A DNA stretch of 64,000 bases, taken from Chloranthus sessilifolius. Taxonomy: Eukaryota; Streptophyta; Magnoliopsida; Chloranthales; Chloranthaceae. The notes under the pieces are model-generated. The model had not been told where the DNA came from. It made no database searches and saw only the letters and a list, made by a program, of their open reading frames with translations. The position numbers and the translations under genes are program-made. Below are positions 1-64,000 of this stretch, in pieces. Every line of letters starts with the position of its first letter. Within the stretch, counting starts at the first letter, position 1. The stretch is from assembly GCA_021018995.1 (NCBI GenBank), contig CM037588.1:78403765-78467764 (forward strand). Direction: 5' to 3'.

Positions 1-1721
1 GTTCTAAGAACTATGTTCTAAAGTGCCCAAGCCACTGCGTTGTGATGCATACTTGTGCGATCTAAAAGTTCAAAGGTGTTGAAGCATAGGATTCGTTCCA
101 CATAAATCTCTGTAAATCACATGCCAAAATCTTACACGTAATTCAAGGTTCATATATAAAGTCCAAAGAGTCCAAAGGCCCAAAGTGTCAAGAGTTCAAA
201 GGTTCACAAGTTCGAAATGGATAATTGCTTTAAAGAGTTCAAAATTTAAATTCAATTCCATAGTAGAAATTAAAAGCGGAAAACAATATCAAAATTCAGA
301 TGGAAGAAATTCCATAATTCAAAGTAGGTTCTAATATTTAATATTCAAAGTGATTCCAAGTTTTGATGCAATAAAGTTCAGTGAGAACAATGCTATCATT
401 TCACAGATTTATCTTGAGAGTATCACTAAAGCCATGATTCGAAATTAAAAGAATATGATTACGCATTGAATCTCTCCTACCTCAATCCCAAAAATCGTAA
501 GGTACAAATTGAGATACTTCCTTTGTAATATCTCCGATTTTCTCTTCTATGGTCCATGCAAAATTTACACATAAAGAGAACAAATCGTTAAAGGTTCGAA
601 ATTGGTTGACTGAATAGTATGGAAAAATATTTTATTTACTTTGCTCACAGCTTGCTCCTGTCATATGACAATGAGCTGTCTTATGCACAATGAGCTATGG
701 TCTGTTCACACCGAGCTGTGACTGCAAAAATTTTAGAACCTATATTCTGTTTTAATATATACAGCTCATTGCTATGTTATGACAACGAGATGTGACCATG
801 TTCACAGTGAGCGGTGGGTTGTTCACAGCGAGCTGCGACTGCTGATTTTCATAAAGTGCCTTCTGTGTTTGGTATCCACATCGAGCTGTCACATATTTAT
901 AACGAGCTATGGTTGTTTTCAAGCTCATTGGATGTATCATCTTGAGCTACCCCAAAACGACATATTATAATGATCAATTGGACTTTTGTGACAACCCGAC
1001 GTTTCCCTTCTTTTGATTATTGGAACCGTCATGTCATCGGATCACCTAACATGATCCTTTCATCAAAGGGGTCATTTCTTGTACAAAGTTTTGCAAATGC
1101 GGAGGCGATGTAGTTAATCTGGCAGTTGATAATATGGAAAAATAACCAATGTATTTTACTTATCTAAGCAGGAAACTAGAAACACTATATATAAGATCAA
1201 ACGATCTGATGTATAACTTTCCACCGATGACGGCCACCCGTCACCTAAACAGTGGAAAGAAAACCTATACATCCAAAAAGATAAAATATCAGAAACTACC
1301 ATATATCATTTATACATGTCTTTTACTATATCTATCTCTCCTTTCCTCTCTCTACCTCTCTTCAAACTCTCCATTTATAAACCTATTTCGGGAAGAACTC
1401 TATGGCGAAATTATCTTCCTCGTCGTCTTCTCCCTCTTCCTCGTCGGGCACGTATGTAGGATCTGCAGCATGCTCTGGATCAGGCTTTGTAGCTAAGACA
1501 ATTAAGTCGTGGAATGAGCTATCATCAAAGCTCAGTAGAGAATATTACCATGCTAAGTCATACGTTAGATTACCAACATAACAAAAATCAAGGCATATAA
1601 TATAAGCAAGGCTTTATTATGTGACTACATGATCATGCTGACATGCTGGATGAACTCATGGTGTGACAAGTACAGAAATCAAGCAGAAACACGATACACA
1701 TATTGACAGAAACAAGCAAAT

Positions 1722-1867
1722 CAAGTTCCTGAGTTAGTGGGATCACTTGTCAAGCTCTCGAGTTAGTGGGATCACTTGAATCAAGACAAAATAAGCTCCC
1801 GAGTTAGTGGGATCACTTGTAATGAAGGTTTATCCTGTCAAGTTCCCGAGTTAGCAGGATCACTTGG
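1722..1867. repeat. Four-copy imperfect array of the family-A LTR 38-bp motif
   Basis: Four occurrences of a word like caag-ctcccgagttagtgggatcacttg, the reverse complement of the motif in the A LTRs, with variable spacers. Each unit has internal dyad symmetry (CAAG..TCCCG..CGGGA..CTTG) and could fold as a bulged hairpin. Confidence 0.8.
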
Positions 1868-2100
1868 CTTTAAACAGGGTCAAAATGTGTACAGGACATC
1901 AAGATAGCAGAGAGGACGAAGCATGATTATGCATGGTATCGTGTATGCCATATTATTAGGATATAAGCATATATCAACCCTGAATATACCATAAACCGCA
2001 CTTACATGTGTATAAACGAGAATTTAGCCGAATCTAGCATAAGCCTAGCATAAGTCTAGCATAAGCCTTCCTATTTTGATCTTAGAATTGCCCCAATTCG

Positions 2101-2102
<2 letters not shown>

Positions 2103-2146
<44 letters not shown>
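2103..2146. repeat. (AT)22 microsatellite
   Basis: Uninterrupted AT dinucleotides inside the family-A solo LTR. Confidence 0.97.
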
Positions 2147-2148
<2 letters not shown>

Positions 2149-2627
2149 CAACATTACTATGAATTTATTTATAAACCGGATAATTTTTCATGCATTCATT
2201 GAATATCTATATATATATAATTATCAGGTCACCATAGGTTAAATAGTAATGTAATTCAAGGCAGCTATATGTTCTATATAGCAATTTCTATCAATATCCA
2301 TATATAAACCATACATTTCAATCTATAGATGAATAAGGAAACCAAACATGCGTTTAGCAAAGTAAATTGCCTACCTATGTGTAGATTCTTACGGTTATTG
2401 TAGTTGATGCATGCTCAGGCATCCGAAAACATCACGCTAACATATGTTCTTCACACTGCCTAAGTGCACCATGTGGCACCAATCTATGATAAATAGAATA
2501 GATTTATATTAAAAGTCAACATTCAACAGATGGCTCATGGTATATTTAAGACCCAAAGATATAGCCATCTAGACCCCTAATGGATCCAAGGTCCGAAATG
2601 CAAAAAGCACAGCCCAACCCTCATCTG

Positions 2628-2720
2628 CTGAAGGTTGCCGCGGCAAGCTCACTAGCTATGCATCTTACCGCGGCAACCTTATAAGGTTGCCGCGGCAAGT
2701 TTAAGCATCAGGCTTGCCGT
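2628..2720. repeat. TTGCCGCGGCAA palindrome cluster in the family-A solo LTR
   Basis: Several copies of gttgccgcggcaag / ttaccgcggcaac / gcttgccgtgg in about 90 bp. The same word occurs in both LTRs of element A, so it marks the family. Confidence 0.85.
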
Positions 2721-4604
2721 GGTTTCTTCCTTGCTTCTCTGGGTTTTGCTGCGCTTTTGAGTTTAGTGCTTTCAACTAAATAGTATCCTAGCTTATCAAC
2801 CTAAATTTGATTATAATTTGAGTATAATCAGTGCACCTTGAAGGAGGTTTGTGGTTTGTGTAGCATTACATTGAAAAGACCTTTTTGGTAGAGTTGTGGT
2901 AACCGACTATCAATGTTGTGTTTGCCGTGTTTGAGATTTACAAGGTCTTTTCAATGTAATGCTACACAAAATGAATTTCACTCAATCTAGCGGATGCAAT
3001 ATGTAGAATCGAAATTGCTGGATTATGAAGTGCACTATGGTCTCATACTATATCAGAGGTAATCAGGGCTGGGATAGGATCACTGTACGTGACCATGGTG
3101 TCCTTAGATTTGTAGACCATAGGTGTAGGATTTTCTTTCAATGAAATGTAAAGGAGGAAGATGATGGCCATGTTCGTAGGTTTGATAAGGGTTTGCTGCA
3201 GTTTGCATGCATGAACCCATAAGGTGACTCATTTGAGTCCTGTAAACACTTATTCATGCAAATAGCTTACAAGCTACTTTAAATTTAGCTTCCCTATAAA
3301 CCAACACTACCTTTGTAGTGTACTGCAGAAAAAATAAAACAAGAAGACATCGTATATATATAAATCACACTACTAGAGCCTAGTAGTGTGTAAAGCTATT
3401 ATACTATACCATTTTGCTTTGTACTTGTGCGTAAATCAAAATAGGGCTGTAGTTTTGTGCCAAGTTATTATACTACACTAAATTTGTATAATAGCTATAT
3501 TTTTTTATAGGGATTTATTTCCATCAAACAACATATTTGACCTGACCGGACTCTTATCGGTACTGTGTCAAATCTGGGAATCGTTACAACTTTTCTATCG
3601 AAAGTTATGACCTTCAGAAGATGCTTTCTTTCAGTGATAGTGATCTGCGGGTGTCACCACAACGAGTTGTCATATGTACTACAGCGGGTTGTGATATTGC
3701 TCACAGCGAGCTGCGGTGCCTGACAGCATGCTGTGACTTAATGACAACGCATTGTGGTTTCTATCGCAGTGAGTTGTTATTGCTGTTTTTAACATTTCGA
3801 ACACTGTATGTTCTTGGTTCGAAAATGAAAGTCCGAACAAGAATCATTGGTTCCAACTTCATGATCTTAGGTCCTTAATTAATGAAAAATAACGTTGATA
3901 CTAAGGAATCATAGATCCGATGATAAGAGATGGTGGATTTACCTCTCGAAGCGTGAAACTATAAATCAATATGCAATACATCGATGTTCCACTCGTTCGT
4001 TCACGTTCCTTCTTCCTCTTGCTTGTGGATGATCACAGTGTCTTATGGAAGAACACCTTAATGATCTTATGGAGGTTGAAGAACAAGAAGAAGAATGGTG
4101 GATAGGATTTCTTAAGAAGGAACTAAGAAGAATAAAAAGAGAAGAGGCTAGGTTCTTATTTAAAGAGAAAACTAGGTTTTCTCTTACGGTGCCTTCTAAT
4201 TAGAGTTTTAGAGGGTTTAGGAAATTACAATCCCCGAGAACCCTTAACTTTAGAAATTCTACGTGAGTTGCCTTTTCTAACTTCTTAGGCAACATTCCAG
4301 TGTTAGGCTGACACACCTAGCTTAAGTGTATAGGCTTTTGCCACAAGGTCCAAACTAGAGCTTTTTGAAGTCTCTAGCAAGGTTTGATCCCTAGACCTCT
4401 GACTTAGAATTCAAGATTCTTACCATTGGTTCTCTCACGGAGCTTGTGTAACTATTTACACAATAATATATAAGAGTCCTGTTTAGGCTAAGGTGCATAT
4501 TAAGTTTAAAAATATTCAAGAAATTAATGGTTAGTGGTGTATGTCTTATTAAGCATATACTTCTATTATGTGTATTTGTTGTTTTGAAAAATTGGGGTGT
4601 TACA

Positions 4605-4613
4605 TCCTCTCGC
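4605..4613 (-). other. Element B polypurine tract
   Basis: In element sense the bases next to the 3' LTR read gcgagagga, then TGTAACACCCC. A purine run in this position is the expected plus-strand primer. Confidence 0.6.
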
Positions 4614-4650
4614 AGTTAAAAGAATTTTCATCCTAAAAAATTTTCGTACC

Positions 4651-6033
4651 TTATTTGAAGAGATGCGGGTATTGATCGCGAATCTCTGCTTCCCATTCCC
4701 AATTGGCTTCAACGGATGAGTGATTCTGCCACTTAACAATCACCAGCAGGATTCGCTTGGTATGTAAGATTTGCTCCTTATGGTTCAGTATTTGAATCGG
4801 CTCTTTAACTACCTTCGTATCTTCCTTAAGTTTGATGGGTTGGTAGTCAAAGATGTGACTCTGGTCTTTGATGTATTTCCTGAGCATCAATACATGGAAT
4901 ATATTGTGCATACGGGAGAGCTGAGCTGGTAGTGCAAGTCGATATGCGACTTCTCCGACTCGTCCTAGTATCTCAAAAGGTCTGACATAACGTGGTCTCA
5001 GTTTTCCATGTCTTTTGAATCGCATCACGCCCTTGGTAGGTGAGATTTTGACGAAGACGTTGTCCCCTATCTGGAATTCGGTCTTCTTTCATTTGAGGTC
5101 AGCATAGCTCTCCTGTCGGCTTTGACCGACTCTTAATCTTTCTCGAATCAACCAAATCACTTCGGTTGTGCTTTCAATGATCTCGGGACCCAATATGAAT
5201 TTATCTCCAGTCTCTTCCCAATTGAGTGGAGACTTGTATCTTCGACCATATAGCGCCTTGAAAGGGGCCATCCCTATGCTTGCCTGATAGCTATTATTGT
5301 ATGCGAACTCAATTAAAGGCAAGTGTTTATCCCATGATCCTTGAAAGTCTAGCATATAGGCTTGAAGCATGTCTTTAATAATTTGATTCAACCTTTCTGT
5401 CTGACCATCGGTCCGTGGGTGAAATGCTGAGCTAAAAGCTAGTCTCGAGCCCATTCTTTCTTAGAAATGTTATTAAAACTTTGATGTGTATAACGGATCT
5501 CTATCTGAGACAATGCCAGCTAGGATGTCGTGTAATTTGACGATCTCTTTGAGGTATAACTCTGCAAGCTGACTTGTGGGTTACCTTGTACTGTACGGTA
5601 TGAAATGAAAGGACTTGGTTAAGTGATCAACTATCACCCAAATTGTATTGTGCCCTTTCACAATTTTCGGTAATCTAAGGATGGAATCCATAGATATAGC
5701 TTCCCGTTTCTATTCTGATATTGGTAAAGGTTAAAGTAAACCAGAAGGGTTTTGATGGCCAACCTTCTCTTACTGGCACGCCAGGCATGTCGATACATGT
5801 TCTGCTATATCTTTCTTCAAACCTCTCCACCAAAAGCTCTTCTTCAAATCTTGATACATCTTTATACAACCAGGATGGACGACATACATTGACTTGTGTG
5901 GTTCTTCGAGAATAAGGCGTCGAAGGTCAGTATCTGCTGACACACATAGTTGATCTTTGAATAATAAGGAATCGTCCTCCATGATGGAGAAATCTGATTT
6001 ATTCCCACTGATCACACCTTGCCTGATTCTCAT
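4651..6033 (-). pseudogene. pol: Element B integrase with chromodomain-like C-terminus (degraded)
   Basis: Integrase inserts the cDNA into the host genome. Three pieces are readable. 6033-5770 holds the H-H-C-C zinc domain (HKSMYVVH ... CLACQ, intact). 5454-5089 holds the end of the catalytic core (FHPRTDGQTERLNQ, carrying the glutamate) followed by FAYNNSYQASIGMAPFKALY. 5028-4651 holds the C-terminal part with RPFEILGRVGEVAYRLALP and a tail rich in W/E (VKWQNHSSVEANWEWE) like the chromodomain-like tails of Tekay/Del integrases. The core between 5770 and 5454, with the first two catalytic aspartates, is broken by stops and frameshifts. Non-functional. Confidence 0.88.
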
Positions 6034-6795
6034 AAGCTCTCCATTAGTCTTTTGAAGTTCTTAGATGTTATTGAATAGTGTTGGTCGGATGATGATGTTA
6101 GGCAATAATGCTCTAGATTCCTTAACCTCAAACTTCTTGTCATATAGTGATATATCCTCAAATAATCACCATCTGTGAATCTTCGTGATGAGGTAGAACA
6201 ATTGAGCTATGATTTTTAGGCTTTCAGTATCGCCACCATTTAGCTTTCCCGGGTGGGCCCAGATTATATACAGTCATAGTCCTTCAAGAACTCTATCCAT
6301 CTCCTTTGCCTCATGTTCAAATCCTTTTGAGTGAAGAGATACTTCAAACTCTTATGATTGGTGAGGATTTCGATAATGCCTCCATGTCTTCAAGGAAAAT
6401 ATCACTGTTGCAAGCTATAAGTCATGAGTCGGGTAATTCTTCTCATGATCCTTGAGTGGTCGGGAGCCATAAGCGATAACTCTTTCATGTTGGTTGAGTA
6501 CACATCCCAATCTACTGTGTGATGCATCACTATATACTACAAAACCTCCACTGTTTGATGGTATGGCAAGAAGTGGTGCTGAAGTTAACTTGTTCTTCAG
6601 CTCTTGAAAACTCTTCTCCCATGTATTGTTCCATTCAAACTTCGCATTCTTCCTCATGAGTTGAGTAAGTGGTTTTGCAATTTTGGAGAAACCTTCAATG
6701 AATCTCCTGTAATACCCGGCTAAACCCAAAATGCTTCGGACTTCAGTCACTGTCTTCGGTTGGTCCCATTGCATGATAGCCTCAATTTTTGCTGG
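6034..6795 (-). pseudogene. pol: Element B RNase H and RT connection (degraded)
   Basis: 6774-6415 reads from the RT thumb/connection ([26 protein letters not shown]) into the start of RNase H ([17 protein letters not shown], then [21 protein letters not shown]). A stop follows at 6415 and the rest of RNase H (6414-6034) is in broken frames. RNase H removes the RNA template during reverse transcription. The domain order RT, RNase H, integrase is the gypsy order. Confidence 0.85.
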
Positions 6796-7405
6796 CTAGA
6801 CTTTAATGCCTTCTTCGGATATAACATGTCCTAAGAAACTAACTTGCTCTAGCCAAAACTCACACTTGCTCAACTTCGCATATAGTCGGTGATCACAAAG
6901 TGTCTGAAGAGCTAGACGTAGATGTTGTTTGTGATCTTCCCTAGTCTTCGAATAGATGAGGATGCCATCTACGAAGACAATCACACACTTGTTGAGATGT
7001 GGTTTGAATACTCTATTCATCAGGTCCATGAAAGATGCTGGCTCATTTGTCAACTCGAATGGCATCACTGAAAACTCATAGTGGCCATATCTCGTTCGAA
7101 AGGCAGCCTTCGGAATGTCTTCTGCCTTAACCTTCAGTTGATGATATCTTGATCTCAGGTCTATCTTTGAGAAAAATTTTATGCTTTGGAGTTGATCGAA
7201 GAGGTTGTCAATCCGAGGAAGTGGATAACGGTTTTTGATCTTTAACTTATTCAGCTGGCGATAATCAATACAAAGCCGCATCGATCCATCTTTCTTTTTG
7301 ACAAATAAGACGGGTGCTCCCCATGGTGAAACACTCGGCCTAATGAACCCTTATCTAAGAGCTCTTGCAACTGTTCCTTGAGTTCCTTTAATTCGGCCGG
7401 CGCCA
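6796..7405 (-). pseudogene. pol: Element B reverse transcriptase with catalytic Asp replaced by Gly
   Basis: RT copies the element RNA. The block 7405-7282 gives [20 protein letters not shown] and a frameshifted GEHP segment; 7281-6796 is open and holds [45 protein letters not shown] and the catalytic box FVDGILIYS, where plant gypsy RTs have FVDDILIYS. The second aspartate codon is GGC (+ strand 6964-6966). It ends with [13 protein letters not shown]. This change alone would inactivate polymerisation. The N-terminal end of the domain lies at 11192 beyond solo LTR J. Confidence 0.9.
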
Positions 7406-8497
7406 TGTGGTGTGACAGCCCGATTTTCCCAGCACATTTTTTTTCTTTAACACAGATCTTTGAGAAAATCAGACCGTCAGATTGTAGATCACAATCTGAT
7501 ACAGAATACTTGGTACATTCATACATATGCAAAAATTAAAGCAGATAATATATATGACATAATTAAAATCTCTAGTTCTAATATCCAATATGAACAGTAA
7601 CTAAAATAAACCATCCGTGATGGCCGGCTATCACTTAATAGTGGTGTACAATATGTGTATAATAGCATGAATGTACCAAGCCCAAATTTACCAAAATCCA
7701 CAATGTACTAAATCTACGATCCTTAAACTAGGGGTACAAATCCTCAGGCGGAATATCATCTTCAATACGTAGTCTGGATCTTCCTCAAAGCTAAGATCCT
7801 AATCAATACCTATACCTATGACGTATAGTCGGAGTGAGCTAACAGTCTAACCTCGGTGGAGAAAACTCAATACCAAGTACATCTTATCAGATCAATGCAT
7901 AGATTCAATGACCATAAATTAGAAAATATTTTCAAGTCAAAATAGAAACTGACTTTCAAAGCATTTTTCATATCAAACGGAAGCTGATTTTCATATTGAA
8001 AATGGAAACTGATTTTTTTAGTTCAAAGACAAGTTCATATCAAGACAAAGCCGAATTTCATGTCATACAAAAGACTAAATTTGCAAACTTGTCTTTGAAA
8101 ACATAGCCGAATTTCAAAGACAAGTTCATATCAAAACAAAATTTGTAATCTTAGGTTGAAAAGGACTAATTCGAAGGGCAATTTCATGTCATACAAAAGA
8201 CTAAATTTTGAAGGTATTTATCAAAAACATAAACTAATTTGCAGAAGCATTTTGTCTTAAAACAAGGACAATTTTCAAGTTCAGATTCAAATTCAAATTC
8301 GAAGCTCAATTATCAGATTCAGAGTCGATTATGAAATTTGGATTCAAAGTTTCAGATTCAGAGTTCTTATTCCTCTTCATATTCAATTTCACATATTTCG
8401 GGATTCAGTTATTCACTTTCCAATTACATGCTACTTATCAGGTAATGTAGGACTTAAATCGATTGACGGAGTTCGGTTCACTTATATGACTTACACA

Positions 8498-8890
8498 TTC
8501 GATTCATGGATATCCCGCAATGTTGGTTCGATTCATGGATTAACTGTCGTACCAATTCGATTCATGGATATCTTACTGCACTGGTTTAATTCACTTACAT
8601 ATAATCCGCCCTAGCGATTCACAATTGTACGAATAATTCGCCCTAGCAGACTACAAATACACATATAATCTGCCCTAGCGGTCCACAGTGTGTACATATA
8701 ATCTACCATAGCGGTCCACTTCAATTTTCTTGACTTATTATTCGATTCACGGATATGCCATTGTGCCGGTTCGATTCACTGATTAACTGCCGTACTAGTT
8801 TGATTCACGAATATACCGTCGTGCCGATTCGATTCATGGATTAACTCCCATACCAGTTCGATTCACGGATATGCCGCTGTGCTGGTTCGA
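8498..8890. repeat. 29-bp tandem repeat with alternating units in LTR J
   Basis: The word ttcgattca recurs every 29-30 bp (for example 8498, 8527, 8556, then 8741, 8770, 8799, 8828, 8857). The tails alternate between 'ggatatgccgctgtgccgg' and 'ggattaactgccgtaccag', giving a 58-bp higher-order unit. A second short repeat, 'ataatctgccctagcggtccac', interrupts it at about 8600-8720. Confidence 0.8.
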
Positions 8891-9240
8891 AGTTCAAAGA
8901 TTCAAAGGTTTGATGATTCAAAGATTCATTATTCACATCTTCTAAGTTCAAAGTTCATATTCGTGTTCAAAGTTCAAAGTTCATATCAGTTCATTACTAT
9001 TCATATCAAATTCATATTCAAAGTTCAATATTCAAGTCATGTTCATAGTTCGAAGTTCAGATTTTGTATCAGATTCAAATGCAAATATCAAGGTTCTAAT
9101 TTCAGATTCCTAGTTACAAATTCATATTCAAAATTCATATTCAGAGTTCATTTTTGAAGTTCATGTTCAAGGTTCAAACTCAAAGTTTAAGGATTCGATA
9201 ATTCAAATTTCAAAAGAAAAACTCATATTTCCAAATCAAT
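8880..9240. repeat. Degenerate 'ttcaaagttcatattc' low-complexity tract
   Basis: About 360 bp built of ttcaaag, ttcatat and ttcagat words, without fixed period. Similar words occur in the B LTRs (about 140-330 and 14080-14290). No frame is conserved. Confidence 0.7.
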
Positions 9241-11191
9241 TTCTAAGTGATCACCGTTCCATTCAAATACCTCATACAAATCTATGAATCGAAATCTAAT
9301 GTAATTGAGTATCAAATTTTCCAAAACAGTCAATTTCCATGTTTTAAAACCATTTTAAAATTAAACAAGTCAAATACTAGCTCAAAAGCAGTCAAACTTA
9401 TCCCATTTCATTTGATCATATCAAAGCATCTACGAAATTAGAGTAAAAAATGTGATTGAGTGTCGAATTTTCCCCACCTTGGTTCGATGTCTTGCGAAAA
9501 CAAAATGTGAAAAATCCTCACAAGCAGCCTCCAAGCAGCCTTCAACTCTTAATCTACATCACAACACGTGTATACATTACATGTTATTAACTAAAAGATC
9601 AAACATGTTGAAGTTCCTAAGTCTTTTCTTAAATTGAGGCGGAATGGACAAGTTCATACTAACATTGGATCATGTAGAACTTGTCCCTACTTTCCCCTAA
9701 AATTTGACCTTTAAGACACTTGATTTATGAGTTTCTTAATTCATACAAGTTGTAGAGCTCATTGTCCTCTTTCCACCGCAAGCATCGCGTAATTCTGAGT
9801 TCGGAATAAAAAGTTACGGCCAAAATACTGAGCTGGTTTCAGGTTAGCTCAGCTTGCTCTAGTGGCACATACAACCCAACTCGATCTGGCTTTTCCAAAG
9901 CCAAATAAGCCTAAAATTTGAGCTCGAGCTGGTGCTTCATGTGGGACCTAGCTCAAGCTGGCTCAAAGGGAGCTCGAGCTAGCTTTCCTGCATTCCAAAA
10001 TTCCAGGATTTGTTCTTCTTTCCCAAATTTCGACAAAACCATTACAAATGGACTTAATCAAAGTTAAAACACTTATATATGATTAATCCATGAAATTTAC
10101 CTTCTAATTCATGCATGTAAGATCCGCGATGATCAGATCGATGAAAATTGACGCTGAAGCTCTCGCTTGTCTTTGTGATGATTCGATCTCTCTAATCCAA
10201 ACCCGAATTTCTCGAATCCTTGCATGAGATCCAAACATACACACAATCAAATCTAAATTTCACATTTCCTCCTACGATCTATGCATGCATGTGAAGGGTT
10301 TCAGAATTTATCTTCTCAAATCGGGCACACAACGCCCACGATGATCGTATCCAAAATCCACGCCTTCAAGCTCACCATTCCTCCACCGATTTAAACCCTC
10401 GATTCTTTCGCTCGTAAAGGGTGTAGATCATGTCCTCTTGGCATACACAACAACCCCAAATGTTCTCTTGAGTGAATGAGGATAATTCAAATAGAGATCA
10501 ATGGCACTTGGGTCTCACTTGCAAAAGATGGTTTGGGAGAACTGGTTCTCTCTCCCTCTCTCTCTCTCTCTCTTATTTCTCTTGATTATAATCGCGCCGA
10601 GATTGACGTTTCCTTAAGACAAAATGAAGAAGAATATGATGTTTGCATGGAAAATTGGCAACACGAAGGAGAACACAAAGGGAACGAAGCTTTTCTCTCA
10701 AGCTCACCTCTTGCTCTTCTCTCTCTCTCAACATTTCTAGCAAATGAAACTTCCAAAAGAAGTTTCACTTATGTGTATGGGAATTGTTTTGGTGTGAAGC
10801 ATGCACACCAACTAGTGTGTTAGTCCTTATACAAATAAGCTTTAAGTCGGTGTGAAGCTCTAACATCTAAGTTGTGTATTTGTCACACATTCTAAGGTCC
10901 AAGTTAAGGCCCAACGTCGGCCCAATTAGTCAACGTATTCGGGTAGAGGCCCAAGTTTGCAAATTGGGCTCGGGTTCGTGTGTAACATGTACAAACACAC
11001 GTACACTCTACATAGGGTACAAGTTGGGATTAAATGTTCTTGGCACGTGCCCCCAATTATAACAAGTGAGGTTTTAAGGCCACATTATATAGGCCAAACA
11101 TTTGACTTGGGTCAAATCAGTCAAAAGGTCGCATTCTCGTCAAAGTTCAATGATTCAACACTTTAAAAAAATTTTGGGTAATTATTTGCGG

Positions 11192-11823
11192 TATGGAGCT
11201 TTGGATACTAGTTTTGTGCCTGGGGCTAGATCAACTGTGAATTCAACTTCTCTGTTTGGCAGTAAACTGGGTAACACTTTAGGAAACACATCAGGAAACT
11301 CGCATGCGATGGGAATATCAGTAGTGGTGACCTTCTCTTCCCGTTGATTCTGTACGAACGCGAGATACCCATGACATCCATTATTCATCAACCATTCTGC
11401 TCGTATGACGGATATAAAAGGTGCAATGGTTGGCTTAGTGTCAGAGAATTTGAATGGTTTACCCTTCTTAAGGCAAAATGTGACTATCTTTTTAAGACAA
11501 TCAACATTCGCATGATGGGTAGATAACGAGTCCATGCCAAGGATTACGTCGAATCCTTGCATATCCAAGATAATCAGATCGACTGATGCCTTGTGGCCTT
11601 CAATCGAAATGATTACAGATCAACAGATAGTATCTGTGACTACTGAGTTCCCTGTAGGGACTGATATTGATAGAATAAAGTCTAAGGGTTTAGGAGTGAT
11701 ACTCAATTCAACTACAAATTGAGGAGTCATGAAGGAGTGCGCAGATCCTGGGTCTAGCAATACGCGTGCCTTGTATTGACAGATGTGACAACCTGGTACA
11801 TGTGTAAGGTACCTAAGTTTCAT
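11192..11823 (-). pseudogene. pol: Element B protease and start of RT (broken)
   Basis: Aspartic protease that would cut the Gag-Pol polyprotein. 11823-11620 contains ARVLLDPGSAHSFMTPQF, the active-site turn with D-P-G in place of the usual D-[S/T]-G, then PTGNSVVTDTIC. After a frame break, 11568-11192 gives DMQGFDVILGMDSLSTHHANVDC (flap-side Tekay motif) and the RT lead-in IPIACEFPDVFP ... REVEFTVDLAPGTKLVSKAPYR. The frame is then cut by solo LTR J and resumes at 7405. Confidence 0.85.
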
Positions 11824-11959
11824 GTAGGTAATTTAGTTGTGTATAAAAGTGTTGTAGTCTTCATGCACCACGTATTGAAAAATAACAATTTTCAAGGCAT
11901 TCAATAATTGAAAATAAGGTAATAATTGGACAACCAATGATGGGAATATACCTTAGATA

Positions 11960-13113
11960 ACATCATCTGTTGTCTGAACATCTTGTGCAGAGACGACATA
12001 TGCGCGACCTTGAGCTGTAGGTCGGGTAGGCTTCTCCTTCTTTGGTTGAGGGCAGTTCTTGATCAAGTGTCCTTGTTGGCCATAGTCGTAACATGTGCCT
12101 AACTTCCATTGACACTCGTCTAATTTGTGAAGGTTTCCACATCATGAACACCTTTCAGCCGGTACTGAGGTGGTAGGATATAGTGCCCTTTGTGCTACCT
12201 GTGTATCAGAGGTAGCCGGTGGTGAGGGACAGAAAGGCTTTGTAGGTGCAAACACGGCTGGTCTCAAATAGGTATTGTGAGTAGATCGAGAAGGTGTTAA
12301 TGTTGAGAAGTTGGCCCTCTTGTTTGCCGGATTGTTGGCATAAGATTGTGTCTGATATGCTCTGTTGTTATTCTACTGCTCTCTTCTCTTGTGCATTTTC
12401 TCTATGTCACGTTCGACAATTAAGGCCTTTTCCATTACCTCAATATAAGTTGTTAATTGAAACAATGGGATCCTCTCTTGGATTGCCAGTTTCAGTCGAC
12501 TTTTGAATTTCTTTGTCTTCATTAACTCTGTAGCCACATGAAGAGGGGCATAATGCGAAAGTCTTGAAAATTCAGACTCGTACTCTGACACGGTCATGTT
12601 TTCTTGCATGAGAACAATAAAATCGATCTCCCATTATTCACGGACGGATGCTGAAAAATAATTTTCGTTAAACTTTTCTAAAAATTTGTTCCATGTCCAT
12701 GGAACGTTCGCTTGGGTTTGATTCTTGGTTCTCTGAATTGATTTCCACAAAGGATCGACGTCCCTTTCCAATGAAGATACAATCCATCTCACCTTTTCAT
12801 CTTCAGTGCAAGTCATTACACCCAGAATTTTCTCCAGCTGGTTCATCCAATCTTCTACAGTTGCTAGATCAGCCTTGTCATAAAAACTAGGAGGTTTTAT
12901 CCTTCTGAATTCTTGAAATCTGGTGGGGTGTTGTCTAGTGGCTAGTAGAGTAGTCTATTGTGCCATAGTATTTGTGATAGTTTCTATGTATCGCTCGACT
13001 CTTTCGTTGTCGCTTCCCTCTCCCCGTGGTATTCCATTGGAACCAGTGGCAACTCCTGTTCCATTGGAGGGGCCCCCAGTGTTAGTGGTCTCTGATCTAC
13101 GATGAGGTGCCAT
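11960..13113 (-). pseudogene. gag: Element B gag (broken)
   Basis: Structural nucleocapsid/capsid polyprotein. A start codon at 13113 reads MAPHRRSET, the same kind of start as element A's MAPRKRAR. 12846-12634 holds MNQLEKILGV, EDEKVRWIVSSLE and WTWNKFLEKFNENYFSASVRE (retrotransposon gag domain). 12609-12373 holds MTVSEYESEFSRLSHYAPL. Near 12150-11990, in a third frame, are two zinc knuckles: the first is C-X2-C like, but the second reads CYDYGQQGHLIKNC, where the second cysteine is Tyr. At least two frameshifts and a stop separate the pieces. Confidence 0.85.
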
Positions 13114-13198
13114 AAGGACCTGTCACGATTGAACAAAGGTATAATCTGAAGAGATCGTGAGAGTCTGCTCTATGTTTAGACCGAACCTAAAGCCGCTT

Positions 13199-13209
13199 CT
13201 CTGATACCA
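13199..13209 (-). other. Element B primer-binding site
   Basis: The minus strand reads TGGTATCAGAG two bases after the LTR end (GTCGTTACA). This is the usual initiator-Met tRNA PBS of plant gypsy elements, and it fixes the LTR boundary at 13212. The leader 13114-13198 holds nothing else recognisable. Confidence 0.85.
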
Positions 13210-14850
13210 ACTGTAACGACTCTAAAATTCCAACCAAAACACATGGAAATTCCTGGATCGCTAGATCATAGTTCATAATCAAATTATAGAAATTCTTTGG
13301 TATTTGATTAGAGAGCAAGCCATTTAACTAAATCAATTGCATAAAAGTCCATAATGAAACTTATAAAGTCCGAAAGTAAAACCACCGGTGACGGCTGTGT
13401 GTCACACATAGTGGTGCACAATATAGTAAAAAATAACGAATGTCTACTAAATCCATACATGTATCAAGTCTAAGTCTCCAAAGGAAATATAAGGGTAAAA
13501 CTCTTTCGATGGAAGATCAACTTCTTCTTTTGGTATAAAGTCAGGATCTTCTTCAAAAGTTGGATCTGGGACTACTTCTGACCTGTGACACATAGTGTCG
13601 AGGGTGAGCTAACAGTCTAAGCTTAGTAGGGCGATGCAATACACAATTATATTTCTCATGATCAAAGCATAGTTTCAATGATAGATTCGAAAGTATTCTT
13701 ATAATGACAAATTTTTTTTTTTGAAATATAAAGATCGAAAATATATATTTATAATGAATTTTATATGAGGTTTAATGGTGCTATCTCTTACAGTTCACGT
13801 GAGTATTCTTTTATTCTTAGCAAAATTTAGATGCTAAAATCATATCCAATGTGTGTCGTAAATTCATAACTTAAGTAATCTCTAGATCGCAAATATAGCG
13901 CTATAGCTGAAGTCAATATCGATGGGAATCCAAACCATCATCCTTCTAAGAACTATGTTCCAAAGTTTCCAAGCCCCTGCGTTGTGAGGGATACTTGTGC
14001 GTTCCAAAAGTCCAAAGGTGTCGAAGCACAAGATTTGTTCCACATAAATCTCTATAAATCACATGCTAAAATCTTACACATAATTCAAGGTTCATATATA
14101 AATCCAAAGAGTCCAAAGGTCCAAAGTGTCACGAATCCAAAGTTTCAAAAGTTTGAAATGGATAATTGCTTTAAAGAGTTCAAATTTAGATCTAATTCCA
14201 TATTAGAAATCAAATGCGGAAAACAATATCAAAATTTAGATGCAAGAAATTTCATAATTCAAAGTAGGTTCTAATATTCAATATTCAAAGTGATCCAAGT
14301 TTAGATGCAATAGAGTTCGGTGAGATCAATGCTATCATTTCACAGATTTATCATGAGAGTATCGCTAAATCCATGATTGAAAATTAAAAGAATATGATTA
14401 TGCATTGAATTTCCCCTACCTCAATTTCGAAGATTCTAAGGTACAAATTGAGCTACTTCCTTTGCAATATCTCAAGTTTTCTCTTCTATGGTCCATGCAC
14501 AATTTACACATAAAGGGAACAAATCGTCAAAGGTTCAAAATTGGTTAATTGAATCATATGGAAAAATATTCTGTTTTCTTCAGCATTTCACGCCATATGA
14601 CAATGAAGCGGTGGTCTTATGCACAAGAAGTCGTGGTCTGCTCACAACGAGTCAGGGTCTGCTCATTCACGAGCGGTGGTCTTATACTACTTCATTGCTA
14701 TGCTATGATAGCGAGATGTGGCCATGTTTACAACGAGCTGCAGATTTTTCCAAAGTGCCTTCTGTTTTTGGTATCCACAGCGAGCTGTCACATATATCAC
14801 AGCGAGCTATGGTTGTTTTCAAGTCCATTGGATGTTTCGACTTGAGCTAC

Positions 14851-16824
14851 TATTGAGCACTGAAATATACCACTTTTCACTTCTTAACCTAGCCTTTAAT
14901 AGACCTTTGAGCTAGTTAATAATGATTTTTAAGTATATTTTTATAAATAACAAGAAAATATAGCTTAATACAGCAATCCAACATTTCAAAGCCGAGAAGG
15001 AAGGATTTTGAGCCAAGCTGTGGAGATGATGGATTTATTGAGAATGCACCTGATGGTTCACATCATTGGGGCTGTTTTGCATGCATTGGGGGTCCTAGAG
15101 TCCTGCTGAGAGAAAAAGGTGGAGTTCAGAGTTTATGGAGTCCTCCTGCAGTGGAGTTAAATGGAATAATTGTGAGCACATTGCTGCTGTAGCAAATTAT
15201 TCAAAGAGCACAATAGCTACATCAATGCATTTATTTGCACCTTCAACAGCTCAGGTGAAGCACCAACCACTCAAGCACTGCTATTACTAAAAAGTATAGC
15301 CTCTTGAGTAACCCAACAACTTCTGCATTATACCCAATTGAGCAGCTCAATCACTTTGCATTCCACTTGTCGAGCCACAGTTGAAAGCAGCTGCATCTAC
15401 TCTATCGAGCTTCAAATCCAACCTGCATAACTGCTGCTTTGATGCACTCAAACAACCACTGTTGTTGCTGCCTTAATACATCCGAGCCACATTCCTGGAG
15501 CAGGAGTTGCTGTGTTGCAGCTTATAGAACAATTTTTCAAGCTATTGCAGCATTGAAACCAGCCACATGAGCTGCATGGAGAAGCAACATATCGAGCAGC
15601 AACATAGAACTAAACTTTACAAGCTACAGATGCTGGAGAACCATGCTGTAATGCTGAAGCATACAACCTCTCGAGCAGTTTAGTGCTGCATTAACCCATC
15701 TCGAGAGGTTGAGTGTACATGTTGAGCAGCTGTAATGTGAAGATTAATGCCCTCGAGTAGTTAAAGCTTAAAATGATCCAATCGAGCAGCTACTCGAGCT
15801 ACACATTTAATCCACTCGAGTGGATCCCTGTAGACTTGAACCTGTCGAGCTCCATTAAACCAGTCGAGCAGTTGTTGAATCAAGCTGCTGAATAACAACT
15901 TATAAACCAGGCCCTCGAGCAGTTCACAACTTTCAAGATAATCCTGTCGAGCAGTTGAGATTGAACCTCACGAGCAGCTGCAATTGATCTCGAGCAGTTT
16001 AAAGCATTGAAGACCATCTACTCGAGCAGCCTCTCGAGTTGAAGTGCTAAAGACTTTAATCCACTCGAGTGGTTACCTGCAGCTTACATTAAATACGCTC
16101 GAGCAACTGCAGTTAACCATCCACTCGAGCATCTTAAAGTGTTGCCTTTTCATCCTGTCGATCACTTATAGTGCTATTTTCATCCTGTCAAGCAACTTCT
16201 TGAGAACTTCTCAAGAATAAAATTTTGAACTTGTTTGAAGCTGTCATCTACTCGAGATTTAAAGTGCTGAAGCCATTTGCTCGAGGCACGGGTTCCAGTA
16301 GCAGCCTTCAAGCATTCAAGGGTATTTTTGGGATTCCACAACACCTAGGGCACACATCCCAAGGTGCTGAGCTGTCCCCCACTTCCCCAAAGCATCCCTT
16401 GGCTGAAAATAAGCCACGACAACAGCTCCAAGCATTACATTTTTGTTCTTTATTCTGATTGGGCAAGCTTGTAAATGCTTTATGGATTGTATAAATATAA
16501 CTATAGTTGTCTTCAGAAAGGAGCCAGGATTAGCCTGAGCTCACTTTTAGGCTTTTTATTTTAGGGTTTTAATTTCTTTTTATTTTCTTCTTTCTTCCTC
16601 CTTAGCTCAGCTACAAGGTTGGGTTAAAACTTTTGTGTAGCATCTAGGTTTAGTTTCAGTTTTTGCAATCGATTTTATAATAACATAGAGAGAAGTTTTG
16701 GACTCTTGCAAGGACTGCAGCATTGAGGGCCAATAATTGTAAATCCTTTTTAGTCAATGAAATGCCATTTTTAAAGCTTCATTAAATCTATATTTTTCTT
16801 ATATTTTTCACCTAGATCTGTGTG
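14851..16824 (+). mobile_element. Truncated Athila-type LTR inserted in the B 5' LTR
   Basis: Absent from the left B LTR, where gagctac runs straight into cccaaaa. It starts tattgagcactgaaatataccacttttcac, similar to the starts of G's LTR (49211) and the solo LTR at 42884. It has a TATA box (TATAAATA, 16490-16497) followed by the 'ggagccaggattagcctgagc' leader. The right end stops at 'agatctgtgtg', a position internal to the solo LTR at 42884, so the 3' part and TSD are lost. It carries a CTCGAG-based array at about 15640-16290. Confidence 0.75.
15640..16290. repeat. CTCGAG(CAG/TGG) palindrome array
   Basis: About twenty occurrences of ctcgagcag, tcgagcagtt or actcgagtgg over 650 bp, separated by unique sequence of 15-50 bp. 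The core CTCGAG is a perfect palindrome. The array lies in the LTR upstream of its TATA box. Confidence 0.85.
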
Positions 16825-17864
16825 CCCCAAAATGATATATTATAATGATCAATCAAACTTTTCCATCAAAAGTTATGGCCTTCTGAAGATGCTTTCTTTA
16901 GTGACAGTGAGCTACGGGTGTCTCCACAGCGAGCTATCATATATACCAAAATAGGCTGTGGTATTGTTTATAGCGAGCTACGGTGCCTGACAGCATGTTA
17001 TGACTAATGACAGTGCGCTGTGGTTTCTATCACAACGAGCTGTGATTACTATTTTCAGCATTTCGAACACTGCATGTTCTAGGTTCGATAATCAAAGTTT
17101 GAACACGAATCATTGGTTCCAACTTCAAGATCTTAGGTCCTTAATTTATGAAAAATAACATTGACACTAAGGAATCATAGATCCGATGATAAGAGATGGT
17201 GGATTTACCTCTCAAAGCGTGAAACTATAAATCGATCGGCAATACCTCGATGTTCCACTCATTCGTTCACGTTCCTTCTTCCTCTTGCATGTGGATGATC
17301 ATAGTGTCTTGTGGAAGAACACCTTAACGATCTTATGGAGGTTGAAGAATAATATGAAAAATGGTGGTAGGGTTTTCTTAAGGAGGAATTAAGAAGAATA
17401 AAAAGAGAAGATGCTAGGTTCTTATTTAAAGAGAAAACTAGGTTTTCTCTTACGGTTCCTTCTAATTAGAGTTTTAGAGGGTTTAGGAAATTAGAATCCT
17501 TGAGAACCCATAACTTTAGAAATTATACATGAGTTGCCTTTTCTAACATCTTAAGTAACATTCCAGTGTTAGGCTGGCACACCTAGCTTAGGTGTATATA
17601 TTTTTGCCATTCCCAAATAGAGATTTTTGAAGTCTCTAGCAAGGTTTGATCCCTAGACCTCTTGCTTAGAATCCAAACCTCTTACCACTGGTGCTCTCGC
17701 GAAGCTTGTGTAACTATTTACACAATTGTATATAAGAGTTATTTTTAGGCTAAGGTGCGTATTAAGTTTAAAAATATTTCAAAAATTAGTGGTCAGTGGT
17801 ATATGCCTTATTATGCATATACTTATATTGTGTGTATGGTGGTTTGAAAAATTGGGGTGTTACA

Positions 17865-19579
17865 TCGTCAACCCAAATCATCACAAAAACTGACTCACTC
17901 TTTAACAGGTGGGTGTCTCTCAATCCATCTTAAATTATTCAGTTATTTAAAAAAGAAATGAAACCCTAAATCAACCCCATACATAAATCAAGGAAGAATG
18001 AAATCTTAGACTGCGCAAGAAACTCGACCCGCACCTGAAATAACAAACTCGACCGGTTGAGATTCATATTATAGAAGGATCTTTATCATCTGCTTTATCT
18101 CGACCGACCAAAAATCAAATTGGACTAGTCGAGTTCATATTTTCTTTAGAAAAATTTCCTCTTTTAGATCTCGATCGATCGAAATCTAAATTGGACTAGT
18201 CGAGACTGATCTTCCTCTTTAGTCACTTCCAGGAAACTCAATCGGTCGAATGTCAATTTGACCGATCGAACTGTCAATTAGATCGGTCGAGTTTTGTCTT
18301 GCTTCGAAACTTACTTCCTTGATCTCGACCGGTCAAAAGTCAAATTTGACCAGTCGAGATGGGCTTTCTTCAGGGAACTCGACGGTCGAAACTCAATTTC
18401 AACCAGTCGAGATATGTTTTTTGTCTTAGTTTTCTTCTTCTCTAACCTCGATTTATCGAAGCCCAATTCAACCAGTCGAGATTGATAGTTTCAAAACTGT
18501 TTTCTTTACCAATTCAATCTTTGAGATCTTTTCGCGGGGACATCCGATTTAAGTGAAACAGGACTCAATCATATAGTTTTTGGACCTTCCAGACACAATG
18601 AAAATGTTTATTACCTCTTTTACGTCTCCTATAGTCCCTGTAAGGATATATGTGTCTCTTTAGGGTCTAAAACAAGTCCTATCGCTTTACAAATAAAACA
18701 ATAAGTTATACAGACACGACTACCTCCAAGGAAGAGCAGTTGGAACCAACCATAGAATAAAAGTATTTAACATATTTCTTATGCTTCGGTTGCCCTCAAT
18801 GTTTCATGTTCTATGCTACAAATGAATTTCATTATGTTCACAAAATGCTTAGGGTGCATGCGATAATTTCTTTCTTATATATGTTTTATCTTGTTCATAT
18901 GACATTCATCGCGTAGCAAACTACGATAGAGCATATGCATGATAAGTTAAGGAATAAGATACAACACATGATATAAGCTTTCGTCACGATGATATTTCTT
19001 TCACGGTCACATGAAACTTGGGATGTAGGCATCTATATATGGATGTAACACCTTTATGGGAGTATGGGCTGCCACACAAAGTACATCTAGGTTACTATAG
19101 AACCCATCTCTTGAAAAACGTGATTTAGTGAAGCCTATCGCACTGTGTCTCTCACTCCCATTAAGTTATAAGAAAAAGATGAGAAATGAATATGTTAAAT
19201 TACGGATACGATTAGAAGTGGGGACTTAAGCCTATGTCAATAATAAAATCGGGGCGAGGATCTAAGCCGAGAACCGAACAATGATATGATAAAATATACC
19301 GCGAATGCCAAATGAACAAGAATTAATTTCTACACGTGCCATACATTATGAGCCATCATAAGGGTCCGACGCCTGCAGTAGAGACGGGTCTTAAGGACAT
19401 TATGTTTAACTTTGTCTCGAACTAAGGGGACACTGAAGGTTTCGACTCAAGGGAACCGGCTGTATTGATGCGCATTTGATTGGATGGTTGTTTATGTTAT
19501 GTCATGAAGGTTAGGTGTTTATCGACACATGAACCTCTTATGGTACGCTTGAGCAACGACCTTGACACAGGACATTTAA
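17865..19579 (+). repeat. Element D 5' LTR, middle part
   Basis: Non-coding. 17867-17898 matches 38346-38377 of D's 3' LTR, so this is D LTR resuming to the right of element B. It contains a TCGACCGGTCGA palindrome array (18026-18485). It is cut at 19579 by solo LTR I with TSD TTTAA and continues at 33405. No gene is seen. Confidence 0.72.
18026..18485. repeat. TCGACCGGTCGA palindrome array in D LTR
   Basis: About twelve degenerate pairs such as ctcgaccggttgag, gactagtcgag, cgaccggtcaaaag and accagtcgagat, at 20-50 bp spacing. Half-sites 'cgaccg/gaccagtcg' are arranged as inverted repeats. Confidence 0.85.
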
Positions 19580-21462
19580 TATAACATCCCAAAACATTAG
19601 GCGTTGAACAATATTCTCGAGATGCGTACCCGATTGGTCATAGGTTTGACCGAGTGAAAGTCAATGTGATGACTATGATTCAACTTAGGTTGATGTTAAT
19701 AAGCATGTATGCATAGTATTAGAGCTAATTTATAGATAGCATACACCTATCTTTGGTGTATGTGCTTTACACCAAAGCTAGAGAGGAGTTAAGAGAAACA
19801 AATGACAGAAGAGAGTTAATTCTCTTTAAGTTTGGTTGGTGTAGAGTTTTGAAGAGAGAGAGAGAGTAAGAGGTGGAGTAAATGCTAGAGAGGTTGTGTT
19901 GATTGAGAATTGAAGAAGGGCTTGGGCAATTACTCCGGATATGACGCATTGGAGTTCGTGGGAGTCAGAGCTAGGAGTCCTAGACTTGAAGTGTAACAGC
20001 TGCCACATTCTGATCCTGACAATATCGAGTACGGACTCGAGTAGGGTCAGGCTTGTGCCAAAAACGAGACACAAAGAATTGATTTAGAATTTGAATGATG
20101 ACTATTAATAGTGGAACTTTTGTGGCCCAGTATGAATTATTAAGTGAAACAATGGTTTCATATATCTGGAGCCCTCCTTCAAGATGAAAATTTTGTAACA
20201 CAATTTTAAATAATGAATAGGACTGCTTGACACTGAGGGGTGTCAACCCTTTGACCCACAACCCATCAGTGCATATAAAGCATGTGCCTTGCCTCGGCAA
20301 GCAAAATAAGTTGCCTCGGCAACTGAGGCAAGCAAAAATGTAACAGATGGCCTACTCACAAACTCACCCTAAGTAAGCAGATCACGGGACAAGAATGACA
20401 TAGATCTAAACCACATATGTGGTCCCACATAGCTTATTTCATTATTAAGGCTACCCCAGCTAGCTTATACACTATATCTGTAAATATAGTTTAGTTGTCT
20501 TTTATGGTGTACATGAGACAAAATAGACCAACTTAGTTTTTTTTTCAAATAAACCAAGTGACTTTAAATTAAATTAATTAACTTATACCTGAGTGAGGCT
20601 ATATGGGTTTTATATGAGAAATAAAACCCATCTCACTTATACCTTAAGACCCTGTTCTAATAAGATACAAGAGATTTGCTGGTTTTGTTTTTTTATGCAA
20701 TACACTACATATGTAGTGTTGGGTTACATCGGATTGTAACCCCTTATAGCTAATAAGCTACTTGCAAGATAACTTCGCTCCACGACTCCAATGAGTCATT
20801 GCTCGCTTCATGCACGCAAGGTACAACTCCTCCGTTACAAAAATAACATAGTTTACTTCATTTTCTGGGTTATAATCCTGCTACATAAAACTGAAACCGA
20901 CAAGCAATCTTAGTTATATGTAAGAAAGCTACACCACTTTGAACCCTTGTACATTTCCCTGAGCATTTTAGAACTGAAACAACGATCAACCAATGAAAAT
21001 TAGTTTGCCGATATCAAGTGCTGTGCACTACGTTGGCATCATTAGCAGTCCATCCGTGAATCGATAAAAAGGTAAACACGAAGCACCTTCCTAAATTAAA
21101 AATAGCATATAAAGGATCCGAGTTTTATACTCTAGGGTATGGATTCTATCATCAACAAAATGAAATAGATCCTGCTAAGATAAGTAGCAATGGATATACT
21201 AATTTTCTCTGCAGGCCTGATAAACTAAGCTATATGGCTGCAAATTTCAGATTATTGCTTCATGCTATCTATAAATTTAGATAGATATATATTCAAAATA
21301 TATATACATATATATATATATTTATATACATATAAAATAAAATAAAAAGAAAAAAAAGAAAAAGAAAAAAGAAATATATATATATATATAACAAAACAAA
21401 GCTACAAAAATAATCACAAGACCAAGAAGAAGACCTACCTGAAGCCCGGCAAGCCTTATGTG

Positions 21463-21880
21463 TTGCCGCGGCAACCCCTATGCTCAGACCACTATGTGGT
21501 ATTTTGGTTATATCTTTTGACCCGACCTCCAAATGGCACAATTCTTGATGCGTTGGAAAGTAGACAACGAGACCTACAACTTTCATGAAGGAACCAATTT
21601 CTGAATCCAACGTTTAAGGGGTCAAATAGTAGTGACAAGTCGTGGCAACATGTAACTGTAAAGCTTGCCGCGGCAACAGTATACTCAGACTACTGTGTAG
21701 TATTTTAATCATACCTTTTGATCCTGAACTTGGATTGACACGATTCCTGATGAGTTGGAAAGGGGTCAACGAGCCCTATAACTTTCATGAAGGAACCAAT
21801 TTCTGAATCTAATGTTTAAAGGGTCAAAAAGTAGTGACAAGTCGCAGTAACATGCAACTGCAAAGCTTGCCGCGGCAACC
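21463..21880. repeat. Tandem ~202-bp unit: palindrome plus conserved block
   Basis: Two copies, each headed by TTGCCGCGGCAA, followed by 'actcagac(c/t)actRtgtRgtattttR', then 'ttggaaag...caacgag.cctacaactttcatgaaggaaccaatttctgaatc'. The block tcttttga ... gttggaaag occurs at 21512-21559 and 21714-21761 in the same 56-bp spacing. The equivalent copies in the 3' LTR are at about 28921-29335. Confidence 0.85.
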
Positions 21881-23097
21881 CTGTATTTGACGCGCTTGGT
21901 GACACCTCTGTGAGGGGTTTGTGCTGGGTTGACTTGTTGAGTTTGCCCATAAGACATGGGACCATAAATGGTCCATAATTGGGGTCTATGTTGACCCAAT
22001 AAACCATGAAAAATACTAAACCTATGAACGACAATTCTAGGTGCCACTTGGTGCACATGACGCATTTGCTTGAAGACATGCGTGCACGGGTAATCAGTTA
22101 CACATAAGCCTGGTATAAGGTAAGGAATTTACATTGTTAATTTATATTTTATTTTTGAATTCATTCCTGATTAGCAAATTATAATTATGCCTATGTTAGT
22201 TTAATCCATATGCTAGTTGTGCTAGTTCTGCTGAGGAATACTAAGTTGTGATGATGGTAAGATCAAAGCCATATATGTTTATACCATGAATATTGATGCT
22301 CGAACCATGCTAGTTCAGCTCGACATAGGATTATTCTATGAATGTATGTCAGCATGATAATCTTTGAATATAAAGGCAATTTTAAATCATAATTAGAGAT
22401 TTATAAGGATGCCAATCAATTTTATTGATGACAAACGCATGTGATAATGTCAGTTTGTATAATGAACTCCTGTCAGTTGGGATGGATATGATACTAATGA
22501 ATTCAGTGTTGATTAATGGTTAAATGATGATATTCAAATGTATAGGGATAACGGGATAATACTATATCAGTTCATAGGAATGGTTCTGATTAATAATGAT
22601 CATGTATTGCTCATGTATAATTATCATGGATAGAGATAGATGAATTTATGAATCATGATAAAAATATAGGTCAGATTTGACGTATGATTAATGAATGAAT
22701 ATGCTAGACCAGTTTTGATGAATAGTTAGCTCAGTTCAATAGATGAATATTAATGATTATGCTAATTTCAGTTTAAATGAATGCCTTTGCGTGACTATGC
22801 TCGTGTTAAGTTTTGAATGAATAAATATGCATGATAAGGATTCAAGCAGTGTGCCGTAGGACTATTAGGCTAATTCAGTTAGATGTGTGATTATAAATAA
22901 TGATACGATCAGTTATGTACGAATGATGATAAGCTCAGTTTTAACACATGAATATGAATAGTTATGCTAACTCAGTGATACTAGTTCAGTTTTGCTATAT
23001 CATATCTGTTCATGATGTTCTTGCATATATGTTAGCATGCATTGTTTATGTTCTGTTATCCTTGATATCATGTACACGTCTTTAATTCATCTTGAAA

Positions 23098-23280
23098 CAA
23101 GTGATCCCGCTATCTCGAGAGCTTGATATCCCATCCAAGTGATCCCACTAACTCGGGAGCTTGATATCCCGTCCAAGTGATCCCGCTAACTCGGGAGCTT
23201 GATATCTCGTCCAAGTGATCCCGCTAACTCGAGAGCTTGATTTCTCCGGTCCAAGTGATCCCGCTAACTCGGGAGCTTGA
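23098..23280. repeat. 38-bp tandem array, five copies (A 5' LTR)
   Basis: Five copies of caagtgatcccgctaactcgggagcttg plus a 'atatcccgtc'-type tail. Each unit has dyad symmetry. The 3' LTR has four copies. Confidence 0.93.
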
Positions 23281-23982
23281 TTTTCTTGTTTCTTGTTCTT
23301 GTACATGTTTTGTTTCAGCATGATTCATTGATCTCGCCTGATTCCTTGTCAGCATGAATATGTCAGCATTGTCAGCATGATACAATAATTGCATGATTTG
23401 GTGCTTGTTCTGTTATATACTGCTAGGATATATAGATGCTAGAATGGACCTAATATAAGATGACATGTGTTTCATTTTATTTTGCATCTAGACATGAATG
23501 GATAATCTAACATATAAATTAGCACTTTAAATTTTTCCTGCTGAGCTTTGATGATAGCTCATTCTACGACTTTATGTCTTAGCTGCAGATATTGCTCAAG
23601 ACCCTGAGCACGAAGCTGATCCTACCTACCAGTCTGAGGAGGAGGACGAGGAGGAAGGTTCTACTGAGGACTTCTTTCCTTGAGAGGTTTGGGAGAGATA
23701 GAGATTTGTTTTTGAAATATTAAATATATATAAACAGCAGTGTGATTTAAGATAATTTACTACTTCAGGTATAGGTTTCTGTTTATATTTCCTGTTCAAT
23801 TTATTGCTTTAGATAAAGGAATGGATATCAGTTGTTGCCATATTTCTTCGTATCAGAGTTAATTAAATTTGCTTCCGCATATGTAATACTTAGTACACGA
23901 TGCCCTTGTATGACAGGATCATGTTAGGTGATCCGACGGTGCGACCTTTCCCATTTATGAGAAGGGAAAAGTCGGTGTCATA

Positions 23983-24001
23983 TGAGTATCGAGCTGCGTT
24001 A
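23983..24001 (+). other. Element A primer-binding site (degenerate)
   Basis: Directly after the 5' LTR, tgagtatcgagctgcg resembles the initiator-Met PBS TGGTATCAGAGC with substitutions. The leader 24002-24298 holds no other feature I can support. Confidence 0.55.
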
Positions 24002-24298
24002 AGTCTTTGGAGACTTAACTCTGGCACGGATATATGGCAAGACTTCTGATGTTCATTCAGTGTTAGAGCCTAGGATTTAGGTCTTTAGGTCTTCTAGAGA
24101 CTCAAGGCTATGGCACTAGGTTCTATTAGAGCATAGGTTGTGGATCTATATGAGCACGTTTGACTGGAGTGATCGGTCAATAGTGATCGAAGTATGTCTT
24201 TTGGATCCGAGGTAGGATGTAAATATTTTCAAGTCATGGGATCATGATGATCACGATCACTGTTAATTGTAACATTTGTTTCATTTTGACAGATCAAT

Positions 24299-24907
24299 AT
24301 GGCACCTCGCAAAAGAGCTAGGACCATGTATGCTGGGAAGAATGATCATGAACAAACTAAGCAACTACTGGAGACAATGGTCAGAACAATGGCTCGGCAG
24401 AATGAGTTACTTACGACACTAGTGCAGTCCACTGTACACACTTCTTCGCCCACACTCATTGGGTCATGCTTACGGTGCAGAATGCAGCACAAGACAAGGA
24501 AATGTAGATGGGCTACAAGTGAGTGTTTCAGATGTGGCAGACTAGGACATCTGATAAAAGATTGCCCTACGGCGAAAATGAAAAAGACGACACCCGAATT
24601 TCAGCAACCTGCTCAAGGTGTTTATCCGAAACCGACCATATCTACACTTTCGGGGTCATTTTGTCACTCGAACCCTACTCTAACGGGAGCGTTTGGAGTT
24701 CCATAAACTTCACGCACCTCTTCAACCATTCCGTTAGCATTCTGTGAAAAATGTGGGAAGACACATAACATGGAGGAATGTCGTAGAGCATCTGGGGCGT
24801 GCTTTCGTTGTGGTATGATGGGACATCGGATTAAGGAGTGCCCAGACATGGTGGGAACGACATCAAATATGGCACAAGATGCCCAAACCAGCAACGATAT
24901 TATCTAA
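24299..24907 (+). pseudogene. gag: Element A gag remnant with four zinc knuckles
   Basis: The ATG at 24299 reads MAPRKRARTMYAG, the expected start for this clade, but the roughly 200-residue capsid (retrotransposon gag) domain is missing. After about 60 residues come CLRCRMQHKTRKC and CFRCGRLGHLIKDC. A single in-frame TAA (24704-24706) follows GAFGVP. The same frame then gives CEKCGKTHNMEEC and CFRCGMMGHRIKEC and ends at 24907. Two pairs of CCHC-type knuckles instead of the one pair seen in element B suggest a tandem duplication. An RNA-binding but non-assembling protein is possible if the stop were read through; that is inference. Confidence 0.82.
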
Positions 24908-25084
24908 GGCATGTGAGCTATTTACTTATAAGTTATTTAAAATTGTTTATGAGAAAGGTGCATCTAGGTAAATAATTTATATATGTGTACATTTAGTATA
25001 TTATTTCTTTTCATCAGTTTTAGAAATGATAAATTTATATTTTATTATGTAGACACAATTTAGCTAACACTAGCATATATATAC

Positions 25085-25902
25085 ATTAGATACCATGCAC
25101 TGGTATCCAGAGGATGCGTACTTGTTGTATGAGACACATGTTTTGGTAGATCTTGGATCGGCACATTCCCTTGTTACACCCAATTTGTTGAAAAGTTAGG
25201 AAAGTTGGGAGCCACCCCAGAACCTCTCGACTTGCTTGTAGACGTGTCAGCTCCGACTAGACAGTCGGTCACTACTAACATGGTATGTTAATCAATCATC
25301 ATCGTAATCCAAGGTCACGACGACTATGAAGCAGTAGCCGAGTGATTTTACTCGATTTACTCGATATGCAAGGATTCGCTATAATCCTTGTCATGGATTG
25401 GCTATCCAATCATCATACGAGCATTGATTGTAGAAACAGATTGCCAATAGCTTGTGAATTCCCTAATATTTTCCCTGCTAAGTTGCCAGGATTTTTGCCT
25501 GGCAGGGAAGTCAAATTCGTTAGTGATTTAGCCCCGGGCATCGAGGAGGTATCAAAGGCGCCTTATCGAATGACACCAGCGGAGTTAAAAGAACTCAAGG
25601 AGCAGTTACAAGAGCTTCTTGGCAAACGGGTTTATCAGACCGAGTGTGTCTCCGTGAGGTGCACAAGTATTATTCATGAAGCAGAAAAATGGTCAATGCG
25701 TCTTCCCATTGACTACCGTCAACTCAATAAACTGACAATCAAGAATAGATATCCGCTCTCTCGAATTGACGAAGCTCATAAGTCAGCCTATGTCAGTCAT
25801 CTTGGTAGCACGAGGATATATCAGGACTTAAAGAAGACATTTTGGTGGAATGGCTTGAAGCGAGAAGTGGCAGAATATGTTGTGAAAAGTTTGATATGTT
25901 AG
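25085..25902 (+). pseudogene. pol: Element A protease-RT remnant fused to integrase zinc domain
   Basis: Protease traces near 25130-25190 (HVLVDLGSAHSLVT) and 25342-25430 (DMQGFAIILVMDWLSNHH) are followed by RNRLPIACEFPNIFP, REVKFVSDLAPG, SKAPYRMTPAELKELKEQ, then [24 protein letters not shown]. At about 25770 the frame passes without break into EAHKSAYVSHLG ... FWWNGLKREVAEY, the integrase zinc-binding region. In element B the same two points are separated by about 1.3 kb, so the RT palm, thumb and RNase H are deleted in frame. The second half of the zinc site is lost (no C-X2-C) and a stop occurs at 25900. Confidence 0.88.
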
Positions 25903-26995
25903 CAAGTAAAGGTCGAGCACAAGCATCCCGCTAGTATGTTACAGCCACTGCCCATACCAGAGTAGAAAGGAGAGAACATTTCCATAGATTTTATCCTTGA
26001 CTTACCCCGTACGCAGAAGGGTTACAATGCAATTTGGGTGATCGTGAGCACATTTCTTACCCTACAAAACGCGGTATATAGCATCCACATTGGCCGACGT
26101 CTGTCTAAGGGAAATAGTCAGACTACACGGGATACCAGTGAGTATCGTGTCAGATCGCGATCTGTTATATACCTCCCGATTCTGGCAAAATTTTTAAGAA
26201 GGTATGGGTTCCAAGTTGGACTTCAGTACAACATTTCATCCTCAGACTGACGGGCAGACGAAGAGGGTTAATCAAGTAATTGAAGATATGCTAAGGGCCT
26301 GTATGCTCGATTTTCAAGGATCATGGGATAAACACTTACCCCTTATCGAATTCGCATATAATAACAGCTTCCAGTAGAGCATCGGTATGGCACCATTCGA
26401 GGCACTGTATGGACACCGATGTAAATCTCTGATTAACTGGAAAGACACTGGTAAACATCTTCTTTTGAGCCCTGACTTGATCGAAAGCACCAATGTAGTT
26501 GTACATGTCATTCGTGAGCGACTGAAGAGTGCCTAGAGTCGGCAGAAGAGTTATGCTGATCTCTACCATATACCGTACAGATCGGCGAGCATGTCTTTAT
26601 CAAAATATCTTTGACAAAACAGGCATGAGACACTTTGGGAAAGAAGATAAATTCAGTCCTTGTTATGTTGGACCATTCCAAGTTTTGGGCAAAGTTGGTG
26701 AGGTAGCATACCAAGTTGCGTTACCTCCACATTTATCCAGCATACACGATGTGGAACGATGTATTTCACATGTCTATGCTAAGGAAGTACGTTCGTGCTC
26801 CAACCAACGTGTTGAATTATCAGCCACTGGATATTCAAGAAGAGTTAACAGTGACTGAAGAATCAGCTTAGATATTGGATCACAGAGACCAAATCTTGAG
26901 AACAACAACATATTCCACTTGTATGGAAGAATCACGGTTCTCATGAGGCTATCTGGGAATGCGACGCTAATATTCGCACTCAGTAATTTCCCTAA
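25903..26995 (+). pseudogene. pol: Element A integrase remnant (many stops)
   Basis: Pieces in several frames: ENISIDFILDLPRTQKGYNAIWVIV (about 25975-26040, with the first catalytic Asp), a shortened core near 26080-26280, DGQTKRVNQ-like bases at 26250-26275, then PLIEFAYNNS and SIGMAPFEALYG in broken frames (26340-26410). The C-terminal domain at 26620-26740 reads RHFGKEDKFSPCYVGPFQVLGKVGEVAYQVALPP. The chromodomain-like tail near 26860-26990 is frameshifted. Non-functional. 26996-27325 is AT-rich and holds no feature I can name. Confidence 0.82.
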
Positions 26996-27324
26996 GGTAC
27001 AACATTTATTAAATTTGTTTGAATAACTTACTACATATGATATATATAAAAATTTCGTATCCATTACCTGTATAATTCTATACAAATTAGAGGTAGAGAA
27101 ATCGATGGGTATTAGATTATGATGCATTATATATTGGCACCTAAGACTCTACATGATTCAGTTTACTGTATATTGTTCTAAATTTGTTATATGTTTATTT
27201 TATTATACTTTATGACCTAGTTATGTTTATCCTATCTTATAATGGGATATGCCTTCAACATCTAACCAAATCTGCTCTCACTTTCCCTGCCTTTATTTTA
27301 TTTTCGAGGACGAAAATCCCTTAA

Positions 27325-27335
27325 GTAGGGGAGAG
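27325..27335 (+). other. Element A polypurine tract
   Basis: gtaggggagag directly before the 3' LTR start TGTAACAGC at 27336. Confidence 0.75.
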
Positions 27336-28680
27336 TGTAACAGCTGCCACATTCTGATCCTGACAATATCGAGTACGGACTCGAGTATTCGAACTTGTAA
27401 AATGAGACACAAAGAATTGATTTAGAATTTGAATGATGACTGTTAATAGTGGAACTTTTGTGGCCCAGTATGAATTATTAAGTGACATAATGGTTTCATA
27501 TATCTGGAGCCCTCCTTCAAGATGAAAATTTTGTAACACGATTTTAAATAATGAATAGGACTACTTGACACTGAGGGGTGTCAACCCTTTGACCCAAAAC
27601 CCATCAGTGCATATAAAGCATGTGCCTTGCCTCGGCAAGCAAAATAAGTTGCCTCGGCAACTGAGGCAAGCAAAAATGTAACAGATGGCCTACTCACAAA
27701 ATCACCCTAAGTAAGCAGATCACGAGACAAGAATGACATAGATCTGAACCACATATGTGGTCCCACATAGCTTATTTCATTATTAAGGCTACCCCAGCTA
27801 GCTTATATACTATATCTGTAAATATAGTTTAGTTGTCTTTTATGGTGTACATGAGACAAAATAGACCAGCTTAATTTTTTTTTCAAATAAACCAAGTGAC
27901 TTTAAATTAAATTAATTAACTTATACCTAAGTGAGGCTATATGGGTTTTATATGAGAAATAAAACCCATCTCACTTATACCTTAAGACCCTGTTCTAATA
28001 AGATACAAGAGATTTGCTGGTTTTGTTTTTTTATGCAATACACTACATATGTAGTGTTGGGTTACATCGGATTGTAACCTCTTATAGCTAATAAGCTACT
28101 TGCAAGATAACTTCGCTCCACCTTCGCTCCACGATTCCAATGAGTCATTGCTCGCTTCATGCACGCAAGGTACAACTCCTCCGTTACAAAAATAACATAG
28201 TTTACTTCATTTTCTGGGTTATAATCCTGCTACATAAAACTGAAACCGATAAGCAATCTTAGTTATATGTAAGAAAGCTACACCACTTTGAACCCTTGTA
28301 CATTTCCCTGAGCATTTTAGAACTGAAACAATGATCAACCAATGAAAATCAGTTCTCCGATATCAAGTGCTGTGCACTACGTTGGCATCATTTGCAGTCC
28401 ATCCGTGAATCGATAAAAAGGTAAACACGAAGCACCTTTCTAAATTAAAATTAGCATATAAAGGATCTGAGTTATTACTCTAGGGTATGGATTCTATCAT
28501 CAACAAAATGAAATAGATCCTGCTAAGATAAGTAGCAATGGATATACTGATTTTCTCTGTAGGCCTGATAAACTAAGCTATATGGCTGCAAATTTCAGAT
28601 TATTGCTTCATGCTATCTACAAATTTAGATAGATATATATTCAAAATATATATACATATATATATATATTTATATACATA

Positions 28681-28697
28681 AAAAAAAAAAAAAAAAT

Positions 28698-28756
<59 letters not shown>
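28681..28756. repeat. Poly(A) and (AT)n microsatellite in A 3' LTR
   Basis: A-tracts followed by about 20 AT units. The equivalent place in the 5' LTR (21331-21390) is much shorter, so it changed after insertion. Confidence 0.9.
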
Positions 28757-28758
<2 letters not shown>

Positions 28759-30581
28759 CAAAACAAAGCTATAAAAACAATCACAAGACCAAGAAGAAGA
28801 CCTACCTGAAGCCCGGCAAGCCAGGCTTTCAGCGGCAACCTCAAGGGGTTGCCACGGCAAGATCCTCTACTGAGTGGCTTGCCGCGGCAACCTCAAAGGG
28901 TTGCCTCGGCAAGCCTTATGTGTTGCCGCGGCAACCCCTATGCTCAGACCACTATGTGGTATTTTGATTATATCTTTTGACCCCGACCTCCAAATGGCAC
29001 GATTCGTGATGCGTTGGAAAGTAGACAACGAGACCTACAACTTTCATGAAGGAACCAATTTCTGAATCCAACGTTTAAGGGGTCAAATATTAGTGACAAA
29101 TAATAGAAATATGCAACTGTAAAGCTTGCCGCGGCAACAATATACTCAGACTACTGTGTAGTAGTTTAATCATATCTTTTGATCCCGAACTTGGATTGAC
29201 ATGACTCTTAATGAGTTGGAAAGGGGACAACGAGCCCTACAACTTTCATGAAGGAACCAATTTCTGAATCTAATGTGTAAAGGGTCAAAAAGTAGTGACA
29301 AGTCGTGGTAATATGCAACTGCAAAGCTTGCCGCGACAACCTATGTTGCTTGTCGCGGCAACCCTGTATTTGACACGCTTGGTGACACCTCTGTAAGGGG
29401 TTTGTGCTGGGTCGACTTGTTGAGTTTGCCCATATGACATGGGACCATAAATGGTCCATAATTGGGGTCTATGTTGACCCAATAAACCATTAAAAATACT
29501 AAACCTATGAATGACAATTCTAGGTGCCACTTGGTGCACATGACGCATTTGCTTGAAGACATGCGTGCACGGGTAATCAGTTACACATAAGCCTGGTATA
29601 AGGTAGGGAATTTACATTATTAATTTATATTTTATTTTTGAATTCATTCCTGATTAGCAAATTATAATTATGCCTATGTTAGTTTAATCCATATGCTAGT
29701 TGTGCTAGTTCTGCTGAGGAATACTAAGTTATGATGATGGTAAGATCAAAGCCATATATGTTTATATCATGAATATTGATGCTCGAACCATGCTAGTTCA
29801 GCTCGGCATAGGATTATTCTATGAATATATGTCAGCATGATAATCTTTGAATATAAAGGCAATTTTAAATGATAATTAGAGATTTATAAGGATGCCAATC
29901 AATTTTGTTGATGACAAACGCATGTGATAATGCCAGTTTGTATAATGAACTCCTGTCAGTTGGGATGGATATGATACTAATGAATTCAGTGTTGATTAAT
30001 GGTTAAATGATGATACTCAAATGTATAGGGATAACGGGATAATACTATATCAGTTCAGAGGAATGGTTCTGATTAATAATGATCATGTATTGCTCATGTA
30101 TAATTATCATGGATAGAGATAGATGAATTTATGAATCATGATGAAAATATAGGTCATATTTGACGTATGATTAATGAATGAATATGCTAGACCAGTTTTG
30201 ATGAATAGTTAGCTCAGTTCAATAGATGAATATTAATGATTATGCTAATTTCAGTTTAAATGAATGCCTTTGCATGACTATGCTCGTGTTATGTTTTGAA
30301 TGAATAAATATGCATGATAAGGATTCAAGCAGTGTGCCGTAGGACTATTAGGCTAATTCAATTAGATGTGTGATTATAAATAATGATACGATCAGTTATG
30401 TACGAATGATGATAAGCTCAGTTTTAACGCATGAATATGAATAGTTATGCTAACTCAGTGATACTAGTTCAGTTTTGCTATATCATATCTGTTCATGATG
30501 TTCTTGCATATATGTTAGCATGCATTGTTCATGTTCTGTTATCCTTGATATCATGTACACGTCTTTAATTCATCTTGAAAT

Positions 30582-30725
30582 AAGTGATCCCGATAACTCG
30601 AGAGCTTGATATCCCGTCCAAGTGATCCTGCTAACTCGGGAGCTTGATATCTCGTCCATGTGATCCCGCTAACTCGGGAGCTTGATTTCCTCGGTCCAAG
30701 TGATCCCGCTAACTCGGGAGCTTGA
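30582..30725. repeat. 38-bp tandem array, four copies (A 3' LTR)
   Basis: Same unit as 23098-23280, one copy fewer. Confidence 0.92.
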
Positions 30726-31599
30726 TTTTCTTGTTTCTTGTTCTTGTACATATCTTGTTTCAGCATGATTCATTGATCTCGCCTGATTCCTTATCAGCAT
30801 AAATATGTCAGCATTGTTAGCATGATACAATAATTGCATGCTTTGGTGCTTGTTCTGTTATATACTGCTAGGATATATAGATGCTAGAATGGACTTAATA
30901 TAAGATGACATGTGTTACGTTTTATTTTGCATCTAGATATGAATGGGTAATCAAACATATAAATTAGCACTTTAAATTTTCCCTGCTGAGCTTTGATGAT
31001 AGCTCATCCTACGACTTTATGTCTTAGCTGCAGATATTGCTCAAGACCCTGAGCACAAAGCTGATCCTACCTACCAGTCTGAGGAGGATGAGGAGGAAGG
31101 TTCTACTGAGGACTTCTTTCCTTGAGAGGTTTGGGAGAGATAGAGATTTGTTTTTAAAATATTAAATATGTATAAATAGCAGTGTGATTTAAGATAGTTT
31201 ACTACTTCAGGTATAGGTTTCTGTTTATATTTCCTATTCAATTTACTGCTTTAGATAAAGGAATGGATATCAGTTGTTGCCATATTTCTTCGTATAAGAG
31301 TTAATTAAATTCGCTTCCGCATATATAATACTTCGTACACGATGCCCTTGTATGACAGGATCATATTAGGTGATCCGACGGCACGACCTTTCCCATTTAG
31401 AGAAGGGGAAAAGTCGGGCTGTCACATGAAGCAAACCATTGAATTAATTAAGAGATTGGTTTGAGGTGAGTTTGTTGGATTTTAATGAATATGTTGTGGA
31501 TTAGCTTTAGGATAGATTGGTTAAATGTCAAATTAAAAATATACAAAAAAAAGGAGAAATGAAAAAGAGGAAAACTGGAAGAAATGCTTGCAAAGGGTT

Positions 31600-31925
31600 G
31601 AATTTCTGACCAAATTGATTGATCAATTTGGAAAATCGATCAATCGATTTTGATTAGAAGTAAGCTGGGTAAAAATGATCGAAACCGATAGATCAATTTA
31701 AAATCAATCAATCGATTTTTGGATTTTGATTAATCGATTTAAAATCGATTAATCGTCTGAGCACTCGCAGTGGCTAGAAAATCAAGAGCCTGGGAAAACC
31801 GATTGATCGATTTGAAAATCGATAAATCGATTTTGGAATTTTGATTAATCGATTTGGGATCGATTAATCTATTTTGAGAATTCGATTGATCGATTTTGAA
31901 GATCGATCAATCGATTTGAGCAATT
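31600..31925. repeat. AATCGATT palindrome array in solo LTR I
   Basis: Some fifteen words such as gattgatcaatttggaaaatcgatcaatcgatttt and attaatcgatttaaaatcgattaatc, forming many overlapping inverted repeats around the core ATCGAT. Confidence 0.88.
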
Positions 31926-33404
31926 TCTGTTGACTTCTATTTTGGACTTTGGGGTTCTGGGAGGGTCTTATACCTTTTTTTACGCATCTTTCTTGATGCT
32001 TTACTTATGCTATGAGATACCATAGGTCATACGGATGAGTGCGAGCATGAGAAATGCATTGGACCTTGACGCTTGAGAAATTATACGCGTGAGGTAGGGA
32101 ACGCCTTGAACATATATTTTAATAGCAAGAGTATGTCTGTAGTGATATAGAAATGTGTACTTATGCATCAAAAATGTGAATATTAAGTGTGTGTGTGTGT
32201 GTGTGAATACTAAATAAGGAAATGAGTATGTGACATCCCTAGGGGATGTGAATGTGATAAAGGCATTTGTGTGATGCATTGAGTTGGACATCCTAGGGAT
32301 GTATGTGAAAATATAAATCAAACTGAATGAGAATTGATAAGGCTTAATTTACTATAGTTAGCATAATCACACGACGAATAACTATATGTAGTGCACTTTG
32401 AAATTTACGGTTTGGAGAATACCTCACCGACATGGTGGGATACCCACGACTGACTCGGCAGGATATCCGTGACCGGTACGGTAGTCAATTCGTACACCAG
32501 TTGAACATCCCAGGGATGTATGTATGAGAATTAAACCCCGTCACCTACAAGAAAGGGACCTGAGTAGTATTGAATGAATGAAAAAGGATAATAAAAATAG
32601 TCTGATTAGACGACGATGGAGGGTATTCCATCGGGCGCCCGATGCTATAGTAAATCGGAGAATATTTAAGTTATGATTTAAGTCTTTATGCCCAATCATT
32701 GTCTTATATGAGAAAGTTGAGAACAAATGAAACATATAAAGTAACAGTAACATTCAGTGCATCTTTTTCAGTTATTTAAATTACTTTTCTAGTTAATTTA
32801 TTGATACATCATGCTGCTAACTATCATGGAATATCTGTGAGAGATTAACTTCTATATTTATTTAGTTATTTTCCTATTGAGTTATGATGTAGCTCACCCT
32901 TTAGACTATACATCACAGGTCCTGTGCTTGCGGCTACTGCTATTTCAGGAGACATAGATTCGAGAGATTTGGATTACATGCCTGGGGAAGAGATAGAGCC
33001 TCCTCCTGAGGACTTCTTCTAGAGGACCCCTGCGTACTTTGATTGATTATTTTGAGAGTGTACTGTACAGCTTAGTATGTCAAGCCCTTTTTGAGAAAAT
33101 ATAATTAAACAATGATATATTCTTTTGGTGAACCATCCACGGTGACTGTTGTGCCGTCACTGATGGTTCGGGTGGGTTCTTTTGCTCATGCGTTGGCATG
33201 AGACTAGAACCGTCTTTTGGGTTATTCATTTTGATGGTTATATATATAGAACTGGGGATTTAGTTTGATTATATTTTTATGCTTTATTTTGCTTTATTGT
33301 TGCTTGGTTATACCAATGTTTCGTATAGGCATATGGGGCACGACCTCGAGGTCGTGCTGATGGCACGAGTTTCGAGGAGCCAAAATCTAGGCTATCACAT
33401 TTAA

Positions 33405-34236
33405 ATAAGATAAGCTAGATATAAAGTACATTGTGTAGGCATATGGAGTAATAATAAGACTTCAGATATGTCACATATGATAAGTTGAGAAGACAAATTA
33501 GAAAAGAAATAAGAAATAACTGCATCATTTATATTTCATTCTATGATATGTCTTTCGGTTCTTATATGGTATGTTATGAGATTCATAGATATTATTGTAA
33601 TTTAAAAAAGCTGTTTGATTTTCTTCCAAAAATACTGCAACTCAAGCGATTTCACGCACGACCACCTGGGTAAGTTATGGTGGATCAATTGTGCAACCCA
33701 TTGAGTTTACGTGATAGTGTAAACTCAACCCCCTCTAAAATCTAACTGTTGCAGGTGAGAACTTAAACCTTTCTGCCTTTGACGACATGGAGACAACTGT
33801 ACTCGAGGTGGCTTATTATGATGAGGACATCGACTATCACTTGGATGAGGGCATAGATTCGACGGACTGTTATGAGCCTTGAGAGTCCCTTCAGCTATAG
33901 TTTGATTTCTTTAATTGAGAGATAGTTTTATCAGTTGTTGTTTTTGTTTTAGTACATCTTATGGGATTAGCGTATGAGACGGTCTTACCCTACACGAAAC
34001 CTTGGGTTATTTTCCATCTTTAGATGCGTGGATAGGAAATTATTAAATGTCGGTTATGCTTTTCATTGTTATTTATTTATGAACCATTTATTATATGTTG
34101 TTAATTAAATGCCTTGATCTTTTCTATGAAGATTTATGAGATAGTATGTATGTCCGCTTATCGCCTTAACTAACATGCAGTGTCATAACATGGAATTTTA
34201 GATCCTCGTGATCGGCTAGAATTTTGGGCCTTGACA
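33405..34236 (+). repeat. Element D 5' LTR, 3' part
   Basis: LTR sequence resuming after solo LTR I. It has the acidic block 'gatgaggacatcgactatcacttgg' near 33810-33870 and ends GGGCCTTGACA at 34236, just before the PBS. The counterpart in D's 3' LTR lies outside the window. Confidence 0.7.
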
Positions 34237-34240
34237 GAGA

Positions 34241-34254
34241 TGGTATCAGAACCG
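34241..34254 (+). other. Element D primer-binding site
   Basis: tggtatcagaaccg, four bases after the LTR end: the initiator-Met type PBS of gypsy elements. 34255-34680 is leader or degraded sequence; no gag or protease can be read there. Confidence 0.85.
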
Positions 34255-34679
34255 AGGCCTTACTTCCTCGAGTACTGTGTGGCTCAGGTAAGTACACTAT
34301 GGTGGTTGAGGTGACAATGATTCTGATAGACCCCAAACTCTAGATCCTGTGTGGATTGAAAGATTTTAAGAAAGTGTGATCATCAATGATGTAAGATTTA
34401 AAGGTTCAATTGATAAGTTAAAGATTTGTTTGTTCAAAAGCTTAAATGAGCTAGGAGCATGTGAGAGAAATTAGAAAGGATTTTTGAGGATTGAGTAATA
34501 GCTAGAAGATAATTTCTTAGATTGAGGGGCAATTAGAAAAAAAAATAATCCTGAATGATTTGATAATTTATAACTCATTATTGTTTGAGATGTCGATTAT
34601 AAGATTACCTTATTAGAAGTTATTTTAGATTGAGGAATAAATTATTATCACCAACCTTAGATGAAGAACAGGAGAAGGC

Positions 34680-35440
34680 GATAAACCCTGTGATGATCAC
34701 TGTTGTTAGAGACTTCGTCGATGTATTTCTAGAAGATTTACCATGAGTACCACTAGATCGAGAAGTCGAGTTCAAGATTGAAGTAACTTCGAGAATGGTA
34801 CCAATTGTGAAGGCACCTTATCACATGGCACCCGCATAACTAAAATTAAAGAACTAGAGACACGACTCAAGGAGCTATCTAGTAAGAGATTTCTTCAACG
34901 TAGTGAGTAACCATGGAGAGCACCAATGCTCTTCATAAAGAGGAAAGATGGGCCAATGAGACTATGCATTGATTATCTCCAGTTGAACAACGCCACCATA
35001 AGAAATCGGTACCCTCTACCTTGTATCAACGATATGTTCGACCAACTTCAAGGTGACATATGTTTCTAATAAATTGATCTCAGATCGGGATATTATAAAT
35101 TGAAGGCTTAAGAAGAGGACATTTCAAAGATGACATTCGTTTGTAGACATGGACTATATGAGTTTCTAGTCATGCCATTCAGACTTACGAATTCCCTAGC
35201 AGTCATCATGAACTTAATGAATAAAGTCTTTACGGACTATCTAGACAAGTTTATCATAGTCTTCGTAGATGATATCCTCATCTACTCTCGCTCGGAGGAA
35301 GAACATGAGGAACACCCCCGACTTTGCACTTCGAACACTTTGCTCTCATCAATTGTACGCCAAACTTAGTAAATCCAAGTTTTAGCTTAAACAAGTGACC
35401 TTTCTAGGCCACGTGGTATTAGCAGAAGGAGTGACTGTTG
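34680..35440 (+). pseudogene. pol: Element D reverse transcriptase (degraded)
   Basis: Readable in pieces: ITVVRDFVDVFLEDLP, DREVEFKIEV, VKAPYHMAPA (about 34700-34840), [10 protein letters not shown], then 35130-35369 with [19 protein letters not shown] and an intact catalytic box FVDDILIYS (Asp codons 35268-35273). [11 protein letters not shown] and VTFLGHVV follow near 35345-35430. Many stops and frameshifts make it the most decayed pol in the window, which fits its place as the outermost, oldest element. gag and protease are absent between PBS and RT, indicating an internal deletion. Confidence 0.88.
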
Positions 35441-36075
35441 ATCCTTCCAAGATCGAAGCAGTGACAGAATGACAAGCACCGAAAAGTGTTACCGAAGTTA
35501 GGAGTTTTATTGGGTTGATGGGCTATTACCATCACTTTGCTGAAGGATTCTCACGCATTGCTCTACCGCTCACCCGCCTCACATGAAAGAATGTCAAATT
35601 TGTGTGGACTGAGGAATGTGAAGAAAGTTTCCTAGAATTAAAAAAGAGGCTTACTACTGCACCAATCCTCACCCTACTTTCCACTTCGGGCACTAGTGAA
35701 TTTGAAATATTCACGGATGCATCTCACCAGGGAGTTGGTTGTGTACTAGAGTAAAGTACGAAAGTTATAGCTTATGGGTTGAGACAACTCAAACCACATG
35801 AAAAGAACTACCCAATTAGTGACTTAGAACTGGCCGCAGTCATCTTCACCTTCAAACTATGATGACATTATCTCTATAGCGAGACTTTATAGATATACAC
35901 GGATCACAAAAGTCTTAAGTATCTTTTCTCACAAAAGGTCTAAATTTGAGACAATGTAGATGGATGGAATACATGAAAGATTATGATTGCTCCATAAATT
36001 ACCATCCTGGAAAAGTAAATGTCGTCGCTGATACACTCAGTAGAAAATCGTCGGTACTATTAGCCAAATTAAAAA
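35441..36075 (+). pseudogene. pol: Element D RNase H (degraded)
   Basis: Frames give VTEVRSFIGLMGYYHHFAEGFSRIALPLTRLT, then [61 protein letters not shown] and [17 protein letters not shown] carries an expected acidic RNase H residue. Stops replace several residues. The segment ends in the linker to integrase near VADTLSRK (about 36025-36045). Confidence 0.85.
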
Positions 36076-37432
36076 CTTGAGAGCCCTTTGATGAACTTGT
36101 CGAAGAAGACATTTACCTCCAGAAAGTTGAAGAGGGTGTATATTTGGCAAGAATTATGATGAGTATGTTCACTGTAGACGAAATAAGAGAATTATAGCGT
36201 ACAGACCCAGAAATCCTGAAAATCATTGAAACCTTATGCAAAGGATCAAAACTTGATTTCAGTCTCAGGGCGGATGAAACGTTACTCTTTAGGCGAAGAC
36301 TATACGTACGTAATGACCCCAAGTGAAAATAGAGATCCTTGATGAATGCCATAAATCGGGATACTCAGTACATCTAGGCAACACTAAGATATATCGACAT
36401 ATGAAAAATTGGTACTGATGGCCGAACATGAAGCGAGAAATAGCCGAATACGTATCAAAGTACTTAGTGTGGCAATAAATGAAGAAGAACATAAAAAATT
36501 AGTCGAACTTGTACAACTCTTACCCATTCTAGAATGGAAGTGGGAAAATATATTAATGGAGTTCATTGTAGGCCTACCAAGGATGATAAGGAAGGGCGAT
36601 GCCATCTGGGTAATAGTTGACAGGTTGACCAAGTCAGCTCAATTCTTGCCATTTAAGACCACCGCAGATGGGAACATGCTTGTTGAAACATATCTAAAAG
36701 AAATTATGAAACTTCATTGAGTACCGGTCAGCATCATCTTCGATCGAGACTCAAAATTTACCTTCAAACATTGGACAACCTTCTAAGAAGCTCTCAGCAC
36801 TCGATTAGATTTTAGTATTGCCTTCCACCCCCAAATGGACGACTAGACTGAAAGAGTAAATCAAGTAATTGAAGATATGTTACGAGTGTGTATGCTCAAC
36901 TTTTTAGGGAACTGGGACGATCACCTTCCATTGATTGAATTCTCTTACAATAATAGCTATCAGGCAAGTATCAGAATGTCTCCTTTCGAAGCTTTATATG
37001 ACAAAAGTTGCAGAATGCCATTTTGTTGAGATGAACTTAGAGTTAGAAAGATTCTTGGACCCGAACTAGTCCAAACTACAACTGAGAAAATCAAACTGAT
37101 ACGTGAACGACTTAGGATAGCCCAGGATTGTCAAAAAAAGTACGCCAACCCCCACCATCGAAAAACTTAGAGTTCAAGGTAACGCATTTTAATTTTGAAC
37201 TTTCATTTTCATTACGACATGAACACTAAAATATATCTAATAGTTGGCGAACAGGTATTCATTCATGTCTCCCCGACCGAAGGAGTTATGCGATTTGGAA
37301 AATGCAGGAAACTAAGCCCCAGATACGTAAGGCCTTTTGAAGTTATAAAATGTGTTGACGAGGTTGCATATAAAGTTGCTCAACAGTCGCAATACTCTGG
37401 AATCCATGACGTATTCCATGTTTCAATGTTGA

Positions 37433-37479
<47 letters not shown>

Positions 37480-37690
37480 CCCTCACATATAGCAGAGATC
37501 AAACCAGTCGATATCAAGGAAGATCTCACCACCACAGCGAGACAGATTAGGATTCTCGATCGAAAAATTTAAGTCTTCAAAAATAGATCATTGACATTGG
37601 TGTTGGTCCAATGGAAACATCACATATCAAAGGAGGCAACCTGAGAAAATGAAGACGACATTAAAGGAAAACATTTTGAGCTCTTCACAT
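36076..37690 (+). pseudogene. pol: Element D integrase, chromodomain type (degraded)
   Basis: The zinc region near 36340-36470 keeps CHKSGYSVHLG but its C-X2-C pair reads YLVW, so both cysteines are lost. The core at 36500-36720 gives WKWENILMEFIVGLPR, where the first catalytic Asp is Glu, and AIWVIVDRLTKSAQFLPFK. FDRDSKF near 36745 keeps the second Asp. The stretch near 36850-36990 reads RVNQVIEDMLRVC and IEFSYNNSYQAS. The C-terminal domain (37195-37572) has KLSPRYVRPFEV and HDVFHVSMLR, then a Tyr-Ile run encoded by an AT microsatellite, then YPSHIAEIKPVDIKEDL. The tail resembles Tekay chromodomain ends. Confidence 0.87.
37435..37476. repeat. (AT)21 microsatellite inside the integrase frame
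   Basis: 42 bp, a multiple of three, encoding alternating Ile-Tyr between MLR and YPSHI. The surrounding frame stays open from 37195 to 37572. Confidence 0.95.
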
Positions 37691-37724
37691 AGCTAGTACC
37701 TAATTTGCGGGGACAATTTTTTTT

Positions 37725-37735
37725 TGAGGGGGGAA
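37725..37735 (+). other. Element D polypurine tract
   Basis: tgaggggggaa immediately before the 3' LTR start TGTTATGACCCG at 37736. Confidence 0.85.
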
Positions 37736-38377
37736 TGTTATGACCCGAGTTTATTTTGACCCTGTTTAATCGTAATAGATGGGAGAAGCACCAAGACTGA
37801 TGCTTCTTTACATACCCTACCATAGCTCACATAACAAAATTATGAAAATTCTAAATAAATTCGTTTACACAAAATACTAATCGAATTTAAAGAGACCTAC
37901 TGCCTTAAACAACTAAGGCACTTAAATCCCACCATTTATGGAATTGATTTGCAATCAATTAGAATCCTTAAAGGAGTCTTACCTTTTTGGGCTAGTCAAT
38001 TTGCCCGTTTCGGTTCTTTCTCTAATCATCCCTTCAATATAAATCTAAAGCCTTGAGAGAAATAAAATTCTCTATTTCTTTCCCTCTTACAGCCATCTCT
38101 CTCTCTCTCTTATGTTCTCTCTTCTCGGCAAAAATGCAGCCACCGTACCCCACTGTCTCACCCTTGAATGAGACCCATGACCGAGCAACACCACAAGTTT
38201 GATCTACCATTATAACGACAGTCGAACCTTCTTTTTAGAGCCAAATCACCCCTCATCGAGGTTCCTCATTGCTGCGACAGGTCCATCGTAAGAGAAGATA
38301 AAGTGTGAAAAGACTTGAGTACTCAATGCACCAAATCTAATCGCCGTCAACCCAAATCATCATGAAAATTGACTCAC
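37736..38377 (+). repeat. Element D 3' LTR, first 642 bp
   Basis: Starts TGTTATGACCCGAG. A TATA-like TATAAAT lies at 38038-38044, followed by a CT-rich leader (38080-38125). 38346-38377 matches 17867-17898. It is interrupted at 38377 by element E; the rest lies beyond the window. Confidence 0.82.
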
Positions 38378-39927
38378 TGATCATTTTATTTTAAAACCTT
38401 GCAAGTGCACAAGTTCGAATGTACTTGGGCGAGTACAAGGGTGTCGAATTACAGGGACTAGTCGTTTATTTTAAACTACAACCTTACTAGAAAGGGGGTT
38501 TTTATAATAGTAAAATTCTAATTATTCTAGCAAAGAAAATAGATTTGGAAAAAACTGAGAGAAAAGCCTGGGATGTCTCTTGGATCTCAGATTCATAAAT
38601 AATTCGCATCCTATTCCTAATCTATTTTGAATCCCTGGTACCCTCGCTCCTGGCTACAAATTCAGTTGCTTCGTATATGAATTAGAGAAACCTAATCGTG
38701 ACTTAGATAAATCTAATCGTTGAGAACCATTGCACGAATCAACAAAAACTACCCTACAAGGCCTAGTCCGTCGGTGAATATCCTATCTAGGCAAACTCCA
38801 ATCCCTACAAGGCCACTGAGATTATTCTAAACAGAATTACAACGTTACCATCTCGTTCTCGATCTAGTCGGAACCTCGAATGTGCAATCATATCATTAAT
38901 GGAATCCAAAATAAAAGAGAAACATAAATAAAGTTATTTACTTATCTTCAATCGTACAAGAGATCCCAAGCTTTAAGACGTTTAGCCGCGCATCATTTCC
39001 ATGATCTTCATCATCGCTGAATCGATCATAGAACCATGATTACAAAGTCCTCAATCTCACAAAGTCTCGCGGATCTGAAATCTAAACCTAAAACCTACGA
39101 GCAAAAAGTCCTATGGCTGAAAGCTATCTTATTCCTAATCTACGGTCCTTATTTATAAATGTATAAGGCCCTAGAATATTTATTTCTACTAGAAAACAAA
39201 CCCTTGAACGAAACTAATCTAAACTAGGAACGTAAAAGATCTTAGAGTCTTGATTTTAGGAAGAAATTCAGTTGTTCGCACCTGAAAATTAGCAAGAAAC
39301 CCAATCTGCACGCCTGCAGATCCGCAGAAAATCCCGCTTTCGACTGGTCGAGAATGAGGCTTGATCTGTCGAAATTACATATATATATATATAGATAAAA
39401 GACTTTGCTGCTATTGAGTTTCGATCGGTCCAGATTTGCATTTGGACCAGTTGAAACCTGAATTTATGAAGCATTAAAGAGCTAAAACGAACCAGATTCA
39501 CGCTCTGTTAATCCCAGACTCGACTGGTCGAAATTGCATTTTTGACCGGTCGAAACTACTTATTCTGCACTTTCCTGCATTTTTGTGCAAACTTCAATCG
39601 ACTGTAACTTTTGATATATAGCTCAAAATCTAGCGATTCTTGGCTCATTGGAAAGCTAGAAAAGGTCTTCTTTCCAATGGTATATACCTAAGCTCTAGAA
39701 GATTTATGTGTAAACTTTGGCACTCATATTTCTCTCCGCTATTCTGGTAGGTTCTTGTCATAGCCTCAAAACTCCTTTAACTTTGCTCTTTTAACACATT
39801 TATCGTTTATCTCGCTTTTACACCCATTGTAACACAACACAAACCAAAAGCACACATTAGTAGTTAAATGAGGGCTAACAATGTCAAGATTTGGGGATAA
39901 ATTATACTACTTTGGAGACCGATCACA
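38378..39927 (-). repeat. Element E 3' LTR (left)
   Basis: TGATCATTTTATTTTAAAACC ... GACCGATCACA. 38378-38648 aligns with 46636-46904. It contains a TATA-like ATTTATAAAT (39151-39160, minus sense), a TCGACTGGTCGA array (39335-39560) and the shared 56-bp block (about 39605-39675, minus sense). Confidence 0.85.
39335..39560. repeat. TCGACYGGTCGA palindrome array in E LTR
   Basis: Words tcgactggtcgag, gatctgtcgaaa, tcgatcggtccag, tggaccagttgaaa, tcgactggtcgaaa and gaccggtcgaaac. The same core as in the D LTR and in E's own internal array at 42490-42845. Confidence 0.85.
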
Positions 39928-39929
39928 CC

Positions 39930-39963
39930 GCCAAACCTCTACTTTGCTAGTCCTCGAGCAAAG
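39930..39963 (-). other. Element E polypurine tract and conserved upstream word
   Basis: Minus sense: tttgctcgaggactagcaaagtagaggtttgg, then the LTR start. Element G has tttgctcagggactagcaaagcttaggtttggggg at the same place (61734-61761). Confidence 0.75.
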
Positions 39964-40090
39964 ACAATCTTCAAACCTACCTAAAAGTAAACTAATCTAA
40001 TATCATACAAGCTAATCTATGAAAATAAGAGTCACTTTCGTAGGGAGCACGATTACATTTAGCATATGCAACAAGCCTTTAAACCCCTAG

Positions 40091-40429
40091 GTAGGGCTGT
40101 CAACGTGCTGGGCTTCAGCCCGGGCTTGGCCCGAATGGCCCGAGTTCGGGTTCATTTTTTCATAGATTTAATAATCGGGCCAGGCTCGGGCTGCAAAGTG
40201 TAAGGCTTGGCCTAAAAAAATTAGGCCTTTAAAAAAAAATCTTAAAAAACTCTTAAAAACTTATTGGAAACCCAGCCCAGCCTGGATAGCTAATCGGGCC
40301 AGGTTCGGGCCACAACATTTCAAAATCAGGCCCGACCTGATTAGCTATCGGGCCGGCCCTGGGCCCAAAATTTTTCTTAAAAAAAAATTGGTCGGGTGGA
40401 AAACCCGGCCCGGCCCGTTGACAGCCCTA
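40091..40429. mobile_element. hAT-like MITE, 339 bp, with perfect 8-bp TSD
   Basis: Terminal inverted repeats tagggctgtcaac / gttgacagcccta (13 bp, perfect) and an 8-bp duplication cccctagg at 40083-40090 and 40430-40437. The interior is made of gggcc/ggccc words with long inverted-repeat potential and A-runs; no coding capacity. The unoccupied site is present once in the homologous part of element G (cctagggg, 61641-61648), which proves the insertion. Confidence 0.93.
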
Positions 40430-40437
40430 CCCCTAGG

Positions 40438-42113
40438 TGATCCCTAGTGGAGGAGTTGTGTCTCTTGAGGGTCGGTGAAGACACCCACAAACTTCCAAAA
40501 TAGTTTTTCAAAACCATTGGTAAAATGAGTTTTCAAAACCGGTTTTCAATATATATATACTTTTAAAAATAAAAACCAGTAAGTGCTTTAACATGCAAAC
40601 TTTCATTCTCAAATACCAATGCCATGTTAATTCTGATGTTGCCTTTTCAAATTAACCCAATGCTCCGATCATTGGATAAATCCTTCATTCATGCTTAGAG
40701 TGTTGTGTGTGCATGTATCAATGCTAAAAGCTTTCCATCGTGGGAGTAGTCCAAACAATGAACCGTCGGATCTCAAGTTTCGACTCAATCCTCACCTTAG
40801 GTATATACTCAAAACAGATTCACATCGATGAATGGTTCACTTTTTCACACACATGTGAGGAGTTACAATGCAAAGAAAAAAATTCTCACACAATATAAGA
40901 AACATGGTTCATCAATGAATTTAAAGAAAATCTCATAAAGAAAGATATTTGTATCCTAAGCATGCCATATCATGCACCATAGGCATTGCACTATCACTTT
41001 CAACAAGGCATTTACCACTCAAGATTAGATCAAGAAGGTCTTTTCTAAGGTTGTAATGGGGCTCGAGTGAAGGTTTTAGAAGAAAGGGAAATTAGATTCA
41101 AACTTGTTTGAGAAACCGGAAAAAGATTACATTTGATTTTCTCATTCTCACTTTCTTTTTCTAATTTTTCAAAATTTATTCTTTTTTCTCAACTTTCCTC
41201 TTTTTTTTTTCACTCTTTTCTTTTCTTTTTTATATCACATCAAATTTTTCTTTTTCATTTTCTACCTTCTCTCTCTTTTAAATTTTTTTTTTTTCCTTTT
41301 TCCATATATTTTCTGCCATATGCTCCCAGTAAACACTACTCTCATGCCTCTCTACTTACTCTCTTCCTATTTACTCTTAACCCTCTTTCCCAATTTCTCA
41401 GAGATTGAAGGGTAAAACTGAAATTTTCAGAAATGGTGTCGGGGTATGGTTGACATGTCTTATCAACAAACATATAAAGGTGAAATTTTTATTAAGGCTC
41501 AAAAGGGGTGCTAAAAGGTAATTTAGGATGAAGTGGGGCATTTTAGGCACAAGCGATCCAAAGAAAGCCTTCAATCATCTCCTCACAAGGTGGTAACGAT
41601 GCCTATTTGTTTCAAGTTAAAGCACAATGTGTTCTAGTACAGTGATATAAAGCAATGCAAAGTAAACAAACCAAGGTAAATTGTATGAGATTAACAGATA
41701 AGCATGAATCCAAAGATACTCTAAATTTATTTTAGCACTCATCAAGAACAGGAACAATTCTAAAGCTCACTGGGTTTAGTCTTTCCTAGGATCTTAAGAT
41801 TCAAAATTCAAATTAATCCTTTGATTTCCGGACTTAAGCATGGTAGAAGTGCAAATTTTTTTCTAAACATGACATTCAGACTTATTTTTGAATGCTTACA
41901 TTGGAGCTAATAATCCCAAGAAACAATAGTTTTAATATGACATGAATATTTAAAAATTAGAACTCACATATATAAGCAGCTACAATTTGAAAACTACTTG
42001 AAAATATAACACATGATGGTTCAAAACTTATACAAAACTGTAGTTTTGAGGGTGTACTAAACAGTGGTCAAGTATAAGATGCAACAAAGTAGAACATGGA
42101 CCACTTCAATAAG
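40438..42113 (-). other. Element E non-coding region between the two PPT-like tracts
   Basis: Holds the block homologous to G 61560-61690 (about 39995-40500 here) and a long T/C-rich tract at 41130-41310, which is A/G-rich in element sense. G's equivalent region also has long A-tracts. No open frame has recognisable content. Confidence 0.6.
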
Positions 42114-42157
42114 CACAAACACCCCCAAGCCTGAATGGTGCAATGCCCTCATTGCAC
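42114..42157 (-). promoter_or_regulatory. Element E hairpin and internal second polypurine tract
   Basis: Minus sense: GTGCAATG-AGGG-CATTGCAC (42157-42138), a perfect 8-bp stem with a 4-base loop, followed within about 7 bases by gcttgggggtgtttgtg (42131-42114). Element G has the same arrangement with a different stem (60240-60277). Confidence 0.75.
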
Positions 42158-42192
42158 AAAACCATAAGCAATGAAAATAACAAGAGGACAAA

Positions 42193-42297
42193 CTAAAAAG
42201 ATATAAAATACAACACACACACCATTGAAGCACACCAAAAGAAAAAGAAATGGCACGGAGTTAACTTTGAAGCGTGAAAATCATCGATTGCGGCCAT
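42193..42297 (-). CDS. Possible short ORF upstream of the E hairpin
   Basis: 35 codons including the stop, start at 42297, reading MAAIDDFHASKLTPCHFFFF and ending in a hydrophobic stretch. Not recognised. Its only support is position and a weak resemblance of its first residues (MA.DD..K.TP) to the short ORF at the same place in G (MADDKPTLTP, 59729). It could be chance. Confidence 0.25.
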   Translation of the reverse strand: MAAIDDFHASKLTPCHFFFFWCASMVCVLYFISF

Positions 42298-42489
42298 GAG
42301 GTGCGAAATGTCGAGCCTTCACGTTGAATATATGTGTGGAGCGAGGGAATGAGAAACAGTGATCGACACAGAGTGACAGAAGATGAGGTGGTACGCGTCA
42401 ATGAAGGTGTGTGTGGAGTGGAAGGTGAAATGGCACGCAAATGAATAAAAAATTTCAATAGTAAAACTGCGGGAGCTTAAGGAGTCGAG

Positions 42490-42845
42490 GAGTTAGGGTT
42501 TAGATTGGTCGAAATCTTAGACCGGTCAAAAATTAGATTTCGACCTATCACAGGACTTAAAATAGCCCTGGAACCCAAAACCTCGACCGGTTGAAGCCAT
42601 TTCGACTAGTCAAAATTATAAGAGAATATATACTCTCTTCCAACTTCTTCTATTCTGAAGCGCACTCCCATTCTTGATATGTCAAAACCATTTTGACCAG
42701 TCGAAGTTATAACAACAACTTTGTTTGCTGGTATAAAAATATAATTCCAACCGGTTGAGGCAACTTGACCAGTTAAAATTTGTCTCCTCACAGAGTTCCT
42801 GACCACATTGACAGGTCGAAATCAGTTTCGACCGGTCCAAATCTA
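42490..42845. repeat. TCGACCGGTCGA palindrome array in E internal region
   Basis: Words such as gattggtcgaaat, gaccggtcaaaa, ctcgaccggttgaag, tttgaccagtcgaag, caaccggttgagg and ttcgaccggtcc. Same core as in E's LTR. Confidence 0.85.
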
Positions 42846-42883
42846 GTAGAGAACATGGTTCTCAGCCCAGATTTCAAAGATAC

Positions 42884-45297
42884 TGTTAAGACCTGAAAAG
42901 TACCACTTTTCACCCCTTAACTTAATCACTGTTAGACCCTTAACCATGTAACAAATGTGTTTCAAGTCTATCCTGTAGGTAATAAGCAGCAACTGCAAAT
43001 AAGGCCCTAACCATGCCAAGAAGCTTACCTTTTTGCCCAAGAAGTGCCTCCGGAGAAAGAAAGTTAGACCCAGACAGAACTGGCTGTAGCTTAGGCACAG
43101 CAAAGCAGAAACAAGTCAAGAAGTGAGCCTTGCGCAGATGTCGCAGGCCTCAATTAAACCAGAAAGAATGCTTTGCTTGATTTATCGCGGGCTTCGATGG
43201 CGACGCCAATGGCGCTCGCCTCAGAATGATGAATGACAGAAGAGCCCAGAAAGTAGACTTCGTGTAGTTCTCACGAGGCTCAGTCATAAGCTCTCGCGCA
43301 GTCTCACACAGCTCAAGAAAGATGCCTTTAATCTTCGCATGATTCACTGAGGAGAGAGAGCTCCAGGCATTCCTGCGCGCAGTGGCCGCGGGATACAAAC
43401 TTTCAAGGAACTGCTCACGTGATCCAGAAGCCCATGCACATTGTTTATTCACGAGGATCGCCGTGGGATTCATCAAGGAACGAACCGCGCGCGCAATTCC
43501 AGCACCATTCAAATGGAAAGAGCATTCTCACGACGACCAAAGTATCAATCCCGTGAATGCAAGAGCTTCAAGTCAAATCAACCCCGCGACGCGAATTCTA
43601 TCATGCGATAAGACCTAGAAAGCCTTTCTACCTAGCGAGGCTCGGGTTCTTAACTTCTCTCCACTTCTGCAGGGGCAATCTGAGAACTTCCAACAACTAG
43701 GGCACACACTCCAATGCTCCAATCTCCGTGCATACGCCCCGAGGCATTCAAGGAACAGAAATGGGCTACGATAGCATTAATAAATTAGGGTTTTCCTAAC
43801 CCTAATTCTCACAGAGCTGACTATTATATAAGCCTAAGCCTAGTTTAGGTTTAAGGGACTGGACTTCTGTACTCCTTCTTGAAACCAACTGTTAGAATTG
43901 CAGTAGGCTAAGGTTAGGGTTTAGGCAGTTTCTTTTTCCCTTTTCTTCTCTCCATAGTCTAGCATTTGCTAGCTATGCCTTTGTATGTCTATTTGGATTA
44001 GTTTTAATAGATTTTATAATAGGATCTTATGCATGTATGGGATTGGTGTTTTGAGAGTTGTTCTGTACAAGGCTGCTGCCTTGAGATCCTCCATTGCTAA
44101 GTTGTATTGTAAACAATGGAAGATTATTTTTAAGGGTTTATTTAGATCTAAGTGACCTGTGTGTCCAGGATAGGTACATTGCAGGCCTATGCCCCACCAC
44201 AGGACCCACTAAATCTGAAACCCCATGGGAGCTTGAGCTGGTAGCCTTGTGAACATGGTGGTAGCAGCAATGTTCTTGTTCTGTCTTAGACCTCTGTGAG
44301 GAGGATAGCCTCTGTGGATAGTCTGTGACCATTTAAGTGGACAGATTATTGCCCTAGGGTGAGGCCAATCCACAGATCTAAGACAGATCCTTCTTCTCTA
44401 CACTTGTGGTTGTAGCCTTGTGAGAGATTGTGCAGAGACAGACTCTCCTGTATTTGTATAGACCCACCATCAGATGGCAGATCTGATCTGGCTGTAGAGA
44501 TTGTAGGCTTGTGATTAGATCACTACTGTCTTTCTAAAGCAGTGAACAGCTAAGCTTAAAAGCTAGTACTCAAACTCTTGCTGGTTCTGTGTGTCCAGGC
44601 TAGTGCACATTGCAGGCCTAGCCCCACACACAAAACTTTAGAGGTTGAGGTTCCTATGGATTCTTGAGCTGGTAGCCTGGAAGAAGTAGTGCCTACAATG
44701 ATAAACTTGTTCTGACCCATCTCTGGATTGTGGTTCCCCTATTGGATAGTCTGTGACCATTCAAGTGGACAGGTTATAGCCATAAGGGATTGGATCATGG
44801 CACAGGGGTGAGTTGGATCCTTTCTCCTCTTTGGTGATAATGTAGCCATTGGACAGGATTTCTATAGCAGCAGATCTGAGTATGAGTTATAAGACCCATA
44901 AGATCTGTACCTAATAGCATACTTCTCACCCTTTTATATTTATTTTCTCACACTCCATCATTCTTCTCAACCATTTCTGTAGTTTAGCCATTAGGTTACC
45001 TTAGGATTTAGATAATAGTGACCTTAAATCCCCTTCCAGTTAGGATTGCCAGATCTGTAGCCAGATCTGGAGGGCCTACTAAAGATAGCTCCCTTGGACC
45101 TTTAGATCAACTTTCCCTGTGAGACAAACTCTTACTTATTAAAACTCACTACAACAGGCCCTGTATCTTGTTGGACTGTGTATTTTTAGGCTTGCTGCTA
45201 TGTAGTTTTCAATCCACCTTTGATTTATTTTCACTAACCCCATTCTTATCCCTGCCTCCAATAAAGTCAGTAGCAAGCATTTAAATATATCTTAACA
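42884..45297 (+). mobile_element. Athila-type solo LTR inside element E
   Basis: Begins TGTTAAGACCTGAAAAGTACCACTTTTCACC, like G's LTR, and ends about TCTTAACA. TATA box TATATAAG at 43825-43832. Flanks gatac and cttac are only partly alike, so the ends are uncertain by a few bases. A direct repeat of about 429 bp (from 44158 and from 44587) carries ctgtgtgtccagg and gtctgtgaccatt.aagtggaca twice. A GC-rich part at 43100-43600 is rich in tcgcg/cgcga words. No coding frame is supported. Confidence 0.7.
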
Positions 45298-45364
45298 CTT
45301 ACCTCATTTTATTTTCTTTATTTTCTTTATTTTTAAATTTTTTTTTTATATATATAATGTACAA

Positions 45365-45402
45365 GGGATTGGGTTGCCTCCCAAGAAGCGCTAAATTTCT
45401 TT
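45365..45402 (-). other. Conserved post-pol word of Athila-like elements
   Basis: Minus sense 'agcgcttcttgggaggcaacccaatccctt'. From memory, such a gcgcttnttgggaggcaaccc stretch follows the coding part in many Athila-like plant elements. It sits just after the 182-codon ORF and supports E as an Athila derivative whose gag-pol was replaced. Confidence 0.5.
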
Positions 45403-45426
45403 TTGCGGTCTTCAGCTAGACCACCC

Positions 45427-45975
45427 TCAAGCTTTGATAGGAACAAAGAAGGGCTGTTCATCTAGTAGGAATTGAATGTTGTCTTTATCACCTAAGGGCT
45501 TGAGGCTTTTAGTGGGTGGACTCTCATGCACCCAATAAACCATGATATATTCAGATTCATTGCATGTTGGGAATTTAGGAGTACCGAATACATTATTATT
45601 TAAAAAGAATTGACTTGAGGGTTTGTCGAAGCATTGTAAAAACGGATCACTGGGCACATAGAGTGCCCCATATGTAATGCTCGACTGCTCAGTCAATGTC
45701 AGACAAGGACTTGTATCCTCCTCATACAATTGTTCTTGAGGTATTAGAGGAGTAACACAAATTGGTTGGCTATCTTTTGGTGTTTCAATCTTATGTGGGC
45801 CAACCACATCTTCCTTGAAATCTACCTCCTGTCCGCCCCTAAGGGTCATGATTTCAACCTCAGGCACATGGGTGGGGGTAGTTTCTCCATTCAACTCTTG
45901 GTCTCGTGGGAAACTTATATGTTGGCTAGGGAAGGTATCTGCTTTTCTAAACTTGGTAGCGGGCAACAGCCTCAT
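45427..45975 (-). CDS. Unrecognised 182-codon ORF of element E
   Basis: Starts MRLLPATKFRKAD and ends LLDEQPFFVPIKA. It is hydrophilic, acidic in its middle part (VDFKEDVVG, YEEDTSPC) and has no protease, zinc-knuckle, RT or integrase motif I can see. It is the longest open frame in E and occupies the place where gag-pol should be, between the PBS (46635) and the post-pol word (45400). It could be an accessory or replacement ORF of a large retrotransposon derivative, or a Gag remnant too diverged to recognise. The open frame without stops is the main sign of constraint. Confidence 0.5.
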   Translation of the reverse strand: MRLLPATKFRKADTFPSQHISFPRDQELNGETTPTHVPEVEIMTLRGGQEVDFKEDVVGPHKIETPKDSQPICVTPLIPQEQLYEEDTSPCLTLTEQSSITYGALYVPSDPFLQCFDKPSSQFFLNNNVFGTPKFPTCNESEYIMVYWVHESPPTKSLKPLGDKDNIQFLLDEQPFFVPIKA

Positions 45976-46340
45976 TTGATGTTCAAGTTCTGTAATAGAT
46001 AGTTGTATAAGCTAAAATAGTTGACTAATTGGGAGTGGATATTTTTTTTTCATAGTTAAAATCCTGTCTTTTAAACCAGAACTCCATTGGTCTTGATATA
46101 TTTTAAACAGTGGTCCATAATATCAACCCACTGCCTCTTTAGGTGATTAACTTTTGCCCGAGAATGGACATATAATCAGAGATAATTAGCCGATTGGGCA
46201 TGGAGTTCTATCGCCTTAATTATCAAAGTCCGCAAGAAATCAGAACTCACTTGGGATCATGAATATTGTGGGTCACACTGAGGTTGGTTGGAAAATTTTG
46301 GCGCAAAAGGCTTATTTAATTCACAACCTCGATTTGGGAC

Positions 46341-46529
46341 TCACTGATTTGGACCATTGTCCCCATGTCCATCCCAATAGTGGTATGGAGTCTCATAATT
46401 AGACCCATAAGATGATGAGGGCATCGAATTTGTAGGAGCCCTAACTAGATTTGAAAACAGAGGCACGTACCTTGGCCTCTCACTTGCGTCCCCTTCGAAG
46501 CTTTGATATGCACGGACCTTGGTCTCCAA
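46341..46529 (-). CDS. Short unrecognised ORF of element E
   Basis: 62 codons, METKVRAYQSFEGDASERPR ... YHYWDGHGDNGPNQ, polar and rich in Ser, Tyr and Asn. It lies between PBS and the 182-codon ORF in the same sense, so it may be the first exon-like or upstream part of the same ancestral frame. No known domain seen. 45976-46340 between the two ORFs holds no other feature I can name. Confidence 0.35.
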   Translation of the reverse strand: METKVRAYQSFEGDASERPRYVPLFSNLVRAPTNSMPSSSYGSNYETPYHYWDGHGDNGPNQ

Positions 46530-46611
46530 ATCTTAAAAGAATAAATAAACTAGAATTAGAAAACTACTACTACAAACTAACTAAAAGGCAATAGCTCAAA
46601 TAAAACTGTAG

Positions 46612-46635
46612 TCCTTGACAATGGCACAAAAAACT
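46612..46635 (-). other. Element E primer-binding site (degenerate)
   Basis: Minus sense: ttttttgtgccattgtcaag directly inside the right LTR, a decayed form of the Athila/Tat PBS tggcgccgttgccgggg that element G keeps as tggtgccgtttccgggga. Confidence 0.65.
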
Positions 46636-46904
46636 TGATTATTTTATTTCAAAACCTTGCAAGTGCACAAGTTTGAATATACTTGGGCGAGTACAAGGCT
46701 GTCGAACCATGGGGACTAGTCGTTTATTTCAAACTATAACCTTACTATAAAGGGGAGTTTTATAATAGTAAAATTCTCATTATTCTAGCAAAGAAAACAA
46801 ATTTGGAAAATACTAAGAGACAAGCTTGGGATCTCTTTTGGATCTCAGATTCATAAATAACTCGTATCCTATTCCTAATCTATTTTGAATCCTTGGTACC
46901 CCCG
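46636..46904 (-). repeat. Element E 5' LTR (right), first part
   Basis: TTGATTATTTTATTTC... aligns with the left LTR up to 'ggtaccctcg' (38648) and is then cut by element F. The remainder lies beyond the window. Confidence 0.8.
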
Positions 46905-47788
46905 TGTAGACAACCCCATTTTGCCCTCTCGGGATATACAAATCTATTTAGTCAATCTTTGACCCCATGACCCTAATGTGGGAACCATGCACTGAAACAA
47001 TAGTACATGGTTGAACGCAGGCTGAAATAATAACTCTGTAGCTCAAATTTTGACATAGGGAGACTATATACTGAAGCAATAGTATATAGTCAAAATGCAA
47101 ACTGAAACAATAGTCTCGCATTTCAGACCCCCTAACCCTAACGTGGGAACTATGCACTGAAACAATAGTACATAGCTAAACACAGGCTGAAATATTAGCT
47201 CTGTGGCTCAGATTCTGACGTAGGGAGACTATATACTGAAACAATAGTATATAGTCAGAATGTAGGCTGAAACAATAGTCTCACATTTTAAACCAGACTC
47301 GGACCCAGATAGCCCTGAATTACATGCCTACAACCACGTGCACAATTTGATTGCACGCCAAATCACATGCGTGCAATCAGTCCCCTTTCAGACCAGACTT
47401 TCTTTCCTAGACCACCTCGAGACTCGATTACATGCACCACATGGCACGGGTGATCAGATTGAGCGCCTGACTAGCGGCGCGCAATCGGCCTACACCCAAC
47501 CAAGTCTTACGGTCCTTGACCCCTAAGCTTCCTTGATCAAGCACTTCAAATGAGATGCTTAATCGAATTGTGCATTCCACACTGGGCACACAATTAGTTC
47601 TAACGTGATTAAAACTAAAAAACTCACTGAGCAAGTCAAGCGTCACTCACTGAGTCGGTGATCGACTCAAAGCGATTAAGCATCAAGAAATCGGTGTGCA
47701 ATCCGATTAAATGCCTGAAACAGAGCGTTTAATTGGAAAAAAACCTATAAAAGATTTTTTCTAATTCGCCCAGAGAGAGGCTGGAATT
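46905..47788 (+). repeat. Element F LTR (5'), probably truncated
   Basis: Contains a repeated 'gaaacaatagtatatag / ctgtggctcagattctgac' unit (about 46965-47290, two copies of about 180 bp), a GATTGCGCGCAATC-like palindrome array (47325-47710) and a TATA box TATAAAAG at 47746-47753. The Gag C-terminal frame begins only about 40 bp after the TATA box, with no U5 or PBS seen, so the LTR end, leader and most of gag are deleted. Confidence 0.7.
47325..47710. repeat. GATTGCGCGCAATC-like palindrome array in F LTR
   Basis: Words tgattgcacgcc, catgcgtgcaatcag, ggtgatcagattgagcgcc, gcggcgcgcaatcgg, ttaatcgaattgtgcatt, gtgtgcaatccgatt. Confidence 0.65.
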
Positions 47789-48982
47789 TTGGGAGAAAGA
47801 GAAGATAACTTACCGCTCCTGCCTCATATTATCCCTCCACTAATCCCTGCACCTCAACCACTCCAACCACCTGCACCCAAGGCTCATCGACTGGGCAAAA
47901 AAATGACACTCCAGCTAGGGCAAGAATATGACCTTCTGCGGCATCATCAGAAGATTCCAGCCCAGATATCTATACTAGAACTCATTGCCTGACCATCACT
48001 GGTTATTGATAAGGACACTTGAAGACACACAAGTGGATGAGGATACAATATTGGATGACCTACACCAAATCACCTCTCTCATGACGCAACCCCTGGCGCT
48101 CACTTTCACAGACACAGACATGCCTAAAGAGTCACTCGTAGAAGTGCGACTCCCATATACCTTATGGTTATAATTAGAGGATTCTTTGTAACCCCATGCG
48201 TTGGTCGATACAGGGCATGGCTCAATATCTGCCCAATCACAATGTTAAAGACACTCAAATACATGGAGCAGAATGTCAGGCCCTCAGCGCTATCTCTTAT
48301 AGCTTATGATGGCTCGCGTCATTTTATCAAAGGAACTATCAAACTCCAGGTTTGCCTTGGACCTATAATGAAAGACGACACTTTCCATATTTCTGATTTT
48401 GCTAGCACGTACAATCTTATCTTAGGAAGAAAATTGTTAGAGTCAATAAAAGCCATCGCGCCTACATACCATCAATGCGTCAAATTCCCTTACGAGGACT
48501 CCGTTGTCGGTATATACGCTGATGCACCCCTCCAGGAGATGGATACTGATTACGCTATGAGTATTCCAACAACTCATGATTTTGTATTAAATACGAGTCA
48601 TATTCAAAAGGCTCGAATCCCTGATGAGATGACTTTTACGGAAGTCCCTCCCCCTACCCCTCCTAGTTCTCCCCGAACGCGTCAACAAAAATTAATGAGA
48701 AGAGAGGTTGGCCCAGACCTCGCCAAACTTTATGACATCAATCCAACCATGAAAAAAGGGTGGGACCTTATGTATCAGCTTAGGTACATCCCCCACACCG
48801 GACTCTGTAAAAATAAGAAAGGTCATGTAGGACCTATGGTCTTAAAGAAAATACGTAAACACATAGGGTTAGGTTACCAATCAGACGGCCCACAAGCCGA
48901 CTTGTTCTCTACCTCGCCAAAATGGTCTCTATACGACCACTTTGTCTATGGGACCACCGAGAAAGCGGATGTACCAAAGTAG
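47789..48982 (+). pseudogene. pol: Element F Gag C-terminus, protease and G-patch-like domain
   Basis: 47789-47992 ends EYDLLRHHQKIPAQISILEL, the segment that precedes protease in Tat elements. 48000-48160 is frameshifted. The active-site triplet reads D-T-G (48207-48215) in frame 3, but the following LNICPITMLKTL is in frame 2: a one-base shift just after the catalytic turn. 48164-48982 then runs open with IKLQVCLGPIMKDDTFHI, YNLILGRKLL, IAPTYHQCVKFPYE (protease C-terminal half) and a G-patch-like region YIPHTGLCKNKKGHVGP ... KHIGLGYQ. A TAG stop at 48980-48982 is the only break before 49210. Aspartic proteases mature the polyprotein; this copy could not. Confidence 0.82.
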
Positions 48983-49210
48983 AAGGAAGTGTCCTTCATT
49001 AAATCCCAAGAAGCGAAAATCGAACGAATGGCTGAAGCATTCAACGATTTGATGAATCTAAATGACGATATTAATGAACCGCTCGAAGGAGTCAAACCTT
49101 TGTTTGACACCAAGGAGCTTACAAAAGAGATAACAGGAGAACCTCCCAAACTTGAGTCGCAAGTAGAAGATTGGGAATCCACTGATGATGAGGATTTTCA
49201 CATAGCAACC
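48983..49210 (+). pseudogene. pol: Element F protease-RT linker, first part
   Basis: Same frame as the preceding segment after the TAG. Acidic: MSFIKSQEAKIERMAEAFND ... ESTDDEDFHIAT. It lies where Tat elements have a variable linker between the G-patch region and RT. Interrupted by element G at 49210 and continued at 63778. Confidence 0.78.
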
Positions 49211-49484
49211 TGTTAAGTGATGAAAAATGCCACTTTTCACCCTTTAACTTGACCTTTGATAAACCTGTGAGCACACTAATAAACCTCTGTTGAGTTTATA
49301 TTGTAGATAGCAATAAAAGATGAAAATAATGCAGAAAACCACTCAAGAATGCCCACAAAGAAGCCATCTCTCAGCACAGTACAAACCCAGCAATAGAACG
49401 CTAGAGGGCTACATACCATTAGACCCTTGGAGCGTGTGGCCACAGCAGAATAAGGCACAAGAAGTGAAAACAGGCTGAAAACAT

Positions 49485-49910
49485 CCTATCGAGAGGTCAT
49501 TTGAAGACTTTGATAGGAGTTGAGAGTTAAACTGGAGGAATTCGTGCAATTAGTGAGGCTTCGATAGGATCTGAAGGCAGAGAAGAGAAGGATTCATGAG
49601 GATTGTGAAATTTGATAGGATCCAAGGACCTATCAAACAACTGAAAGAAAGATAGAGTTCATCCTTTCGAAAGCTGTCCGAGGAGAAAAGGGAACCTATC
49701 GAAAGTTTTCTTGAACCTATCGGAGGACCATCTGGACCTATCGAAATGGTCATCCAACCTATTGAAATGCTCCTCCATCCTGTCGAATGCTCCAGATAAA
49801 GTGCAGTGCATGCTGAAGCCTCAAGGCTCATCCTATCGAAACCTATCGAAGAGATTGGGGAACCTAGTGAAAGGACTAAAAAGCTCTACTTAAACCTGTT
49901 GGAAGCTTTC
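49485..49910. repeat. CCTATCGATAGG half-site array in G 5' LTR
   Basis: More than ten copies of cctatcga, ttcgatagg or close variants, often as inverted pairs, upstream of the TATA box. The same array is in the 3' LTR (62025-62400). Confidence 0.88.
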
Positions 49911-50133
49911 CCAACCTATCAAAATCGTGTGCAGAACTTCTCAAAAAATCAATTATGCACACGCTGTGACTTGGTGACCTGCTGCATGCAACTCGAGGCA
50001 CTTGGTGACTGGCACAACGATTCTAGAAGATGCCCTATGAAACCCTAACTGACCCACGTGCTCTAACAGAACCCTAACAAACTCTGAGGACCTTCGAGAA
50101 GGGAGTTTTGGCGAGAAAAATAAGAGAGAAAGC

Positions 50134-50142
50134 TATATATAG
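50134..50142 (+). promoter_or_regulatory. TATA box of element G LTR
   Basis: TATATATAG followed by ggactcccc; the copy in the 3' LTR is at 62639-62647. Confidence 0.75.
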
Positions 50143-51258
50143 GGACTCCCCAATGGAAGTAGGGGGAGATCGAGATCTGAACGAAATTCTAGAGGCTGGA
50201 GCTTGCAGAGAAATTCCATTTTCCCTCTTTTAGCCTAACAATGGTTGGCTAATTCCCTTGGAGTAGCGAGGAGAGAAGTTAGATCTGTAATTTGGTAAGA
50301 TTGAGAGTGCTATTGTGGGTTCAATTATGCACAGACTACAGATCTGAGAGCATTTTCATTGTAGAGTGATTTGATTATAATGTAAATGTTGTTTTTAATG
50401 TTATAATTAGATCTAAAGTTCATTTGGTTTTATTTGGTGCTCGATCGAATTTATGTAGAGGAGTCTGTATGTCAGCTCACCCACTTAACTGGTAGACCTC
50501 TTGGATACCATCCGATCTCCCTGTGATTCCCTGAGTCTGTGACCTAAAAATTACAACATTTGTAGTGGTTTTATTGCTCTGATCGATGCCTTTGATTTGG
50601 AGGAAATCCCTAGGATGATCTGTGACCATTAAAGTGGACATATCATAGCCTTAAGACTAGTCCACTCTCAGGTGTCAATTGGATTCTTCTGTTGTAAATC
50701 TTTAGATCGGATAAAGTCTATAAGATCCTCTGTGACCATTAAAGTGGACAGATCATAACCTTAAGACCCGTTAGATCCTTTGATTTGGAGTGGAGTTTTC
50801 TACCCTGTGATTGTGCTTGTATCCAGTTAAGATATTTGTGTGCTCTGAACCCCTGTGGCATGATTAACCTAGCCTGATTTCGGTGAGACCAATTTTTGAG
50901 CTACTCTTTTCCATTTTCTGTTTTTAATTCCTTTCCCCTGCAAGATCTGGAATTCTAAACTCGATCCTAGCTAGTTTTCATTTTATTTTATAATAGCTTA
51001 AGTTACAACCCTTTTTAAACCTCTCCCTTGTCTTTTAGCTAATTTAGCATTAGTTAGGGTGCCAGATCTCTTACAGATATGGAGATCTACCACATTTCAA
51101 AACAGCCTCTCTGTGGACATTCCCCTACTCACCATCTTTTTAAAACTTGCTACAACAGGCCCTGATTACTTGCAGGTCTGTATAAGTGTGATCTGCCTAG
51201 ATTTATGAGTGAATTTTAAATCCTTTTTAAAGGTAGGGTAGACACTCCAACAAGTTTT

Positions 51259-51276
51259 TGGTGCCGTTTCCGGGGA
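51259..51276 (+). other. Element G primer-binding site
   Basis: tggtgccgtttccgggga, six bases after the LTR: the Athila/Tat type PBS (usually given as matching tRNA-Asp, consensus tggcgccgttgccgggga) with two differences. 51277-51526 is leader without a feature I can name. Confidence 0.85.
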
Positions 51277-51526
51277 GGTTTGTTTTTGAAATAGGAAGAT
51301 CTAAGTTTTGATTTAGTTTAGACCATAGATCTGTAGTGGTTTGTTTGATTTTATTAACTGTGTTTGCAAATTTTGTTGTTTTTTTAGTCTTTTGTGTGCA
51401 TTTCAGCAGATCTGAAGTTGTTGTGTGAGAGGAACATTGTGCTGGAGGCTGCTCTGTAGTTTGCATCTCTCTACTCCCCTGTTATTTTTCAGATCTGTTG
51501 ATTTTTAGAATAGTTAGTCATTTGTA

Positions 51527-53233
51527 TTGTTTCTACTTATTGTGTTGAGGTTTGCGCTGCATTTAGACTTTGAGTGTTGTATATTTGGTAGGAGAACTCT
51601 CCAACCTCAGATTATTCCACTAAACCCAGAGGTTGAAAGACTTCTCAGATCCAGACAAACTCCACCCACATTTGTTGCAAGTGACTCTATAGAAATGGGA
51701 GAGCAACAGCAGTCGAGAGCCCTCAAAGAATTTAATGCACCAGGGGTTTACAATTTTCCCTTCTGCATTCAATTCCCAGCTGCTCAAGGAAACTATGAAA
51801 TCAAATCTTCCATAATCCAGATGCTACCCTCATTTCATGGCCTGACTAAGGAGGATCCCTACAAGCACATTGATGAGTTCCTGGGACTATGCACTACATT
51901 CAACATCACAGGTTTGGGGGAGGAGGCCACCAGGATGAGACTCTTTCCTTTTTCATTAAAGGACAGAGCCAGGACCTGGTTGTCAATGCTTCCACCCAAC
52001 AACATTCAGTCTTGGAGTGACCTCCAATGTCAATTCTTGGCTAAGTTCTTCCCTATGTCCAAAACTAGCCAGTTGAGAAAGAGTATCATCTCATTTGCCC
52101 AAGATCTAACTGAGGATTTTCACCAAGCTTGGGAGAGATTCAAGGAACTCCTAAAGAAGTGCCCCCACCATCAAATCCCTGAATGACAACTTGTCCAAAG
52201 TTTTTATCAAGGGATTGATTCCAAAAGCAGAGACATTGTAGATGCTTCTTGTGGTGGCACCTACCTCCATAAAACTACTGAGGAGGCTTGGGAGTTGTTT
52301 GATATCATTAGTGAGAACTCTATGCAAAGGGAAACCTTGGCTAGGAATCTAGAGCCTCCTAGGTTAGTGAAGGAAAATACTTCAAGAGGGAAGTTGTATG
52401 AAGTGAATATGCAAAGTGATTTGGAAAGGAAAGTGGACAACTTGGCATTGAAATTTGATAGACTTATGGGAACAATGCAGTCACCTATGGCTGCTAGAGT
52501 GGAGGCATGTGCTATATGCCAGTCCCTTGCTCATTCCCTGGAAGAATGCACATCTGCTGGCCAATTTCCTGATTTCGTAACAGAGCATGTGGCTACAACT
52601 CAGTCTTATGGGCAGCAGCCTGCTGCTGGGTATCAATGGAGGAACCACCCCAATCTGAGGTGGAGACAAGATGCATACCCAAGCCAGTAGCAGCAGCCCT
52701 AGCAGCCCATGCCCTACAGAAATGCTCAGCCCTATCACCAAGGTTATGTTCCAACGCCCCAGTACCAGCAGCCCATGACCCAACCTGTGGCTCCACCTAT
52801 GTAGCAACCTGCACCCCCTCCAGCTGCGAGAGCATCTTCCTTTGAGGAACAAGTTTTGGCTTCACTACAGAATTTGACTTCCTTACCTCAAACTGTGCAC
52901 TCTCACAGCCAGAGCATCGAAAAGATAGAGGACCAACTTGGTCAGCTGTCTGATGCCTTGACTAGGAGAGAGGGAGGACAACTGCCCAGCCAACCACAGG
53001 ATAACCCACGAAGACAGTTTGTAGTGGGTGAAGTTTCCTCCACCTTTGAGGAAGCCAAATCTATTACAACATTGAGAAGTGGTAGGCTAGTGGACAACCA
53101 AGTGGGCCGTGAGCCTGTGAGGAGCTTGGAGGAAGAAAAAGAAGTGATTTCTGTAAGAACACAACAAAGGCCACCAGTGGTGGACCTGAAGGAACAACCA
53201 ACTGAGAATAAAGAGGATAAAGAGGATCCTTAA
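51527..53233 (+). pseudogene. gag: Element G gag, one frame with five stop codons
   Basis: Capsid and nucleocapsid precursor of Athila type. A single frame runs from 51527 (true start perhaps upstream of NPEVERLLRSRQ, or MGEQQQ at 51695) through FNAPGVYNFPFCIQFPAAQG, IQMLPSFHGLTKEDPYKHID, RLFPFSLKDRARTWLSMLPP, WSDLQCQFLAKFFPMSKT, KLYEVNMQSDLERKVDNLAL, the cysteine cluster ACAICQSLAHSLEEC, a Gln/Pro-rich tract and LEQ-like coiled segments (SIEKIEDQLGQLSDAL). Stops are TGA 52184, TAG 52688, TAG 52700, TAG about 52802 and TAA 53231; no frameshift is seen. Three of the stops lie in CAG-rich sequence, where CAG to TAG is the simplest origin. Confidence 0.9.
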
Positions 53234-54348
53234 GAAAAGGAAAAAATCAAAAAGAAAGATGCCCCATTGGCTAAGGCTGCAAATGAGGGAGCAATCCCAC
53301 ATTTGCCATTTCCTAAGGCAGTGCAAGCACCTTCCCCTTTCGATAAGGGGCAAGGTAAAATCGAGGAAATGATGGAGACTTTCAAGTAAGTAAAGATCAA
53401 TTTGCCTTTATTTGATGCAATTAAACAAGTCCCAGCCTATGCCAAGTTTTTGAAAGACCTGTGTACCCATAAAAGACAATCTAGGATACACTTATCCAAG
53501 AAGATTTTCGTAGCAGAAAAAGTAAAGCAAGTCCTGTCTATTACAACTCGCCCCAAACTCTAAGACCCTGGACTCCCCACTATCCCCTGCATCATTGGGG
53601 ATCACACCATTGACAAAGCCTTATTAGATCTGGGAGCCAGTGTAAATTTGCTTCCATATTCATTATATGAGAAGCTGGGCTTAGGAGAATTGAAGCCGAT
53701 ACATGTGGTCTTACAGCTGGCTGACAGATTTGAAAGGAAGCCTGTGGGGATAATCAAAGATATTTTGGTGGGGGTTGACAAGTTTTTTTACCCTACTGAC
53801 TTTTTGGTGCTGGATATGGAGCCAGGTAGGAGTGTCACTTCCATACCTGTAATATTAGGAAGGCCCTTTTTGGCCACAACTAATGCTTGTATTCAATGCA
53901 GGTCTGGAGTCATGGAAGTATCCTTCGGTAATATGAAGGTCATATTGAATGTGTACAACGCAGCCAATCAACCTCATCTTGAAGAGGACTGTTTTTTCCT
54001 TGATGTGATAGATGAGATTGTGCAAGAAAATTTGAATATGCTGCTGCATGGTAAGGAATGGTTTAATGATTTTACTGAAGAATGGAAGGAAGTAGAGGTA
54101 GAAAAGGCTCCCACCTCTGAGATTGAGCATGTGAAACTGGTACCTTCTGAAGCAGAACCAGCAAAGCACCATCCATGGAGGCCTGCTTTGTTACCTCTCC
54201 CACCCCCCTCTAAGACACCCCTATTGCCCTCCCTCATCAGTCCCCTAGATGTGGAGTTAAAGCAGCTCCTAAAGTCTTTGAAATATGCCTTTTTAGGAGA
54301 CAACAACAAACTGCCTGTAATAATCTCTTCTTCCCTCACCCTTGAGTA
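53234..54348 (+). pseudogene. pol: Element G protease and Gag-Pol linker
   Basis: The gag frame continues: LPFPKAVQAPSPF, INLPLFDAIKQVPAYAKFLK (Athila Gag-Pol junction motif), then the protease with IIGDHTIDKALLDLGASVNL. The D-L-G turn (53627-53635) is the normal Athila form. Next come IHVVLQLADRFERKPVGIIKD, DFLVLDME and VILGRPFLATTNACI, the C-terminal ILGRPFLAT motif. A long acidic and Pro-rich linker follows (54100-54240), then PLDVELKQLLKSLKYAFLGD, the start of RT, and a TAG at 54346. Stops near 53387 and 53561 also break the frame. 53648-54348 is open. Confidence 0.9.
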
Positions 54349-55222
54349 GGAAAAAGAACTACTGGGTGTACTAAAAAGGCATAAGAGGGAAATAGGATGG
54401 ACCATTGCAAACCTAGGGGGAATCAACCCTGCTGTGTGCACGCATAAAATTTATCTTGAGGAAGGCTCAAAACCTTTCAGAGAGATGCAGAGAAAACTCA
54501 ACCCACATATGCAGGAAGTTGTGATGAAGGAGGTCGTCAAACTCCTCGATGCTGGGATAATTTAACCTATCTCGGATTTGTAATGGGTGGCACCTACCCA
54601 GGTAGTACCTAAGAAATTCGGCATCATAGTTGTTGAAGCAGATTCAGGTGAGCTGATTCCAACCCGATAGACCACTGGTTGGAGGGTATGCATAGATTTT
54701 CGAAAGCTCAATGAAAGAACCAGCAAGGATCACTTCCCATTTCCCTTCATAGATTAGATCTTGGTCAAGTTGGCAGGTAAGGCCTACTGCTATTTTCTTG
54801 ATGGATATTCAGGGTACAATCTAATCCCAGGACCAAGAAAAAACCACATTCACGTGCCCATTTGGAACCTTTGCATACAGAAGGATGCCATTTGGGTTGT
54901 GTAATGCACCTGCCACTTTCCAAAGATGCATGTATGCTATCTTCTCTGACATGATTGACAAGTTTTTGGAGATCTTTATGGATAATTTCTCCATTTATGG
55001 GGATGATTTTAGCCAATGCCTGCACCATCTCAGCTCTGTGCTACAAAGGTGTGAGGAGACCAACCTAGTCCTGAGTTGGGAAAAGAGTCACTTCATGGTG
55101 ACTCAAGGCACTGTCCTAGGACATGTTGTCTCCCACAGAGGAATAGAGGTTGATCAGGCTAAGATCGACTTAATTGCTCATTTCCCCCCTCCCAAACTGT
55201 CAAACAAGTCAGGTCATTCTTA
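54349..55222 (+). pseudogene. pol: Element G reverse transcriptase with catalytic Asp to Asn
   Basis: RIGWTIANLGGINPAVCTHKI-type lead-in, then WRVCIDFRKLNERTSKDHFP, several stops, and FLDGYSGYNLIP. A small deletion near 54829 shifts the frame (loss between IP and DQEKTTF). From 54831, frame 3 carries FGTFAYRRMPFGLCNAPATF and the catalytic box IFMDNFSIYGDDF, where Athila RTs have FMDDFS. The Asn codon is AAT (54984-54986), one G-to-A change from GAT. It ends VLGHVVSHRGIEVDQAKIDL. Inactive as read. Confidence 0.9.
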
Positions 55223-55860
55223 GGCCATGCTGGGTTTTATAGGCGGTTCATCAAGGACTTCAGCAAAATTTCCAGACCCCTTTGTCACCTGTTGTGCCAG
55301 GATGTCCCTTTTGAGTTCAATGATGAATGCTGAGTTGCTTTTGAATTGTTAAAGACTTGTTTGACTACAGCTCCTATCTTGTAAGCCCCTGATTTCTCCT
55401 TGCTATTTGAGCTGATGTGTGATGCATCAGATTTTGCCATTGGGGTAGTTTTGGGTCAAAGAAGAGACAAGGCACCTTCTGTGGTAGCATATGCTAGTAA
55501 ATCAATGGTTGATGCTCAGTTAAATTATACTACAACTGAGAAAGAGCTATTAAGAGCTATTAGCCATTGTATTTGCTTTAGAAAAATTCAGGTCTTATGT
55601 ACTGGGATAAAAAATTATTGTGTTCACTGGCCACTCAGCTTTGAAATACCTCCTGTCCAAAAAGGAAGCCAAAGTAAGACTAATCAGATGGATTCTTCTC
55701 TTGCAGGAATTCAATTTGGAGATTAAAGACAAGAAAGGAGTTGAGAACGTGGTTGCTGACCATCTGTCAAGGATCCCAGCGGCTGAAACAGAGAGATTGC
55801 CCATCAATGACTCTTTCCTCGATGAGCAGCTTTTTACTGTACAGATAAGTATGCCCTAGT
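55223..55860 (+). pseudogene. pol: Element G RNase H (frameshifted)
   Basis: AGFYRRFIKDFSKISRPL (RT thumb) is followed by 55400-55560, FELMCDASDFAIGVVLGQRRD, VVAYASKSMVDAQLNYTTTEKELL, then a shift; 55620-55859 continues [31 protein letters not shown] and VADHLSRIP. The expected acidic residues in CDASDFA and the TEKELL motif are visible, and TDH reads TGH. At least two frameshifts and two stops. Confidence 0.88.
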
Positions 55861-56589
55861 TTGCCAATATTGTACATTACCTTGCTGTGGGCAGGATCCC
55901 TCCACATTGGAACAAGAATGATAAAAATCTATTCTTCTCATAGATTCGATATTACATGTGGGAGGATCCTTACCTCTTTATGCATTGCACAGATCAGGTG
56001 ATCAGACGTTGTGTATCTGAAACTGAGTTTAAAAACATCCTAACCATATGCCATGAACAGGCTTGTGGGGGCCACTTCAGTGGTAACAAGACTGCGACGA
56101 AGGTGCTTCAAAGTGGTTTCTATTGGCCTACTCTATTCAAAGATGCCCGGCAGCACTGTAAAGCTTGTCCTCGATGCCAGCAAATGGGCAGCGATACAAA
56201 GAGAAACTCTATGCCCTTACAACCTATACTTGTTGTTGAACTGTTTGATATTTGGGGAATTGATTTTATAAGACCTTTTCCCCCTTCTTATGGATACAAT
56301 TTCATCCTTGTAGTTGTGGACTACGTGTCCAAATGGGTAGAGGTCATAACTACGAGGACAAATGACGACAAGGTTGTCATCCAATTCCTGAAAGACAACA
56401 TCTTCTCAAGATTTGGCATCCCTAAAGCTATTATTAGTGATAGAGGAAGCCACTTCTGTAATAAACCTTTTGATAAACTGATGGAAAGATACTCTGTGAC
56501 CCACAGAGTAGCCACCCCCTGCCACCCACAAACAAGTGGGCAAGTAGAGATTTCCAACAGGGAAATCAAACATATTCTCGAGAAGACTG
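55861..56589 (+). pseudogene. pol: Element G integrase, N-terminal and core part (interrupted by H)
   Basis: From 55956 the frame is open. The zinc domain has H at residue 33, H at 40, C at 71 and C at 74 (CHEQACGGH ... CPRCQ). The catalytic triad is complete: D103 (DIWGIDF), D162 (IISDRGSHF) and E198 (GQVEISN), with 35 residues between the last two. Upstream, 55861-55955 has two stops in the RNase H-integrase linker. The frame is cut at codon 212 by solo LTR H; after removal of H and one TSD copy the frame would continue exactly into 58199. Confidence 0.93.
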
Positions 56590-58193
56590 TGTAGACACCC
56601 AAATTCGGCCCAAGGCTCGATCAGTCTGTACTTCGAGAGAGATGTACCCTTGTGCTTCCGATGGCACCCCAGAACCCTTAGGAATCACCTTGAACCCTTA
56701 GGGATCTACCCAAACCTTTAGGAATCACCCTAAACCTGTTAGAACCATTCCCCAACCCTTAGAGATCACCTCTAAACCCTAGAATCCCTTCCCAGATCCA
56801 ACTTGAACCCTTCTGAGAAGATGATGGGATGAGAGCCACAAAATTTCACATAGACAATTACCATAGATGAGCCATATACCATTGGAAAGAGGACTTCTCC
56901 AGCTTTCCAACAAGCCAAAGATCACCCAATTTGGAGTTGCAAGTCAAAAGTTATGGCCGATTGAGGTTTCACATAAAATCATAGGACTTTTACTCAGGCG
57001 TAGATATTACATACGCCCAACCATTTTTGCCCTAGATTAGCCAGGCGTGTATATTATATACGCCTGCCTATTTTGGGTAAAATTTGGCCGGGTGTATATA
57101 ATATATATGCCCAGTATAGGTGGGACCCACCACCGGTTCCATCTTCTCAAAACTCCCCTGATTTTGGTGAAATTTACTGTTCCTAGCTGGCGATATAATA
57201 TATCGCCCACTCTGATGAATCATCCTCAAATTTCCTCCATCTATTTTGACCCTTTGACCATCCCCTTGGTTGAAGTGGGTGTCTTAAGGTTGGTTACACC
57301 CCCTTTGAGCTTATTGGCAACCCTTAAGTCACCCATGGCCTCACCCCATCATCCGCCATTGAAACCAGTTTCCTAAAACCCTAGGACCTTGAAAACCCAA
57401 AAAACCTTAGATGGGGGATTACCTAATTGCTAAACTAATTAGCCCTTAAGTAATCCCCTAACCCATCCCTTCTCTATAAATAGAGAGGCCCCCCTCTTCC
57501 CAAAGGGTTGAAGTTTTGGTTGAAAATTTAGTTGATTAGAGAGCTTAAGAGAGAGAAAGTCCTAGTGAGAGAAAATGCCATTTATTTTCCAAAATTCCAG
57601 CAAGCTTAGATCACCTATTCCACTCCATTTCAACCATGAGATCACCTTCTTTTAGCCAAAATCTATTCCCTAGCTTTACTCTACACCCCCTACCTATCAA
57701 ATCTTTGTATTAGAGTCCGTTTCCATACCATTCAAGCCATCGGAAGCACGCCAAAGCGAAGATCTTCCACGGTGCAACAAGGGCCCGTGAGCTCCGGCTC
57801 ACCCCTCTCTTCCTCTACCTTCTTGGTGTCTCCTCCGTCCAAGGATTCAAGCCGTTACGCCGCCAAAATTTCAGTTTGGCTCAAAGCTTGATAGGACCGT
57901 ATTGGCTTCGGGCAAGGGGAAACTCCGCCCTTTTTATTTTTATTTTGGCCATAGATAGAGACTGCTACGTGCGGGTTGATCGGGTGCCTAAACCCTTCCC
58001 GATCGATAACCGAAGCCCCTACCCTAGAGCCTTTCGCAAAGACCGGTAAGTCAGAGTCATATTTAGCACTTCGGTGCTCAAAATATCGATTTGAACGTTT
58101 CCCGGGTCACCAAAAGCTTTGGGTGGCGACTCTACATCTTATTAAAGGCGAGCGCATCGCCGCGATGGGTTCGAGAGGATCCATGGTCGTACA
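56590..58193 (+). mobile_element. Solo LTR H, Tat-like, inside element G integrase
   Basis: 1604 bp, TGTAGACACCCAAATTCGG ... GGTCGTACA, flanked by GACTG (56585-56589 and 58194-58198). TATA box TATAAATAG at 57475-57483. Near the end, 'gggtggcgactctacatctt ... gagcgcatcgccgcgatgggt' is a Tat-type LTR 3' part. It contains the 56-bp shared block (about 56901-56956) and a palindrome array (56996-57208). No coding capacity. Confidence 0.94.
56996..57208. repeat. GGCG-(TA)n-CGCC palindrome array in LTR H
   Basis: Four units: ggcgtagatattacatacgcc (about 56998-57017), ggcgtgtatattatatacgcc (57044-57064), gggtgtatataatatatatgccc (57090-57112) and ggcgatataatatatcgcc (57189-57207, a perfect 9-bp-arm palindrome). 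Confidence 0.92.
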
Positions 58194-58198
58194 GACTG

Positions 58199-58752
58199 TA
58201 AGAACTGATAGGAGGGATTGGTCCACAAAATTAACGGATGCCTTATGGGCTTATAGGACAGCCTATAAAACCCCCATAGGCATGTCCCCATTCAGACTAG
58301 TTTATGGCAAGGCATGTCACTTGCCTGTTGAATTGCAACACAAAGCATATTGGGCCATTGGAGCAATCAATTCTGACTTAAACTCCGCTGGTATACACAG
58401 GAAACTCCAGTTATCTGAGCTGGATGAATTGCGACTAGAAGCCTATGCAAATGCCCAAATTTACAAGGAGAAGACCAAAGCCTTCCATGACAGACACTTG
58501 CTACGGAAAGAATTCAAGCCAAATGACAAGGTATGGATGTTCAACTCCAGAATGAAGTTCTTTCCAGGAAAGTTACAGTCCAGATGGGATGGGCCTTTCA
58601 CAGTGGTACACATTTCTCCATTTGGAGTTGTCGAAGTCATGCACCCTACAGATGACAGAGTCATGAAGGTCAATGGTCAGAGGCTAAAACTTTGCGTCAA
58701 CAACATTTGTGAGCCTAAGGAGATCATTGATCTTCGGGATCCTCCAGGTTAA
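58199..58752 (+). pseudogene. pol: Element G integrase, C-terminal part
   Basis: Continues the integrase frame: [40 protein letters not shown], the Athila signature, then [58 protein letters not shown] (GPF/Y-like domain) and the end [16 protein letters not shown]. Open to the stop at 58750. No chromodomain, as usual for Athila. Confidence 0.93.
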
Positions 58753-59657
58753 TACCTGTCTTCGATTTGTATCATATGTACTATATTTGGTTTCTATTTT
58801 TATTTTTTCTAATTATTTTTCTGCAATAAAATGGCCATTCGAGGATTAGGCTTCCCTTCAATATCGCCTTCCGTCTAGGGGCCATCGGAATAGGGTCAGA
58901 CGAAGAAATGAACTGAATGGTAGCACAACAAAAGAGTTGCTGGGTGCTAAGGCTAAAGCATCACACACACAGGCTATGTTCTTGCGCTTATAGGACCTCT
59001 CGATAGGTCATTTGGACCTTTTGCTAGGTCAGTTGTTGAGGTCGATAGGTTGGGTGAGGATTTCGAGAGGTGCTAAGACTTATCGATAGGTGAGACCAAC
59101 TTTGCGATAGGTTCTAGACTCCTATCTGGAACTTATCGACAGGATGACGAATGTACTCTCTAACCTATCAAAAGACTGTTTCCACCCATCGGCATCTTAG
59201 CGAATTGAATGCTTTATCTGTCATGCTTTCGACAGGACACTGACCTATCGAAAGCATTCATCCCAGCTTATCGAAATCAATATTCATTCATTTCGAGAGG
59301 AAGAGTTGAACCTATCGGACCATTCCACTGCCAGCTACTTACTTGTGACATTTCGATAGGAAGCCTTAACCTATCGGCATTTTAAAAACTCATCCTATCG
59401 AAAGCATATTCACTCTTTCCATGCTTGTTGTGCACCTGTGCTGCGTAGGAATTTTACCCCACCTGTACCATATGTCCAACTGTGTGAAGCACGAGATTTA
59501 CACTCTTAACCCTCCTGGGCTTCAGACACGCATTACATTTACTCGGCTAAATATAGGTTGCCGCTTAATGCATGAATGGTGGTATTACCCATTCATTCCT
59601 TATCTTCGAAGGCGGCGATATTGAATACGCCGCTTCATATTCTAGCATGCACCCACC
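58753..59657 (+). other. Element G 3' non-coding region with internal CCTATCGA array
   Basis: Holds the 'attcgaggattaggcttccc' stretch and, at 58985-59405, an array of cctatcga / tcgatagg half-sites like that of the LTR. No envelope-like protein (signal peptide plus transmembrane anchor) is readable. Confidence 0.7.
58985..59405. repeat. CCTATCGATAGG half-site array in G internal region
   Basis: About fifteen half-sites (ctcgataggtc, aacctatcg, tttcgatagg, cctatcgaaag), matching the LTR array motif. Confidence 0.87.
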
Positions 59658-59665
59658 ATAAATAG
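59658..59665 (+). promoter_or_regulatory. Possible internal TATA box
   Basis: ATAAATAG, 7 bases before the ATG of the short ORF at 59672 and downstream of the internal palindrome array. The close spacing means the ATG at 59729 would be the first one in a transcript starting about 30 bp downstream. Confidence 0.35.
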
Positions 59666-59671
59666 ATGCAG

Positions 59672-59965
59672 ATGGCTCGACTTCTTCCCATTCACCTCCT
59701 TCTACCCTCTGCACTCCTCCTCATAGCTATGGCGGATGACAAGCCCACCTTGACTCCAGCCCAACTCTCCCTCTTGTGGCTGGAGCCGCCACTGCCTAAG
59801 GAACCAGACCCGCTGCAATTCCTCTGGGATGAATAAGAGGAGGTACAACGGATCCTCGCCAAGGAGGAAAAGAAAATAGAAAAGAGGGAGAAGAAGAGGC
59901 AGAAGATCGACCCACCGGCTTCTCCACCCCCATCCTCCACCACCACCTTGCCCCCTACCCCCTGA
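59672..59965 (+). pseudogene. Short ORF of element G with one in-frame stop
   Basis: MARLLPIHLLLPSALLLIAM gives a hydrophobic, signal-like N-terminus, or the start could be MADDKPTLTPAQ at 59729. It continues LWLEPPLPKEPDPLQFLWDE, then TAA (59834-59836), then EEVQRILAKEEKKIEKREKK, a charged helix, and a Pro/Ser/Thr-rich end at the TGA 59963. Function unknown. It lies where Athila elements may carry an extra ORF between integrase and the 3' LTR. It could be a decayed accessory or envelope-like gene, or chance; the low-complexity helix argues for caution. Confidence 0.4.
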
Positions 59966-60239
59966 TCCGACTCTTTTTCCTTTTCTTCCTCCACTCCTGG
60001 CTTGTAGTTCCTCTTCCACCTGAAGCAGGTTGAGGATATCTCTGAGCCAGGGGAAAGGACATTTTTATTTTGCCTAGGATATTTTGTCCAAATGTATATC
60101 TTAACTTTATAATCCTTGTGCTTGACCATTGTAATGGCTATTTTTTTTGTTTCTTTTCAATGAAATGCTTTGTTTTGTTGTACTTGTATATTCTTTTTTT
60201 TTTTTTTTCCGGATGTCTTCCTCATTACTCACCTGCTAT

Positions 60240-60277
60240 AAACAGTGAGGTCACTGTTTAGTTTAGGTTTGGGGGTG
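60240..60277 (+). promoter_or_regulatory. Element G hairpin and internal second polypurine tract
   Basis: AAACAGTG-AGGT-CACTGTTT (60240-60259), a perfect 8-bp stem with a 4-base loop, six bases before ggtttgggggtgtgg (60266-60280). The terminal PPT reads ggtttgggggtg (61752-61763), so the tract is an internal copy of the PPT. Confidence 0.8.
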
Positions 60278-60280
60278 TGG

Positions 60281-61746
60281 CATGTATGCCAATAAATTAG
60301 TTAATTTCAGTGCAGCCAAGCTTAAAAAGGAGCCGGTGGAAACAAAGTGAATTCTCACCCAATTTTTAAAAAAAAAAAAAAAAAAAACCATTTGGAACTG
60401 AAATAAACTGCAATTTTAACATTGGTAATGAAGTAAATGTCAACAAGTTTTGAAAAATCTTTGATGTAAAGTAAACCTGAAATGAGAGAAAGTTGTGAGG
60501 ATACCCCCCCAGAATTTTGGATGGAAGGCCATACCCAGTGAGATTTGGGCCTGAAAAAAAAAAAAAAAAAAAATCTCTTTGAAGAGTGTCTTGGAAAATT
60601 TTCTGCTCTGAGGACTGGTTGGACCTAATTCTGCTCACTAGAAGTTAGGCAAACCCGAATTGAAACAGCTTGATAACATTCATGATATTGAGGACATGAA
60701 GTAAGGCCATCCCTTGGACAGTTTGAGCTTAAAGATCCTACCCTTCTAACTGCCCTTGATACACCCACTTTGAGCCTTAAAGATCCCAATTTCTTTGATG
60801 GAAAGCAGACAATTCAAACGTAAAAACCCTTGAAGAAATGGAAGAAGGTAGAGCTGGTGTGATTTTTGGTTAAGAAAGAGAGAGACTCATTCGGTGGTAT
60901 TGTGGCATTCCAACCCATAAAAAAAAAAAAAAAAAAACTAGAGAAAAGGTTGAGAAAGAGAAGACATTTCATTGAAAGATTGAAAAGAGGATTGATCACT
61001 TCAAATCTGGAAAGACCTTTTCTCTAGTTTAGACACTTTCTTATCTTTACTGATTTCTCAATTTGAACTTCTGTTATCCCTTTCACAACCTCATCCCTAA
61101 GCCACATTACAACCAAATAAAAAGACCTTACTGATCTGAAATGGATTGAGCTGTCATGTGGAGATAAGGATCTGTTTAATCTATGGTTTAAGGAGCTGGA
61201 GAAGTCAGAAATCAAAGCAATGCTTATGCTCATGCTTGCAGTCCTATTTGAGGGCTGTAACTGTTCTTGAGCTAAGTGATATGATACACCCCTCTTCTTT
61301 GTATTGATGAGTGAACAGTCCTGGTGAGACTTGGGCCTGCAATCCAATCTGACAAGGGTAGTATCAGAACATAAATCTTAAATGAATGGTGAGCTCTGCA
61401 TCAAATTTTGGAGAGAAATGCCTTGACATGAATTTAGTAATGATGACAGACTTTCATGTTCCAAAGGGATGTCTTTCTTTGTTGAACTTCCTCTAATAAA
61501 TGTGCAGGGTGTGAACCTATTTTATCTACTTAAACTCTGCTTTAACAGGTTGCACTATGATTAACTAAATTCCATTGGCGAAGTTTGTGGGTACTTTCAC
61601 TGAAAACCCTCAGGAGACTACACTCCTCCACTAGGGAGCACCTAGGGGTTTAAAAGGCTTGGTGCATATGCTAAATGCATTTGTGATCCCTACGAAAGTG
61701 GCATTTTAATTTTCTTTGAATTCTCCTTTGCTCAGGGACTAGCAAA
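60281..61746 (+). other. Element G region between the two polypurine tracts
   Basis: Non-coding. It has three A-tracts of about 19-20 bases (60368-60387, 60554-60573, 60918-60937). The last about 200 bp (61560-61746: gaagtttgtgggt, ctcctccactaggga, ggtgcatatgctaaatgca) are conserved in element E (39945-40500, minus). No conserved frame. Confidence 0.75.
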
Positions 61747-61749
61747 GCT

Positions 61750-61763
61750 TAGGTTTGGGGGTG
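61750..61763 (+). other. Element G terminal polypurine tract
   Basis: taggtttgggggtg immediately before the 3' LTR start TGTTAAGTGG at 61764. Confidence 0.85.
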
Positions 61764-63772
61764 TGTTAAGTGGTGAAAAATGCCACTTTTCACCTTGATA
61801 AACCTGTGAGCACACTAATAAACCTCTGCTGAGTTTATTTTGTAGATAGGAATAAAAGATGAACATAATATAGAAAACCACTCAAGAATGCCCACAAAGA
61901 AGCCATCTCTTAGCACAGTACAGACCCAGCAATAACACGGTAGAGGGCTGCACACCATTGGACCCTTGGAGCGCGTGGCCACAGTAGAACAAGGCATAGG
62001 AAGCGAAAACAGGCCGAAAACATCCTGTCGAGAGGTCATCTGAAGACTTTGATAGGAGCTGAGAGTTAAACTGGAGGAATTTGTGCAGTTAGTGAGGCTT
62101 CGATAGGATCTGAAGGCAGAGAAGAGAAGGATTCGTGAGGATTATGAAATTCGATAGGATCTAAGGACCTATCGAGCAGCTGTCTGAGGAGAAAAGGGAA
62201 CCTACTGGAAGGTTTCCTGAACCTATCGGAGGACCATCTAGACCTATCGAAATGGTCATCCAACTATTGAAATGCTCCTCCATCCCATCGAATGCTCCAG
62301 ATAAAGTGCAGTGCATGCTGAAGCCTCAAGGCTCATCCTATCCGAACCTATCAAAGAGATTGGGGAACCTAGCGAAAGGACTAAAAAGCTTTACTTGAAC
62401 CTGTCAGAAGCTTCCCCAACCTGTAAAAATCATGTGCAGAACTTCTCAGAAAATCAACTATGCACACGCTATGACTTGGTGACCTGCTGTACGCAACTCG
62501 AGGCACTTAGTGATCGGCACGACGATTCTAGAAGATGCCCTATGAAACCCTAACTGACCCACGTGCTCTAACAGAACTCTAACAAACTCTGAGGACCTTC
62601 GAGAAGGGAGTTTTGGCAGGAAAAATAAGAGAGAAAGCTATATATAGGGACTCCCCAATGGAAGTAGGGGGAGATCGAGATTTGAACGAAATTCTGGAGA
62701 CTGGAGCTTGCAGAGAAATTCCATTTTCCCTCTTTTAGCTCAACAATGGTTGGCTAATTCCCTTGGAGTAGCGAGGAGAGAAGTTAGATCTGTAATTGGG
62801 TAAGGTTGAGAGTACTATTATGAGTTCAATGCTGCACAGACTACAAATCTGAGAGCATTTTCATTGTAGAGTGATTTGATTGCAATGTAAATATTGTTTT
62901 TAATGTTGTAATTAGATCTAAAGTTCCTTTGGTTTCATTTTGTGCTTGATCGGATTTGTGTAGAGGAGTCTGTAGATCAGCTCACCCACTTAATTGGTAG
63001 ACCTCTTGGATACCATCTGATCTCCCTGGATCTGATATCCCTGTGATTCCCTGAGTCTGTGACCTAGAAATTATAGCATCTGTAGTGGTTTTATTGCTTT
63101 GATCGATGCCTTTGCTTTGGAGGAAATCCCTAGGATGATCTGTGACCATTAAAGTGGACAGATCATAGCCTTAAGACTAGTCCACTCTCAGGTGTCAATT
63201 GGATTCTTCTGTTGTAAATCTTTAGATAGGATAAAGTCTATAAGATCCTCTGTGACCATTAAAGTGGACAGATCATAACCTTAAGACCCGTTAGATCCTT
63301 TGATTTGGAGTGGAGTTTTCTACCCTGTGTTTGTGCTTGTATCCAGTTAAGGGATTTGTGTTCTCTGAACCCCTGTGGCATGATTAACCTAGCCCGATTT
63401 CAGTGAGACCAATTTCCGTGCTACTCTTCTCCATTTTCTATTTTTAATTCCTTTCCCTTGCAAGATCTTGAATTCTAAACTCGATCATAGCTAGTTTTCA
63501 TTTTATTTTATCATAGCTTAAGTGACAACCCTTTTTAAACCTCTCCCCTGTCTTTTAGCTAATTTAGCATTAGTTAGGGTGCCAGATCTCTTACAGATCT
63601 GGAGATCTACCACATTTTGAAACAGCCTCTCTGTGGACATTCCCCTACTCACCATCTTTTTAAAACTTGCTACAACAGGCCCTGATTACTTGCAGGTTTG
63701 TATAAGTGTGATCTGCCTAGATTTACGAGTGAATTTAAAACCCTTTTTGAAGGTAGGGCAAACACTCCAACA
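61764..63772 (+). repeat. Element G 3' LTR
   Basis: 2009 bp, close copy of the 5' LTR. Visible differences are a 14-bp loss near 61790 (ctttaacttgacc missing), loss of about 30-35 bp in the palindrome array near 62180, and an extra 'ggatctgatatccct' near 63030. Ends CACTCCAACA. Confidence 0.95.
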
Positions 63773-63777
63773 CAACC

Positions 63778-64000
63778 TTGCAAGAGAGTGAAGAGCACTT
63801 ACGCTTAACATGGGAAAGAGATGACACCCCACAAGAGGATTGTAACTCGCATAGCATCCACCTCGGCCTTGGCCATGGAGGATGGGAATGCTCGTGGGAC
63901 TCCCCGTGTATCACTCATCCATACCAACCCTGCTGCAGGGCATGCACCAGTATATTAGAATGCTTCTCTAGTTGGGTCCGACACTTTACAATGGTAGAAT
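63778..64000 (+). pseudogene. pol: Element F coding region, resumed after element G
   Basis: Starts in the codon phase left at 49210 (taking one copy of the CAACC TSD) and stays open for all 74 codons to the window end, beginning LQESEEHLRLTWERDDTPQE. This is the variable linker that precedes RT in Tat elements; RT itself would lie beyond the window. Confidence 0.75.

Follow-up and report, generated by a model that had tools for sequence, protein, structure and literature searches.

A constant 56-bp block beside an exchangeable palindrome zone: a candidate regulatory module in the LTRs of plant Gypsy retrotransposons

Why should the long terminal repeats (LTRs) of different retrotransposon lineages carry one and the same short block, next to palindromes that change from family to family? 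The question was raised by an initial annotation of a 64,000-nucleotide stretch of the Chloranthus sessilifolius genome (contig CM037588.1), the whole of which we call the window. A profile search of the window recovers seven full copies of the block (44-54 bits), within 2 bp of where the annotation had put them, and confirms that element B keeps only the end of it (15.2 bits), whereas the best score in 640 kb of control sequence is 12.7 bits; five of the seven copies were in the profile, and their scores are thus partly given by construction. The annotated length of 56 bp holds for H, for E and for all but one of the four A copies, and that of 53 bp for J; the A copy at 21560 has 55 bp (Table 1). 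Independently of the profile, the spaced pattern CTTTCCAA-N30..48-AAAAGTTATGRCC, which permits total lengths of 51-69 bp, has 3471 matches in the 2.17-Gb genome and none in the reversed control, and among 100 matches listed the total length is 56 bp in 94, 57 bp in four and 55 bp in two. The count is a lower bound for blocks, since this strict pattern fits 13 of 20 family T copies and none of 14 family J copies found with longer queries. The 15-mer TCAAAAGTTATGGCC by itself occurs 2071 times (reversed control: 0). The block is therefore, as the annotation had expected, far commoner than chance, and it is present in LTRs of several lineages and in both orientations; this applies to one genome, with many loci being the first matches of one contig and the representatives including related families. 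In a prokaryote collection, a near-identical pattern gave 11 matches of 52-57 bp against about 7 expected by a hand estimate, and one of these, when inspected, resembles bacterial coding sequence; viral contigs gave no match to the near-identical spaced pattern. Titles and abstract openings of the literature searched, whose coverage leaves out most subscription journals, contained no description of the block.

Table 1. Positions of LTRs, block copies and palindromes in the window
Feature	Position	Strand	Remarks
Solo LTR J, inserted into B pol region	7411..11186	-	near-matching target duplication TGTGG/TGCGG
Block, J copy, 53 bp, antisense to its LTR	9769..9821	+	
J palindromes, CCAGCTCGAGCTGG-like	9876..9961	.	
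5' LTR of element B	13213..17866	-	interrupted by insertion at about 14851-16824; pol on minus strand
3' half of block in B, antisense	16849..16880	+	
B palindromes, CACAGCGCGCTGTG-like, 2-3 mismatches each	16925..17044	.	also from relative L002
5' LTR of element A (Tekay-like)	19992..23985	+	self-comparison and ends; ends approximate
Block, A copy 2, antisense, 55 bp	21506..21560	-	
Block, A copy 1, antisense, 56 bp	21707..21762	-	
A palindromes TTGCCGCGGCAA, one per 202-bp unit	21463..21878; 3' LTR 28849-29361	.	
3' LTR of element A	about 27336-31427	+	self-comparison
Block, A copy 4, 3' LTR, antisense, 56 bp	28966..29021	-	
Block, A copy 3, 3' LTR, antisense, 56 bp	29168..29223	-	
3' LTR of element E (Athila/Tat-like)	38378..39925	-	sense to its block
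Palindrome array of E, TTTCGACCGGTCGAAA-like	39338..39555	-	
56-bp block, E copy, sense	39600..39655	-	
Second array of E word, in E internal region	42499..42841	-	no block nearby by profile search
Target-site duplication GACTG of T	left 56584..56588, right 58194-58198	.	read from sequence
Solo LTR, family T (Ogre/Tat-like), nested in integrase of element H	56589..58193	+	
56-bp block, H/T copy, sense	56903-56958	+	CTTTCC starts at 56903
Palindrome array of T, GGCGTATAT..ATATACGCC-like	56997..57210	+	three close copies and a variant fourth; also from relative L057
TATA-like box CTATAAATAG of T LTR	57474..57483	+	pattern match

Which elements own these copies? The lineage names Tekay, Athila, Tat and Ogre follow from PBS and PPT types together with what we take to be the typical domain order, and from no reference tree. 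On this basis E is Athila/Tat-like and A and B are Tekay-like, in agreement with the annotation, whereas the copy ascribed to a Tat-like element H sits in a nested solo LTR of another family, T, with TG...CA ends and the 5-bp target duplication GACTG, at the point where the integrase reading frame of H ends. A location in H's own LTR or own internal region was accordingly rejected; the H host LTR, scanned end to end, has neither a block nor an array of three or more. An open frame of 265 aa (57955-58749), which crosses the end of the solo LTR and is without Pfam match, is probably spurious. Near end-to-end matches to the T stretch were found in 18 of 19 other copies (L060 shares only the first 750 bp). 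Because five of these 19 copies (L058, L061, L063, L064, L072) are followed by PBS-like GGCGACTCTGCTGGGGAT, altered in a few positions at most, and ten are preceded by a nearly identical PPT-like stretch, the T block is in sense orientation, 314 bp from the LTR start.

The block of E is likewise sense, since its 3' LTR starts with TGATCGG directly after a PPT-like run and the 3' part of the LTR recurs at 46636-46904 adjoining PBS-like sequence; it lies 270 bp from the LTR start. Element E (38378-46904) has no recognisable pol, with no Pfam family in three frames tested and no tblastn match, and is possibly non-autonomous. Besides its two arrays in Table 1, of which the internal one has no block nearby by profile search, the E word occupies a third place in the window (18169-18397); beside this array (18169-18566) there is a 7.8-bit profile match, a score within the chance range, which may be the trace of a decayed block or fortuitous. 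When half-sites are shuffled, the resulting words average 0.15 matches per window (maximum 2) versus 13 for the E word, and 0.03 (maximum 1) versus 17 for the A word.

In A and B, pol lies on the strand opposite to the blocks (for A, on the plus strand between the two LTRs), and the same is true of the PBS in L084, the relative from which the strand of J was taken, and in L026 of the L014 family. All these blocks are antisense, so that the annotated orientations, sense in E and H and antisense in A, B and J, hold on the evidence of PBS, PPT and pol strand. J is in a Tekay-like LTR as annotated, but as a solo LTR nested in B. RT precedes the integrase end domain in A and B, which is the Gypsy order; no pol was seen for T, E and the L033 lineage. 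Two one-mismatch copies of the A word are located at 20289-20322, near the LTR start (300 bp into the A LTR), and another palindromic word (CAAGCTC..GAGCTTG) is repeated every 38-40 bp at 23110-23279. The 3' block half of B is also kept in relatives L002 and L005. Two further insertions split the two LTRs of B (988-3587 and 14851-16824); A's word occurs three times in the first of them, at 2635-2698.

In Athila-, Tat- and Ogre-like LTRs the block is in sense and begins some 270-315 bp into the LTR, and a PBS or PPT accompanies it in T, E, L034, L038 and L007; in L034 and L038, the orientation follows from a PPT like that of E ahead of an LTR start at -272. The LTR of the L016 family, assigned Tekay-like by its ends and by flanks common to L014, matches the Athila-like LTR L030 in reverse, from its TG end at -273 to +186, at 78% identity. 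The L016 block thus came in with the reversed end of a foreign LTR, and one Tekay-like family has captured the first ~460 bp of an Athila-like LTR. For A, J and L014, the stretch in common with Athila-like LTRs is -136..+65 or shorter, and an older capture is likely to stand behind their antisense blocks. The annotation had named as a refutation that all copies derive from one nested LTR fragment: this applies to the L016 family, because its antisense block came with the foreign piece. The sense lineages are not affected, as their block lies about 270-315 bp into LTRs of their own. Near the start of L014-, L016-, L028- and L037-type LTRs we also observed a weak sense block-like copy (9-16 bits; control maximum 12.7), about +700..+1070 from the block on the opposite strand and ending in AAAAAGTTATGCCC. 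Tentatively, this second copy could be an ancestral sense one.

Conservation peaks in the block. Over 18 representatives the block carries a mean of 1.18 bits per column, compared with 0.67 in the 50 bp before it and 0.31 from -110 to -50, and downstream the values fall to 0.49 at +56..+75 and 0.17 at +75..+150, which bears out the supposed excess over the flanking LTR; in most rows the search itself had set 21 anchor positions, and the other 35 columns average about 0.9 bits by hand sum. Among copies of family T, diversity in the block (0.043) is barely lower than around it (0.046-0.063 upstream, 0.030 in the next 34 bp, 0.058-0.113 beyond). Block and zone show no CpG depletion, with observed/expected ratios of 1.11 and 1.03 versus 0.60-0.77 elsewhere. 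The 3' end of the block is also where the homology of diverged LTRs mostly stops. A profile match was obtained in 69 of 72 genome loci examined (all except L001, L006 and L008), and these together with three window segments gave 972 pairs aligned across the block, which include related families and are not independent. The alignment ends at +60..+76 in 430 of 600 pairs below 80% identity, in 67 of 167 pairs at 80-90% and in none of 205 pairs above 90%. Left ends of the pairs below 80% range from about -300 to -20 and are not fully scattered, 383 of 600 falling between -150 and -60.

What follows the block is a variable zone, starting from about +65, that often contains 3-11 copies of one palindromic word, which usually includes a CpG; the copies are frequently 20-22 bp apart. 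L010 and L033 are 85-88% identical over -272..+107 and +307..+1480 but only 38-48% in 60-bp bins from +120 to +300, so that about 200 bp are unrelated; here L010 carries GTCGATCGATCGAC and L033 TCAATCGATTGA. L010 has its zone in common with L038, and compared with L020 it is 62-72% alike in the zone and mostly 82-93% outside. Homology between T and L011 extends to +61 and resumes from +409, and a like gap is seen in L004/L030 and L016/L037. In these comparisons it is the palindrome zone of the LTR that has been exchanged; among all 526 pairs with a block alignment ending at +58..+80, collinear homology picks up again downstream in 50 but not in the other 476. A second palindromic word of L010 (TTGATCT.AGATCAA, four copies) lies at +800..+1100 from the block.

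Among 21 representatives, a palindromic word present at least three times occurs downstream of the block in 13, upstream in none and further away in one, and 0 of 84 shuffles have such arrays; this test used spacers of 0-3, as perfect even-centred palindromes miss odd-centred words such as that of T. The annotation had placed an array directly after every block. This universal form was rejected, for in a set of 30 loci not chosen for arrays three or more copies are present downstream in eight, upstream in none and further away in two, leaving 22 blocks with fewer than three copies downstream. L014- and L016-type LTRs have no array of three. End-to-end scans of eight LTR stretches placed an array of three or more beside the block in J, T and L033, elsewhere in A, and nowhere in L037, two pieces of B and the H host LTR. 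Of 26 intervals in ten word families, 9 measure 19-23 bp, against a mean of 1.8 under random placement that reached this number in 0 of 4000 trials; L032 was set apart (10 intervals, nearly all 19-21), and L013 and L007 were left out as close relatives. All 11 words listed, with hand-chosen borders, contain CpG, and the shorter words of L011 and L007 are without it. The mobile or recombining cassette that the annotation had suggested is borne out in two respects that it had not described, namely the exchange of the zone (L010/L033) and, in at least one Tekay-like family (L016), the entry of the antisense block with a foreign LTR piece; a universal array is not supported.

Taken together, we favour, with a probability of roughly 0.6, that block and swappable palindromes form a two-part regulatory module in the U3 of plant Gypsy LTRs. 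The block would be the constant half of this module in the upstream (U3) half of the LTR, and its native position would be the sense one of the Athila-, Tat- and Ogre-like LTRs, ahead of TATA-like boxes. Block and zone precede TATA-like boxes, as pattern matches, in T and in Athila-like LTRs (ambiguously in Tekay-like ones), the array lies between the two in T and L033, and the box CTATAAATAG recurs in relatives L007, L011 and L057. DNA-bound dimeric proteins are the likeliest readers, because the module occurs in both orientations, the spacing is near-helical and the words are symmetric. A factor common to all families might bind the block as double-stranded DNA, dimeric sequence-specific proteins might bind the palindromes, and both together would drive the promoter of the element. 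By replacing the zone and keeping the rest of the LTR, families could change their regulator or escape host silencing, as in an arms race. Tekay-like LTRs would have gained the module in reverse through a foreign LTR piece, as shown for one family and presumed for the others, and its retention there would fit an orientation-independent enhancer. More tentatively, and with considerable doubt, the exchangeable array may be a family-specific address, recognised by a DNA-binding protein of its own, beside a block read by the common factor; new families would arise by address swap, comparable to swaps of specificity domains in other systems, and even unrelated lineages would gain the module by capture of one another's LTR ends.

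Could the block simply be an old homologous stretch of non-chromovirus LTRs, spread in pieces by common descent and nested insertion and without present function? The L016 family, which holds -273..+186 of an Athila-like LTR from its TG end, and the longer piece (up to about -136..+65) that other Tekay-like LTRs share with Athila-like ones speak for this. Nevertheless, we regard it as unlikely, since the block has stayed alignable and nearly fixed in length across families while its flanks were lost, occupies a similar place in the sense lineages, and is kept, with its own palindromes, in two copies per LTR in A and in two copies in L032. Still less probable is a module acting as RNA, in which the palindromes would be signals for dimerisation or packaging, or small-RNA hairpins, and the block a leader. 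The zone is more stable than shuffles in most of 18 loci (median z about -3.4), and palindrome clusters of maize Sireviruses coincide with an excess of small RNAs (Bousios 2016, as cited in an excerpt of PMC10760457). However, structure prediction on 22 sequences gave no conserved base pair in the block on either strand, the block has opposite orientations in two lineages, a spacing of 20-22 bp suits DNA binding, and in T block and array are upstream of the TATA-like box. An origin of the block from an RNA gene was rejected for want of conserved structure, and because the eight Rfam matches in seven loci were all under the curated score and none covered the block. As the zone would fold strongly if transcribed, it may have a role as RNA, and since it does so in many families, small-RNA effects, which the same excerpt describes as proposed for Sireviruses (PMC10760457), may add pressure to replace it. 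A small mobile element in its own right, SINE-like or MITE-like, inserting into LTRs would explain the sharp 3' boundary with a more variable 5' extent and the two orientations, but is highly improbable given that different sense families have the block about equally far from the LTR start, that no common tail follows it and that no Rfam family matched it in seven loci.

The constant block offers an anchor to find, align and orient long plant Gypsy LTRs, which are otherwise hard to model (according to an excerpt of PMC3601003, length variation of plant Metaviridae prevented model building in a study of LTR structure), and it flags the site of possible regulatory change. Since sister LTRs differ mainly in the palindrome zone, this zone is a natural experiment in cis-regulatory replacement. 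Should the palindromes be binding sites, it can be asked directly what proteins recognise them and whether host silencing is followed by replacement.

Cassandra elements carry a conserved 5S rDNA promoter in the LTR, as far as the excerpt of PMC10853983 goes, and resemble our case as a conserved regulatory stretch carried in LTRs, but differ in that no RNA-gene family matches the block. QuinCent, a 162-bp LTR motif of RLG_Quinta in einkorn wheat, is also conserved and is thought to affect chromatin regardless of strand; in contrast to the block, it belongs to a single, centromeric family, and the parts of the article at hand describe no palindrome swap (PMC11302176). Sireviruses, which are Ty1/copia and not Gypsy elements, have family-specific palindromic words in many LTR copies, which start 200-400 bp inside the LTR, upstream of the TATA box, border CpG islands and recur in the internal region of elements with env (PMC2829016). 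Similarly, a palindromic word is repeated upstream of a TATA-like box in T and L033, and a second array lies in the internal region of E, the sole family whose internal region was examined. A CGG-CCG core is present in 12 of 13 published Sirevirus words (PMC2829016) and absent from GTCGATCGATCGAC, TCAATCGATTGA and CCAGCTCGAGCTGG, the E word having CCGG only, and the sections of that article at hand mention no constant 56-bp block. The Tnd-1 word ACAATCGATTGT (PMC2829016) shares the ten bases CAATCGATTG with the L033 word, which may be due to chance or to a common binding protein. We favour reading the proposed module as the Gypsy equivalent of the palindromic repeats of Sireviruses.
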